Of a stretch of 64,000 nucleotides of DNA, positions 1-64,000 are shown in pieces. Made by a program: the position numbers and the translations under genes. The stretch comes from Macrocystis pyrifera. Its lineage: Eukaryota > Sar > Phaeophyceae > Laminariales > Laminariaceae. Under the pieces are notes generated by a model. That model saw only the letters and a list, made by a program, of their open reading frames with translations, was not told the DNA's origin and ran no database searches. The DNA is taken from the NCBI GenBank assembly GCA_031763025.1, contig JASSKH010000009.1, positions 3,162,001 through 3,226,000 of the forward strand. The letters run 5' to 3'. Position 1 is the stretch's first letter; every line of letters starts with the position of its first letter.

Positions 1-700
1 GTTCCGCAAGCACTCGGCGTTGACTACGTAGACGCGCTCGCCAGGAGACAAGACACGAAAAGAGACATGGCGAGGACGACCGTCAGCTCAAGGGATAGGG
101 TTTCCACACTACCAGTGCACGGGTGGCAACTGCTGAACGAATCCTCCAAATCGGCCGATACGACGAGCGCACTCCCTGCTCTGTCTCTATCTCTCTTTAT
201 CTCTCTCTCTGCAGACGCATGTTGCGGTAAGGGTGCATGCCCCCAAAAGATTTGGACGTTTCTCGTTCGAGGGGCTCTACGTACGTACAATCTCACCCAA
301 AAAACGAGCATCCATGTTTTCTGAGGACTGCACTCCCGTTTTTGGGGGACAAATCACTTGGGATTAGAGCCAACTATACTTCGATGTACAGTTAGTGCGG
401 TACTAAAAAGGGCTTGCTAAAAAATGTGCGATTGTTCCCCGATGTTGAGCAATCCCATGGCCAAGGACTAAACCGAATAGTATGGTAAAAGCCCCCGATA
501 TTTATGGCTAGGCCCTCAGTCGAGAAGTCCTGTCAGTCATTAAAAAAACAAAAAAACGGTCAGAAAGTGCTTCCCTTAATCTGTCATACGCGTCATTCAT
601 GAAGGGTACGAGAAAAAACACCGATAGGCCGACAGGCGGAGGGGAGGAAGATTGTCCAACCGACCACCTGCTTGCTGACAAAGAAAAACAGTTCACTTGC
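1..700. other. Left-edge stretch, probably intron of the partial channel gene
   Basis: This follows, on the minus strand, the S1-S3 exon of the partial channel gene and should hold intron and perhaps the next exon. I looked for an S4-like arginine ladder or a pore motif on the minus strand and found none. The next coding exons therefore probably lie beyond the left edge. It includes a TC-rich run near 180-210. Confidence 0.4.
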
Positions 701-2938
701 CTTCAAGTACGCGATAGCAACCTGCTTCTGGTTCACCACCACGACCCCGTCCTTGGTGACAAGGGCCGTGCGTAGACTGACCAACATATCGAGAAGGAAC
801 AGTCCGTCCACGCAATAGGAAAAAATCAGCCACCCTGCCTCGGCCGGCCGGTCGAAGCCGAGGCGAAAGGTAACCTCCACCACGGACCAAACGATGACTA
901 AGGACACCCAGAGATCCCACAAAACCTGGAGCGAGTTGGTGGGACATGAAGGTGGGGGGATTGTAGTCACTCGTGTTGGCACGCCTTAGCTGCAAGGCAG
1001 ATGGCTAGTAAGGGGTGGTTCTCTCGTGGGCTGCTGCCCTGGCTTCGCGCTTGGACGGGGTATATTGTTAGACAGCCGGCTGCTACGCACGCGTTTTCGA
1101 AGGTGACCCGCTGCGTGTCATGACGAAAAGGTTACGCCGTCTACGCTGCTCAGAACAGCCCTTGTGAACGTTGTGTAACGGAGTGACACGCCCAAGGATA
1201 CAAGAATCGTATGAAAAACCCACTGCGCTTTCGATGTACTAGACAATGTGGACTGTGCACGGTACGCGCAAACGAGAACCCGTAACGAGGATGAACTTTT
1301 TACTCTTACGGAGTGTTGTCGCACACGGCGGCCCGCGAGTATTTCAAAGCTAACGCACTCTAACCGAGTTGCGCCGCGTGGGCTCCGCTCCGTCCCATCC
1401 CAACGTTTTAAACCGATCCAACACCACCCGGAGACAGTCTGAGTAGAATATTGAAAATAAACAAGCGAGTGCTTACTATTTATACCAGGATACAGATAGT
1501 TGACACGACAGCTGTGCTACGCTTCTTTAATAAAGAGTGTCACTTGACACATGGTGTCTCCTAAAAAAAGCTAGTATTGAATTCACACTTCGCAGCTAAA
1601 GTAAAAAATTACTTTAATTTCACGAGCCCTTACGATATCCTTATGCACACTTAAACTCGTAGCAAGAAACGTATCGCTCACCTTCAAGGTAGCCTCTGGG
1701 TGAAACATGCCCGCTATCGAAAACAGGTAATCGGGCACCACACCTCCAAGCACCACATGCGTGTCGTCAAACCCGAAACCGTCCTCTACGCTGCCCTTGC
1801 GCCCGTTGTTGCCAGCTCCGAAGGCGATTGTCCCTTTAATAGACGTCCCGTGCTGCAGCCGGTGATACGTCGTGAGATTCCCCCTGTCGACCGCCTCGGT
1901 GTTGCTCCCCCGTCTGAGCTCCCCCATCCCGAGGTCACTCGGAGAGAAGGTCTTGGCCACAAAACATCCTCGAATTCTCTCCGGGTCATCTGCCATTTCC
2001 TGGCCGTTGCGCAGGTCGGCGATAACATCGTTGCCGGTAATGGACGGATCGACATCACGCCCGTTCGTCCCCGCGCCGGCGCGAGCATCGGCAGTGACGA
2101 TCGGTGGCGGACGGAAGGCCCCTGAATCTGACGGCATGGCTGCTGCTGCTGCCGCTCCTGCTGCTCCTGCTGGTGTTCCTGGGGCTACGGCTGTTGCGGT
2201 CGGTGTGCCCGCTGTCTCACTCGTCGTCTGCTCCGCGCTCGATGAATCCTCGAACCTCACCCCCGCCGAAACCGCCTTAACGACTGCCGCCAGCCTCACC
2301 GCGCGCGTCGCCTCGTCCTCACTCTCCACCCCCGCTCGGTGGGTGCTAGATATCTCGGCTGTCGGTGAAGTTTCTGCGGGTGATATAGGAGCTCTTTCAC
2401 TGCTAACAGTATCGTCGTGATCAACTCCGAGTTCCTGTTTCTCCTCTGAATGGCCGCTTCCTCCCACCATCACCCCGGGGGTAGAAATATAACTTCCCGT
2501 CGCCGTTGATGGTGATTCTCCCTGCCTCTCCGAACCAAACGGAGTTTCCCGTACGCCGACGCCAGCAGGGCCGCCGGTATCGCTCCGTCGGTTATCTGCG
2601 AGGACGCTGAGACCAACGCGGACCTCCGGCAACAAGGCACTACCACCACCGCCACCACCACCGCCACCACCACTCCCACTATCTCCGCTACCACTACCAC
2701 CACCACCACCTTTCGACTCGTCACCGTCGTTTACGCTGATGGGGTCGCCAGCTCTCAACAAAGTCCCGGCAAGAGCTACTGCGTTGGCGGAATCCACGGT
2801 CGGAGGAACGGGAGACAAGTTGTTGAGGCCCGATCTTGAAGCTGCCACCGTCCCAGCTTTCGGCTTCGGTTTAAGCTTGTAGCGAGACCGGGTACCGGGT
2901 GGTCGGGTGGAGCCAGGCCGCTTCGTTTCTCGGAACGC
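701..2938 (-). CDS. Voltage-gated K+ channel-like protein, N-terminal part (runs off left edge)
   Basis: Two exons are visible: 1,682-2,938 (419 codons, entered by a CAG acceptor, leaving by AAG|GTGAGC) and 701-925 (75 codons, CAG acceptor, leaving by AAG|GCAAGT, a GC-type donor). Both are phase 0. The first is a cytoplasmic N-terminal region rich in Gly, Ser, Thr and Ala, with a poly-Gly run coded by the CCACCA repeat at 2,640-2,710, ending in FHPEATLK. The second opens with VLWDLW and gives S1, S2 and the start of S3, including DMLVSLRTALV and ending AIAYLK. The same joint in the neighbouring complete channel reads HPYAKRK then VAWDLF, which supports the splice and shows the two are paralogs. 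The start codon exon, probably within 2,940-3,900, was not found. S4, pore and C-terminus are not in the window. Confidence 0.7.
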
Positions 2939-3919
2939 CTGCCAAGGGTTGTCAAGGCAAGGAGGGGGGTTGTTGACTATTTAAAAACCGCACTCACGCT
3001 TTTAGGGACAATCTAATTCGAATTTTGTGCGGGGTCATTTTGGCGGTATACATTTCAGTACAGCGGTTAGAGCAACGAGGGGAGTTGTTAAAGTAACGAG
3101 GGGGGTTGTGGAAACAAGGAGGGGGTGTACTCATGTCATGCATGGCCGTAGTCGTATGATCATAAACCCTTGCATCCCTACAATGCCGAGACGGAGCACC
3201 AAAGAGGGGGGACTGTTAAAACAAGGAGAGGGAGATTGTTGATGAGTGCGGCTCCGAGCTGCTTGAACTACGTAGAAAAGCATGGAATCGAGCTGTCAAT
3301 ATCGTCCAAGTGTAGAGCTCGGTGGGGAAAATAAAATCTGATAATACGCACATTGCATCACTGCTGCAGTTGCTTTTCTACTGTACGCTTGTTTCGTTTC
3401 AACTGACTCCCCGAAGATGTACGCGTATATCTCCAAGGTGTATTTAGCGAGCATAGAAAGCAGTGGACAGCTCGCTCGACCGCAGTACGAAACGCCATTT
3501 TTAAAAGAGTCACACCCAGTCAGTGCTTCCAGGGGGGTTAACGCTTCGCTCCAACTTGCGATATTCTTCCTAAGGATGCCTTTTCCCGAAGTACGTACCT
3601 ACAGCAGTATTTCGCATTTATGCCGTAGATAGTTAGATGCCACTGCTCTGCTATGGGCAAGACCGCCTGTGCGAGGACAACGCAAACAACAGCGAGACAG
3701 AAAGACTCCGCGAAAACGACTTTGGTACCTACACCCTCGCGGAATCATTCTACAACGACGGTCGCTGGGAGGCTTGACTAAGAAGCCCATAGGCTACGTA
3801 AACGAACCGGATTCGAACTGGTACACGAAAAGCTAAATATGTGTTCATACAACAGTATAGGTGTGGGCAGGATAGGCGTTTCCTCTGGCTCTCCGGGACT
3901 CCCCCCCCCTCAAAAAGTA
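2939..3919. other. Spacer between the two channel genes
   Basis: This should hold the 3' end of the complete channel transcript and the unfound first exon of the next channel. I could not choose a start. It contains a partial copy of the interspersed repeat (3,113-3,215) recognised by its TCATGCATGGCCGTAGTC core, plus several AACGAGGGGGGTTG-like short repeats at 2,960-3,240. Confidence 0.4.
3113..3215 (+). repeat. Partial copy of the ~310-bp interspersed repeat
   Basis: It carries the diagnostic end of the family: GGTGTACTCATGTCATGCA, GGCCGTAGTCGTATG, then a run resembling CATCCCTACAATGCCGAGAC. The same order is found at 28,548 and, inverted, at 6,455 and 14,030. Only the first ~100 bases are present here. 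Confidence 0.6.
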
Positions 3920-6900
3920 TCAAGACAAATACTGCCTACTCGTATTTAGTCCCGTGCATACATTTCCCCGCGATGCTGCTTCTCTTACCGATATCGCCCG
4001 GAAGTGTCGCTCGGCTTCGTCCGTCAGCTCCGCCATGACCTCCGGCCACTGGTGCAAGATGTCTACAAGGTCGTCCTTCCGCACCATCAGCAGATCGGTG
4101 GCGGAGGTAGCCGTGGCCGTTTCGCTGGGAGGAAACGAAAAAAAAAAAAAAGCACGCGGCCGAAGAACCCAAACCCCTGGTTTACTCACGTCACGGGATA
4201 CTTCCGAGGGAGTTCACGTGGACAAGGGAATACCAACCTGGCTTATCTCCACGCTGTCTCGAGCGTCGAGCATGTCTATAACTGGAAAACATACTGTGAC
4301 GGGGCACCATAGTTAATAGGACCTATGGTTTACATAAAAACCTATATTTTTACGTATTTTTACGTACAACATTTGGTCCTATCTACTACGGCCCCCCGTA
4401 ATAATCAGAACCAAATATAGTGAGTAAAACATGGGAGAATAATGATTTTTCGGGTACATCGTGGGTTCTGATTGTTACTACATATGCCCACCCGTTATAC
4501 TTTGATAGAGAAACTTTTGTCGCCGCCGGGCTACCGGGGGTTTCAAGGGCGATCAGTGATGAGGGGACGTGAAAATCTGTTCGCCGCACTCCGCGTCTTT
4601 TTTTTGTTCATGGACATGCGGTGCGCGGATGCAGTGTCACCGTTGATGTAGGGTCACCGCAGCCTTAGGGGGGGCAACGGCCCCGAAGTTTATCTCACCG
4701 ATGCACCCAGCGAACCTCTGGGGCTACGTTACACCAGTACGAAGACGAATTCGCCGGGAGATACCTACGACTGAACCGTCTGAAGCTGTTCTCCGCAGAT
4801 TATCTCCTCACCGAAAGAAAAGAACGTGATCCCGGCTCCAGGTGAAGGCGACGCGAGAGACTCTAGAGTACCTTCTGGCTCTCTTCCGTCCGGGGCATCC
4901 AGTTGACGTCATGGAATGTGATTACTTTTTCAACGAACAAGACGACTCCCTATCGATGGGCAAGGAACGCGATAATCTCCTAATTTTTAACCCCCGAGCT
5001 CTAAATCTCCCAACTTTGAAACCAAAACTCTAAAATAGCATCCCCCCCCCGCGCGCCTCGCCACCTGTCTATGGCCATACGACTACTGCCATGCATGGCA
5101 TGAGTACACCCACCCTCAACTACCCCCCCACCTGTTAAGGACGTTGAGCAAGACCGGCGTGAGGCCGAAGTGTCCATCGTCGGACAAGCTTCGCATGAAG
5201 ACCACGTCGGACTGCTTCTCGAGCGGGGCGAGAGACACGTAGAAGGAAACATTCCCACTCCGCAGGATGTACCAGTGGCCCCCCACCTCGTGCTCGAGGT
5301 ACAGGACGTCGCCGCACTGCGTCCGTTCACCGTTTTATCGAAATCGGTATCGAGAAAAGGTGCGTGCGGTTTGATTCAGCGCAGCAGTCGGACGGTTTGG
5401 GGGGGCGGGATATTCGTTAACCTTGAGGAGCGACCACGTGAAATATTACTCTTCACAGGATTTTGGCATGGGCGAGGGCTCGTGTCGCGGTTGATGACCA
5501 CTTGTTCTGATCGGTGTCCTCGGTTGCGAGGATAGCTTGGTTGGTGGTTACGCGGAATCGCGCATAGGTTAGTACGGGGCTGTTGTTGTCCCAAATCGAC
5601 CGCTAACAGAACCCTTGGTTACTCCAACGGTCTCACTGCCATTGCCAAAGAATACTGATATCGCGGCGACGCACAATTCGAATCCTCGGCGCTGCTCGCT
5701 GCGATTCGGTTCCGGCGTTATCAAACTAGCGTCGCATTCGAACTCCTCAGCACACGCCAACAGGGAGAAGCACGACACCAGGGTTGACATTCGGTGGAGC
5801 GACCCAACGTCTCGGTCGTTAGTTGATCCGCCCAACTTCCCCGATGGACATCAACAGCTCGATACTGCTATAAACCAATCCGCAACCATTTCCATTTCTC
5901 TTAGACTTGTCGAAAACAAACCTAACGCTTACCCCCCCTCCCCCTGCCTTGTATATATATAGGTTGGGTTGGCGTCGGTTAGCAATGAATCCGTAAATCA
6001 TGCCGCTAACTACGTGAGCTAGACAATCAGGTCGTACCGTTTTCGTTTTTGGCGGGTTCGAGTCGGATCATTTGTGCGGGGTGGGGAACCTTTACTCCGC
6101 ACAAGGGAACTATCGTATCACGTACCAGTAGTGTTTATGGTAAGGCAACCACGAGACAGTTACATAGTATGATACCCCCATTGCTGTCTCTGGAATTGGC
6201 CGCACCGGAAAATAAATCAACTCATTGGCGCCGTCATCCGTATGCGAGTTCGCCTAACCAGCGACTCTCAGTATGATGCAACTCATCCTTCGTGCGAATC
6301 ACCGAACACCTCACGGCGCTTCGCGCTTGATGCAAGCAAAGACTGCCTGGTCTGTGAAAACCCGACGTGCTCCGTCCCAGCATTGTAAGGATGCGAGGGT
6401 CTACAGTCATACGGCTGCGGCCATGCATAGTATCGAGTACACACCCTCACGCCCCCCCTGCCCCCCTTCTCTCTCACGCTTGCAAAGCACGGCACCATTC
6501 TCCGCAGGAGCCGACAGACCAGGACCGGCGGACGCTTCGCCAGAAACCCCACCCCCTTCGCGACCGCGCGGTGCTGGGCGTAGATCAGCGAAGTCGCCAT
6601 CACGCTGGGCATGGCGTCCACGATCTCCGAGTTGTCGAACACGCTCATCTCCTTGAAGATGTACCTGTACTGACGGCGGATTTTTTCCGCCAACGCTGGG
6701 GGAAACTGCGACGTGCAGCGCGTTATCGTTGTTGATGCCAGCGGTGAAGAGCGGAGAGTAAGACAAGCAGGGAGGAAAGGTAAGGCGTAACCGCTTCAAA
6801 AGTGCTCTCTCGTTTTCGGGGACTAATCACTTATGGTTAGTATGGAATAATTTTTTTCGGTAGTAAAAAGCGTTAACCTACAACCGGTCGTGCGAAAGGG

Positions 6901-9900
6901 CGTTCATAGAGGCGGACGTCCTGCCGTTTTTCATGAAGTTTTCACGCTCATACTCAGCATTCCCACATGACACTTGAAGCCGAGCGCACTAGAGGGTAAG
7001 GTAGGAGTTTGGGTATCGTAAGGGTGATAAGAAATCGAAGGAAGGATAACAAGAGACACATAAACTGCGGCATTGAGAAAAGGGCAAAGGGACAACAAGT
7101 ATGGGTGTGAAATCATGCCGCAACAGTGAGGCCTCATTGATCCGAACTACATACGAGTGAACGCGTCGACCAATGTTACAAAGTAATCTTAGCGGGATAT
7201 CCGCGGACGGAATAATAACCTCCCCGTTCTGGGAGAAAAATCTGTTGGCTGTACATGTTAATACGAGTAAACGCGTCAACGAATGTTACAACAGTAATCT
7301 TGGCGGGAAATCCGGGGACGAAGTAATAACATCTCCGTTTTTGGCGAAAATGTATTGGGTGTGCATGTTAAGCAAGACGATATCGCTGCATCGTAGGCCC
7401 CCGTACAGCAGCACGAGATAGGAGGAAGAGGTTAAGAAAAAGCAGACCATCTCGCCCGCACATCATTGTACGCGAGACACGCCGACAACGACATCACTTT
7501 CGCTTCTAGTATGTAGTTTGTACCATGTATTTTGTAGAGTTTGTTTGACCGGAACAACTACTATCTGCGACGCGGTGCCGCGTTGATTAGCATCGAGTCA
7601 ACGCGGGGGTAGTAGACCCAAGTGGGAGCCTCCGGTTGATCGCAGTAGAGAGATCTCATTGATCCCAAACTATACACGAGCTAACGCGTCGACGAATGCT
7701 GCAGTAGTAAAGAGGGTTAAGCTACAACCGGCAGGACGGTAATGGCTGCGTCGACACAAGGCGAGGGGACTCGGTGGGCGAGAGCTCAGCGAGCGAGAGC
7801 TAAGCGGGAAGATAAGAAGGACGGTCGTGTCGGTGGAGCAAGATGGCAATGGTCATAAAGCCTTCGCGTTCACCTTTCTGTCGTACAGCCAGTCCTTGAT
7901 CTGATTCATTTTGCTGCTCTCGATCGCGTTCACGACGTCGAAGTTCTCCATGATAACGGCCACGTTACCGATGATGTAACCAAACACGGTCGCCCCAACG
8001 ATCATGCCCACGATCGCGAACCCCCGCTCGAGATCGTTGGCGCTGGTGATGTCCCCGTACCCGACCGTTGTCCTGGGAAGGGACCACGTTAGAGTTCAAT
8101 AATCGTGGGCGCGGTGTTTTGTTAGAGGCCCTTTTGTCTAGTGTGGCGCAATTCGCGCTTATTCTGCAGCACTGCATACCATGTGTCTGGTGCCTACGTA
8201 CAAGGGCTCAACGATCACGTTTGGTTTTGAAAACACAGTTCCGAGTTCTGCGTTCAGCATGACAAACAGCGGCAGCAGTGCGATGAGCAATGCGTCCAGG
8301 CCTCCGGAGCAGTTCCGGCTTTCCTCGCTGAACGCCCAACCAACCACAACATGTGCCGTAGGGGGTTGGAAAGAACGAAATGCTCTATGTATGTGCAGGC
8401 GACTTGTTCAGCTCCGCCCAAGTTTCGGTGCCGATCTACTTGAAATAAAAGGGATCATTCTTGCAGCACGAAGGGCTAAGCTCAACAACGTGTCTCTTCT
8501 ACCAGTGTAGAGCAGCCCTAGAGGCATCCTAGGCGAGTCACGACACCCCAGATCCCGACACGAACATACACCAATGCCCTCTCACATTGTTGTGAACGCC
8601 CAGTACACGGATACTAGGTACTGGTGCTCCCAAGGCGTATCATCCACCCCGTAAGAGGCCACCCACGTCACCTGGCTGGAACTTCAAGCACAAGAGAACA
8701 GGACAGAGATGTAACATTTCAAGAGGGCGTTGGTGGGCGGAAGGCCAGTTTAGCCTTCAATTGGACGAGCTGAAACTGTTCCTGATTGATAGAGATACAC
8801 CCTACTGCTGTATCTCTAATTCTGATCGCACGCGTGCGCGACAGTAACCGCGTCGCAGCTTGATCGATTGGAATCTCGCGACAACGTCGCAAAGCACACA
8901 TAGTGGCGTAACACAACCCACAGGTTTAATTATTCCAGCAGGTTTAATTATGTCGGCACCACGATCAACAACGAACCGGAGAAAAGAGGAGTACGCGCAC
9001 AGAGAGAAGCAGTTAAGAAGGAAGTCCCTGTTGGAGTGCTTCACTTCATCTAACAGACAAGTTTTAGTCCATTCAGCAAACAAGTCAATCTCCTGTTGAC
9101 GAATACAATGCTTTATTTGGGGCTCGACGTACCCACATCTCGTCAGCAAATCTCGGCGGCGGAGCTCTTGCCACTTAACGACAAAAAAATATCCTTGGTG
9201 TCTCTGAACAAACGCGTACTTCCTTTTAACAAGAAAAAAAAGTGGCTGCAAGTACAGCAGTCCAACAGTCACCTGGAAGCTTATTCTAAGGAGCAGAGTA
9301 GTATTAGGTGACAAACACAGCGATGTCCAAGAGATTGAATGCTCTGCTACACACGCCACCGCCCCACTATTGCTGAGAAAGCGGCGACTGCGTCATCACT
9401 CTCACGTCCAAGTAATGGTTAAAGGAAACGATCAGCGGAGCGGAACAATACCCGATCTAACGGTCGCACCTGAGGACGGCCACCCAGTGCCACATACAAC
9501 CCATGATATGGGCAATGAACAGAAGCATGGCGAACATCTTGATCAGCGCCCACAGGCTGGGATGAATGATGTTCGTCAGTTCATCATCGTTGCCTCCGAT
9601 AGTGCTCGACAACTTCATAACTCGGGCCAGCCGTAGGAGCCTCAGCGTCCGCAGCAACTTGGTCGAACGCAGGATACTCCTTGAGTTTCCGGCCGACAAC
9701 ATGATCAAATCCACGGGAACCGTCGAGCACAAGTCGATGAAAAACGACCCCTTGAGGTATCGAACCGCGATGTCTCTTGGGTTTGTCACTGCGTCCCCAT
9801 CAGGAGCAAGGTAGGCGGTTCGGAAGCTCAGCACCATGTCCGCGACGAACGCGACATCAACCACGGAGTCGGCGATAATCTGCCCGGGGCCTTTGTCCAG

Positions 9901-11440
9901 GTCGAACCCAATGCGGAGCGGAATGCTTACACACCCGTAAATGATCATCGCTGCCACGAACAGGTCCCAAGCCACCTGAGGCATACATACATGAAAAAAA
10001 AAAACGTGACAACATGTTGAAGATATAATGTAAAAAGACAAGGGACAGCATATTGAAGATGTATTTTATCATTTTTGATTTACGTCAGCTGTGAGTTCTA
10101 CTGATTAAATAGTTGATACTCAACTTTGCAAGCTGCACAATATTTTATAAATTTTGAAATACGTCAGCTGTGAGTAATATTGTAAAAAGAGACGGGACAA
10201 CATGTTGAAGAAGATAATATGTCAATGTATATTTTCGGTGTGCAGGAAGGTGAAGGCAAAATATAAGGCCGACCGGTGGCGTTACCGTCCAGCTGACCGG
10301 ATGGGGGAGTGAATGAGAAGAAAGGGGAGGCTACGCAGGAGGAAACCAGGCAACATCGACATATTCGCGAAGTTTTTCCCGCGAGGGTGGGGGGCATATC
10401 GAGCTACTCATGCACACAAAAAAAACTCTGGAGGGCGAGGGATGTTGCTGTGTACCAATCGACAGAAAAACTACGAGTACATACGCTCCTTGGACGTTTA
10501 TCGTAGTTACAGAGTACCGGTCGTGCACCACGGTGTAACACGAATGCTTGGGCAGACAAAAGAAAAGCAACGCCCCAACGATCCCTACTACCAGGTACTT
10601 GTGAAAATATGGCATGTTTTACACGCTATTATTCTGCTGTGGGTATTGTAAAACTTCGTGGGTATGCATGCTATAATCCGGTGGTACCTTGCGCTTGGCG
10701 TAAGGGTGCAGCATAAACCTCGGCGCCCCTTCGGGCAGCGTGTTCTCGGCGCGTAGAACGTCTGCATCGGCGTCTTGGGTGCTGCTCAAAACCACTTCAT
10801 CGGCGTTCCCATAGTCAATGGAAATTATTTGTTTGTGCCCGCCGTTGCCCTGCGGAGAGGCGCAGTCGCCCGACCAGACCTTCGGCGGACTCTTCCACGA
10901 GGCGATATGGGGCAGAACCCTGCGGGGGGTGGGCTCGCTGTGGGGTAGCGGCGTTCCACCGGGCCCCATCGGCTGCAGCGCGTACCCAGTAGGCCGTCGG
11001 GGCTTGCCGAACGCCAGGCGGTGCCATAGCTGGTGATGCTTGTAAATCTTCCGGGAGAGAAGGTCGGCAACATCGTCGTGCATCATCGCTCTTGCTTGGG
11101 CGCTGCCAGATCCGGCAGCAACAGAAGAAAAGGGTTCCATGGGGTCGCTGACGTCGACGGATTCCCGTCTTTTACCAGGAAGGGGTGGCCTTTGCTCTCG
11201 ATGTCGATGACCCCTTCGCCACAAAGATGGATGAGAAATCCGACCAAGGAGCATCGAACGGCGTCCTCTACGCGAGGACACATTGTTGTCGCCGCCGCCG
11301 CCGCCGCCGCTACCGCCGCTGGTGTCAAGAGCGCCCGCTGGCGGCGCGCCAGGCGGCCTAGGGTCGTCGACACGATCTCGAACATGGCCTCGCCAACGAG
11401 AGTTCCGGATTCCGGATTCTGGAGAACAACAGCATCGCAT
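3920..11440 (-). CDS. Cyclic-nucleotide-binding, voltage-gated K+ channel (six-transmembrane, EAG/HCN/CNG superfamily)
   Basis: Seven exons: 10,688-11,440; 9,470-9,975; 8,586-8,675; 7,874-8,072; 6,478-6,705; 5,132-5,316; 3,920-4,124. All joints keep frame, giving about 721 residues. The N-terminus is cytoplasmic and Gly-rich. S1 starts at VAWDLF (about residue 252), then S2 (FVADMVLSFRTAY), S3 (FFIDLCSTVPVDL), an S4 ladder (LRTLRLLRLARVMK, about 359-372) and S5. The pore filter is TTVGYGD (about 451-457), which indicates K+ selectivity. S6 and a C-linker ending IKDWLYDRK follow. The cyclic-nucleotide fold includes CGDVLYLEHEVGG and YILRSG, then ATDLLMVRKDDL. It acts in a membrane as a tetramer, by family knowledge. 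About 20 residues usual before the GDVLY strand are missing, so one small exon between 5,317 and 6,477 may be unfound. The start is uncertain: ATG at 11,440 or 11,140. The last exon is taken to its first stop. Confidence 0.85.
6130..6455 (-). repeat. Full copy of the ~310-bp interspersed repeat in channel intron 5
   Basis: Reading the minus strand it matches the copy at 28,548-28,860 from GTGTACTCGATACTATGCAT through the middle block (CTTGCATCAAGCGCGAAGC) to GGTATCATACTATGTAACTG and CCTTACCATA. No protein-coding capacity is apparent, so it is a short non-autonomous element, SINE- or MITE-like. I could not define clean inverted ends, a tail or a target duplication. Confidence 0.7.
7147..7372. 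repeat. Two tandem ~115-bp repeats in channel intron 4
   Basis: Two successive units each run from ATACGAGT(G/A)AACGCGTC, through AATGTTACA and AGTAATCTT(A/G)GCGGGA, to TGTGCATGTTAA or TGTACATGTTAA. A shorter relative (CGAGCTAACGCGTCGACGAATG) lies near 7,675. They are diverged and intronic. Confidence 0.65.
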
Positions 11441-12366
11441 CCCGTGGGCGGGGATGGGGAACCCGCGGGTTGGGGTGGACGGCGAGCAGTGTCGAGGCGA
11501 AGCGAAGAAAAAAAGTGAGCGCGAACGATTGCGTCAAAAAATGTAACCGAAACACGCCGTAATACCTCATTGAAACCCTATGCTCGTTCGTCTAGCTCAA
11601 GCACCTCACAACACCAACAATCAATCTTAAAAAAGACGGAGCCCGTGTGCGCTTGCACCCATCGCCAAATCGTACGTGCGTTGACGTTTTCGGTGAGAGT
11701 ACGGTATAACGTTGGGCTGGCAGGTCAGAGTTTTGAGGGTGATGTTGTCAGAGGCTTCACTATACTGTTGTATATGCTTAGCCGTCATCAACGGCACAAA
11801 TGCAGCTGTTCTGATTCCTGATTCCTGATGCAGGCCTGTCTCGAACACCCGACTTTTAGGCGCGTTGCGCGAGAGAGCTGCGACGTCTTGGGGAGCGGGA
11901 TTGCCTCTCGAGTGTTCACCTCTTCCCTACCTAGTGTTGCGCTCGGCAGGGATTCACAGCATCCTTTAGCAGACTTGGTAGGATGACTGCGATTTTGTCC
12001 CTCCCAGTGTTCTGACACAACCCAGCCTCGGAATTGCTCCGCGTCTACTTTACCAGAAGGACCATGCGTGCCGCATCCTATACCGCGCGAAGCCTCAACC
12101 CAGTCCTTACAAATCCGCCACGAAGAGCACGGCCTTTGGTTGCAAGCACGCGCTCGGTTGCTCGTGAATACGGCCGCATGTGCCACACTCTCCATTGCGC
12201 GGAGTTGCCGCACATCATCATGACAGGCCTAAACCACTGCTTGCTTCGCACCCGCCCGCCCGCCCCCCCCCGCCTCTTGTCCCCCACTCCTACCCCTCTC
12301 CCCCAACAAAAGCAGCAGAAGGAAGGTTACTTGACTTAACCTTCGATTGAACGTGCACACACAATC
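11441..12366. promoter_or_regulatory. Shared upstream region between the divergent channel and AIP1 genes
   Basis: The channel gene starts leftward at 11,440 and AIP1 rightward at 12,367, so this ~0.9 kb must hold both promoters. I see no clear TATA box. A pyrimidine-rich stretch (12,255-12,310, with a C run) precedes the AIP1 start codon. No convincing exon was found here on either strand. Confidence 0.5.
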
Positions 12367-15300
12367 ATGGCGCAAACCACGCCTTGTGTGAGCCACCCTT
12401 CCTTCAAGTGCCACTGGGCTCCCAACCCGTCCACCGAGCGCGGGGACAACTTCCACCTGGGCGCGCACCCCAAGGAGTCCAAGATCATCTACCCCAGCGG
12501 CAAGTTCATCGTCGTGCGGGACGTAGACGACCCCACGAACGTTTTCGTGTACCGCGGCCACAACTCGAAGACCACCGTCGCCAAGTTCTCGCCCAACGGT
12601 TTTTGGGTCGCCTCCGGGGATATCACCGGGAAGGTGCGGTGCTCTCTTGGGAGGGGACAGGTTTTGGTTTGGGTGGGACGGCGGGTTTGGTGTGGTGGGG
12701 AGGGGTACGTAGAAGTAGCGTGTCATGGTCTGTTGGTTGCGCCCCCGTACGGTCGTTTGTCTGCCTGGTGCTGCGCACGGAGGAGGCGGACTTGGTCGAA
12801 GTAGTTGCGTGTGCCACGTGTTGCCGGGTATCCCGTAATGATGTAACAGATAATAGTTGTCGCACGTGCATCTTGCATCTGGCATGTTACATACATGGTA
12901 TAACACCCGGTACGAGGTATGTATATGCCAGGTGTCTCTTTTTGGTGTTCGATGGTTCAGGGAACTCATTGTCTGTGCTCGGGGCCTGGAGTATTCTAGA
13001 CCTAGCCTGGGTTTACCAAACGTGACCACCGGCTGTGTCATACCTGGTACCTGGTACAACTGAGAATAGATACAATATTAATTTTAATAGTAGGTTGCTG
13101 CTACCGTCAAGTATTACTACAAGCTAATGTGGGCTCGGCGACATCGAACAATAGCAACAGCGGCAATAATAGTTTTCAATTCCCAGTCTTGTCGGACGGA
13201 GGCGGATAGTTCCGATATAGAAAGAGAGCCGTTGCGGTTGCCGTTGGCTTTGCTACGATGGCAGTTGCGATTGCGGTTGCTGTTGTGCGTGTCTTAAAGA
13301 GCGCAAGCAAAGCTACCGAGACGAGGCAGCGGCGGCGCGGGTACTTTTTTGCTGCTACGCGCGTAAGTATCCACACTTCGTGTTGTACCTGGTACTGACT
13401 GACGTATTAGATGTTACGATTACCACCTGGTGCTGTTGGGCTTTAGGCTCTTGGGAGCTCCCTGCGGATGTAGATTAAAGCGGCCAAACGTCAAGCGTTC
13501 TGTAGCCCGCGCTCTCTCTCTCCTCGATGGCTGACGGGACAGCGCGCGTACATACGTATATAGCTGTTGTTTTATCTATATACTGGTACCGTACCTGATA
13601 CTGTATAGTTATACGTAGATGCTCTTCTCTCTACTCTCTACGTACAACAAGAAGTACGAGCTCCTCGTACGGTGCACGCGTGATGCTACTGGTGAAGAAC
13701 CCACCAAGCTGCAACATCACCTACAGCACTGATGAGTAACCACCACGCATGTATGCACGCTCCAAAGTTTCATTCGGCGAACGCCCCCCCCCCCTCATTA
13801 AAGCTGTCATCCTTATGCAAGTCCGCTTCACAAGCTGTTCGTAGTAGAATGCAGCTCACCCTTCATGCGACTCGCCGGACACCTCACGGCGCTTTCGCGC
13901 TTGGTGCAAGCAATGTCTGCCGATTCGGTGAAAACCTGAGGGGTTCGTCCCGGCATTGGATATAGGGATGTGACGGTCTATGGTCATACGATTACGGCCA
14001 TGCATGAAATCGAGTACACCCCCCCCCCTATGACCGCGAGTGGCATCTTCCTGCAGCAGTCCTGCGCACAGGCACCCTCAAGTTCGAGGGCTTGACGGCG
14101 AGGTTGCGTCGATGCTACTAGAAGCCTACGAGCACATTCAAAATGAGCTATAAAACGTAACGTAATCGCTGTCTGCAAGCAACAGGCTGGAAACGGCGTA
14201 CCCTGATATCTTGTACCTGGTATATCATTTTGTTACCAAAATGTAAGTACTGCTGTTGTATCCCACCGATACAGCAGTATAATATCAACGCAGTAGGTGG
14301 CCCCGTTTTTTAGAAACCCCACGTTCGTGATTAGAGGTCCCTCATGTACCAGCGTCCCTTATCAGAGTTGGTACCGGCGCCTTGCAGTCAGTAGTGGATA
14401 AAAATCGTGGGTAGAAGTTCCTTATGTACCGTTTTTCCTTACCGCAGGGTCTCTCAAATGGGGCTACCGACTGTACAAGAATCATGTCTGATTTTTTGTT
14501 GTCTCCGCCGTCCGTGGGGCGCCTCCAAATTCTGCGCCTTAAAAAAAAAAGATACGCATCTGGGCATGGGACAACCCTGAACACCAGATGAAGATCGAGG
14601 TGTACGGACTCGGGGGAGCCATCAAGGACCTTGCCTGGGGGCCGGAGAGCAAGCGGATCGTGTGCTGCGGGGGCGGGCTCCGGCGTCAACGCCCGGGCTT
14701 TCATGTGGGACACCGGCAGCAACCTCGGAGAGGTGGTGGGGCACACGAAGCGGGTGATCAGCTGCGACTACAGGCAGAAGCGACCTTACCGGGTGATCAC
14801 CGCGAGCGAGGACTCGAGGACGATTTTTTATCAGGGCCCGCCGTTCAAGATGGACCACTCGAACAACGACCAGCACACGAACTTTGTGAACTGCGTGCGG
14901 TTCAGCCCGGACGGCGGCAGCAAGATCGCCACGTGCTCGTCGGACAGAAAGGTATAGGGAGTGTGTTGAAAAACCGAGCCGCGTGTGCTTCAACCTTCAA
15001 CACGGGCGGTGCTCTTCAACCGCGGCGGGTCTTGTACGAAAACGTATACTCAAGTATCATCTTCCACCATGACAACAAAGTATGTAAATATGGGTACAGC
15101 ATGGTAGGCTGTCTGCTATGGGCGCATGCATAACCAGCTTGGAGAGATGCATGGACTGTGCTCGTAGACGTTCCCGTTTCGCGTGCTCCTGCTTTCGTCG
15201 ATGGGCGCGTACGATATAGGATTTTCGATTTTTCGTGCGGTGGTAGCGTTGGCAGGAAGGCGATGTAGCGGTAGAACCAGCCATGCAGACTCGCACCAGG

Positions 15301-16838
15301 CGGACAATTTTCCTCCATGGCGATTCACCTGTTTGCTGCCATGGCGTACGAGTACGTGTTCGCTACCTCGCGTTTTATTTCCGCGTCGTACATTATCAAA
15401 TAGCACCTCATGGCCGCATGGCATTGCGTAGCATCGCATAGCACCGCGTAGCGTAGAATGTTATAGCGTCAAATAGCATCGCATTGCATACCATTATATA
15501 GCATCATATAGCATTGCACAACTCGAGAGTGTTTCATCGTGCCCTGAAAATCACCGTGTCCATTCGCAGATTTGGCTGTACGACGGAACCACGGGTGCAC
15601 CGCTGTCGACCCTCGGCGAGGCATCGGACGCCCACTCTGGCTCCATCTACTCGCTCGCCTGGAGCCCGGACTCCTCGTCACTCGCGACAGCTTCAGCCGA
15701 CAAGACGGTCCGCCTCTACGATGCCGCCTCCGGCGCGTGCACGAACACGTGGAAGTTCAGCGACACCCCAGGAGTGGGAGACATGCAGGTCGCCGTCGTC
15801 TTCTGTGGCGAACAGGCGGTCTCCGTCTCCCTCAACGGTAACATCAACGTGCTAGACATCGGCTCTGAGAGGCCCCGGGCCGTGTACCAGTCCCACCAGG
15901 TGGCCGTGACGGCCATGACGGCGTACCCCGTCACCATGCCGGGAGGTGGAGGAGGCGCCCCCAAGATTCTGACCGGCTCTTTCACCGGGGTCGTGTGTGC
16001 GTGGGATCCGGCTACCGGTGTCGCGAGGCGGTGCACCGGCGGCAAGGGGGCTGCCGTTACCGCAGCCTGCCACGGGAACAGAGTTTCCGGGATCGCTGCG
16101 TGTTCCGCGGGGCTAGTGTCGGTGGGGTGGGATGACACGCTCCGCCTCGCGCCGGCGGGTGGGGACGGCGACGGCGGCATCGCCGTGTTCACGGAGTCTG
16201 TCGGCACCACCGGCCAGCCTTGCGGCGTGGCCGCGACCGTCGAGTCCGACCTCGTCGCCGTCGCCACCAACCAGGGGGTCATGTTACTCCGCGGCGTTTC
16301 TTCGGTCGTCGGGCTTGCCGCGGCGTACACGCCGACTTCAATCGCGATGGCGCCCGGGGCGGGAGAGATCGCGGTGGGGTCCAAGGAGGGCAAGATTTAC
16401 ATCTACGAGACGGCAGGGGACGAGCTGAAGGAGACCATGGTCGTCGAGGGTCACCGTGGAGAGGTGACAAGCGTCGCGTATTCGCCAGACGGCAAGTTTT
16501 TGGCCGCGGGGGACACGGCTCGGGAGGTGATGGTCTGGAAGACGGGGGCAGGGGGTTGGGCCGCGGAGGTGCAGGGCCTGTGGCAGTTCCACACGGCGCG
16601 CGTGACGTGCCTCGCGTGGACCCCCGGTGGGGAATATCTTGCGTCGGGCGGGCTCGACGAGAACGTGTTCGTGTGGAAGCCCTCGACGCCGAGGCGCCGT
16701 GTGCAGTACAAGTTCGCGAACAAGGACGGAGTGGAAGGGCTGGCGTGGCTGTCGGACACGGTGGTGGCGTCCGCGGGGGGTGACCACTGCGTGACGACGT
16801 GGGACATCACGGGAGACATTGCGGTGTTCGACACGTGA
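12367..16838 (+). CDS. AIP1: Actin-interacting protein 1 (AIP1/WDR1), WD40 repeat protein
   Basis: Three exons: 12,367-12,633; 14,552-14,951; 15,570-16,838, all phase 0, about 644 residues, close to the family's ~600. AIP1 works with ADF/cofilin to disassemble actin filaments in the cytosol (family knowledge). The order of motifs matches animal and fungal AIP1: YPSGKFIVVRDVDDP and YRGHNSKTTVAKFSP in exon 1; IRIWAWDN, IKDLAWGPESKRI, GEVVGHTKRV, FVNCVRFSPDG in exon 2; then SGSIYSLAWSPDS, LTGSFTGVVCAWD, VTSVAYSPDGKFL, VTCLAWTPGGEYLASGG and a final TTWDITGD in exon 3. They are two stacked beta-propellers in the known fold. Exon 2 needs one base fewer in the G run at 14,669-14,677 to stay in frame. 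This is either a base-call error or a real frameshift. Its acceptor follows an A run, which is unusual. Intron 1 holds an interspersed repeat. Confidence 0.93.
13790..14030 (-). repeat. Copy of the ~310-bp interspersed repeat in AIP1 intron 1
   Basis: Inverted relative to the copy at 28,548. Recognisable pieces are CATGCATGAAATCGAGTACA reading toward the right, TCACGGCGCTTTCGCGCTTG and CATTGGATATAGGGATG. It is slightly shorter than the fullest copies and begins next to a C run. Confidence 0.65.
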
Positions 16839-18186
16839 TGTGACTGAAGTGAATCGTCTGATTTGATCTGGTTTGGTTTGGTTTGATTTGGTCCGATGCG
16901 GCGGAGCTCTCTAGTTGCTGGGAAGGCGTTTTCCTAGAAACGCGCTCTTCCTGTGATGCAGATGCGGATTTCTTTAGTGGCTGGGAAGGAGTTTTCCTGG
17001 AGACGTTCTCCAATGATTCGTTTGCGGAATTCCCTAATTTCGTGGATGGCTTTTTCCTAGATTCGCGCTCTTGCGGTTCGGATTTTTGTGTGGATGAAAA
17101 GGAAAAGGCGGCGTTACAGTAGTTTCGCGCAAACGTTAAAATAAAAAATTCGCGTCCGTCGTATAGGCTGTCTTGCAAGTTTTGTCTCCGAGGCGTAACG
17201 CGTAGACATGGCTGCTAGCTTTTTCAATTACGTGTCAACGTGAAAGGTAGTGGCAAAATATACGGTGATGTTTCGCTGCAGGGAGTTGGACGTGAGTCTT
17301 ATTTTTTTCCCCCTCAAGCTGTAAGGGCTTGGGAGGTGTTCGCATCGGTTGGGAGCTGCAGAAATGACCAGGTGATCATCGTGATCCGTCATACCGTCGC
17401 CGCTTTTTTTTTTTTTTTTTTCTGAAGCTCTACGAGGCTGCCTCGAGTTTTTTTTTTCCGTGTTAGTGCGTATGTTGGTCTTGCGTAGAGTTTGTTTGTC
17501 GTACGTGATGTGGTAGCAAGGATGATATTCCGCTCGCTTTGGCTTGGCGTCTCAGCAGCGACTTCCGGCGCAGTGCTCTTACCCCACCCCGACGTTTCGT
17601 TCAGGCTACGGAGCAGCATCGAACGCGCTGGCGGGTAGCAGCAGCGGCGTCTGATCGGCGCCCCGGGGGTTGCGCGAGGTGTCTCGATAGAGGAGCGCAT
17701 TGAAACATTCTCAAGTGCGGTCTTCTCATCCGTCTCAAAAAAGTATTTGTACCTCTGAGACCTTGCACATTGCTATGCTACCCCGTGAAGTCTCGGTAAC
17801 GTCAGCAAAAAAAATGACGACCGTGGTCGTGGGTAAAGTAGGAACGCACGTGTTACCATTTACTGCTGTGTTCCGTGCCGCGCTTTGAATTGAATTGAAC
17901 AACGGAGTGACGTAGCCGGGCCTCCCGTGGTTGTTGACTTGTACTTAGCTCGCTATACCACGAGCTGTCGCTCATAGTTGAGCCCATCGTCTCCAGCATC
18001 AATCCGAAAGCACAGCTGACCGGCGATACGAACTCTGTACCTCTTGTGACCGACGCTCATGCCTCATATTTCACCACGTCATGTTATTACGTCGATCGCC
18101 ACACCAGCGAAAAACAGCTTACTAAAGGACAAGGATGGTAACAAGTCGGCGTGCAATTTAGGTAATTTTCTTATTGTGCCCGACGC
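16839..18186. other. Convergent spacer between AIP1 and the EF-hand gene
   Basis: It holds both 3' ends. It contains the three-unit ~60-bp repeat at 16,905-17,085 and a T run at 17,404-17,421. I see no further gene. Confidence 0.5.
16905..17085. repeat. Three diverged ~60-bp tandem units just after AIP1
   Basis: Each unit contains a version of CTGGGAAGGCGTTTTCCTAG followed by (A/T)CGCGCTCTT or a relative and ends in GCGGATTT or GCGGAATT. Read on the plus strand the units give WEGVFLE-like peptides; read on the minus strand they give SRKTPS-like peptides. Both frames stay open across the units, so the strand, if any is translated, is undecided. Confidence 0.5.
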
Positions 18187-21100
18187 TCAACCCTCGCAGG
18201 CTTGGCGGCGGCGGGCTGCTGGCTGGGTGAGACTCAAACCGTTCAGATCTACCAGATCCGTCACCGCTTCGAAGTAATCGCAAAACTCTTCTTTCGACAC
18301 CCACCCTGGCTCGCCGGCATCGGCTTCGGCGCCGTCTGCTCCGGTGTGGTCCCCGTCGCGGGAGTCCATGCTGGCCGCACTACCCCCACCAAGTCTTCCT
18401 TTGGCAACGTGTTCCAACCCCCGCGCAAAATCTTCATAAACACACGCAGCGCTGAGGGCCGGGCTGGCTTGCCGGTACTCGTCCAAATCTCCCGCGAGCA
18501 GGAGGCGAGTGATCTCAGCGGCGGGGACGCGAGGGGCATCGATGCTGCCACCACGACCAAGACCCCCTCTACCACCACTGCCATCACCGCCACGGCCAGG
18601 TGTTATGCTTATAAACTCCTGCTGCCTACTCGCGCAACCGGCCTGTGTTCTCCCCCTGTTGCCGTCGCCGATGACGGTGCCGTTGCCGCTCCCACTCCTA
18701 GTCTCTTCGAGCACCTGAAACTCGACGCTACCACTGGCCGGTGGCGTTCCGATTTTCGTTGATGCTAAACGAAAAATCGTGTCGAATGCCTTTTCGAGCA
18801 GTTCGGCCTCAGTCTCTCCAAGGTCGGGGGGTATTCCTTGCGTGGGCGAGCAGGGAAACGGCGTGATAGGGTATGGGTAAGGAAAGCGTTGTGACGATAC
18901 CCGCCGCGCAGCGAGCGCTGAGAGGGGGGGAGGGCAAGTTGACGGTGCACTCGCTTCGTGCCCGGTGTAAGACGCGATGCATGCGGGATATCAAGGCGGA
19001 GGGTCTGGCCGCTGTTCCATCTCATGCGCACACTCTTTACGAGAGGCCCGATTTCTCTGGCTCGATTTTTTCGTTTTCTTCCAGCGGGTGGGTAAATATA
19101 TAGCTTTTAATTCCCGCACTCCACGTTTGGAAAGGTGTCGTGTGTCAATTTAACTCGGTTGTGGGACAAAGCGATTGTTGTAGTACCTAACAATGCTGCC
19201 GGGGCATTGGCAGCGCAAGCTGCAGTTGCCGTGATCTCGGACACGTGAGTATGTCAATGTAAGCTCTCGTACGTGAGGCTGTGTTGAGGACACATGGTTT
19301 CCCCGCGGCTGCGTTGAGCTTATTGAAAAACATGCATTGCGTTTGCTAGAAAGAGTAAACTCGCGTAGTTGCTAGAAAGAGTAAACTCGCGTAGAGGCAC
19401 ACTCCAAACGATGCGCTAGGAGTAAACCCGGGGAAAAGACACACGCCTGTCCCTGGCCAAAACAGCCCCCCGTCACGTCGAAGGGCGATGAAGGATGAAG
19501 GAACGTGGATTTCGATGTTGGACGAAAAGGGGTGAGAACTTACGTCGAAAGGAAACATCGTCGTTTTTTTTTTCGTGCGTTCGGGCGCGGGGTTCGGTGT
19601 TTTCCTCCTCGAATCCCAAAGTGTAGTAGTTGCTCACCAATAAACTCAGCGACGCGCTCACAGGTCGCCCTCCACTGCTCCCCCGCTATCGAAGTAGTAC
19701 AGCTCTGCTTGTTCGGGGAGAGAAGGAATATTAATTGCACGCAAACGTGAAAATAATTCATCAGCAACTCTGTCTGTCGTGCAGCAGGTAGACGCCAGGA
19801 GTACCGCGTGCTGGCGGAAATCTCATGTAAAGTCACCAAAAAAAACATGAAAGAGGGCGGAATTCAACGTTCGTTCGTCTCGAGGACTAGACGCGTCCTT
19901 TCGGCAGATTTTTTTTGGGAGGCGAACGCCACGCGCTTGCTGCAAGGGTTCATGCACACAGTCCCGATTCCGCATCTAGCGTTTCGATCGCGGTGCTAGA
20001 CCCCAAAACAAAATGCGTATCATGATTACGTGTGCTCGTAGCGTTTGGTTCGTGATGGTACACTACAAAGAGGTCGTGCGTGCGACCAACCATGTAGTTG
20101 CGCTGGTGTGGGAATTCTGGAAGGCTCCTCGCGTGAAAGGCCTGACTCATCCCATCATCGCACCTCTCCGTCGCTGCCCCAATGCTCTTCCGATCCGGAA
20201 TCTAGCGAAGGCGTGTCCACCTTGAGCCGCCACTCCTCTACCTTCTCCACCGTCCCTCCGCGAGGAGAACCGTCCTCGGAGGGTGTCGAAGGGCGCGTGA
20301 AGCGCACATCGAAAGTGTCGTTCGCATGGCACTTCACGATCCATGCTCGGTACCACTCAAACCCCTGGGGTTGTTCAGCGGCATCGGAAACATATTCAAG
20401 TTAACGCCGTTTTGTTACGAAGCCTAGAAGCGAAAGCGTATATTGGGGAACAACATCGATGGCACGGGGGCGAAGCAGGAGCACCGTAACAAACGCCGTC
20501 AGCCCGGGTATAAATACATCTATTGCGCAGATTCAGACGCGCTCGCTGGAAACATGAACTCGAGGCTGATTTCAGCGCAGCCGGCACACAGAAAGCAGGG
20601 GTTGAGCGCATCATTTATTGTGTAGCAGACTTTTCTCAACCTACTTGCTACGACGGTTTATGTCTAAGTGGTGGCGGTTGGCGCCTTCACCCTTTTCCTA
20701 CTGCAGAAATATTTCTACTCTATTTGCAAGTGGTTTGTCCCCAAATCGAGGGTACGGTTCTGAAGGCGGCCAAAGACCTTGACTCAATCGTGCATCACAT
20801 CCCAACGAAAGTTTTCTTCTGAAATTACGGTCTTGCCTTCAGAAAAAGAGCTTCCACCTCCTGCCCTTCGTCTAGATCCGCCGGTAGAAGCCGTCTGGAA
20901 CGAAAATCTCTCCGCGCCGCGTCCGATTTCCGCCGCGCTCCCCGCGAGGCGCAAGTGATGGCGCTGCATTCCGTTCTGTCGGTGAAACCCCCGCTGAACT
21001 CTAAGAGGGACGGCAGGGTCAGCGTGCGAGCCGGCTGGGCATCGAAGAGTTCCTCGGCCCATTCCCACCGGCGTGTCTTGGTCATTGTCCAGAGGCTCAC

Positions 21101-23614
21101 CTGCTTCAACACGGCCTTCACCTTGCGGTGAGGTGGGGGGGGGCGCGTTTGGAGCGAAGGGCGAGTGACTGGGAGGGTCCGGGGAGTAGTTTTAAGACTA
21201 CGTCAAAATGGGGGAGGGTGGCGTTGTCTCTCAAGTTGCTGCGGCAGAGCACTTTTGTGCTCTACAGGGAGCAGGGAGATTCGAGATTGGGGAACCGTTT
21301 GTGAATGCGGCGTGGCGAGGCAGTGTACGTTCAACTGTGACATATTATACGACACGCTGCTGATGATTCGTACGATCGACGTACAGTATCGAACCAAAAC
21401 CACCAGTGTACGCTGGACGAACCTCAACACTTTCGAACCTCTTTCTCCGGTTTGTTTTGATTCTCCTATTTTTAAGTGTACCTGTGCATTCTCTGTCATA
21501 TGAAATAACACCTCGTCCAGCTGAACCTCTCCCACAGCGCCAGCATCCAGCATCTGAAACATTTGGGTGAGCAGCTCTTCCTCCCTTTCCGGTATCAACT
21601 CGGCCACTGTTCCTTCGTCACAATAATCGCCGTCGCGCCAACCGCGGCGTCTCGTTCGTCGAGGGCGCCGCGCACCCCCAAGCTCTCGACGCCCTTTTTC
21701 GATCCCAGGCTCAAACACGTTACCTCTCTTGGGCCTGTACACATCTCGGGTGCCGCCGCCGCTGCCGCCGCCGTCGAGCCCGTGTCTTTCTCTGAGAAGC
21801 TCCTCGGCGCGCCGTTGCTCCTCAAAGCTGCGCTCTTCAGCGTGCTCTTCGGCCTCTCGCGACCACGCCTCGTGCTTGGCATCAAATTTACGCTGAAACG
21901 AGGGCATGAGCGACTGCCCCGGAGCCCCCGGCTTGGGCGTAAGTAGTTGCTGCTTCTTGAGCCACTGTCGCTTCCCACCCCCGACAGCATTCGGACCCCT
22001 CCCTGCTAGCGCATAAGGTCGACTTTCTCGGGGTGTCTCCGCCATGGGAGGTAGGTGCACGGCTCTGGTAAGTCCAGCGGTGGCAGTGGGGTGTGTGGCC
22101 GGTCTTGCGGCCCCGTGACTGGGCGCACACGGTACCGAGGCATCCGCCGATATATTCCCGTGCTTGGTGGTTAACTCCACGATGTGTCTGGGGGGCACAA
22201 AACAGTCTCTGACGGGTATGATCTGGTGAGCTTTCTTGCCCCGGAAGCTATGAAATGGGCGGGTCGACGAGCTCTCCCCGGTGCTGTTGCTGGTGGCAAC
22301 GCTTTGTGTCGTCGAGATCGCTGGCTCTGTCCGAGAATGGCTACCGCTTTTGTGTTGGGTCACGTGCGACGAGCCACCGCGGCTGAACGTGGCCGTCAAT
22401 GTGGTGCTGTCGTCCACCTCGGAATTTGGCCGTTGATGTCCCAGTGTTTGCTGTAGAGAGGCGCGGGTGGGCCATTTATAGTTGATGGCGAAATCTGCCG
22501 ACGGCTGAGTGTAGAAGAGCTGCCGTGTATAACAACGACGCGGGTTGGGTGGAAACGAAAGTGAGATGTGTCCCACGATTTTGAACGTGGCTTTACAGGT
22601 ACTGTAGTCGTACAACATGGGCGCACCGGATGTGCGTGCCAGGAGACGATGCTGAGCGGACGTTTGATCGACCGATGTACGATATGCAGGGCGGGGTGTC
22701 CGAAAAAAAACGGTGATGCCAAGGCTATTGACCCCTTCGGGACCCCGAGATGGAGACCAAAACAATGATACCTTTGGTGTTGTCAACCGTCTAAATACAG
22801 CGTGAGCACTCAGAAGTACGGACGGGAGCACGCTGCGCCCGTGCCGTACGACTCCCTGCATTGCAACTCGGACCCCCCAAGTTGTATCATATCTCCTAAT
22901 TACGCAGCTACCGTTGCCGTAGTCGTCACTTTTTATTGTCAATTTTCAGTATTACCGATATACTACAAGTATCAATATTAACGGTAATAATTTTCACTTT
23001 TGAGGTCAACGGATACTTTTTTGAAGAGAGCGCTCGGCGACAGCACTGCATACTACCTGCAAGTTGTGTACGTATCATGTTTTTTTCATATTAATGCTAC
23101 AGCAGTCACAGCAGTAGATCGTCCAATAAATAGGAATTCATATTAATGCTACAGCAAGTCACAGCAGTAGATCGTCCAATAAATAGGAACATCACCAGGA
23201 GGTTTCGTGCGCATTGGCAGCAGCAGCATTGCTGTGTCTACCAGGTATATCTGCCCACGACGTTGCAAAAAAAGGTCAAAGTCATACCTTGAGGTACTCC
23301 GCTCGGGCAGCCTCCTCAAGGTTTCCCTTCACAACGCTCTTCGTCTCCCTGATCCTAAGATCTTCCTTCTCCCACAGAGCGAACTTTTCCTTCTTCTTGA
23401 TCCCGGCTCTCACGGCCTCGCTCCTACCATCCTCCATCTCCATGGCAGCGGTTGCTTCGGCCTGCTCTGCCTGATTCGCAACCTGACCCCAGAAGTCGTC
23501 CAACGCACACTGCTCGCGCTCGGCCAGGCTCATGCTTCGACGTTCCATTTCGGCAATGCTGGAGGCACTCGCTGTAGGTCGAGTGCCAAACCCTTTGACA
23601 ACCCCTCCCATCAT
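18187..23614 (-). CDS. Uncharacterised protein with EF-hand-like segments and a Tudor-like module
   Basis: Five phase-0 exons: 23,288-23,614; 21,482-22,651; 20,837-21,121; 20,164-20,364; 18,187-18,714, totalling about 836 residues. I do not recognise a named protein. Exon 1 is charged and probably coiled coil (EKFALWEKEDLRIRETKS). Exon 2 has a novel-looking block (CKATFKIVGHISLSF), a long Arg/Glu-rich helix, and a degenerate EF-hand whose loop reads DAGAVGEVQLDE: positions 1, 6 and 12 fit but the middle Ca2+ ligands are missing. Exon 3 continues with a second EF-like pair. Exon 4 (GFEWYRAWIVKCHANDTFDV, then EKVEEWRLKV) resembles Tudor/Agenet modules. Exon 5 adds WVSKEEFCDYFEAV and the stop. 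The start is the ATG pair at 23,614. The exon 3 donor is AAG|GCAAGA, a GC-type site. The exon 2 start is the least certain joint. Confidence 0.65.
19344..19396. repeat. Short tandem duplication in intron
   Basis: Two adjacent units of about 26 bp, each GCTAGAAAGAGTAAACTCGC plus GTAG, in the last intron of the EF-hand-like gene. Confidence 0.7.
23087..23192. repeat. Two near-identical ~52-bp tandem units
   Basis: TTCATATTAATGCTACAGCA followed by GTCACAGCAGTAGATCGTCC and AATAAATAGGAA occurs twice in a row with one base of difference, in intron 1 of the EF-hand-like gene. Confidence 0.8.
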
Positions 23615-24863
23615 AGTGATCGGGGTCGCGGCGCGCGGCAAGTCGATGGCTCACGGGTCGGGCCGGGTGTATACCTTCCTCTCTGATTTTGCGTCTACCC
23701 TACTATGCAGCCGACTACGCCAGCACTCGAATCTCGTACGTATATGCCTCGGATGGGCTCCACGCAAGCTTTTTGCTCAAAGCGGCGCGTTCTAAACTCG
23801 TGCGCCGTCTCGGAAGCCGAGGCGAGCAGGCTGGAGCGGAAGCAGGGCGGCGAATGAACATGCGGAGCGCGACCGTCGACTTGCGAGCAGTCGGGCTGGC
23901 CGGCCGAAAACGACAGAACCCGAACACGACCGTTTCAATAAAATTCACTTGCGGTGATTGGCGGGAGTCTTGCCGCGTGTTCCGGCTAAATGTTCACGTA
24001 CCAGGTACAGGTACACAACTAGTACCTCGTACGTAGCTCGTAGTACTCGTCATATTATTGGACAAGTCGAGTACAAGTACAAATAAATGTAGCGTGCTGT
24101 GTTGTTGCTGTGCTGCGGCTGCTGTTGTCAACATTTCTCAGATGCTTTCAGTATACTTCATACTCCGAGCATACTCGGGAGTATCGCGGACATTTCGTAC
24201 TCCGAGTACTGAGTACTGAGAGCATTGTTTTGGCAGTGGCGGCCTACATACTGCGAGCACGACTGGGAATATGAGCAGTACAGAACTCCGAGTACAAGCA
24301 GTACCTGCAGTACAAACATCCGAAATACACTTGCCCGAGGAACGATCCTCGGACGCTGGTCTACTCTTGTCCTATCGGTGCTCCTAACCAAGGGAGTAGC
24401 CAAACCCTAGGATACTTCTTCTGTAGTCTGCTAAAACCCAGTTCTACGGGTCATCCTGTTTTGAAGACAGGTCTGTCCTAGGAATTTCCTTGCGTTCTTA
24501 CGAAAGCCTTAATAGTGCTGGCTGTCTTATCTACCAAGAGGAACTTCAGAGGCCCAGGAATACACTTGTGGGGTACTGTGATATGGCATAGGATCGGGCT
24601 AAACAAGTGTAGTATCAAAGCTTTGAATACCCCAAGAGGATTTCATGGGGCTCTGAAGTTTCCCTTGGTAAGCTTTCAAAGCCTTGAATACTCCTAAGAG
24701 TATTACTGCCGCACTATCCGGAAGAAGCTGAGCGAGCAACACGTGACGATGCACGACAAGGTACTCGTAGTCAAGCGAGGTACTGCAGTGACAACATGTT
24801 GCGGCCAGTGTTCTCTCGTGCGAGAGCAGAGTTTTGTGTATAATTTTTATTTTTGGTATTTCC
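23615..24863. other. Upstream spacer of the EF-hand-like gene
   Basis: Probably holds the promoter of the gene starting at 23,614. Around 24,140-24,310 there are many short GAGTACTC/ACTCCGAGTA palindromic words. No gene recognised. Confidence 0.4.
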
Positions 24864-25992
24864 CAAGGGTGTGTTCGGTACGGTACTACCGAGGCCTACC
24901 GGCGGTAAAATACCGCCGGTATACCTGTACCGAGAGGATTCGGTACGTTCGGTCTGGAGTTCTATACCGTACCGACAATTTCGGTACGTTCGGTCTGGAG
25001 TTCTATACCCTACCGAACATTTCGGTACGTTCGGCACGATGTCCGTACCCTTACCGGCGGTATCGGTATGATACACCGTACCGATACCGAGAAGCTCGGT
25101 ATGTTCGGTACGATGCCCATACCGGTACCGAGAATTTCGGTACGTTCGGTACCATGTCCATACCCTTACCGAGAACCTCGGTACGTTCGGTACCATGTCC
25201 ATATCGTACCGGCGGTATCGGTATGACACAACGTACCGATACCGAGCTTATACCCTACCGAGAGTACCGATCCCGGGCTAATCGGGAAGTTATGAGTTTT
25301 TTCTCTCGTTGTCGTGTCTTGCCGGTGGATAGCGCGCAAGCGTGTGTACACAGTGGGAAAGAGGTGGCTGGAACTCTTCTCGCAATAAAAATTTCAGTCA
25401 GTACCGCAGGAGGATGGGAGTGGGGGCCTCAGGGAGAGGAGCCTTCTGTGTGACCACGGTTTAGACGTTCAGGCAAGACAAATAATACCCGGTGTGGTAA
25501 GGCGCCCATCGAACTCTGGAAATGAATGTGATGACAAAACAAAAAAAAAAAAAAAAAACTGTCGCAGACACACACATTCTTGATGGGCAATACCATGGTA
25601 CTGCTGTGGAGCGACGCTCGGTTTGACAAATACCGCTGGTATCTGCGGTACGGTACCGGTATGGAGGTCTATACCGTACCGAGAATTTCGGTACGTTCGG
25701 TATGGAGTTCTAAATCGTACCGAGAATTTCGGTACGTTCGGTCTGGAGTTCTATACCCTACCGAACATTTCGGTACGTTCGGCACGATGTCCGTACCCTT
25801 ACCGGCGGTATCGGTATGATACACCGTACCGATACCGAGAAGCTCGGTATGTTCGGTACGATGCCCATACCGGTACCGAGAATTTCGGTACGTTCGGTAC
25901 CATGTCCATACCCTTACCGAGAATTTCGGTACGTTCGGTACCATGTCCATACCGGTACCGAGCGTACCCGTACCGTACCGAACACACCCTTG
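24864..25992. mobile_element. hAT-like non-autonomous DNA element filled with CGGTAC satellite
   Basis: Both ends carry the same 23-bp inverted repeat, starting CAAGGGTGTGTTCGGTACGG and ending TAC. It is flanked by a perfect 8-bp direct repeat GTATTTCC (24,856-24,863 and 25,993-26,000). An 8-bp duplication with CA-starting ends is the hAT pattern. The interior has two related arrays (about 24,890-25,265 and 25,620-25,975) of units such as TTTCGGTACGTTCGGT and TACCGGCGGTATCGGTATG. The arrays are direct repeats of each other, separated by ~350 bp of ordinary sequence with an A run at 25,540. There is no transposase reading frame. Confidence 0.85.
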
Positions 25993-26000
25993 GTATTTCC

Positions 26001-27858
26001 TCGCTTTTAACCCTCCAGCTGAACTCGCGCGGAGTTTTTGCACTCAGCGGTCTTCTCAAGAACCTGCGGTCACAGGTGTATCCCCCCTGTACCCCCCCCC
26101 GGTAAATTGCTTGGTCGTATAGCGCGTACAGACGAGGGGTGTACTAGTGTCATCCATGATCGTAGTCGTACGACCAAAGACCCCAGTGTCCCTATATAGG
26201 GGGGGGGCGGGGGCGATCGGTACACTATCATCGCGGTCAAGTCAAGGCCATTAAGTATAGGTGGGTAATGTTATTTTCTCGAACATATCGTAGATTAGGG
26301 AGGGATCAAGCACAGCTCGACGTGTTGTCGGTGGGTACCGACCAGCCTGTTTTGTGTCTCGTGTTGAGTTCGAGTGTCTTAGGTCAGTACCCGCCAAACA
26401 CCTCGTAGGGCCGGGTAGTAGATAGTCTGGCGTTGTGCATATATTTAGCGATTTGCTCGTAGCTCGACGAAATATCGGGCGGGCGTGGAGCTCCCTTTTT
26501 TTCGTGAAGCAGTATGTGGGCGAGTGAGCAAAGCCTTCACTCAAGTGTCCGCTGTGTTGTGTAGATACCCTAGCACCTGGTTCGTCGGCTGAGGACGTAT
26601 TCCGTTGATAGACGGTGTGCGGGATGGGCCTCGCACAGCAGTTTCCCAAGAGCACTTGCTCTTACGCAGGAGGGCGGGAAGGGGGGCGTGAAGGAATCGA
26701 TAACAGATAGCATTGGTCGAGAGAAAATACACAAGAAAACGAAGCAACACGATGCAAGCTCGTGAGCAGCAGGTGACACGAACACCGCTCTCAACCAGAC
26801 GCGCTACTTGCAGTAATAGAGAGTCTGATTCGTCGTTGATGGCGTAATCTGTAGATAAAATGGCACCTGGTTCGTCGGTTGATGTGTTCTGCAGGTAGCA
26901 CAGCACATGGTTTGTCGGCGGATGTGCTCTGTAGAAGAAATAGCTCTTACTGGTCGTAGACAAGCACAGTTTCGTCAACCCACGGTTGGTCTACCCGTGA
27001 CAGGTGACCGGTCGCAATCAGTGCCTAGCTGACAAAAGCGTGCATCATCATCGCTTGTCACGCGTGTGTTGCGAGATTTGCACGCTTTGCTATTAATAAC
27101 TGACGATCATGTCCCCCACACCCTTCCACCTGCTCAACCCCTTTAGAACTGCGCCCACGTGTCAGGGACAAACTACTTAGAATTAGAGAACGACTTATTT
27201 TTCAGTGGTTCGAGGGTCAACATGTTTCAGTTACACTTGTTCATGTCAGCCGTACACGTGGCGTGGGTTTCTTGATGACAGTGGTGTCCCGTGTGTCCAA
27301 CCGGTGGTAGACTCTACTTATTTATGTCAGCCGTGCGCCGCGAGTCCAAATCGGGTCGCGGCCCCAAAGCATGGCCTCAACTTGGGTGTGCATACGAAGC
27401 TTGCGCGATACGTCAGCCTGCGACTGAAAAACTCGTGTGAGGTGTAAGAGACCAGTTTGGCGAAACTGGTGAACGAAAAACAACGGGAGATTTGGGCCAG
27501 GAAACGTTCAGTCTGCGCGCTGTACAAACCGCCGTACATACCCCGCACACGCGGTTCAGCTTGCGGCATTCATGATCGGCGATGCAGGCTCAGGATTCCA
27601 CCTTGATATCGTCTCGTCCCGAACCAACCAAGATTTACTATAAACACAGCAATACGAGTGTTTGCCCATAGCATTCTTGCACAAGCCAAAGACATGGCCG
27701 TTTGTGGAAGAGCTACTTACGCTGCTTACATTAAGCAGTTGAACGACAACCATTCTTAACTCTATGTACGTTGCGCTCCCAGTAGCATTAACCAGTCGCC
27801 CTACACCATTGTAAGCCGCACAAGCTCCGAAGCCCCTACCTATCAACAGGACAACCCA
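26001..27858. other. Spacer downstream of the methyltransferase-like gene
   Basis: Contains a partial interspersed repeat (26,130-26,200) and three imperfect repeats around GCACCTGGTTCGTCGG (26,570, 26,860, 26,905). Scattered open frames look non-coding by composition. The part nearest 27,858 should be the 3' UTR of the gene that ends at 27,859. Confidence 0.4.
26130..26200 (+). repeat. Partial copy of the ~310-bp interspersed repeat
   Basis: Shows GGGGTGTACTAGTGTCATCC, ATGATCGTAGTCGTACGACC and TGTCCCTATATAGG, a diverged version of the family's first ~70 bases, ending in a G run. Confidence 0.5.
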
Positions 27859-30800
27859 TTATGGCGTACCGAGCAGGAACCTCACGCAAGGTGCCGCCTG
27901 CGCGGACGACATCTGCTCATCCGTCGGCAAAAACGCGTACATCTCGAGATCAAACACTCCTATTGGAAACCCTTCCTCAGACCCGCAATCGTCGGATGCG
28001 TCATCGTCCGATGCCTCACCGCCCGACCCGCTCCCGTCCGCCCCCGCTTGCCCCCCACCCCGAGACCCTTTCGCGTCCCTACACCCTGCTATCTTGGCGC
28101 CATTCGCCGCCGCGGAGGCTCCACTGTCGGCGGATGATACGCTCTCGTTATCTTCTTGCTCTACTCCCCGGGCTTGACCCTTCCCCCTGGCCCCCTTTTC
28201 CGTGCCGCCTTTCCCCTCCTCGGCTTGGCTCTCTCCATTCTCGCCCTCTTCGTCCGCCTCCTCGCTATCGTCGTTGTACTGAATCGCGCAGAATGCGTGT
28301 CGTTTCCAAACGGTCAAGGTGTCTTGAGAATGAGGCCAGCGCGGAAGTGGCACCTGCCGGCCGGGTGAGAACACGCACAGCAGAGAGAGGGGGGCGGGGC
28401 GTCTCATGTAAGAACACTCGACAGTCCTCCTGTTTGTCTTTCTACGAGCATTTTCGGGGCGTCACGATTTTGGCGTTTCTCAGCAAATCTACCGCTAAGC
28501 CACGTGCACTCGACCGCTCTGGCGAGAGTGGGTTGGTGGGTGCGGGGGCCGGGTGTACTCATTTCATGCATGGCCGTAGTCACATGGTCATACCCTCGTA
28601 CCCCTATGTACATTGCCACCTCGGGTTTTCACCGACCAGGCAGATATTGCTTGCACCAAGCGCGAAGCACCGTGAGGTGTTCGGCGAGTCGCATGAATGG
28701 CGAGCTGTATCCTACTGAGAACCGCTTGTGAGGCGGACTTTCTTGCATATGGGCGATAGTGTCGAATACGTTTTTTTGTTTTCTGATGTGGCCACTTCCA
28801 GAGACAGCAATGGGTATACTATGTAACTGTCTTGTGGGTGCCTTACCATATACCTCGTACGCACTACGTACGTGATGCCATCATTCCGGGTGAACATAGT
28901 CACTCGAGAATACACTCAGGGGTAGCACTATTGAAACGTGTTCAAACACACGCGTCCAACACGTGGATCTTCTCCGGCTTGAGGGGAGCAGGCCGAGGAG
29001 TTCGAACAGGGAAGGGACAACAAAGCTCAGATGGTGTCATCTGAATCTCGACGGTTGTTTCAGCACCCAGAATTCCACAACAAATTCGGCGTAAAATGTA
29101 AACGGTGCAACAACCCTCATACAACAACCCTCATACGCTCCGGCATCCGCGACACGCCCCTGTCGACCCAGAAAAGCTAGGGAGTACAGTCACATGGACA
29201 AACAAACAAATAACTGGTTGCACACGTGTGAAATGCACGTACCAGGTTCCTCGCAGGCCTTTATACATTCAAGGTTCCGATCTGCCTCCACAGCTTCAAA
29301 GCGAACCCTACGGGACGGACCCCTCATGAAGGCTCCACGATGACTACCGGCGATCGGGGATCGAAAACATCTATACAATACGAACTACACTAATGTCTGG
29401 TGTATATCGCGCTCTCTTCTGGACCAACCTTAAGGATGCAGTGAAACTTGGATGCCAGTTCCTCTTGACAGTCGCTCGAGGTCGTGCGACCCCAGGGCGT
29501 TTGGCCCTGCGTCATGCTGACGGAGTCTCCGAACAGCTCGCCAACGTGAATTACCTACAGCGAAACACACACGGGCCCGTACATACTCGGGATAAGACAG
29601 CGGTGAAAATCTGTAACGTGAGGCACGCTGGACCTACAGTATACACCAAATTTCAAGATATTTTCGAGCACATGCCGCTCTACAAGCCTCGCCGAATGAC
29701 GTGCGATAGGCTCCCCATACATGCTTGCGGGCAAAGAGCCACCTCCGCGGTTTCAATTCTCGCTATAGAGGCTCGTGGCTTCACACGCCCCGCCCTGACA
29801 GCTTTCCAGGAACCAGAAGCTGTCCGGGAAATAACAAGGGTGGTGTCCGAAGCTCCACAACCGCTGAAAGAAAAGGAGCGGCGTCCTTCAAAAGCGCAAC
29901 AAGGTACTAGTTACATACGAGCACCCGTTATTGGGTTGCGGCTGTGGCAGTGATATCACCATGCAAGCTTCAAGTTTCGCCAGAGGCTCGTGGCTTCATT
30001 CTCCCCGTCCTTGAATACTTTCACTAGCGAGAAATAGTCCGTAAACGAGTAAACAAGGGCGATGTCCTAAGTTGCATAACCGCTGACAGAAAAGGAGCAG
30101 TATTCTTCAACAGCGCAATGTGGTGCATACGAGGACCCGTTATTGAGTAGTAAACGTGGCAGTGATGTCGCCACGCAAACGGCATACGCGGGTGGCTCGC
30201 AGGTTGACCCTTCCATTGACCGTGAGAAACGTGAATACCGTCGACATCACGATAACGGCAGATATATCCTCTCGTGCGCCAACAACAGAAGCCCTATGTC
30301 GCTGTTACAATTTCCCCCCCAAGGTGAAGGGAAGAAAAACAGAATACGGGAGTACGTGGAACTACGCGAAAAAAAAACGGCGGCTGAAAACTAAAACAGA
30401 GGCTGGTCACGGTCGATTCTGGGAACCTTTACCCAAGAGACGAAGTACGTATTGGAACGACGTTCCCTTACCTTCGCAGTTGCCTTCAACACCTGCTACT
30501 ACCTATCGTTATCTAGAAAAAGGACACGAGACGACGGGCAGCCTGGCCCAGTCCGGCAGCGCAGTCTCATCTTCTGGGGCACATAATTAGTTTGGAAACA
30601 TGCTACCAATTCGAAGGCTACACGTGAGCGCTGTATGTGTGATGGCCGACTGCACGTTACCCACCCCGTTCCGAAGCGGGTGCTAAAAGAATGGTAGCGA
30701 ATCTCGCCGCAGCGTCCCATCCCTACCACCGCCGTCCCGCTTCCCCTCCCACAAAGTGCACCCACCACGTCTCCTTCGAACGCGTGCAGACAGCGAAGGC

Positions 30801-33358
30801 CCAGGCTCTCGGTTTCTCCCTCGAAATCGTCGGCATAGCACAAGAACAGCGACCGTTTCTCGTTGCACTCTTCTTCGAGTACATCGGGGCCGCCCTCCTC
30901 CACCTGCAATCGGTTGCCAGCCAGCCAACAGCATATGGCTCAGCTTAACTCTTGTATAGAACTGCAAATATCATCTTACTCTAGTTCCAAGTTGTTCATC
31001 CCTGAAATAAACAAAACTCGGCGAGGGGAACGAACACGTTGACTTGAACCTCGGTTAGAGAAATGAATACGTTGACTTCAACTACCGACGGAAACGCCAC
31101 GGGCGATCGGGCCGGTCGACGGACGGCAGTTGTCCGCGCTGAAGCACCTTGCCACGCACCAAATAAGCGGGAGACAGAGTCAAAACGTTTCCGTTTTCAG
31201 CTATTGGCTCGTGGTCGGAGGCGCGGGTGTACTCCGCCGTCCTTAGTAGTGCTGTCTCAGAAGCGAATCGACGTTTGGGCCGCGCCGCTGTGCCAGTCGA
31301 GCAAGTAATGAATGTGGTGAGACTCACCGAGAACATTTTCTCCCGGATTCGTCTGGTCGACCCCCACCTCTTGCGCCGAGACCTCCTCGCGAAGGAGCGC
31401 CCTTTCTCCCCGTCCTTCCGCACGACATATCTACTACACAAACACCTCCTTCGGCAGTGCACTAATTTTGTGCTATATGACGACGTACTCCAATCAATCA
31501 ACCAACCAACCAATCAATCAACCAATCAACCAACCAACCAACCAACCAGCCAACCAACCAATTAATCCACCACCCACCCCACTAACCAACCAGAAATTTC
31601 AACCAGCCACCAAGATACCCAATCAACCATTTAAGTTGACTGACCTTCGACCAGAACGACGGCGTCACTTCCTCGTCCTCTCCGGCCTCGGCAAGGTTTT
31701 TCCCCTTCTCGACCCCCTTATCAGTCCCGGCAGCCTCAGACTCGGAGCCCTTTTTCTTCGGCAACTGTTGTCCGGGAGGGGAACCCTTCGCGCCAGGGGA
31801 TCCCGCTGCCTTATCGTACGCGTTGAAGTCGACGCCCCGAGCGCGCAAGAGCATCGCCCAGTACCCCAGCCCACTACCGATCTGCGGGAGGCCGGCGGGA
31901 GCCGTCCGAGACCAGCAAGCAGTGCTAGAGGCCGTCAGCGATGCCAGCGTTTGGGCGGACACCAGTCAGCTTGGATTCACGGAGCGGTAACAGGACTCAA
32001 TAGAATGGTCGGCGTGACCCCGATCCACGAAGCCTCGCGGCAGCACGGACAGCAGCAGGATTATCTTCCTGAAATATGACAAAACTATATTTTATGGTCC
32101 CGATATATCTCACGCGTCTGTCGGGAGCGAAGCAAACACGAGGCTGCAACGATTGCTCTTGGTGTCGAAGGGGATCGCTAGGGGCGAGGCGTGTAACTCA
32201 GCTCGGGGCTGATTTTCGCCGCTCGTATCTTTGAGGGCCCTGGTAAGGAGCGATCGAGTGCGCAATCAATCGGAGGCGCTCGGGTGAACCGGTTTAGAGT
32301 CGTATCCACGTTTCGGGCACAACAAACGTACCTAGAATTACCGTGCACTCATTTGCGTACAATGGTGGTAAGAGGGTCAATCACCTTGGCTTCCGCGGCG
32401 TGCCCCGCGCTTGGAAATAATAGGGTTAGGGTTTAAACCTTCTCGTTGTGTGCAATGCGCAGTCACTCACTTCGACGACCGGCCCGAAGTGCTCCACGAT
32501 TCGCAGCGCTCGTTCGTCAGGGATCGCCCACGCGAACCTTGCAAAAAATATGCGGGCACACGGAGAAAAGAGCAGCCGATAGGTAAGACACCGACGACAT
32601 AGACGAACGAAGTGACGGGTACACCAGTAGTACAACCGGTATCTCCTACGAGGCTCCTACTCCTACGGTGGTCCAGAGGGAGTTGCGCACATTTTGGAGG
32701 CGGTTCGGTCAATACTCGCGAGTTTTCGTAACACCTGCGTGTACGTACTATATGTACATGAACAGCCTACTTCCCTAAACGTCTGTTCGGATTTTGATCT
32801 ACCCAGCATTGACGGTTACGTATTGCGTTTGATGAGGATAGTTGGGGACTGTTGTATCACCTTGCTACGCATTATAGCAAAAACGTTCCCCGAGAGCTGT
32901 GTGCTCTCACTGTCTCTGAACCTCTAACTCGCGATCAAACTATCTTCCATGGTTGTGGGGCAGTCGATACATCAGATCACACATCCTTGAACACTCTAGA
33001 GGGTTCTGGTACACCAGGATTGTGAGGTCGTGATGGTATCCGACGGTGAAAGTCGGAGCGTCGAGAATCCAGTCGCAGCTAAAACTCTCCACAATGAAAT
33101 CCGATAAATGAGGTTGGAAGCTCAAGCGGAGCACCGTGAGTGAAGCTAAGGAAGCCCTTAAAGCAAGCCGAGCCCAAAGGGATGGATTCCTGAAGATGAT
33201 GCCAACTATGATGGCAGAAACGCAGAAGTCAGCAGTGCCGAAGAGGGTGCTGCCGATCGCGACAGCCCGTGTGAGGTGTCGCCAGGCAGCGCACAAGGAG
33301 GTCGAGGTTGGCCCGCAGGGCGAGTGCTTCGACGCACACGTCCAAACAGCGAGCAGAC

Positions 33359-33390
<32 letters not shown>

Positions 33391-36108
33391 GTTGCTGAAA
33401 GCTTGCGGCGCCCAGGAGGGCAGGGTTGGGAAACAGTGCTTCCCGTGGAGGTTGGTCCAGCGGTGGGTCAACCTGTAACCGGTGATTATCAACGACACGC
33501 CGGCTTTTACTCCGCTGCCGAGAGAGTGAGCACCCAAAAAGGTTGATGTGCCGCCTTTTCGGGGAAACCAGGCTCTTATCTTCCGTGGTCACGAGACATG
33601 CGCTACGTGGCGAGCAGCGTCGGCGTAGAAAGACGTTTATCTATCATATAACCGTCGGCGATCTGGATATGGATCTCGAAGCTTTTGCTCCATCCGTATC
33701 AGGGTCTAGCAGCTTTGTGGTCGTCCAACAACAGAAAGCACGGGATTTGCTCATGAGAGTGGTGAAATCAAAGTCGGACAGAGCAATCATGCGCCGTTCG
33801 AATCCACCGAGAGGGTTGTGGGACAATCTCGAAAGTGACACATACCTTGTACGCAAGGAGAAAACTCGGCTCTACGTAAGCAACTACCATGGTACACGGC
33901 TTTCAAGATTGCGCCGCGTACGAATCCGATGACACCTTTGGGGCAAATGGATGACATTGCAGCTGAGATGGAGAACAATGGGATGACAATAAATCCTTCC
34001 TTAGTTCGAACCATCTTTCTTGCTGCCTTGCCAACCACCGAGTATAATACCCAAGGTGCGGAACCTGGCCGCGATGGCAAACCCCACGCGTGGTGACCTT
34101 GTTCGTATGCTGGGAGAGCGGTTCCACACCCTGCAGCGGTCACGGAGGAAGGCTACAAAGACCCACGGCAATCATGCGCTCTACACCGGCGGCCCCGCCG
34201 TGAAAAACCGCGGCAAGCGAGGACAGCCTAGGGGCGGGGGGAAATCGGCCGGGGGTCAGCTCAATAGCAAGCATACGAAGCCCGACAACGGCAGTCCCAC
34301 GCCCTGGAAAGGTGGTCGATGCTATAGGTCTAGTAAAAAGGGACACGCAGCGAGGGACTGCAAAGTGAAGATCTGTAAAAGGTGCGGCGGTCGGAGACAC
34401 GGACATAGATATAAGTCCTACGGCGAAGCGATCTGAAAACCTGCTACTGTAGCAGCGCTGGACAAGAAGTTGCCAAATCGTTGGTAGGTAGCAAACTTCT
34501 CGTTGAGCGCTGCGCGTAGGTTTTTACATGCTTCGCTAGTACCTGCTACAATGAGGCCATCTACATGTGCTGCCACAACGAGCTCTACCTTTCCTTCACG
34601 GGTCGTCCTGAACACACACGGGTCCGCCTTTGGCGTTCAGGATGACTCGTGAAGGAAAGGTAGAGCGCATTTTGGCAGCACATGTAGATGACCTCATTGC
34701 GGCGGGTACTAGCGAAGCATGCGAAACCCTATTTTTAATAGCAGCTCTCAACAAGAAGTTACCTACCAACGATTTGAGAACTTCTAGTTGAGCGCTGCTA
34801 CAGTAGTAGGTTTTCAGACTGTTTCGCCGCAGGACATATATCTATGTCGTCTGCCCGACCGCTGCACCTTTCACAGACCTTTACTTCGCAGTCCCTCGCC
34901 GTGTTGTCCCTTTTTACCAGGCCTATAGGATGGACCGCCTTTCCAGGGCGTGGGACTGCCGTTTTCGGGCTTCGTATCCTTACTGCTGAGCTGACTCTCA
35001 CCCGATTTCCTCCTCCACCGTCGTTGGGGTTTGTGATCTGGGGATTTATCCCCACTTGAGGGTTTTAGTCACTGTCGTGCAGAACCAGGGACGGTGTTCG
35101 TATTTTGGATCTACCCAGCATACCCAGCATTGACGGTTACGTGTTGCGTTTGATGAGGATATGTGGGGACTGCTGTATCACGTTGCTAGGGATTATAGAA
35201 GGTTCGTTCCCCGAGAGCTGTGTGCTCTCACTCTGTCTTTGAAACTGTTATGCACGACGTTTAAACTACAGAATCTTACATGCATGAGGGGCAGTCGATA
35301 CATCAGATCACACATCCTTGAACAAAGTCCGCGCTGAACAGATTGTAAGAGGAGCTCACCAAACATGCGACCCACCACACATACGATAGTGAGTCACGAT
35401 GCAGATTGATAGGAATAGTCTGGGAATCCGGCTTTGGAGGACGGCGTGCGCGTCAACGCGTCTACAGCTATTCAGCTGCTGCTGTGGCTTGTGGGGCTGC
35501 GTTGTCGCGGACTGGAAGCAAAAACAGGAAGAGCCGAAGAGCGAAAAGTACGATCATTACCCTTTCGATCTGCGAGGAAAACGCACCACGATTGAACTAT
35601 TCATCGTGCAATGCCCGAATTGCCTAGGCATAGCCACCGCGCCCATTATCTAGAGAAAACAACGCCACGCACCATACTGTTGTACAGTACCAGGTCTCAT
35701 ACACCAGGTACCCTGTACCTGGTAATGGTATGTCTGGTAGAGGGTACAACATACCAGGTACCGCGAAATGCCAGGTACGAAGCAAGAATAAACCAGCGTT
35801 CACCTACAGCAGCAGATGTAATAATACCTTTGCCTCAGTCTGTCGCCTCCCTCGCACATGATCTCCCACAGGTCCGCACGCCGGTCGTCAGACAGCGCAG
35901 GATCAAATAGCCTAGCCATGTCCTTCGGCCATGTCTTCCGGACCTCCTGGAATCTATCCAGTAGCTCTATCTTCTGAGCGGTAGTCGTATCGGAAGCAGC
36001 AGCAGCACCCCCCTCGATACTGGTGGTCGCAATCCCACCAGCACCATATGAGGTCGTGGATCCTGCGGTTTGCTTCCTTCGCCTTTTCGCATTTCTTGAC
36101 GACGGCAT
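27859..36108 (-). CDS. SAM-dependent methyltransferase-like protein (WAIP/GYWA family), six exons
   Basis: Exons: 35,828-36,108; 32,471-32,537; 31,645-31,881; 30,766-30,903; 29,429-29,554; 27,859-28,353. The lengths sum to 448 codons (447 residues) with every splice site GT-AG and phases matching. The start is ATG at 36,108, opening with the basic MPSSRNAKRRRKQ. Exon 2 gives FAWAIPDERALRIVEHFGP. Exon 3 starts IGSGLGYWAMLLRARGVDF, the glycine-rich SAM-binding loop and following acidic strand. Exon 4 has RSLFLCYADD and LRCLHAFEGDV. Exon 5 starts VIHVGELFGD. Exon 6 starts VPLPRWPHSQDTLTVWKR. This ordered motif set belongs to an uncharacterised Rossmann-fold family found in eukaryotes and bacteria. 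The substrate is unknown. Odd points are a Gly/Ser/acidic low-complexity insert in exon 3 and a long acidic, Gly-rich tail in exon 6. Intron 1 (3.3 kb) holds an LTR fossil. Confidence 0.85.
28548..28860 (+). repeat. Full copy of the ~310-bp interspersed repeat
   Basis: Reference copy: starts GGTGTACTCATTTCATGCAT, then GGCCGTAGTCACATGGTCAT, a middle block CTTGCACCAAGCGCGAAGCA, and ends ATGGGTATACTATGTAACTG and CCTTACCATA. It lies in the last intron of the methyltransferase-like gene. Confidence 0.7.
29765..30182. repeat. Two diverged ~205-bp tandem units in intron 4
   Basis: Both units contain AGGCTCGTGGCTTCA near the start, then CCGCTGA(A/C)AGAAAAGGAGC, GCGCAA, TACGAG(C/G)ACCCGTTATTG and GTGGCAGTGATATC or GTGGCAGTGATGTC near the end. 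They lie between exons 4 and 5 of the methyltransferase-like gene. Confidence 0.7.
31486..31590. repeat. (AACC/AATC)n tetranucleotide repeat
   Basis: About 100 bp of AACCAACCAATCAATC-type simple repeat in intron 3 of the methyltransferase-like gene. Confidence 0.9.
32794..35331. mobile_element. Old Ty1/copia-like LTR retroelement fossil in an intron
   Basis: Two direct repeats of ~205-230 bp (about 32,794-32,997 and 35,099-35,331), sharing ATTGACGGTTACGT and TTCCCCGAGAGCTGTGTGCT, look like the LTRs. By eye they differ at roughly one base in ten, so the insertion is old. Between them are gag-like pieces, including a zinc-knuckle region (around 34,310-34,440), and a piece of copia-type reverse transcriptase, some of it inverted. 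The element is badly decayed with many breaks. It sits in intron 1 of the methyltransferase-like gene. Confidence 0.65.
34250..35020. repeat. Large inverted repeat within the copia-like fossil
   Basis: The left arm (about 34,250-34,615) and right arm (about 34,635-35,020) are imperfect reverse complements around a short spacer near 34,625. Paired words include CTACCTTTCCTTCACG with CGTGAAGGAAAGGTAG, and the zinc-knuckle region with its inverted copy. Confidence 0.75.
35680..35790. repeat. CCAGGTAC word cluster
   Basis: About six copies of ACCAGGTAC/GTACCTGGT-type words in ~110 bp, just 3' (in gene terms) of exon 1 of the methyltransferase-like gene. Similar words occur singly at 13,045, 13,390, 14,215 and 24,000. 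Confidence 0.6.
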
Positions 36109-36234
36109 AGCAGCCTTGTTGTTAGATTGCACACAGCAGCCTGCTACAGATGCTATTTCAGCTACCCGGTCGTGAACTGGAAGAGACAATGGCTATGCAC
36201 GCTGGCTCGCTAGCGTGAAGAGAGATGTGAACCA

Positions 36235-39230
36235 ATGAGAATGACTATCATTGGGGACTCACAGGGGACGTTTAAGCCCATCCCCTGTCCCCACGTACGT
36301 GTAAAAATGGCGTTCATTGTGTGTAGGCGTTACTGACCGGGGAGACCAGAATTGAGCACCCAGGGTGTGCACTTCACTTGGGGACTGGAGACGAAGCCTT
36401 ATAGCTACAGGCGCGAATGGTTGGTTTATGGGTGCTCTGCTGCCTCCTTCTGCTGTGCCCAGCAAATCAGGCCCTGCAAGGTTTGTCCGCGAAATATCGA
36501 GAGCCTTTTGCATACCATTTTCCGGGGATAAGAATGGCCGATCTTTCGGAGTCGTTGCTGCTGCTGTCCTAACCGCGAGTGCTGCATCCCATCCCGTTCG
36601 CCGCTTGCTTCGCGTGCTCATAGTCAGGACGGCTTGTTAATTGGCGCAAGTTTCCGTTTGAGAAACGATACTCCACACGATGCAAACTTGATATCTGCTT
36701 GAACGTTTTGTTCTAAATTACGATATCCCGACGAAGTGCGGCCCACAACCCATACATAATATTCAAAATTCAAAATTCGTATTTCATCACTGATTGACGC
36801 CTGTGTCTGTTATTGCACGTATACTGCCTGTACATTCGGTACAGCAGTACGTGTTCGTATACCAGGAATACTTCCTACAGGATCCATATACAACAGCAGC
36901 GGCTTGACCGAATTCTCGTGCGCGACAAGAGCGAACCGGTACCTGAAGGCGGCCAGTTGGAGATGTCACCCGACGCCTTGGCCAGTGTTTTTGGGGACGG
37001 CGCTGGAGAGCAGCATCATCATTGATTCAGTGAAAGCTTCCGCTCAGAGGGCGACGGCTGTGACAGAGTGGCCGGTAGAGGGCGGGTCCTCTTGGACCAG
37101 TACTACAGCAGGCATGGACGCCGCAGGTGACAACAACAGTAGTCCACATATTTTTGTCCAGAGGTACGAGGTAGCAAGATTTACGAGCACGAGAGATACG
37201 AGCACTTCGTCTTGTTTCTATTATTATCCCCGTAAAAACTGAACCCGCTGCGTTTTGGGGGACAGACTTGGAAAAAGCATATCGGACCGGTCATCGATTT
37301 CCACACGAATGATCAACCCGAGGGTAGACTTTTCAGAGAGCAGCCAAAAGCCTGATCTGTAGTGTAGCCAGCTCATATTGGCGGGTGGGAGCCGTGTAAC
37401 CTGCTTGATCTCTACGAGTACGAATTTTTTCCTGTTTGGGATCTATACTGCTGTACAGATCTTCCCAAACATACCATAGCGGACCTACTGTAGATAATTT
37501 ATTACTACTGGAGGTCGTGATCTGTCCGATTTATAATAGGACTTGCCACAAGCAGTAAAAAGAAATCAGTCCGAGATTTAAAGAAAAACAAGTGAATCGG
37601 GAGCCTTTATACGAGTAGAACGCACCCTTTTTTCCAGCCTGAGCATTCCCTTACTTGGAGTGATCTGTCCGATTTATAATAGGACTTGCCACAAGCAGTA
37701 AAAAGAAACCAGTCCGAGATTTAAAGAAAAACAAGTGAATCGGGAGCCTTTATACGAGTAGAACGCACCCTTTTTTCCAGCCTGAGCATTCCCTTACTTG
37801 GAGTTACATGATGTGCGCACAAATAATTTGCGCGAGTACTACAGCAGTATGGCATGAAAAAAGACGTGAGTGAGAGGGTCAACATGTCGACAAAAAAATG
37901 ACTATTGTATAAAGTGATACCAGGTATATCAACAACGTCAACCAGCCCGGGTCGCTGGGGTAGGTAGGTGCGCGACACCTGTTCGGACTCGTGATACTGC
38001 GAGGATAACAGGGTGGGACACAGATTGTATCTTGCCAGGTTTGCACACTTGCTTGGATGCTTGGTAAGGTTTCAATACAAAGTCGTTATTTTGGTTCTGA
38101 CTACAGTAGCATACGGTACCGGCCCTCTGATCAGAAGCAGATCAATTGGTTCAAAGTTATTGATAGATTATTCGTTTGAGAAGCGTGTTCCCTATACAAA
38201 CGTCGGTATCGAGTTTCTTACTTCTCGTTTTTTATACGGCTAAATTTCTTGTGGTGCTCTTTGCGAGGGGAGGAGGTGTCGATACCATGGGGCCCCAAAA
38301 GCCGAAAGGGTTATCGAACGTCAATTGTGCGCGTCTGAGGTGTCGCGCACTTTTCAAAGTTGAATATCAATCACTACTTCAGTCGAATTCGCAGCTGACG
38401 TATTTGTTTCCCCCCGAGCAAGTCTGAGTAGCCGAACAATCAACGACCACGCTGCGTGTCACAGCTCGTTTACGTCTTCTCGTCATAAAAGACGGACGAC
38501 AGCATCTCCAACAGCGAGTACACGAACGAGTACCCGGGGGGGCAAATGAAACGCGCTTCGCAACGGGAGCTATGGGTTAAATTGACAAGACACGATTTGA
38601 ACGTGAAAGTATGGTGAGCTTGAGCTTATGTTTACCAATCCGCCAGAGGATTAAAAAAAAAAAACAAGCGCCAAGTGCTACTTTTATCCGTGAAAATTAT
38701 TTGGGAGACGGGTATTACTCGCGAGTACCCGGGCAATCGGTCAAAGGGATACACCTCACTGGATGAAGTATTTTTTATGGACCAATGCGTAATGTATTAT
38801 TTTCCTTAAATGCATCACGTATTATTATGCTAGCAACACGGCCGTGGTTTACTGTAGCCCGATGTCCCGCGTCCAGTAAATTTGGTAAACTACTGTAGTA
38901 TCGCTGCATTAGTATTGCCATCTCAGTCATCCGGGGGGGAAATAGATACAGTTAACACGCTCCCGTACTGGGACCAAACTACCTCTGCGACAGTGCCTGA
39001 TGCCCACCTACCCCACCCCTCCCTCCCCGTTGTTTGCACGCCCTTCCCTTCCCCTTTCCTTGCCTCCCCTTTTGGGTTCGCTGTAACTTTTCCAGACGGT
39101 CATGGAGGCGCTGTGGGTCAACGGAACCCTGCCGCGCAAGAAGCCCTCTGGCGACATCGAGAGTGTTTCTAAGTCAAAAACGGACAACCCGTCTACCAAG
39201 ACGAGCAAGACCTCATGGCTTATGTTTTGA
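36235..39230 (+). CDS. Plus-strand gene of the TIR element, copy 1 (unrecognised, partly modelled)
   Basis: Tentative model. Exon 1 could be 36,235-36,294 (MRMTIIGDSQGTFKPIPCPH) with a strong CAC|GTACGT donor. It starts inside the inverted repeat. A candidate internal exon from 36,900 follows a CAG acceptor and reads RLDRILVRDK then PEGGQLEMSPDALAS. A probable last exon is 39,096-39,230: after CTTTTCCAG, TVMEALWVNGTLPRKKPSGD to a TGA. The last exon is identical in protein in copy 2 with one synonymous change. Middle exons were not resolved and no known domain is seen. Confidence 0.4.
36259..36621 (-). CDS. Outward-facing open frame at the left end of the TIR element
   Basis: A 120-codon frame starting MSTRSKRRTGWDAALAV runs from inside the element toward its left end and the methyltransferase-like gene. 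It is open in both copies; of four base differences, three are synonymous and one is Phe/Leu. The opposite strand (36,365-36,640) is also open in both copies with only synonymous changes, so which strand is coding is undecided. It may be a real short gene or an upstream exon. Confidence 0.3.
   Translation of the reverse strand: MSTRSKRRTGWDAALAVRTAAATTPKDRPFLSPENGMQKALDISRTNLAGPDLLGTAEGGSRAPINQPFAPVAIRLRLQSPSEVHTLGAQFWSPRSVTPTHNERHFYTYVGTGDGLKRPL
37519..37804. repeat. 143-bp tandem duplication, present only in copy 1
   Basis: The unit beginning GATCTGTCCGATTTATAATA and ending CATTCCCTTACTTGGAGT is present twice in a row with one base difference. Copy 2 has it once (from 45,267). This accounts for most of the length difference between the two copies. 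Confidence 0.9.
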
Positions 39231-39399
39231 CCTTGGCATGATTCATCTATTTTATTAGCTTGCACGCACGCGGTTTTGCATTGTTTCGAATATGATGCAA
39301 GCGAAAACAATTTAAGCAAGTGTTCAACATGGACTGATTGACTCGGTTGACGCAATCTCGGCTTTCAATGTCTTGCAGTTGTGTTGAGATTTACTGTGT

Positions 39400-39455
39400 G
39401 GGGGGGGGGGGGGGTACTGGGTTGGCGTTGGAGGGGAGGGGGGGGGGGGGTAGGG
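39400..39455. repeat. G-rich simple sequence
   Basis: Runs of G broken by TACTGGGTTGGCGTTGGA. The corresponding runs at 47,010-47,070 in copy 2 differ in length, as expected of slippage. Confidence 0.85.
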
Positions 39456-40359
39456 GGGGTAGTGGCTTACATAAAAGAATGATCACTACGTATTATCATG
39501 AATGCTCGGTTGATGTTGCGTCATTGCTTGCAATGATACAGGTACACTGCTTGGCTCGGTCGATGTGTTCTGGCTTGCAAGTCTTGTATTAATAGTATCA
39601 AATTAAGGAGCACGTACTTTCGTAAATTACGATTTCTGCACCACAATGAGTCCTCACTAAGCGCAACAATTTTCGCACGGCAGCCTCTCGGCAATTGTAC
39701 GGAAGTCGAGCCATGTCACAGAATGCCAGGTCGGTCATCTCATACAATGTGATATCGACTCGTACAGTAAATACAAACGGAAATGAACGGAGCAACAAAA
39801 TAACATATACCTGGCATCAATCACTATATAATAACATCAATCCACTCTACCTCGTGCGTACCAGATGGACATACAGAAGCTTACGAGGGGATGAGGGGGG
39901 GAGAGGGGCAGTGGAATTGAAGGAGAGGCCGGTTGAATGTCGTATCTTTATCAGTGCCCCGCCAAATCTCGACACTTTTCCCTTGATCCTCCTCCGGCTA
40001 GTGTATTGGCGACCACGGCGTTCGATCCGATTTCGAGGCAAGGCCCGCTATCTATTATGCACGACGAAATGAAATTTCTGCACCACAATTTAGCCTTGGA
40101 ATAAAAAAAACAGTAAGAATGCCCCTCAAATAACAAGCGTCACATATTACTGCGAGGGTTCGGCGCAGGGGGAGGGGCAGCCGAAAACTTACCAAGCAAG
40201 GCAACAGCAACATAATGAGGGGGGTTGAAAACACGACTGCAACGACCATCACAACTACCTCTGCGTTATGCGATAGTTTTGGGTGTCGACAAAAAATATT
40301 CGTGCCCATCACCACCTACTGCTGTACACGACGACAAATATTAACCAGATCGAAGACAG

Positions 40360-40761
40360 CTAGTCCGTTTTCTCGTCGACACCGGCTTCGCTAGTGCCGG
40401 CCGTAATTTCCACCCCCGCGGCATTGGTTGTGCCTTCCTCAGCCTCCGAATCGGTATCCCGGCCAATACCCGGTGCCATCTGGCGCAACAGCGATTGCAG
40501 ACCAGACTTCTTAATAGAGGGTGGCGGTTTGACGCCACACTTCAAAATATACTCCCGAATGTGAGCAACAGTCAAACTTTGAAATGACGAACCTCTGTAC
40601 CATGGCCAGGCCGAGGTTCGTAGCTAAGGGCACCAGAAATCTCTTGCGCCCTTGACAGTTTGCCTTAACTCCTTCGGTCACTCGTGTAATGACCTCCCTT
40701 TCCGTAGGGAGCCTGTCGATATTCCTTCCTCCATTTGGGCATGGCTCTGTCTCACAATGGG

Positions 40762-40800
<39 letters not shown>

Positions 40801-43800
40801 GGCACAGAAAAAAAAAGACGACAGCAACAACACAGTTGATCACGCCGACTTCTGTGAACAAGTTGTCGTGGCTGTGCAAAGCTATGTTAACCGGAGCGCA
40901 AAGCGTCAGTAAGCAAGCATATTTCTGTGCAGCCGTCACAAGCCATAGTCCAAGTATTCACAAAAAAGACGTAATCACGTCGTCTACCGTAATAATGATA
41001 GTAAACACCACGCCAGGAGCAAACCAATGGGGCGTCTTTTCAGGGAAAACGACACCAGTATAGAGAAAAAAAACTTACTCTTCTTGAAAAAGCCCCGGTG
41101 ACACAGCAGACGCCTCCCACCCCCCCCTCGCCCTTTCAAATTATTGGGGTAAAACGCCCTGGGGTCAGGTTCGGATGTCGTGGCAGGAAGGGGAATGGAG
41201 CTGTTTCCGATGCAAACAAGGTGGGATGCATACAAATGTTGACGTGTCCTGATACATGTCAATGTCTATATGTGTTTCACGCATCACCAAAATAATGGCA
41301 ACATATGAGTTTGAGTGGTCATCACTACTGCTCGGTAGTAGTAGTTGTAGTAGTAGTAGTGACATCGTTTCCGATCGTCACAGCTACGCCGGCTTCAGTC
41401 TTGAACGCGGTGCAGCGGCTCTATCGTGCGTCTCCTGGCCGCTCGCGGCATCGCGACCGTGCTGCGTCCACTCCACTTGGCAGTCCCCGCTGAAGGAGTT
41501 GGCGAACGGGGTGCGTGAAAAGGCACCCTCCCGGGGGCGGGCCGCTCTCCCCAGCATGGCGGAGTATGGAAAAATAAACGGAACTCACAGTACAATACAG
41601 GAACAAGCGCGATATGAACCAACATGTCTAACGCTGTACCTAATGATGTAGTACATGGTGGGTGAGTTGGTGCGTGCGTGGGTGTGTGGGTAGGTAAGTA
41701 TGTGGGCGAGTGGATTCGTGGTTGTGGGTAGTTGCCGTGTTTTTACTGTTTCGTTTACTCCGCTTGTGCTTCCACCACTGGACCATGGTGCTGCTACGTA
41801 CGAACTGGGCACTCATCTACTGCTGCACCTACTGCTGTACTGCTGTAGGACATGGCGGGTGGGTTGATAAGTTGATGGGTGGATGGGTCGATGAGTTGGT
41901 GGGTGGGTGACTGGGTGACTGGGTTCGTAGAGGGGTGAGTGGCTTCGGGGATATGGGTGGCGGCCTTATTTTCTTTTTGTAGCTGTGTTTCGTCCGCTGG
42001 ATGTGCTGCCACTATACCGCACCCGCTGGCATAATGCAGCATACCACTACGCGTATTGCTTCCAAACTACGCCCCGACCGCATGGTAAACGCCCCGGGTC
42101 GCCTTTCCGGAATATCACAAGCTCGAAAGAAAATCACGCCCCCTGAGGCGCCCACTAGCGTACTACGGTACCTTCGTGTGCGCCTTCCCCTCTCGATCAT
42201 CCGGACTGCCTTCCGACGCTTCCGTCCCCGTCTCCGGTTCCCAACCATCCCAAGGGGCGCCCTGCAGTTCGGCAGGGGCTGCACGTACTCTTCTCCCTCT
42301 TCTATTTATTCATCGTCGTCGATAGTAAGTATCTGCATGGAAAAACATCAAGAAGTAACGAAGGGGTTGCATCTCCGCCAATGAGAATATAGAGGCATTT
42401 CGACGTACGTTTGTCAATCGTAGAGGTTACGGTTAGCATGCCCCCGTGAGATTAAGACTTTGCAACCTACGACGTTGCGCGCAGTCCTTCGATGGTCAAA
42501 TCTCTTCCCGGATCACAGATTGTGTATCACGACTAACCTCTGACCCCGCTGTCCTCGCTGACCCCGTCGTCCTCGCTGACCCCGTCGTCCCCGCCGTCCT
42601 GTTGAACCATGCACTTCGCTTCGTCGGTTTCTGCAGCGTACTGTGATCATAGCGTGAGCGATATTGAAGGAGTTTATCTTAATTTGACAAAACGTCTTGC
42701 AACGTTATGTGCAGGCGCGGATCAGTGGGTCTTGACTCCACCATAAACCAAACCTTGCGCGCCTCGGACAGATCATCGATTCCCAGTTGATGATATACTC
42801 TAGTTCTTTCAAGGCAAATCTATTACCGATCCTGTAATATCTACCTCATGTAGCTGGGCCCGAACCATAACATATGAACGAAGTAGCACATGTTTCCTGG
42901 GCTGGGTCTGTGCAATACAGATCCTGCAAAACCTATCACGACGGAAGATGAGGAACTACTAACGGTAGATAGATGATCTACTGCTGTACATAGATCACGA
43001 TCTGTCCGAGGTGTGAAAAGTTGCAGTCGACCTATCGATACACACGACACTCACTGTCTCTAAACGCACGTCACCAGAACGGAGTGCCGACCCCCCTTCT
43101 TTGCCTTCCCCCAGCGTGGCCGCATCGAGCTCAGGTCTCTCCATGGTTCGTCTCATCCCATCCCAACCTTCGATGGTGACTCCATCGTCTCGCGCCCAAG
43201 TTATCTCCAGCCCGGTATGTAGGATATCTGATATGTGATAATCACGAGCAATTTGCCGGGTCGTGGTTCGACACACTGACGGTTAACACTGACACTGCTG
43301 CAACGTCGCGATGTACATTAACACGCCAACCACAACCTCGAAGTGCCCTTCAGCTGCTGCTGCGGTTGGATTTCTTCCGTAGAGACATGAGGATGACGGC
43401 CTACATCTCATCAGTACATACATATACCTGGTCGTACTACAGCAGTCGTCCACACTGAACTCGCACGAGTTACGAGTACTCGATGCTGAGATTGTACTGC
43501 TGTTGTAGTTGAACATGCGGAAAGTTACGATTTTGAACAATCTTGCTACATCTCGGACAACATCCACGTCTTGGTTGCAGTCATTCGCCGAAAAAATGGT
43601 TGGAGCACATTCAGCAGTAAGCTGGCTGTCACACCCAAGAAGAAACGGCGAACGGGAACCTCAAAGGGACGAGGGCGGTGGCCTGACGTCCAAGCCATGC
43701 TGCATCACCGCTTTCGAGGCCGACGTAGTTTTTTTCTATTTTCTCCGCTCACCTTGAACGATTTCCAAAAAATCTTCGTGCACGACGTCGCCTCCGTGGT

Positions 43801-43979
43801 GCTGGATAGTTCCTGACCCTTTGTGGGCTCTGCGGTGTCCTGCTGCGCTGTGTCCGGCACCATCTGTGTGCCGGAATCTGGGGTTTCGTAAAATACCAGA
43901 GGCGGTAATTTCTACAATTTTTTTACACGTACGTGGGGTCAAGCATTCCTTACCAAAAATCTTGAGTGAGTGCCCCAAT
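40360..43979 (-). CDS. Minus-strand gene of the TIR element, copy 1 (SAP-like C-terminus; 5' end cut)
   Basis: Supported exons: 43,753 to ~43,978 (KECLTPRTCKKIVEITASG, ending HEDFLEIVQ plus G); 43,055-43,227 (ILHTGLEITWARDDG and MRRTMERPELDAA), whose phase fits exon 1; a candidate near 42,680-42,800 (IDDLSEARKVWFMVESRP); and the last exon 40,360-40,623, which follows GCCCTTAG and reads SAWPWYRGSSFQ then LTVAHIREYILKCGVKPPPS. The LTVAHIREYIL...KKSGLQSLL stretch resembles a SAP DNA-binding motif. The tail is acidic (GRDTDSEAEEG). In copy 1 the inverted repeat that supplies the ATG is truncated, so this copy probably lacks its start. A T-run length difference at 43,731 between copies falls in the predicted intron, in line with the model. 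Function is unknown; a transposition role is inference. Confidence 0.5.
40768..40797. repeat. (AT)n microsatellite
   Basis: Fifteen or so AT units here. The copy 2 counterpart at 48,366-48,387 is shorter and interrupted (ATACATAT). Confidence 0.95.
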
Positions 43980-43981
43980 CA

Positions 43982-46839
43982 ATGAGAATGACTATCATTG
44001 GGGACTCACAGGGGACGCTTAAGCCCATCCCCTGTCCCCACGTACGTGTAAAAATGGCGTTCATTGTGTGTAGGCGTTACTGACCGGGGAGACCAGAATT
44101 GAGCACCCAGGGTGTGCACTTCACTTGGGGACTGGAGACGAAGCCTTATAGCTACAGGCGCCAATGGCTGGTTTATGGGTGCTCTGCTGCCTCCTTCTGC
44201 TGTGCCCAGCAAATCAGGCCCTGCTAGGTTTGTCCGCGAAATATCGAGAGCCTTTTGCATACCATTTTCCGGGGATAAGAATGGCCGATCTTTCGGAGTC
44301 GTTGCTGCTGCTGTCCTAACCGCGAGTGCTGCATCCCATCCCGTTCGCCGCTTGCTTCGCGTGCTCATAGTCAGGACGGCTTGTTAATTGGCGCAAGTTT
44401 CCGTTTGAGAAACGATACTCCACACGATGCAAACTTGATACCTGCTTGAACGTTTTGTTCCAAATTACGATATCCCGACGAAGTGCGGCCCACAACCCAT
44501 ACATAATATTCAAAATTCAAAATTCGTATTTCATCACTGATTGACGCCTGTGTCTGTTATTGCACGTATACTGCCTGTACATACGGTACAGCAGTACGTG
44601 TTCGTATACCAGGAATACTTCCTACAGGATCCATATACAACAGCAGCGGCTGGACCGAATTCTCGTGAGCGACAAGATCGAACCGGTACCTGAAGGCGGC
44701 CAGTTGGAGATGTCACCTGACGCCTTGGCCAGTGTTTTTGGGGACGGCGCTGGAGAGCAGCATCATCATTGATTCAGTGAAAGCTTCCGCTCAGAGGGCG
44801 ACGGCTGTGACAGAGTGGCCGGTAGGGGGCGGGTCCTCTTGGACCAGTACTACAGCAGGCATGGACGCCGCAGGTGACAACAACAACAATAGTCCACATA
44901 TTTTTGTCCAGAGGTACGAGGTGGCAAGATTTACGAGCACGAGAGATACGAGGACTTCGTCTTGTTTCTATTATTATCCCCGTAAAAACTGAACCCGCCG
45001 CGTTTTGGGGGACAGACTTGGAAAAAGCATATCGGACCGGTCATCGATTTCCACACGAATGATCAACCCGAGGGTAGATTTTTCAGAGAGCAGCCAAAAG
45101 CCTGATCTGTAGTGTAGCCAGCTCATATTGGCGGGTGGGAGCCGTGTAACCTGCTTGATCTCTACGAGTACGAATTTTCTCCTGTTTGGGATCTATACTG
45201 TACAGATCTTCCCAAACATACCATAGCGGACCTATTGTAGATAATCTATTACTACTGGAGGTCGTGATCTGTCCGATTTATAATAGGACTTGCCACAAGC
45301 AGTAAAAAGAAACCAGTCCGAGATTTAAAGAAAAACAAGTGAATCGGGAGCCTTCATACGAGTAGAACGCACCCCTTTTTCCAGCCTGAGCATTCCCTTA
45401 CTTGGAGTTACATGATGTGCGCACAAATAATTTGCGCGAGTACTACAGCAGTATGGCATGAAAAAGGACGTGAGTGAGAGGGTCAACATGTCGACAAAAA
45501 AAATGACTATTGTATAAAGTGATACCAGGTATATCAATAACGTCAACCAGCCCGGGTCGCTGGGGTAGGTGCGCGACACCTGTTCGGACTCGTGATACTG
45601 CGAGGATAACAGGGTGGGACACAGATTGTATCTTGCCAGGTTTGCACACTTGCTTGGATGCTTGGTAAGGTTTCAATAAAAAGTCGTTATTTTGGTTCTG
45701 ACTACAGTAGCATACGTTACCGGCCCTCTGATCAGAAGCAGATCAATTGGTTCAAAGTTATTGATAGATTATTCGTTTGAGAAGCGTGTTCCCTATACAA
45801 ACGTCGGTATCGAGTTTCTTACTTCTCGTTTTTTTTACGGCTAAATTTCTTGTGGTGCTCTTTGCGAGGGGAGGAGGTGTCGATACCATGGGGCCCCAAA
45901 AGCCGAAAGGGTTATCGAACGTCAATTGTGCGCGTCTGACGTGTCGCGCACTTTTCAAAGTTGAATATCAATCACTACTTCAGTCGAATTCGCAGCTGAC
46001 GTATTTGTTTCCCCCCCCGAGCAAGTCTGAGTAGCCCAACAATCAACGACCACGCTGCGTGTCACAGCTCGTTTACGTCTTCTCGTCATAAAAGACGGAC
46101 GACAGCATCTTCAACAGCGAGTTCACGAACGAGTACCCGGGGGGGCAAATGAAACGCGCTTCGCAACGGGAGCTATGGGTTAAATTGACAAGACACGATT
46201 TGAACGTGAAAGTATGGTGAGCTTGAGCTTATGTTTACCAATCCGCCAGAGGATTAAAAAAAAAAAAAAAGTGCCAAGTGCTATTAATACTTTTATCCGT
46301 GAAAATTATTTGGGAGACGGGTATTACTCGCGAGTACCCGGGCAATCGGTCAAAGGGATACACCTCACTGGATGAAGTATTTTTTATGGACCAATGCGTA
46401 ATGTATTATTTTCCTTAAATGCATCACGTATTATTATGCTAGCAACACGGCCGTGGTTTACTGTAGCCCGATGTCCCGCGTCCAGTAAATTTGGTAAACT
46501 ACTGTAGTATCGCTGCATTAGTATTGCCATCTCAGTCATCCGGGGGGGAAATAGATACAGTTAACACGCTCCCGTACTGGGACCAAACTACCTCTGCGAC
46601 AGTCCCTGATGCCCACCTACCCCACCCCTCCCTCCCCCTTGTTTGCATGCCCTTCCCTTCCCCTTTCCTTGCCTCTCCTTTTGGTTTCGCTGTAACTTTT
46701 CCAGACGGTCATGGAGGCGCTGTGGGTCAACGGAACCCTGCCGCGCAAGAAGCCCTCTGGCGACATCGAGAGTGTTTCTAAGTCAAAGACGGACAACCCG
46801 TCTACCAAGACGAGCAAGACCTCATGGCTTATGTTTTGA
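43982..46839 (+). CDS. Plus-strand gene of the TIR element, copy 2 (unrecognised, partly modelled)
   Basis: Counterpart of the copy 1 plus gene: it starts in the inverted repeat (MRMTIIGDS) and ends with the same TVMEALWVNGTLPRKK exon and TGA at 46,839. The internal candidate exon differs by small substitutions, and there is a 3-bp, frame-keeping AAC insertion near 44,880. The middle is unresolved. Confidence 0.4.
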
Positions 46840-47961
46840 CCTTGGCATGATTCATCTCTTTTATTAGCTTGCACGCACGCGGTTTTGCATAGTTTCGAAT
46901 ATGATGCAAGCGAAAACAATTTCAGCAAGTGTTCAACATGGACTGATTGACTCGGTTGACGCAATCTCGGCTTTCAATGTCTTGTAGTTGTGTTGAGATT
47001 TACTGTGTGTGTGGGGGGGGGGGGGGGGGTACTGGGTTGACGTTGGAGGGGAGGGGGGGGGGGGTAGGGAGTGGCTTACATAAAAGAATGATCACTACGT
47101 ATTATCATGAATGCTCGGTTGATGTTGCGTCATTGCTTGCAACGATACAGGTACACTGCTTGGCTCGGTCGATGTGTTCTGGCTTGCAAGTCTTGTATTA
47201 ATAGTATCAAATTAAGGAGCACGTACTTTCGTAAATTATTATTTCTGCACCACAATGAGTCCTCACTAAGCGCAACAATTTTCGCACGGCAGTCTCTCGG
47301 CAATTGTACGGAAGTCGAGCCATGTCACAGAATGCCAGGTCGGTCATCTCATACAATGTGATATCGACCCGTACAGTAAATACAAACGGAAACGAACGGA
47401 GCAACAAAATAACATATACCAATCACTACATAATAACATCAATCCACTCTACCTCGTGCGTACCAGATGGACATACAGAAGCTTACGAGGGGGTGAGGGG
47501 GGGGGAGGGGCAGTGGAATTGAAGGAGAGGCCAGTTGAATGTCGTATCTTTATCAGTGCCCCGCCAAATCTCCACACTCTGCCCTTGATCCTCCTCCGGC
47601 TAATGTATTGGCGACCACGGCGTTCGATCCGATTTCGAGGCAAGGCCCGCTATCTATTATGCACGACGAAATGAAATTTCTGCACCACAATTTAGCCTTG
47701 GAATAAAAAAAAACAGTAAGAATGCCCCTCAAATAACAAGCGTCACATATTACTGCGAGGGTTCGGCGCAGGGGGAGGGGCAGCCGAAAACTTACCAAGC
47801 AAGGCAACAGCAACATAATGAGGGGGGTTGAAACACGACTGCAACGACCATCACAACTACCTCTGCGTTATGCGATAGTTTTGGTTGTCGACAAAAAATA
47901 ATCGTGCCCATCACCACCTACTGCTGTACACGGCGACAAATATTAACCAGATCGAAGACAG

Positions 47962-50900
47962 CTAGTCCGTTTTCTCGTCGACATCGGCTTCGATAGTGCC
48001 CGCCGTAATTTCCACCCCCGCGGCATTGGTTGTGCCTTCCTCAGCCTCCGAATCGGTATCCCGGCCAATACCCGGTGCCATCTGGCGCAACAGCGATTGC
48101 AGACCAGACTTCTTAATAGAGGGTGGCGGTTTGACGCCACACTTCAAAATATACTCCCGAATGTGAGCAACAGTCAAACTTTGAAATGACGAACCTCTGT
48201 ACCATGGCCAGGCCGAGGTTCGTGGCTAAGGGCACCAGAAATCTCTTGCGCCCTTGACAGTTTGCCTTAACTCCTTCAGTCACTCGTGTAATGACCTCCC
48301 TTTCCGTAGGGAGCCTGTCGATATTCCTTCCTCCATTTGGGCATGGCTCTGTCTCACAATGGGACAATATATACATATATATATATACCTGGCACAGAAA
48401 AAAAAAGACGACAGCAACAACACAGTTGATCACGCCGACTTTCTGTGAACAAGTTGTCGTGGCTGTGCAAAGCTATGTTAACCGGAGCGCAAAGCGTCAG
48501 TAAGCAAGCATATTTCTGTGCAGCCGTCACAAGCCATAGTCCAAGTATTCACAAAAAAGACGTAATCACGTCGTCTACCGTAATAATGATAGTAAACGCC
48601 ACGCCAGGAGCAAACCAATGGGGCGCCTTTTCAGGGAAAACGACACCAATATAGAGAAAAAAACTTACTCTTCTTGAAAAAGCCCCGGTGACACAGCAGA
48701 CGCCTCCCACCCCCCCCTCGCCCTTTCAAATTATTGGGGTAAACGCCCCGGGGTCAGGTTGGGATGTCGTGGCAGGAAGGAGAATGGAGCTGTTTCCGAC
48801 GCAAACAAGGTGGGATGCATACAAATGTTGACGTGTCCTGATACATGTCAATGTCTATATGTGTTTCACGCATCACCAAAATAATGGCAACATATGAGTT
48901 TGAGTGGTCATCACTACTGCTCGGTAGTAGTTGTAGTAGTAGTAGTGACATCGTTTCCGATCGTCACAGCTACGCCGGCTTCAGTCTTGAACGCGGTGCA
49001 GCGGCTCTATCGTGCGTCTCCTGGCCGCTCGCGGCACCGCGACCGTGCTGCGTCCACTCCACTTGGCAGTCCCCGCTGAAGGAGTTGGCGAACGGGGTGC
49101 GTGAAAAGGCACCCTCCCGGGGGCGGGCCGCTCTCCCAGCATGGCGGAGTATGGAAAAATAAACGGAACTCACAGGACAATACAGGAACAAGCGCGATAT
49201 GAACCAACATGTCTAACGCTGTACCTAATGATGTAGTACATGGTGGGTGAGTTGGTGCGTGCGTGGGTGTGTGGGTAGGTAAGTATGTGGGCGAGTGGAT
49301 TCGTGGTTGTGGGTAGTTGCCGTGTTTTTACTGTTTTGTTTACTCCGCTTGTGCTTCCACCACTGGACGATGGTGCTGCTACGTACGAACTGGGCACTCA
49401 TCTACTGCTGCACCTACTGCTGTACTGCTGTAGGACATGGCGGGTGGGTTGATAAGTTGATGGGTGGATGGGTCGCTGAGTTGGTGGGTGGGTGACTGGG
49501 TGACTGGGTTCGTCGAGGGGTGAGTGGCTTCGGGGATATGGGTGGCGGCCTTATTTTCTTTTTGTAGCTGTGTTCCGTCCGCTGGATGTGCTGCCACTAT
49601 ACCGCACCCGCTGGCATAATGCAGCATACCACTACGCGTATTGCTTCCAAACTACGCCCCGACCGCATGGTAAACGCCCCGGGTCGCCTTTTCAGGCTCG
49701 GAATATCACAAGCTCGAAAGAAAATCACGCCCCCTGAGGCGTCCACTAGCGTACTACGGTACCTTCGTGTGCGCCTTCCCCTCTCGATCATCCGGACTGC
49801 CTTCCGACGCTTCCGTCCCCGTCTCCGGTTCCCAACCATCCCAAGGGGCGCCCTGCAGTTCGGCAGGGGCTGCACGTACTCTTCTCCCTCTTATATTTAT
49901 TCATCGTCGTCGATAGTAAGTATCTGCATGGAAAAACATCAAGAAGTAACGAAGGGGTTGCATCTCCGCCAATGAGAATATAGAGGCATTTCGACGTACG
50001 TTTGTCAATCGTAGAGGTTACGGTTGGCATGCCCCCGTGAGATTAAGACTTTGCAACCTACGACGTTGCGCGCAGTCCTTCGATGGTCAAATCTCTTCCC
50101 GGATCACAGATTGTGTATCACGACTAACCTCTGACCCCGCTGTCCTCGCTGACCCCGTCGTCCTCGCTGACCCCGTCGTCCCCGCCGTCCTGTTGAACCA
50201 TGCACTTCGCTTCGTCGGTTTCTGCAGCGTACTGTGATCATAGCGTGAGCGATATTGAAGGAGTTTATCTTAATTTGACAAAACGTCTTGCAACGTTCTG
50301 TGCAGGCGCGGATCAGTGGGTCTTGACTCCACCATAAACCAAACCTTGCGCACCTCGGACAGATCATCGATTCCCAGTTGATGATATACTCTAGTTCTTT
50401 CAAGGCAGATCTATTACCGATCTTGTAATATCTACCTCATGTAGCTGGGCCCGAACCATAACATATGAACGAAGTAGCACATGTTTCCTGGGTTGGGTCT
50501 GTGCAATACAGATCCTGCAAAACCTATCACGAGGGAAGATGAGGAACTACTAACGGTAGATAGATGATCTACTGCTGTACATAGATCACGATCTGTCCGA
50601 GGTGTGAAAAGTTGCAGTCGACCTATCGATACACACGACACTCACTGTCTCTAAACGCACGTCACCAGAACGGAGTGCCGACCCCCCTTCTTTGCCTTCC
50701 CCCAGCGTGGCCGAACCGAGCTCAGGTCTCTCCATGGTTCGTCTCATCCCATCCCAACCTTCGATGGTCACTCCATCGTCTCGCGCCCAAGTTATCTCCA
50801 GCCCGGTATGTAGGATATCTGATATGTGATAATCACGTGCAATTTGCCGGTCGAGTCGTGGTTCGACACACTGACGGTTAACACTGACACTGCTGCAACG

Positions 50901-53900
50901 TCGCGATGTACATTAACACGCCAACCACAACCTCGAAGTGCCCTTCAGCTGCTGCTGCGGTTGGATTTCTTCCGTAGAGACATGAGGATGACGGCCTACA
51001 TCTCATCAGTACATACATGTACCTGGTACTACAGCAGTCGTCCACACTGAACTCTGTAGCCAAAAGATACCAAGCCGTGGAGGTTTCAGTGTAATCGCAT
51101 GTGTGAGTGGAGCAGTGGCCGGGGATCCTGTGTGATGTCCCCTAGCCACCTGGCTCGTGGTCCGATGAGGATCACTCCGTGATAATACAAGCTCTAAGAA
51201 CAAGACTTACTGAGTGCGAGGCCAGCGAGACTGGTGGAGTCCCTCGCTGGAAGCCCTCTTGCTGATATCATCTGGCAGAGGCCATAATATCTAGATATTC
51301 GCGGAACTTCTGTTGGAGGAGTTTTCGGCTGCGGAGTATTGGGTCACAGCTGGGAAGGCAGTTGGCCCGTTGGACGGATCGAAACGGCTTGAAGCGCACA
51401 GCAGGGGAGGACGCTCCGGGAGCTGGAGGACGCACAGGTCAGGCGGCAGTTTCTCCGTTATTACAGTAGAGTCCAGGTGGACTGCTGTGGATTATGGCGC
51501 ACACGGCAAGCACGCCGCTGGTGGTAGGGGAGTCTCTGACTCCACCGAAATACGGAGAGGTGTGGACCGAGCAGGCCTCTCGTGTTTTTTACGCAGCGTA
51601 CCTCGATTATGAGGAACGGCTGCAGCTCGCCAACGCTCAGGGGGTGGTTCAGCACTCCAAAGTGAGCATGGGCCAGCTTATCCCCAATTACATTCATCGG
51701 TGTTTTGAGGGATTTTACAAGCATCAGACTACGATGACCGCCTCGGAGTTGTTGGACGCTGTTAGGCAGCACGCTGGTTACACAACCACCAGCAACAGAT
51801 TTGACACCTCGCGGGCGGCAGCGGACTTGCGTCGCGTTCTCTCAATGAGGCGCGATGAAAAGCAGGGCGGTGAAACATCCGTCAAAGACCGCGCGATGAT
51901 GGTAAACTCCGCTATGGAAAAGTATTTTGCGGAGAATCACGCGGTGCATGCCATGTACCGCGCGCAGGACCGTTCGTGGTTGCCCGGACCGGCGGAATTT
52001 GTGAGCATGGCGTTGGTGGATGGCTTATGGCCGTCCGAGTTCAAAAAGTACGTAAAAGGTCAGCTAACGTACGCTGCAGGGTGGAAGAAGGACCCGGCAT
52101 TGGTCATGGACCAAATTTTTTCTGCTGCAGAACAGTGGAAATTCATCGAGGCGTATGGTCGGAAAGATGCTGCAGGGGCAGCTGAACCGCGACGCCAACA
52201 GCAGCAGAAACCGAAACAGCAGCAGTCCGCGAAAAAGTCGTTTGTTCGCGTCTGTTTCGAGTGTGGTGATCCCAACCATTATGTTTCTGATTGCCCAAAA
52301 GCTCGCGGTGGCGCGCACAGCTCCCAGCAGTGGTGGGCGCGGGTCGTCAGGGTATCGCGGGGGCCGCAATGGCGGCCGGGGCAGATTCAACCATGGACGC
52401 GGGCGCGGTGGCCGTGGTGGCAATCAATTGACAGCGGGCGGTGGAACTTCTGCTGTTGCTTCTTCAACTTCTGGTGCGCCAGCGGCAGGAGCCGCTGGGT
52501 CGGGATCTGGTTCGTCTGTTGCCGGCCGAGCTGTATACGTTGGAGGAGCTGGAACATCGGTGGGTGCTGCTGGAGCGAGAACTTCGCCATCCACCGAGCG
52601 GGCGGAGTCAGTGTCTGGTGCTGCTGCAGGGGCGGGTAGCGCCGGAACCGTCTGTATATTCGACGTCTTGGTCGGGGTGGACCGCCGATTCTATTTCTTC
52701 GGCGCCGGCTGTAGGAGGGCAGCCATGGCGTCAGGTGACTCTTGGTACCGACCAGAGTTCAACGGCAGGTGAAGTGCCTGTCGATCGCAGCGCTGAGTGT
52801 TTACGCGCTGATCTCTCTTTGCCAGGGTCGGTTGGTTCGCTGATGGCGCGTGTGATCCTTGATTCGGGGTCGGCGCTCACGTCCATCGGTGTCGGCTTAC
52901 TTCAGCAGCTGTCTTCGCATTTCGGCGGCGCCGATCTGCAAATTCCGTTCGAAAATGGCCCGCAGCAGGCGAAAACCGCTACGGGTGTTTCAGTGATGGT
53001 CACGCACAAAACGGTGCCGATTGCCGTGAGTGTACGGACGCCGTGGGGAGCGGTGAAATTGGAGCCCATCACTTTCGCGGTCATGCCTGGTACAGATAAC
53101 GTCGTTCTGTTTGGCATGGCTACCATGAAAGCTCTTGGCATCGACGTCTACCGTGAAGCTCTGGAGAAGCTTCGCCCTCGCGCAGTGCCGGTATCGACCG
53201 GTGTGGAGACTCCGAGTTACCTTGCGGCGCGCAGAGTGACGGTTTCCGTGCGTGCTTTTCAGACCGAGGCTACGGTGGATGCTCCGGAGGACAAGGCGGT
53301 GGAACATTTGGTCGACCGGGGGCCAGACATGTTCATGGATCCGGAGGCGGAGCGGACGGCCCGAGAACGGGCGTTGGAGGACAGCGTGCAGCAGGCAGAG
53401 CAGAGTGGATTAAGCGTCGGCGGAGCAACCCGTTTGCGCGAAATTTTGGCTCGTCGCGTGGGTGCTTTTCGCCGTGCGCTGTGTGGTGATCCGCCAGCGC
53501 AAGTGGAGCCGATGCGAGTGCAGCTGAAGCAACAGGCGAAGCCTGTCAAGGCAACGCCACGTCGGTACGAACCGACGAAAAGGGACTGGCTCTCGAAGTG
53601 CATTGCTGCTTTGGTGTTTTTTGGCTTTGTCTACCACAACATCCAGGCGGTGTGGGCGAGTCCGGCGATGGCGGTGCCCAAGAAGGACTCTTTCCGTTTG
53701 GTGAGCGACTACTCGGCGGTGAACGCACAGGTGGAGAAGTCCCCGGGCGTCATGCCCAACCATGAAGACATGGGAGATCTGCTGGGGGCGCGTTTCTTCG
53801 GCAAGCTGGACCTACTTCAAGGGTACTGGCAGATGCCTTTGGCTCCGGAGGCGCAAGACGTCTTCACCATGGCGACAAGCGACGGTTTGTTCACGCCTAC

Positions 53901-56900
53901 CCGTGTTCCCCAAGGTGTTTTGAATGCGACTTCTTATTTCCAAGGTGTCATGACTGAAGTGTTGCGTGGTTTGGATTGCAAAGTTTGGGTCGATGACGTT
54001 TTCTTTTTCGCAGACACCGAAGAAGCTCTTCTGCAGCTGCTTGATGACATTCTAGAACGCCTGGAGAATGTTGGACTGTTTGTCGCCGCCCACAAGTGTA
54101 CCTTCTTCTCTCGTGAACTGGTCTGGTGTGGTAAGGTGTATTCCAATGGTGTCGTGTCCCATGACCCCGCTCGAGTGCAAGGTTTAAGTGAAATGCGTCG
54201 TCCCGAAAACGCTGGAGAACTAATGCAATTCTTGCAGGCTGTCAACTGGTTGCGTACATCGTTACCACGTTTAGCGGAAACGGTAGCACCGTTACGTGAT
54301 TTTTTGGAGGAGCTCCTTGTTGGGGCTACACGTCGGACTAAGCGAGTGGCGCGCAATCGTGTCATCAAGGATACCGCGTGGACGGAGGATCGGGTGCGGG
54401 CGTGGAATGCCGCACGGGGTTTGGTGGCGCAAGCAGTGCCGCTTCATCATCCTCGTCCCGGGTGCGTTGTTTTGATGTTTCCTGACGCTTCTGATTTCCA
54501 TTGGGGTAGTTTTCTCACCCAAGTGCCTGAACACGAATTTCGCAGTGGATTGGCGTTGGAAAGCATGTCTCACGAGCCTCTCGGATTTCTGAGTGGTTCG
54601 TTCACAGGTTCGCAGTTGCGCTGGGCGACTGTCGACAAAGAAGGTTTTGCGATCGTTAATACGTTCCGGAGGCTCGAATACCTGCTTTGGGGTGGTGTTC
54701 ATATCTTTACTGATCATCGAAACTTGCAGTACATTTTCAATCCGGAGAAGTGTGTCACGACGGTCACAAAGACCATGGCACAACGCCTAGAGAATTGGAA
54801 GGGTGTTTTAGGACAATACCGCTATGCAATCGAACACATCCCTGGCGATCGAAACTGTTGGGGGGATCTGTTGTCTCGTTGGGTCAAAGTTCCTACGGTG
54901 CCTGTTCGTTCGGTTGCCGTGCACAGCCCATGTAATGCTGACGATTCGCTTCCCGCATTGGATGTGATTCGTGCCTCGCAACAAAGGTCTGTCGCTCGTA
55001 TCGGCGTTGGTGTTCATGAATTTTCGACAACCTTCGGTCAAGCTACCTTGGCCGATGATGGTTTGTTTCGTGTGCGTGTTGGGGTGCGTGACGTCTTGTG
55101 GATTCCGCCGGATGATCTTGCTCTTCAAACTCGTTTGATGGTGTGCGCGCACATGCGCTCGGCTGGTCACCGTGGTGTGGCGCCGACTTTGTTTCGCCTG
55201 AAGGAATATTGTGTTTGGCCTCACATGGATTCTCAGGTTCGCGAATTCGTTCGCCAGTGTTTGCACTGTGTAGACACGCGTGCAGGTGCACTCATTCCTC
55301 GTCCCTACGGAGACACGGTGCATGGTACCGCTCCGGGAGAAGTGGTGCACTTTGATTTTTTGTATGTTGGCCACAGCGGGCCCGAAGGTAGCGATGGCCT
55401 GCCTGAAGAGGATGGTTTCCGATATGTTTTGGTCATCATGGATGATTTGTCCAACTACGTGGCGTTGGAACCGGCCGAGGCTTGTACAGCCGAGGTCACA
55501 GCGAAGCATTTGCTAGCCTGGTGTAAGACTTTGGGGGTGCCGCGTGTGTGGGTGAGTGATACCGCCACGCATTTCAAGAACAGGGTGCTTGCTTTGTTGA
55601 GCGACGCGTTGCACATCGAACATCGTTTTGCTGTCGCTTACACGCCGTGGTCGAACGGTACGTGTGAACGCATGGTAAAAGAGGTGGTACGTGCTCTGCG
55701 TTCCATTCTGTCAGAACAGCGTCGTCAGGTTTCGGAGTGGGTTGATGTTTTGCCGGCCGCTCAGTGGGCCTTGAACACTTCGTTTCGTGAACGTTACCGA
55801 AGCACTCCGTACAGCGTGATGTTTGGGCGTGCTCCGCGTACCGATTTCTCGGCGCTCGTTTCTGAGTCTGATGGCAGGTGGAATGTTGACGTGATGAATG
55901 CTGACTTGTTGCGTGCGAACGTCCGTGAAGTCGTTGCAGAGCAGGAGAGATTTTGCGCCGATATTCGCGCAGCTGTTGCCGTGTCTCGCGACAACAAACG
56001 TAAACAGGCTCAGGGCCAGGTGGTGTTGCCAAAATTTGCGGTTGGTGATTTCGTGTTGTATGCTCGTGTTCGTCGGCAGGGTGTCACACCGAAATTGTTG
56101 TCCACATGGACTGGTCCGTGGCGTGTGGTAGCAGCTGATCATGATCATGTGTACTCAGTTCAGAACATCGTTTCTGGGAAGGTGCATCAAGCTCACGTGG
56201 CTCGTTTACGATTTTATGCGGATGCGACGTTGAACGTCACCGCTGATCTGAAGGATGTTTTCCAACATTCCTTTGCGCAGGGTGAATGCCGCATGAATGC
56301 TGTGGTGCATGTGGCCGAAGATGATGCCAACGAGGTGATTGTCTTGGTCGATTGGGATGGTTTCGAAGCAGAGGAGCGCACGTGGGAGTCTTTGCGGTCG
56401 ATTTATTCTGCTGCGCCTGAATTCGTCGTGAAGGAATTGCGCAAATTACGGATGACCCGTGCGCTCAAGATTAAAATTGCTTCAGAGTTCAGCATTGATT
56501 TGTGATTTGCCGCATGCGATTTCGTCTTGGTTTTTTGGTTTTGTCAAGCTCGTTCGTGTCGAGTGAACTCGCTTTGGGGGTGCTGTAGCCAAAAGATACC
56601 AAGCCGTGGAGGTTTCAGTGTAATCGCATGTGTGAGTGGAGCAGTGGCCGGGGATCCTGTGTGATGTCCCCTAGCCACCTGGCTCGTGGTCCGATGAGGA
56701 TCACTCCGTGATAATACAAGCTCTAAGAACAAGACTTACTGAGTGCGTACATCGTTACCACGTTTAGCGGAAACGGTAGCACCGTTACGTGATTTTTTGG
56801 AGGAGCTCCTTGTTGGGGCTACACGTCGGACTAAGCGAGTGGCGCGCAATCGTGTCATCAAGGATACCGCGTGGACGGAGGATCGGGTGCGGGCGTGGAA

Positions 56901-57897
56901 TGCCGCACGGGGTTTGGTGGCGCAAGCAGTGCCGCTTCATCATCCTCGTCCCGGGTGCGTTGTTTTGATGTTTCCTGACGCTTCTGATTTCCATTGGGGT
57001 AGTTTTCTCACCCAAGTGCCTGAACACGAATTTCGCAGTGGATTGGCGTTGGAAAGCATGTCTCACGAACCACTCGGGTTTTTTGGTTTTGTCAAGCTCG
57101 TTCGTGTCGAGTGAACTCGCTTTGGGGGTGCTGTAGCCAAAAGATACCAAGCCGTGGAGGTTTCAGTGTAATCGCATGTGTGAGTGGAGCAGTGGCCGGG
57201 GATCCTGTGTGATGTCCCCTAGCCACCTGGCTCGTGGTCCGATGAGGATCACTCCGTGATAATACAAGCTCTAAGAACAAGACTTACTGAGTGCGAGGCC
57301 AGCGAGACTGGTGGAGTCCCTCGCTGGAAGCCCTCTTGCTGATATCATCTGGCAGAGGCCATAACTCGCACGAGTTACGAGTACTCGATGCTGAGATTGT
57401 ACTGCTGTTGTAGTTGAACATGCGGAAAGTTACGATTTTGAACAATCTTGCTACATCTCGGACAACGTCCACGTCTTGGTTGCAGTCATTCGCCGAAAAA
57501 ATGGTTGGAGCACATTCAGCAGTAAGCTGGCTGTCACACCCAAGAAGAAACGGCGAACGGGAACCTCAAAGGGACGAGGGCGGTGGCCTGACGTCCAAGC
57601 CATGCTGCATCACCGCTTTCGAGGCCGACGTAGTTTTTTCTATTTTCTCCGCTCACCTTGAACGATTTCCAAAAAATCTTCGTGCACGACGTCGCCTCCG
57701 TGATGCTGGATAGTTCCTGACCCTTTGTGGGCTCTGCGGTGTCCTGCTGCGCTGTGTCCGGCACCATCTGTGTGCCGGAATCTGGGGTTTCGTAAAATAC
57801 CAGAGGCGGTAATTTCTACAATTTTTTTACACGTACGTGGGGTCAAGCATTCCTTACCAAAAATCTTGAGTGAGTCCCCAATGATAGTCATTCTCAT
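47962..57897 (-). CDS. Minus-strand gene of the TIR element, copy 2 (start intact, intron carries an LTR element)
   Basis: The ATG lies in the right inverted repeat (57,897; MRMTIIGDSLKIFGKE). Exon 1 ends at the GTGAGC donor near 57,657. Exon 2 lies around 50,660-50,830, and the last exon, with the SAP-like motif, ends at 47,962. The LTR retroelement falls in intron 1. Relative to copy 1, the first exon has a synonymous His codon change and the last has two residue changes (TIEADVDEKTD against TSEAGVDEKTD). Confidence 0.5.
51055..51286 (+). repeat. 5' LTR
   Basis: 232 bp from TGTAGCCAAAAGATACC to GGCAGAGGCCATA, identical by eye to 57,132-57,363. Confidence 0.9.
51494..52639 (+). CDS. gag: gag of the chromovirus
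   Basis: Capsid-like region followed by a CCHC zinc knuckle (CFECGDPNHYVSDC, around 52,254-52,295) after a Gln/Lys-rich stretch. It overlaps the start of pol in another frame, as is common in this family, where frameshifting or similar recoding is known. Part of an LTR element that looks whole. Confidence 0.85.
   Translation: MAHTASTPLVVGESLTPPKYGEVWTEQASRVFYAAYLDYEERLQLANAQGVVQHSKVSMGQLIPNYIHRCFEGFYKHQTTMTASELLDAVRQHAGYTTTSNRFDTSRAAADLRRVLSMRRDEKQGGETSVKDRAMMVNSAMEKYFAENHAVHAMYRAQDRSWLPGPAEFVSMALVDGLWPSEFKKYVKGQLTYAAGWKKDPALVMDQIFSAAEQWKFIEAYGRKDAAGAAEPRRQQQQKPKQQQSAKKSFVRVCFECGDPNHYVSDCPKARGGAHSSQQWWARVVRVSRGPQWRPGQIQPWTRARWPWWQSIDSGRWNFCCCFFNFWCASGRSRWVGIWFVCCRPSCIRWRSWNIGGCCWSENFAIHRAGGVSVWCCCRGG
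52441..56505 (+). CDS. pol: pol of the chromovirus (protease, RT, RNase H, integrase, chromodomain)
   Basis: Domains in order: aspartic protease (VILDSGSALTSIG, near 52,855); reverse transcriptase (FRLVSDYSAVNAQVEKS, LDLLQGYWQMPL, and a WVDDVFFF catalytic box near 53,990); RNase H (MFPDASDFHWGSF; FTDHRNLQYIF); integrase with an HHCC finger (HMRSAGHRG to CLHCVD) and catalytic core; and a C-terminal chromodomain (VIVLVDWDGFEAEERTWES, near 56,340), which places it among the chromoviruses. The domain order protease-RT-RNase H-integrase is Ty3/gypsy. Confidence 0.95.
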   Translation: MELLLLLLQLLVRQRQEPLGRDLVRLLPAELYTLEELEHRWVLLERELRHPPSGRSQCLVLLQGRVAPEPSVYSTSWSGWTADSISSAPAVGGQPWRQVTLGTDQSSTAGEVPVDRSAECLRADLSLPGSVGSLMARVILDSGSALTSIGVGLLQQLSSHFGGADLQIPFENGPQQAKTATGVSVMVTHKTVPIAVSVRTPWGAVKLEPITFAVMPGTDNVVLFGMATMKALGIDVYREALEKLRPRAVPVSTGVETPSYLAARRVTVSVRAFQTEATVDAPEDKAVEHLVDRGPDMFMDPEAERTARERALEDSVQQAEQSGLSVGGATRLREILARRVGAFRRALCGDPPAQVEPMRVQLKQQAKPVKATPRRYEPTKRDWLSKCIAALVFFGFVYHNIQAVWASPAMAVPKKDSFRLVSDYSAVNAQVEKSPGVMPNHEDMGDLLGARFFGKLDLLQGYWQMPLAPEAQDVFTMATSDGLFTPTRVPQGVLNATSYFQGVMTEVLRGLDCKVWVDDVFFFADTEEALLQLLDDILERLENVGLFVAAHKCTFFSRELVWCGKVYSNGVVSHDPARVQGLSEMRRPENAGELMQFLQAVNWLRTSLPRLAETVAPLRDFLEELLVGATRRTKRVARNRVIKDTAWTEDRVRAWNAARGLVAQAVPLHHPRPGCVVLMFPDASDFHWGSFLTQVPEHEFRSGLALESMSHEPLGFLSGSFTGSQLRWATVDKEGFAIVNTFRRLEYLLWGGVHIFTDHRNLQYIFNPEKCVTTVTKTMAQRLENWKGVLGQYRYAIEHIPGDRNCWGDLLSRWVKVPTVPVRSVAVHSPCNADDSLPALDVIRASQQRSVARIGVGVHEFSTTFGQATLADDGLFRVRVGVRDVLWIPPDDLALQTRLMVCAHMRSAGHRGVAPTLFRLKEYCVWPHMDSQVREFVRQCLHCVDTRAGALIPRPYGDTVHGTAPGEVVHFDFLYVGHSGPEGSDGLPEEDGFRYVLVIMDDLSNYVALEPAEACTAEVTAKHLLAWCKTLGVPRVWVSDTATHFKNRVLALLSDALHIEHRFAVAYTPWSNGTCERMVKEVVRALRSILSEQRRQVSEWVDVLPAAQWALNTSFRERYRSTPYSVMFGRAPRTDFSALVSESDGRWNVDVMNADLLRANVREVVAEQERFCADIRAAVAVSRDNKRKQAQGQVVLPKFAVGDFVLYARVRRQGVTPKLLSTWTGPWRVVAADHDHVYSVQNIVSGKVHQAHVARLRFYADATLNVTADLKDVFQHSFAQGECRMNAVVHVAEDDANEVIVLVDWDGFEAEERTWESLRSIYSAAPEFVVKELRKLRMTRALKIKIASEFSIDL
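56584..57131 (+). mobile_element. Inner LTR and remnant of a related chromovirus copy
   Basis: Begins as an LTR and continues with a short stretch of pol, then the normal sequence before the last LTR. It is a broken, much shortened copy that shares LTR sequence with the main element, probably produced by recombination. Confidence 0.8.
57132..57363 (+). repeat. 3' LTR
   Basis: 232 bp, identical by eye to the 5' LTR at 51,055-51,286. Confidence 0.9.
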
Positions 57898-57924
57898 TGG
57901 CCCCAATGATAGTCATTCTCATTG

Positions 57925-58711
57925 AGTGCGGTGTTGGAAAACGTTAGGGTGTGGAGTTCCAGAAAAAATGTGGCCAAATATGTTTGGGATTCTCGAGCTG
58001 GAACTCCCCTTTGGATGTGTCTATCGCGACCGGTCCTTGAATCGTTCTCAACTCACACACAATCATGGCAGTTCACACGGCTATGCTCGTACATATGACT
58101 CATAATGAGGCGCGGGAAGCGCGCAAAAAGCGGGCGAGCCTTTTTTTTCTTGGAATTTTCCAAGAAAAAAAAAGCCTCTTCATAATGAGGCGCGCGAAGC
58201 GCGCTAAAAGCGGGCTCTAACGGGGGAATAGATAAGCAAAATTCGTAATATTCTTTCTTTTGCGCAGACACTCTAATAGAACACAAATAAATTCTGCAAT
58301 CAAACAGAATACTACAGCAGTAATGACGCAAGGAGATCAGAAAGGCTGCTGCTGTTGACGGAAAGCATACGTACTCATATATGTATGTCAGGAAGGACAT
58401 ACAGCTGCCGCGCGGACGAAGCAACACGAAGGAGAGGAAGATACCGGCATACGGACGGCGGGGCGGGGAAAGGAAAAAAACAAAGGGAGAGCCAAGGCAA
58501 AAAAGAAGAGAACAACGTACTCCAGACGGTGATAGTAACATGGGTGCCCGTCTGACCTAAAAAATCGATTCGGGAACCTAGCCACACCCTTTGCCGTCTC
58601 CTTCCTACTCTCGTCAACAGCGGTGCCAAGTGTCAGTACTGCCGCTGTCGAGCCCCCCCCCCATTGAACAACTCAACAATAAACAAACAAAACCTGCTAG
58701 ACTTTTAAGAA
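57925..58711. other. Spacer with hairpin
   Basis: No gene seen. Holds the palindrome and direct repeats at 58,102-58,215 and one TACAGCAGTA word at 58,313. Confidence 0.4.
58102..58215. repeat. Hairpin flanked by ~36-bp direct repeats
   Basis: A near-perfect inverted repeat (arms around CCTTTTTTTTCTTGGAA and TTCCAAGAAAAAAAAAGCC, centre near 58,156) sits between two direct copies of TCATAATGAGGCGCG, GAAGCGCGC and AAAAGCGGGC. No coding frame. Confidence 0.75.
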
Positions 58712-60528
58712 CTAGTCGAACCGATACCTATTAATAGCCATCCGATCTATCATTTCGTTTCTGCATTCGTCGACAGCTGTATCGGTTCGGCTGCCCCCCC
58801 CCTGCCCCCCCCCCCCCCCCCCTCCCCCGCTCTCCTTGTCGCTGCTCTTGGCTCCCTCAGCTGCGTGGCGCAGCCGGCTTCTCTGCGCCTCGTCCCTGTG
58901 CCACCTCGCCATGAAACAGTCCGCCGCTTCGACGACCCCCCGGTACCACTTCCTGCTCTTCTCAGCCGCCCTCGGCCATAACACCGTCTCTACTCCGAAC
59001 AACAAAGGGGAGCTTTCAGTGGATCCCTCGGTGGCTTGAGAAACCCTGAGGTCGTCTGCTAGAAATTGGGCCCAGTTCTTTTCTGATCGGCCTGGTCCTG
59101 GGTTCTTCCCACCAGCCATCGTCCTAAAACATCACCCGGCGGGTCAGCCGCTCATTGGTCGTCCGCTGTACGGCCCCCGCAAAGAGGAGGCGTCGTTTGC
59201 GGATGGTCGTTTCAACGCTCTCGCAGTGTGCCTTTTTGAGGGCCTTGGCGTACGACATGAGGTGGTCAGTGCGTTGTCGACGCTGGAAGCCAAGGATCCG
59301 TAGGAGGAGTTTGTGGTGTGCCGTTCGGAGCTCAGCGAAGTGTTCCTTACCAAGAGTCCATCACCTCTGCCTTTAGCATGCGCACTTTTAGGGCGAACGA
59401 GGCATCCTCCATATATATCGTACAGCTCCCGTTTGAACCGATTGTAGCATGAACATGCGAGTCGGATCCGTCGTGTGATCTCTGGCATAATGTCAGCGCT
59501 TGCGACGGCAAGACCACCCAGGTACAAGAACTGCATCGTCTGTCTATACCTTTGTCTCGCTGCTTCGATGACGAGCGGTGAGGTCTGGGGTGCCTGGTTC
59601 GGTGTTCGCAGCAGCATGGCCTCCGTTTTCTTTTCGGATACGGTGAGGCCTGCTGCTTCGAAAACGGTCACAATGACGGTCATCATTTTCGCAAGGCCTA
59701 CCGCCGACTTAGACTAAATGCCTGCATTGTCCGCGTACAGCATACCCCATACTGTCCTCCGTACACAGGTTAGTGGGTCAACCTTGACCCCGTCCTCCCG
59801 GAGGTCCTCCTCGAGGTGAACCAAGTCCCTCACAATATCTGGGTCTTCACTGAAGCGTACCAGCACGGCGTGTATCACAGCAGCGAAGAAGATATTGAAC
59901 ACAAGCGGTGACAACACACATCCTTGCCGCAGCCCCTGAGTGACGTCAAACCATTCCGAGTGTTCGCCGTCTATCGTACGCACGCGAGCGCCCATGCCTT
60001 CGTGATCTGGCGGATAACGGTTAGCCTCTTCTCTGGTACGCCGAAGCGTGCGAGGACCACCCACAACAGTTCTCGGTCGACGGAGTCATACTATGTTTTC
60101 TGCAGATCGATGAAGCACATGTACAGGGGAATTTTTCTAGCTCTTCCGAGTTCTTGCAATCGGCGCACGACGAACAGCATGTCGACTGTTGATCGTCCTG
60201 GACGAAAGCCACACTGTTGCTCGGGGAGTGTCCCTTCGGCCTCGCAGTAGATACTGAGGCGGGATGCAACCATTTTCAGCAAAACTTTGCCTGAATGGGC
60301 AACAAGCGAAATCCCTCGGTAGTTGTTGGTATGGTAATTTAAATGGTAATAATTCGAGAATTCCAGTTTAGAACTCACGGGGTCAGTGCGGAACAATGAG
60401 ATACTTGGGTACTGGACACATTTGGTGCTCTGTCCTTCTCGCGATGTCCCTGGCGGCGTGGCTGTGCTGCGCCTTGCCTGAATTTCTTGACTATCAGCAC
60501 GTGCGTACCATTTCATGGAACATCGCAA
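58712..60528 (-). mobile_element. Dead LINE (non-LTR retrotransposon) with reverse transcriptase
   Basis: Minus-strand pieces in order: [20 protein letters not shown] and CFIDLQKT (60,100-60,290); [20 protein letters not shown] (around 59,900) and the catalytic box YADN, where YADD is required (59,735); GLTVSEKKTEAMLLRTP (59,600); and a C-terminal region with AGGKNPGPGRSEKNWAQFLA (59,050-59,115). In-frame stops follow LQKT and YADNAGI, and there are frame changes, so it is inactive. It is truncated at its 5' side. The motifs fit RTE-like LINEs, but I did not settle the clade. Confidence 0.85.
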
Positions 60529-60529
60529 T

Positions 60530-61311
60530 GTTAGGTTGGCATTCCCCCCCCCGGGTTTTCACCCCTTTTTCTCCCTTTTTTTTCGCCATTTTTATTCGAA
60601 TCCGTCCCTTGGGGGAGGTACAGGTGTACTCGTACTCGTACCAGGATCCTGGATTCATCCGACGCTTGTAGCTTGTTGTGCAAAACCGCAATTCCGACCG
60701 AAATGTTGCGCTAGCGCAACCAAATGCCTGTCCCCTCTGCCCCCCACCCGTGTCTAGTCGGCAGCCCAGACAGGGGTGTTCCAGTGGCTTGTTGACCGCC
60801 TGGCCATGTTGCCATCTCTACGGGTGTTGATATTGTTGTTGCGGATGCTGCTGCTCTTGTGTCGATGCCCAGAAGTACACAGCGATCGGTCTTGGGAGAG
60901 ACAACCGAGACAACCGACGATCCTTATCCTTCAACTCCGCCAGCCCTCTCCAAACATATGTACTCTCCAGCGAGAAGGCATTCTGTTATGCTCGTACAAG
61001 CGCTTCGACGCTCGCTCACGCGAGGAACTGGAACAGACGGTCCAAACAATTAGGTGCAAACAGGTTTGCAAATGCCAAGAGCTCCATGCTCCATCCAGGA
61101 AAACAACCCGAACGCCGCATGCCGTACGTACGTACATACCCCAGGCAGGGTATTATGTTTTCTTCGTTGGGTTATACGAAAGAGCAAGGACGGCACGGTA
61201 CAGCACCGGTAAAAACTAGTAAAAAAGAAAGTACAAAAGAGAAAGGACAGCACGGTACAGCACCGGTAAACCCTTTAAATAATGAAAATGAAAACGAATC
61301 ATGAAAAATTG
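60530..61311. other. Spacer between the LINE and the GGGTCG element
   Basis: Short tandem words near 61,190-61,270 (GACGGCACGGTACAGCACCGGTAAA and a relative) and a TATTG/GTTGTT-rich stretch near 60,830. No gene recognised. Confidence 0.4.
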
Positions 61312-62719
61312 CAGAGTTTTTCGCGATTCACGGGGTGTTCAAAATGTCACGGGTCGGGTCGGGTCGGGAAGTAAGTGTTCATAATCTCACGGGTCGGGTC
61401 GGGTCGGGTCAAGAGGTTTTCAATTCTCGCGGGTCGGGTCAGGTCGGGTCAAGATTTTTTCAAATCTCACGGGTCGGGTCGGGTCGGGTCAAGCGTTTTT
61501 CAAATCTCACGGGTCGGGTCGGGTCGGGTCAAGAGGTGATGAATAGCTCACGGGTCGGGTCAGGTCATGAGCCGCGAGAAACGGGTCACTCGCGGGTCGG
61601 GCCAGCGTGACCCGCGAGTTCTTTTCTGCTGACCCACGGGTCGGACCCGCGCATCCGGCTCGCGGATCCGACACTCAAAACACTTCCCGCTCTCTTACCC
61701 AAAGGCTTTTCTCGTACAAATGCTCAACGATACTCCTTTGGTATCTTATTCAAACATTAAAACACTGCCAAATCCATATACGTATGCCCGCATCCATTAA
61801 TACCCACTATAGCCAGGCCACATATCGCTTGTGGGCACAAAAATGAATATTAAATTGTTTTTGAAGTGTCGACCCACGGGCCGGATCCACAGGTCGGATT
61901 TGCGGGTCAAGATAAATAGTCTCGCGGGTCAAGGTGGCCCGGCCAGCATGAAATCCGTGTCTCACGGGTCAATCCAAAGGTGGCGGGTCGGGTCGGGTCG
62001 GGTCGGGGCAACAACTTTTAAAATCTCGCGGGTCGGGTCGGGTCGGGTCAAGAGGCTTTCAAAATCTCGCGGGTCGGGTCGGGTCGGGGCAACAACTTTT
62101 AAAATCTCGCGGGTCGGGTCGGGTCGGGTCAAGAGGCTTTCAAAATCTCGCGGGTCGGGTCGGGTCAAGTCAACGCACCTCAAAATTTTCGCGGGTCGGG
62201 TCGGGTCCTCCTGACCCGACGCCTGAGGTTTGACCTGACCCGCGAAAAGCCCTGATTAATACCCACTACAGTCAGGCTACTTATCTCGCTTGTGGGCACC
62301 AAAAACGAATATTAAATTGTTTTTGAAGTGTCGACCCACGGGCCGGATCCGCAGGTCGGACCTGCGAGTCAAGATAAATAGTCTCGAGGGTCAAGGTGAC
62401 CCGACCCGTATGAAACCCGTGTCTCACGGGTCAATCCGAAGGCGGCGGGTCGGGTCGGGTCGGGTCAGGAGGTTTTGAAATCTCGCGGGTCAGGTCGGGT
62501 CGGGTCAGGAGATCTTCAAATCTCACGGGTCGGGTCGGGTTGGGTCAACAACTTTGGAAATCTCGCGGGTCGGGTCGGGTCGGGTCAAGAGGCTTTCAAA
62601 ATCTCGCGGATCGGGTCGGGTCAAGTCAACACACCTCAAAATTTTCGCGGGTCGGGTCGGGTCAGCTGACCCGACCCGACCCGACCCTTGAGGTTTGACC
62701 CGACCTGCGAAAAGCCCTG
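61312..62719. mobile_element. hAT-like non-autonomous element made of GGGTCG satellite
   Basis: The left end starts CAGAGTTTTTCGCGATTCA; the right end, reverse complemented, starts CAGGGCTTTTCGCAGGTC. They match at 11 of the first 13 bases. Flanking octamers AAAAATTG and GAAAATTA agree at six of eight positions, an imperfect target duplication. The interior is arrays of ~38-45 bp units (CGCGGGTCGGGTCGGGTC, then AAGAGGCTTTCAAAATCT). A block starting ATTAATACCCACTA is tandemly duplicated (61,796-62,254 and 62,255-62,719). There is no transposase. Confidence 0.65.
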
Positions 62720-62833
62720 GAAAATTAAAAAAAAAAACAGAGAGAAGAAAAACTCCCCGTCCCCTCTCACGTAATATTTTCCGCCTGATTAGAACACCCT
62801 GCGCCGGTCGAAAAAAAAAAAAACGAACAGCAG

Positions 62834-62858
62834 ACCCAATGGGAATGACTCATTCCCA
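62834..62858. mobile_element. 25-bp palindrome with perfect 8-bp target duplication
   Basis: The palindrome starts CAATGGGAATGAC and ends TCATTCCCATTG. It is flanked on both sides by AGCAGACC. The arms resemble the ends of the large TIR element (CAATGAGAATGAC). It looks like two transposon ends with nothing left between them. Confidence 0.6.
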
Positions 62859-62914
62859 TTGAGCAGACCCTTTTCTCAGCCTCGTACGCTAGAGTTACAC
62901 CTCGTCTGACTGAG

Positions 62915-63030
62915 AACCGGGTGCCCGGTGACGGATTGGCGGGTACCCAGAACCGTCGGAACCGGAACCGTCCCGGTCCAACTCACGGACTCGCGGGTGT
63001 TTGTACCCCGGTACCCGGGTATCCGTCAAT
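62915..63030. repeat. GGGTACCC/CCGGTGCC-rich palindromic stretch
   Basis: Short palindromic words (CCGGGTGCCCGG, CGGGTACCC, CCGGTACCCGGG) cluster here and recur at 63,780-64,000. This could be one side of a third satellite-filled element reaching past the edge. Confidence 0.45.
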
Positions 63031-63715
63031 TGTTATATAGGGAGCGCCCCCGCGACTTGGGTACACGTTGATTTTTACATACACTGCAGCAGCTGTTCTG
63101 CTGAACTCTCGCCTCTCGCCTCTACAGACTACAGACCGAGAATAGAGAATACCCCTGCCTGCCTTCGCACAACAGCTACACACCACACACACGATGCCCC
63201 TACCAGCGTAAGCGGCCCTACTTTATCATTAACCCGGAGATGGACCTATCACAAGAAGTCCCAACGTTTCGATGTTGCTGTTCGCCGCGAGACCGATCCG
63301 GTGTTATTGCGTCAATGAGATCGAACACGATGGTTTCCCCGCGGGCTTGATATTGGATGTTTGAGGAGATTATTGGATGGATATCGGTCTGGGTTCATAT
63401 ATTTTGGGATTTTTACAGCGAGGTCTGTTTTGATAGTTATGTCCGAAGGTTTCCCAGCATTTCTTTTTGTTTCCTTCGTTGTTGTGTGGGTTTTTTGTCG
63501 CATGATTTGTTTGATGGAACCAATTATAATCGAAGGATCTTCCTGATGACTTGACGAGCGAAATAAGGGTAGAAGGAAATTACATTCCAAGATTGCTTTT
63601 ATTTCAACTCCCCACTCCCAACCTCTCTACTCGATCCCACAGGGAATACCCGTACCTACTTGCCTTCTGCGTTTTGTTTGGCATGATTCATCGACAGAGG
63701 CGAAATGAAGTCATG
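63031..63715. other. Sequence between the two GGGTACCC clusters
   Basis: Unremarkable base composition with a T-rich stretch at 63,360-63,540. No gene recognised on either strand. Confidence 0.35.
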
Positions 63716-64000
63716 CCTTCCCACCTTCCGCTTCACCACGCCGCCGCTCAAAAGCTAAAAGGGGAGCAAATAGTGTATGGTAACCCGGGTAACTGGGCAC
63801 CCGGGTACCCGTGTCCGCCTTACAACGCCGCCGCTCAAACGAAAAAAAGGGAGAAAACAGTGTATGGTAATCCGGGTATCCGGGTACCCGTGTCCGCCTC
63901 ACCCGCCGCCGCTCAAATGCTCAAAGCGGAGCTAATAGTGTATGGTAATCCGGGTACCCGGGTACCCAGGTACCCGTGTCTGCCGGGACCCGGGTACCCG
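63716..64000. repeat. Three tandem ~80-87-bp units reaching the right edge
   Basis: Units anchored by CGCCGCCGCTCAAA at 63,739, 63,826 and 63,904 each continue with AGTGTATGGTAA(T/C)CCGGGT and end in CCCGGGTACCCGTGTCCGCC or a relative. Confidence 0.75.

Follow-up and report, generated by a model that had tools for sequence, protein, structure and literature searches.

Two copies of a large transposon with terminal inverted repeats (TIRs) lie in the 64,000-nucleotide stretch of Macrocystis pyrifera DNA that was analysed (the window), and one of them is inserted in the end of the other copy of itself. The element is a dispersed TIR transposon of the kelp genome with two subfamilies, A and B, and the ends of its TIRs recur in the genome as short palindromic excision scars, which are a more interesting part of the findings than the original pair. 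Both subfamilies are, in our view, likely to consist of large cut-and-paste DNA transposons that are non-autonomous and depend on a transposase acting in trans, one that cuts in the fashion of the P element.

The initial annotation of the window had described a head-to-tail pair of ~7.6-kb units sharing ~30-bp inverted repeats. Self-BLAST of the window bore out two copies in the same orientation, about 98% identical overall (97.6–99.2%) and aligned in three segments: 36230-37661 with 43977-45408 (97.9%), 37660-43462 with 45264-51054 (97.6%) and 43458-43979 with 57363-57882 (99.2%). The inverted repeats were likewise present, as 30-bp TIRs (CAATGAGAATGACTATCATTGGGGACTCAC) at three ends in the window; the element termini are CAATGRGAATGACT, and inverted matches to the 13-base start of the TIR were found at 57887-57899 and 57912-57924. 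The tandem layout, however, gave way to a nested one. At the junction copy 1 ends in ...GTGAGTGCCCCAAT and copy 2 starts with CAATGAGAATGAC; the octamer GCCCCAAT stands immediately 5' of copy 2 and again just 3' of it, where it is followed by GATAGTCATTCTCATTG, the final 17 bp of copy 1, which complete its right TIR. The 8-bp duplication and the split remainder of the TIR place copy 2 within the right TIR of copy 1 and rule out a tandem segmental duplication. As to the length of the units, copy 1 measures 7.75 kb and copy 2 reaches ~7.6 kb only when a ~6.3-kb gypsy-type element is subtracted. This element contains RVT_1, RNase H, Integrase_H2C2 and rve domains and is flanked by the 5-bp duplication AACTC (51050-51054 and 57363-57367). 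It entered copy 2 later, and probably recently, since its direct repeats (51054-51287 and 57131-57364) are identical over 234/234 bp. Copy 1 carries a 145-bp direct duplication of its own (37517-37661/37660-37804). The coordinates are collected in the table.

Table. Features of the nested transposon pair and of the excision scar in the window
Feature	Position	Strand	Basis
Copy 1, subfamily A, 7.75 kb, all except last 17 bp	36233..43979	+	self-BLAST, junction reading
Copy 1 right TIR, last 17 bp, severed by nested copy 2	57908..57924	+	
Copy 1 left 30-bp TIR	36233..36262	+	
Copy 2, nested in copy 1, ~7.6 kb plus ~6.3-kb retrotransposon	43980..57899	+	
Copy 2 left 30-bp TIR	43980..44009	+	
Copy 2 right 30-bp TIR	57870..57899	-	
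Copy 2 left 8-bp target site duplication GCCCCAAT, in right TIR of copy 1	43972..43979	.	
Copy 2 right 8-bp target site duplication GCCCCAAT	57900..57907	.	
Subterminal repeat CCCCACGTACGTGTAAAAA, 57 bp from left end	36289..36307	+	two-end match in L012, same letters in copy 1
Subterminal repeat CCCCACGTACGTGTAAAAA inverted, 58 bp from right end of copy 2	57824..57842	-	
Gypsy-type LTR retrotransposon in copy 2	51055..57362	+	domains, repeats, AACTC duplication
Excision scar CAATGGGAATGACTCATTCCCATTG, two trimmed TIR ends joined	62837..62861	.	
Exact 8-bp duplications AGCAGACC around the scar	62829-62836 and 62862-62869		

The genome searched comprised 537,376,219 bases in 223 contigs, one of which carries the window. 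The exact 13-base start of the TIR occurred 64 + 65 times in it and the reversed pattern 3 + 2 times. Ends were paired using matches of at least 95% (29 of 41 on the left and 29 of 42 on the right, from 40 of 109 and 40 of 107 candidates scored), leaving out one partial match on each side (C189:19.60 Mb and C222:568 kb). A right end was found 6,708–14,163 bp from 26 of the 29 left ends taken, and 18 of these 26 pairs were spaced 7,579–7,773 bp. Among the 19 of 27 element loci that were parsed at both ends (L015, L027, L030, L032-L035 and L040 were left out), the target duplication was an exact 8 bp in 15, matched at 7/8 in two and was absent in two; it was lacking around copy 1 of the window, at L011 and L044, and at L015 at the ends taken. 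The earlier suggestion of a TIR transposon that is not readily recognised was thus upheld within the kelp's own genome by dispersed copies, shared ends and target duplications, and these features exclude a unique segmental duplication. The family may be new; it was not met among the titles and abstract beginnings listed for the literature searched.

Subfamily A, to which the window copies belong, is 7.6 kb long, while members of subfamily B are mostly 8.3–8.5 kb and align to copy 1 at about 78–91%, varying by segment. The TIR of B is CAATGGGAATGACTAGGATTGGGGACTCAC, and its 15-bp start occurred 356 + 378 times in the genome, with 0 occurrences of the control. A diverged third relative at C219 was 65–71% identical in the larger islands. 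Subterminal repeats are paired between the two ends. The repeat CCCCACGTACGTGTAAAAA lay 57/58 bp from both ends in L012 (a 19-bp match between the ends), and in the 13 A copies that were checked its core CACGTACGTG lay 60–63 bp from each end. The counterpart segment in B terminates with CGTGTAAAAA or a close variant of it, and in L026 and L031 the two ends carry it in identical form. A further repeat of 12–15 bp, TCCCGTTCGCCG, was found at 360/339 in one A copy and at 363/329 in one B copy.

Short inverted pairs of TIR starts form palindromes such as TCCTCCAC-CAATGAGAATGACTATC-A-GATAGTCATTCTCATTG-TCCTCCAC (L019). A strict symmetric pattern of this kind matched 93 loci in the genome and a looser one gave 155 + 167 strand matches, with 0 matches for either control; the strict pattern was matched 0 times in IMG/VR and the looser one 0 times in 84,980 prokaryote species. 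From 93 two-strand and 136 one-strand matches, some of them nested or on near-duplicate contigs, we estimate the genome total at roughly 200 scars, one of which lies in the window. We read 69 places, representing 68 distinct scars, which were the first of the roughly 200 by contig order and not a random sample. The flanking duplication was an exact 8 bp in 53 of them, 7/8 in 3, 6 in 1 and at most 5 in 11, while in an all-against-all control a match of 8/8 never occurred and one of 7/8 occurred in 0.04%. A ninth base never lengthened the duplication in the direction tested. The stubs were typed in 72 scars among the looser-pattern matches listed, with two nested readings omitted, a single entry standing for the three near-duplicate contigs and another for the six identical places on C190. 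The longer stub measured 13 nt in 2 scars, 14 in 7, 15 in 18, 16 in 13, 17 in 16, 18 in 12 and 19 in 4, although the search pattern permitted more. Bases common to both stubs were removed from the longer one, a rule that applies to 23 of the 72, in which the stub boundary is ambiguous because the stubs overlap and some stubs would look longer without the rule. The 72 scars comprised 48 distinct junction sequences, with fillers and unequal stubs, and their stubs matched both the A and the B variant of the TIR. The six places on C190 (392842-765330) carry one identical scar, CAATGGGAATGACTCTATGTCATTCCCATTG, within 0.4 Mb, and a larger repeat probably carries them.

Passages of PMC7776569 describe the second-strand cut of the P transposase as lying 17 bp inside a 31-bp TIR, with 17-nt 3' extensions and 8-bp target duplications, and present the long inset cut as an unusual feature of this transposase. 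Such a cut predicts donor ends that each carry 17 nt of the TIR and are trimmed and joined, which matches the scars. We infer that the kelp transposase would nick one strand at the 3' tip of the element and the other about 17–18 nt inside each TIR. Broken ends of the donor, carrying at most 17–18 nt of TIR apiece, would then be trimmed and joined, producing a duplication, a TIR stub, an inverted TIR stub and the second duplication, while the excised element would reinsert by 8-bp staggered strand transfer, sometimes in the TIR of a relative, as in the window pair, or at an octamer used earlier. The longer stubs of 13–19 nt appear to fit a second-strand cut 17 nt inside the TIR, positions 17 and 18 not being separated: the cut may be at 18 rather than 17, since stubs of 18–19 nt were found in 16 of the 72 scars, and of the 32 scars whose stubs reach at least 17 nt, 16 also match base 18, where chance expects a quarter. 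The remainder of the outer TIR beyond copy 2 in the window is exactly 17 bp, equal to the P-type cut distance. This may be a coincidence, since a second nested self-insertion (L039, C223:5.82-5.84 Mb, duplication TCCTCATT) has 1 bp of the outer TIR beyond the inner copy.

Other characters of the P superfamily were found in the kelp element. Compared with Drosophila P and zebrafish Pdre2/THAP9 it has the same 8-bp duplications (exact in 15/19 parsed elements and 53/68 scars), scars compatible with a 17-nt inset, a TIR of 30 bp, within the 13–31 bp of the superfamily (31 bp in the fly, 13 in the fish), and subterminal inverted repeats, which are 11 bp long in Drosophila P and 12 bp in Pdre2 according to passages of PMC7776569 and PMC10983969. 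It differs in its length of 7.6–8.5 kb, against 2.9 kb in the fly, in its brown-algal host and in that no THAP9-like transposase was found. Against the reading stand the 15 of 68 scars without an exact 8-bp duplication, and the nested pairs could reflect target preference, nothing P-specific. Membership of A and B in the P superfamily is unproven, and they may instead be non-autonomous KDZ (Kyakuja-Dileera-Zisupton) elements or members of a new superfamily. P elements in brown algae were not reported in the titles and abstract beginnings of the literature searched, and the terms 'P element', 'P superfamily' and 'footprint' are absent from the main text of the Ectocarpus TE paper (PMC12477816), whose 51 unclassified DNA families could hide such elements.

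A transposase with a THAP domain and an RNase H split by a GTP-binding insertion was found neither in the 136 stop-free frames taken from an A copy and a B copy nor with the profiles PF21787 and PF21789, a test limited by introns and by controls that were silent or almost so. PF21787 had no match in the genome and its positive controls were also silent; PF21789 gave only matches of E 0.6 or worse, and its controls matched once, below the cut-off. The PF21789 match at C215 showed nothing transposase-like by eye, with a kinase-like frame nearby. An autonomous partner element with matching TIRs was not found in the genome places examined. A 28-kb element at C219 was rejected as a partner, as the 7 kb of it that were read contain a diverged relative and, judged by eye, a retrotransposon-like frame. 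A 26.5-kb TIR pair at C192 was rejected because the two ends together make up a single large inverted repeat (98.6% over 970 bp) with mirrored outer flanks, and the transposase at C192 belongs to an independent hAT. This locus (L112/L113/L114, C192:9388476-9414983) is a 26.5-kb inverted arrangement of a diverged relative that resembles a fusion of two broken sister ends.

The initial annotation had also placed two convergent spliced genes in each unit and had taken the differences between the copies to be largely synonymous, suggesting recent constraint. The genes found no support in the codon-phase test, dN/dS, Pfam or the third relative at C219, a largely synonymous nature of the differences was not confirmed, and the comparison with subfamily B gave no codon-phase signal, in a test to which weak constraint is undetectable. 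In an alignment of 6 A and 6 B copies (five of the eleven A copies, L037, L038, L041, L042 and L044, were absent because the search motif missed their TIR variant), 2 of 125 overlapping 120-bp windows reached a chi2 of exactly 7.0 and none exceeded it. In simulations with one window frame and 14% divergence the share above 7.0 was 1.1% for neutral sequence, 6.7% at an omega of 0.5, 44% at 0.2 and 82% at 0.1; with this power, most of the element can be taken to be free of strong constraint, and weak constraint would be missed. The longest listed stop-free frame in copy 1 has 160 aa. Pfam (E 0.05) detected no transposase domain in the 136 frames, in which Gly_rich_2, Collagen, FYRN, HeH, zf-CHCC and DUF4637 were matched once each, and searches for Rfam families (36000-58200) and for tRNAs (the window) gave 0 matches. 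Subfamilies A and B are most likely non-autonomous; judging from the sequences, a gene that evolves fast or has tiny exons may still be present in them. That the element is autonomous, its transposase being spliced from small undetected exons, is improbable. Protein-like frames do occur, for example one of 87 aa at 40360-40623 on the minus strand with an A–B dN/dS of 0.57, from 9 and 15 changes, and HeH/LEM (E 0.023) and FYRN (0.0099) were matched in one member each of the A and B set. However, the median dN/dS of arbitrary common open stretches between A and B was about 0.82 on the plus and 0.81 on the minus strand, with the lowest values resting on few changes; no phase signal was seen, though the test has power against strong constraint only; and the best island between A and the C219 relative gives similar scores for several frames, on either strand, that contain internal stops.

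On host grounds the strongest rival to the P-type reading is a large non-autonomous KDZ element: a KDZ transposase from brown algae would move it and would happen to leave TIR stubs at excision. On the whole we regard this as unlikely. Ectocarpus, according to passages of PMC12477816, has abundant KDZ elements of giant size, and a transposase gene is lacking in several of its giant families. Like the giant KDZ elements of that alga, the kelp elements are large and take part in nested insertions. The 8-bp duplications of A and B fall within the 7–8 bp that define KDZ and are seen in fungal KDZ. Zisupton and one Dileera family duplicate 8 bp, while Kyakuja has 7-bp duplications and CA..TG termini and lacks TIRs (passages of PMC12730594). 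The profile PF18758 had no match in the genome, a null result that weighs little against KDZ because its controls were silent too, and which makes the KDZ domain missing from the kelp element a weak difference. Excision scars are not described in the parts of the KDZ literature searched. Ectocarpus also has giant families without a transposase, which passages of PMC12477816 compare to Pack-MULEs; these resemble the kelp element in being large and presumably moved in trans, but they carry genes, and none could be shown in the kelp element. A non-autonomous hAT element would account for the 8-bp duplications, and yet we give it a slim chance. The hAT terminal rule YARNG is fitted by the CAATG termini, T2 and A7 of the target octamer fit nTnnnnAn, and the relative at C192 contains a hAT transposon, recognised by Dimer_Tnp_hAT with an E of 9.3e-05, over the cut-off. 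However, a hAT element leaves by way of hairpins that open the flank, and no TIR sequence stays behind, whereas the scars retain up to 18–19 nt of it (13–19 nt in the longer stub), and no hAT transposase was found in the 136 frames from an A copy and a B copy. The hAT at C192 is independent: of the 39 other places scored, 32 have their start at query base 47 and the rest no earlier than base 42, a little inward of a boundary at base 40, and its ends differ from the A and B TIRs. It occupies about 656-5288 of L114, and the start of its at least 39 further places in the genome mostly falls at this boundary. It is very improbable that the palindromes are a ~30-bp micro-MITE transposing by itself rather than scars. 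A 28-bp form, CAATGGGAATGACTAGTCATTCCCATTG, does recur in 17 of 50 among the strict-pattern loci listed, but two 16-nt stubs joined at a CTAG microhomology would account for this, and the 48 junctions among 72 scars, the fillers, the unequal stubs and the two TIR variants speak against such an element.

The target octamer of the scars is weakly palindromic, GT(T/G)C|G(A/C)AC, with T at position 2 in 38/68 and A at position 7 in 42/68. The P target consensus is GTCYRGAC and that of hAT is nTnnnnAn; as both fit about equally, the octamer does not discriminate between them. At least one octamer was used twice: in the right flank of L010 (from locus base 7933) the element is followed by CACTCAAA, a B-type scar and CACTCAAA again, and the same octamer also flanks the element on its other side. 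In L021, CGGCAAAC surrounds two consecutive scar-like palindromes. A TIR-like 13-mer (one mismatch allowed) was found at most 200 bp outside 4 of the 14 A elements examined (7 matches in 5,599 bp), and one of these belongs to the terminus of an adjacent B element. Repeated use of octamers and self-nesting may reflect either homing to the element's own ends or reuse of preferred targets.

There is, in our estimate, an even chance that a transposase of the P superfamily, or of an unnamed one sharing the inset cleavage, is at work in brown algae, that the kelp genome archives some 200 of its excisions, and that octamers are reused since old scars and TIRs attract insertions. If so, P-type transposition would occur far outside animals, and finding the signature of the P cut in a stramenopile would mean either that the superfamily is far more widespread or that this chemistry evolved on two occasions. 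The scars would be the junction sequences of many past double-strand breaks in a lineage with little-studied repair, and they would allow a test of transposon homing to its own scars.

Several other repeats were observed in the window. A stretch of ~775 bp (34237-35013) aligns with its own reverse complement at 82%, and repeat arrays are present at 61335-62719, with offsets of about 40 bp, and at 24920-25964. A dispersed repeat of up to ~240 bp (3118-3199, 6133-6448, 13794-14028 and 28544-28853; about 77–86% identity) is possibly an old short element.
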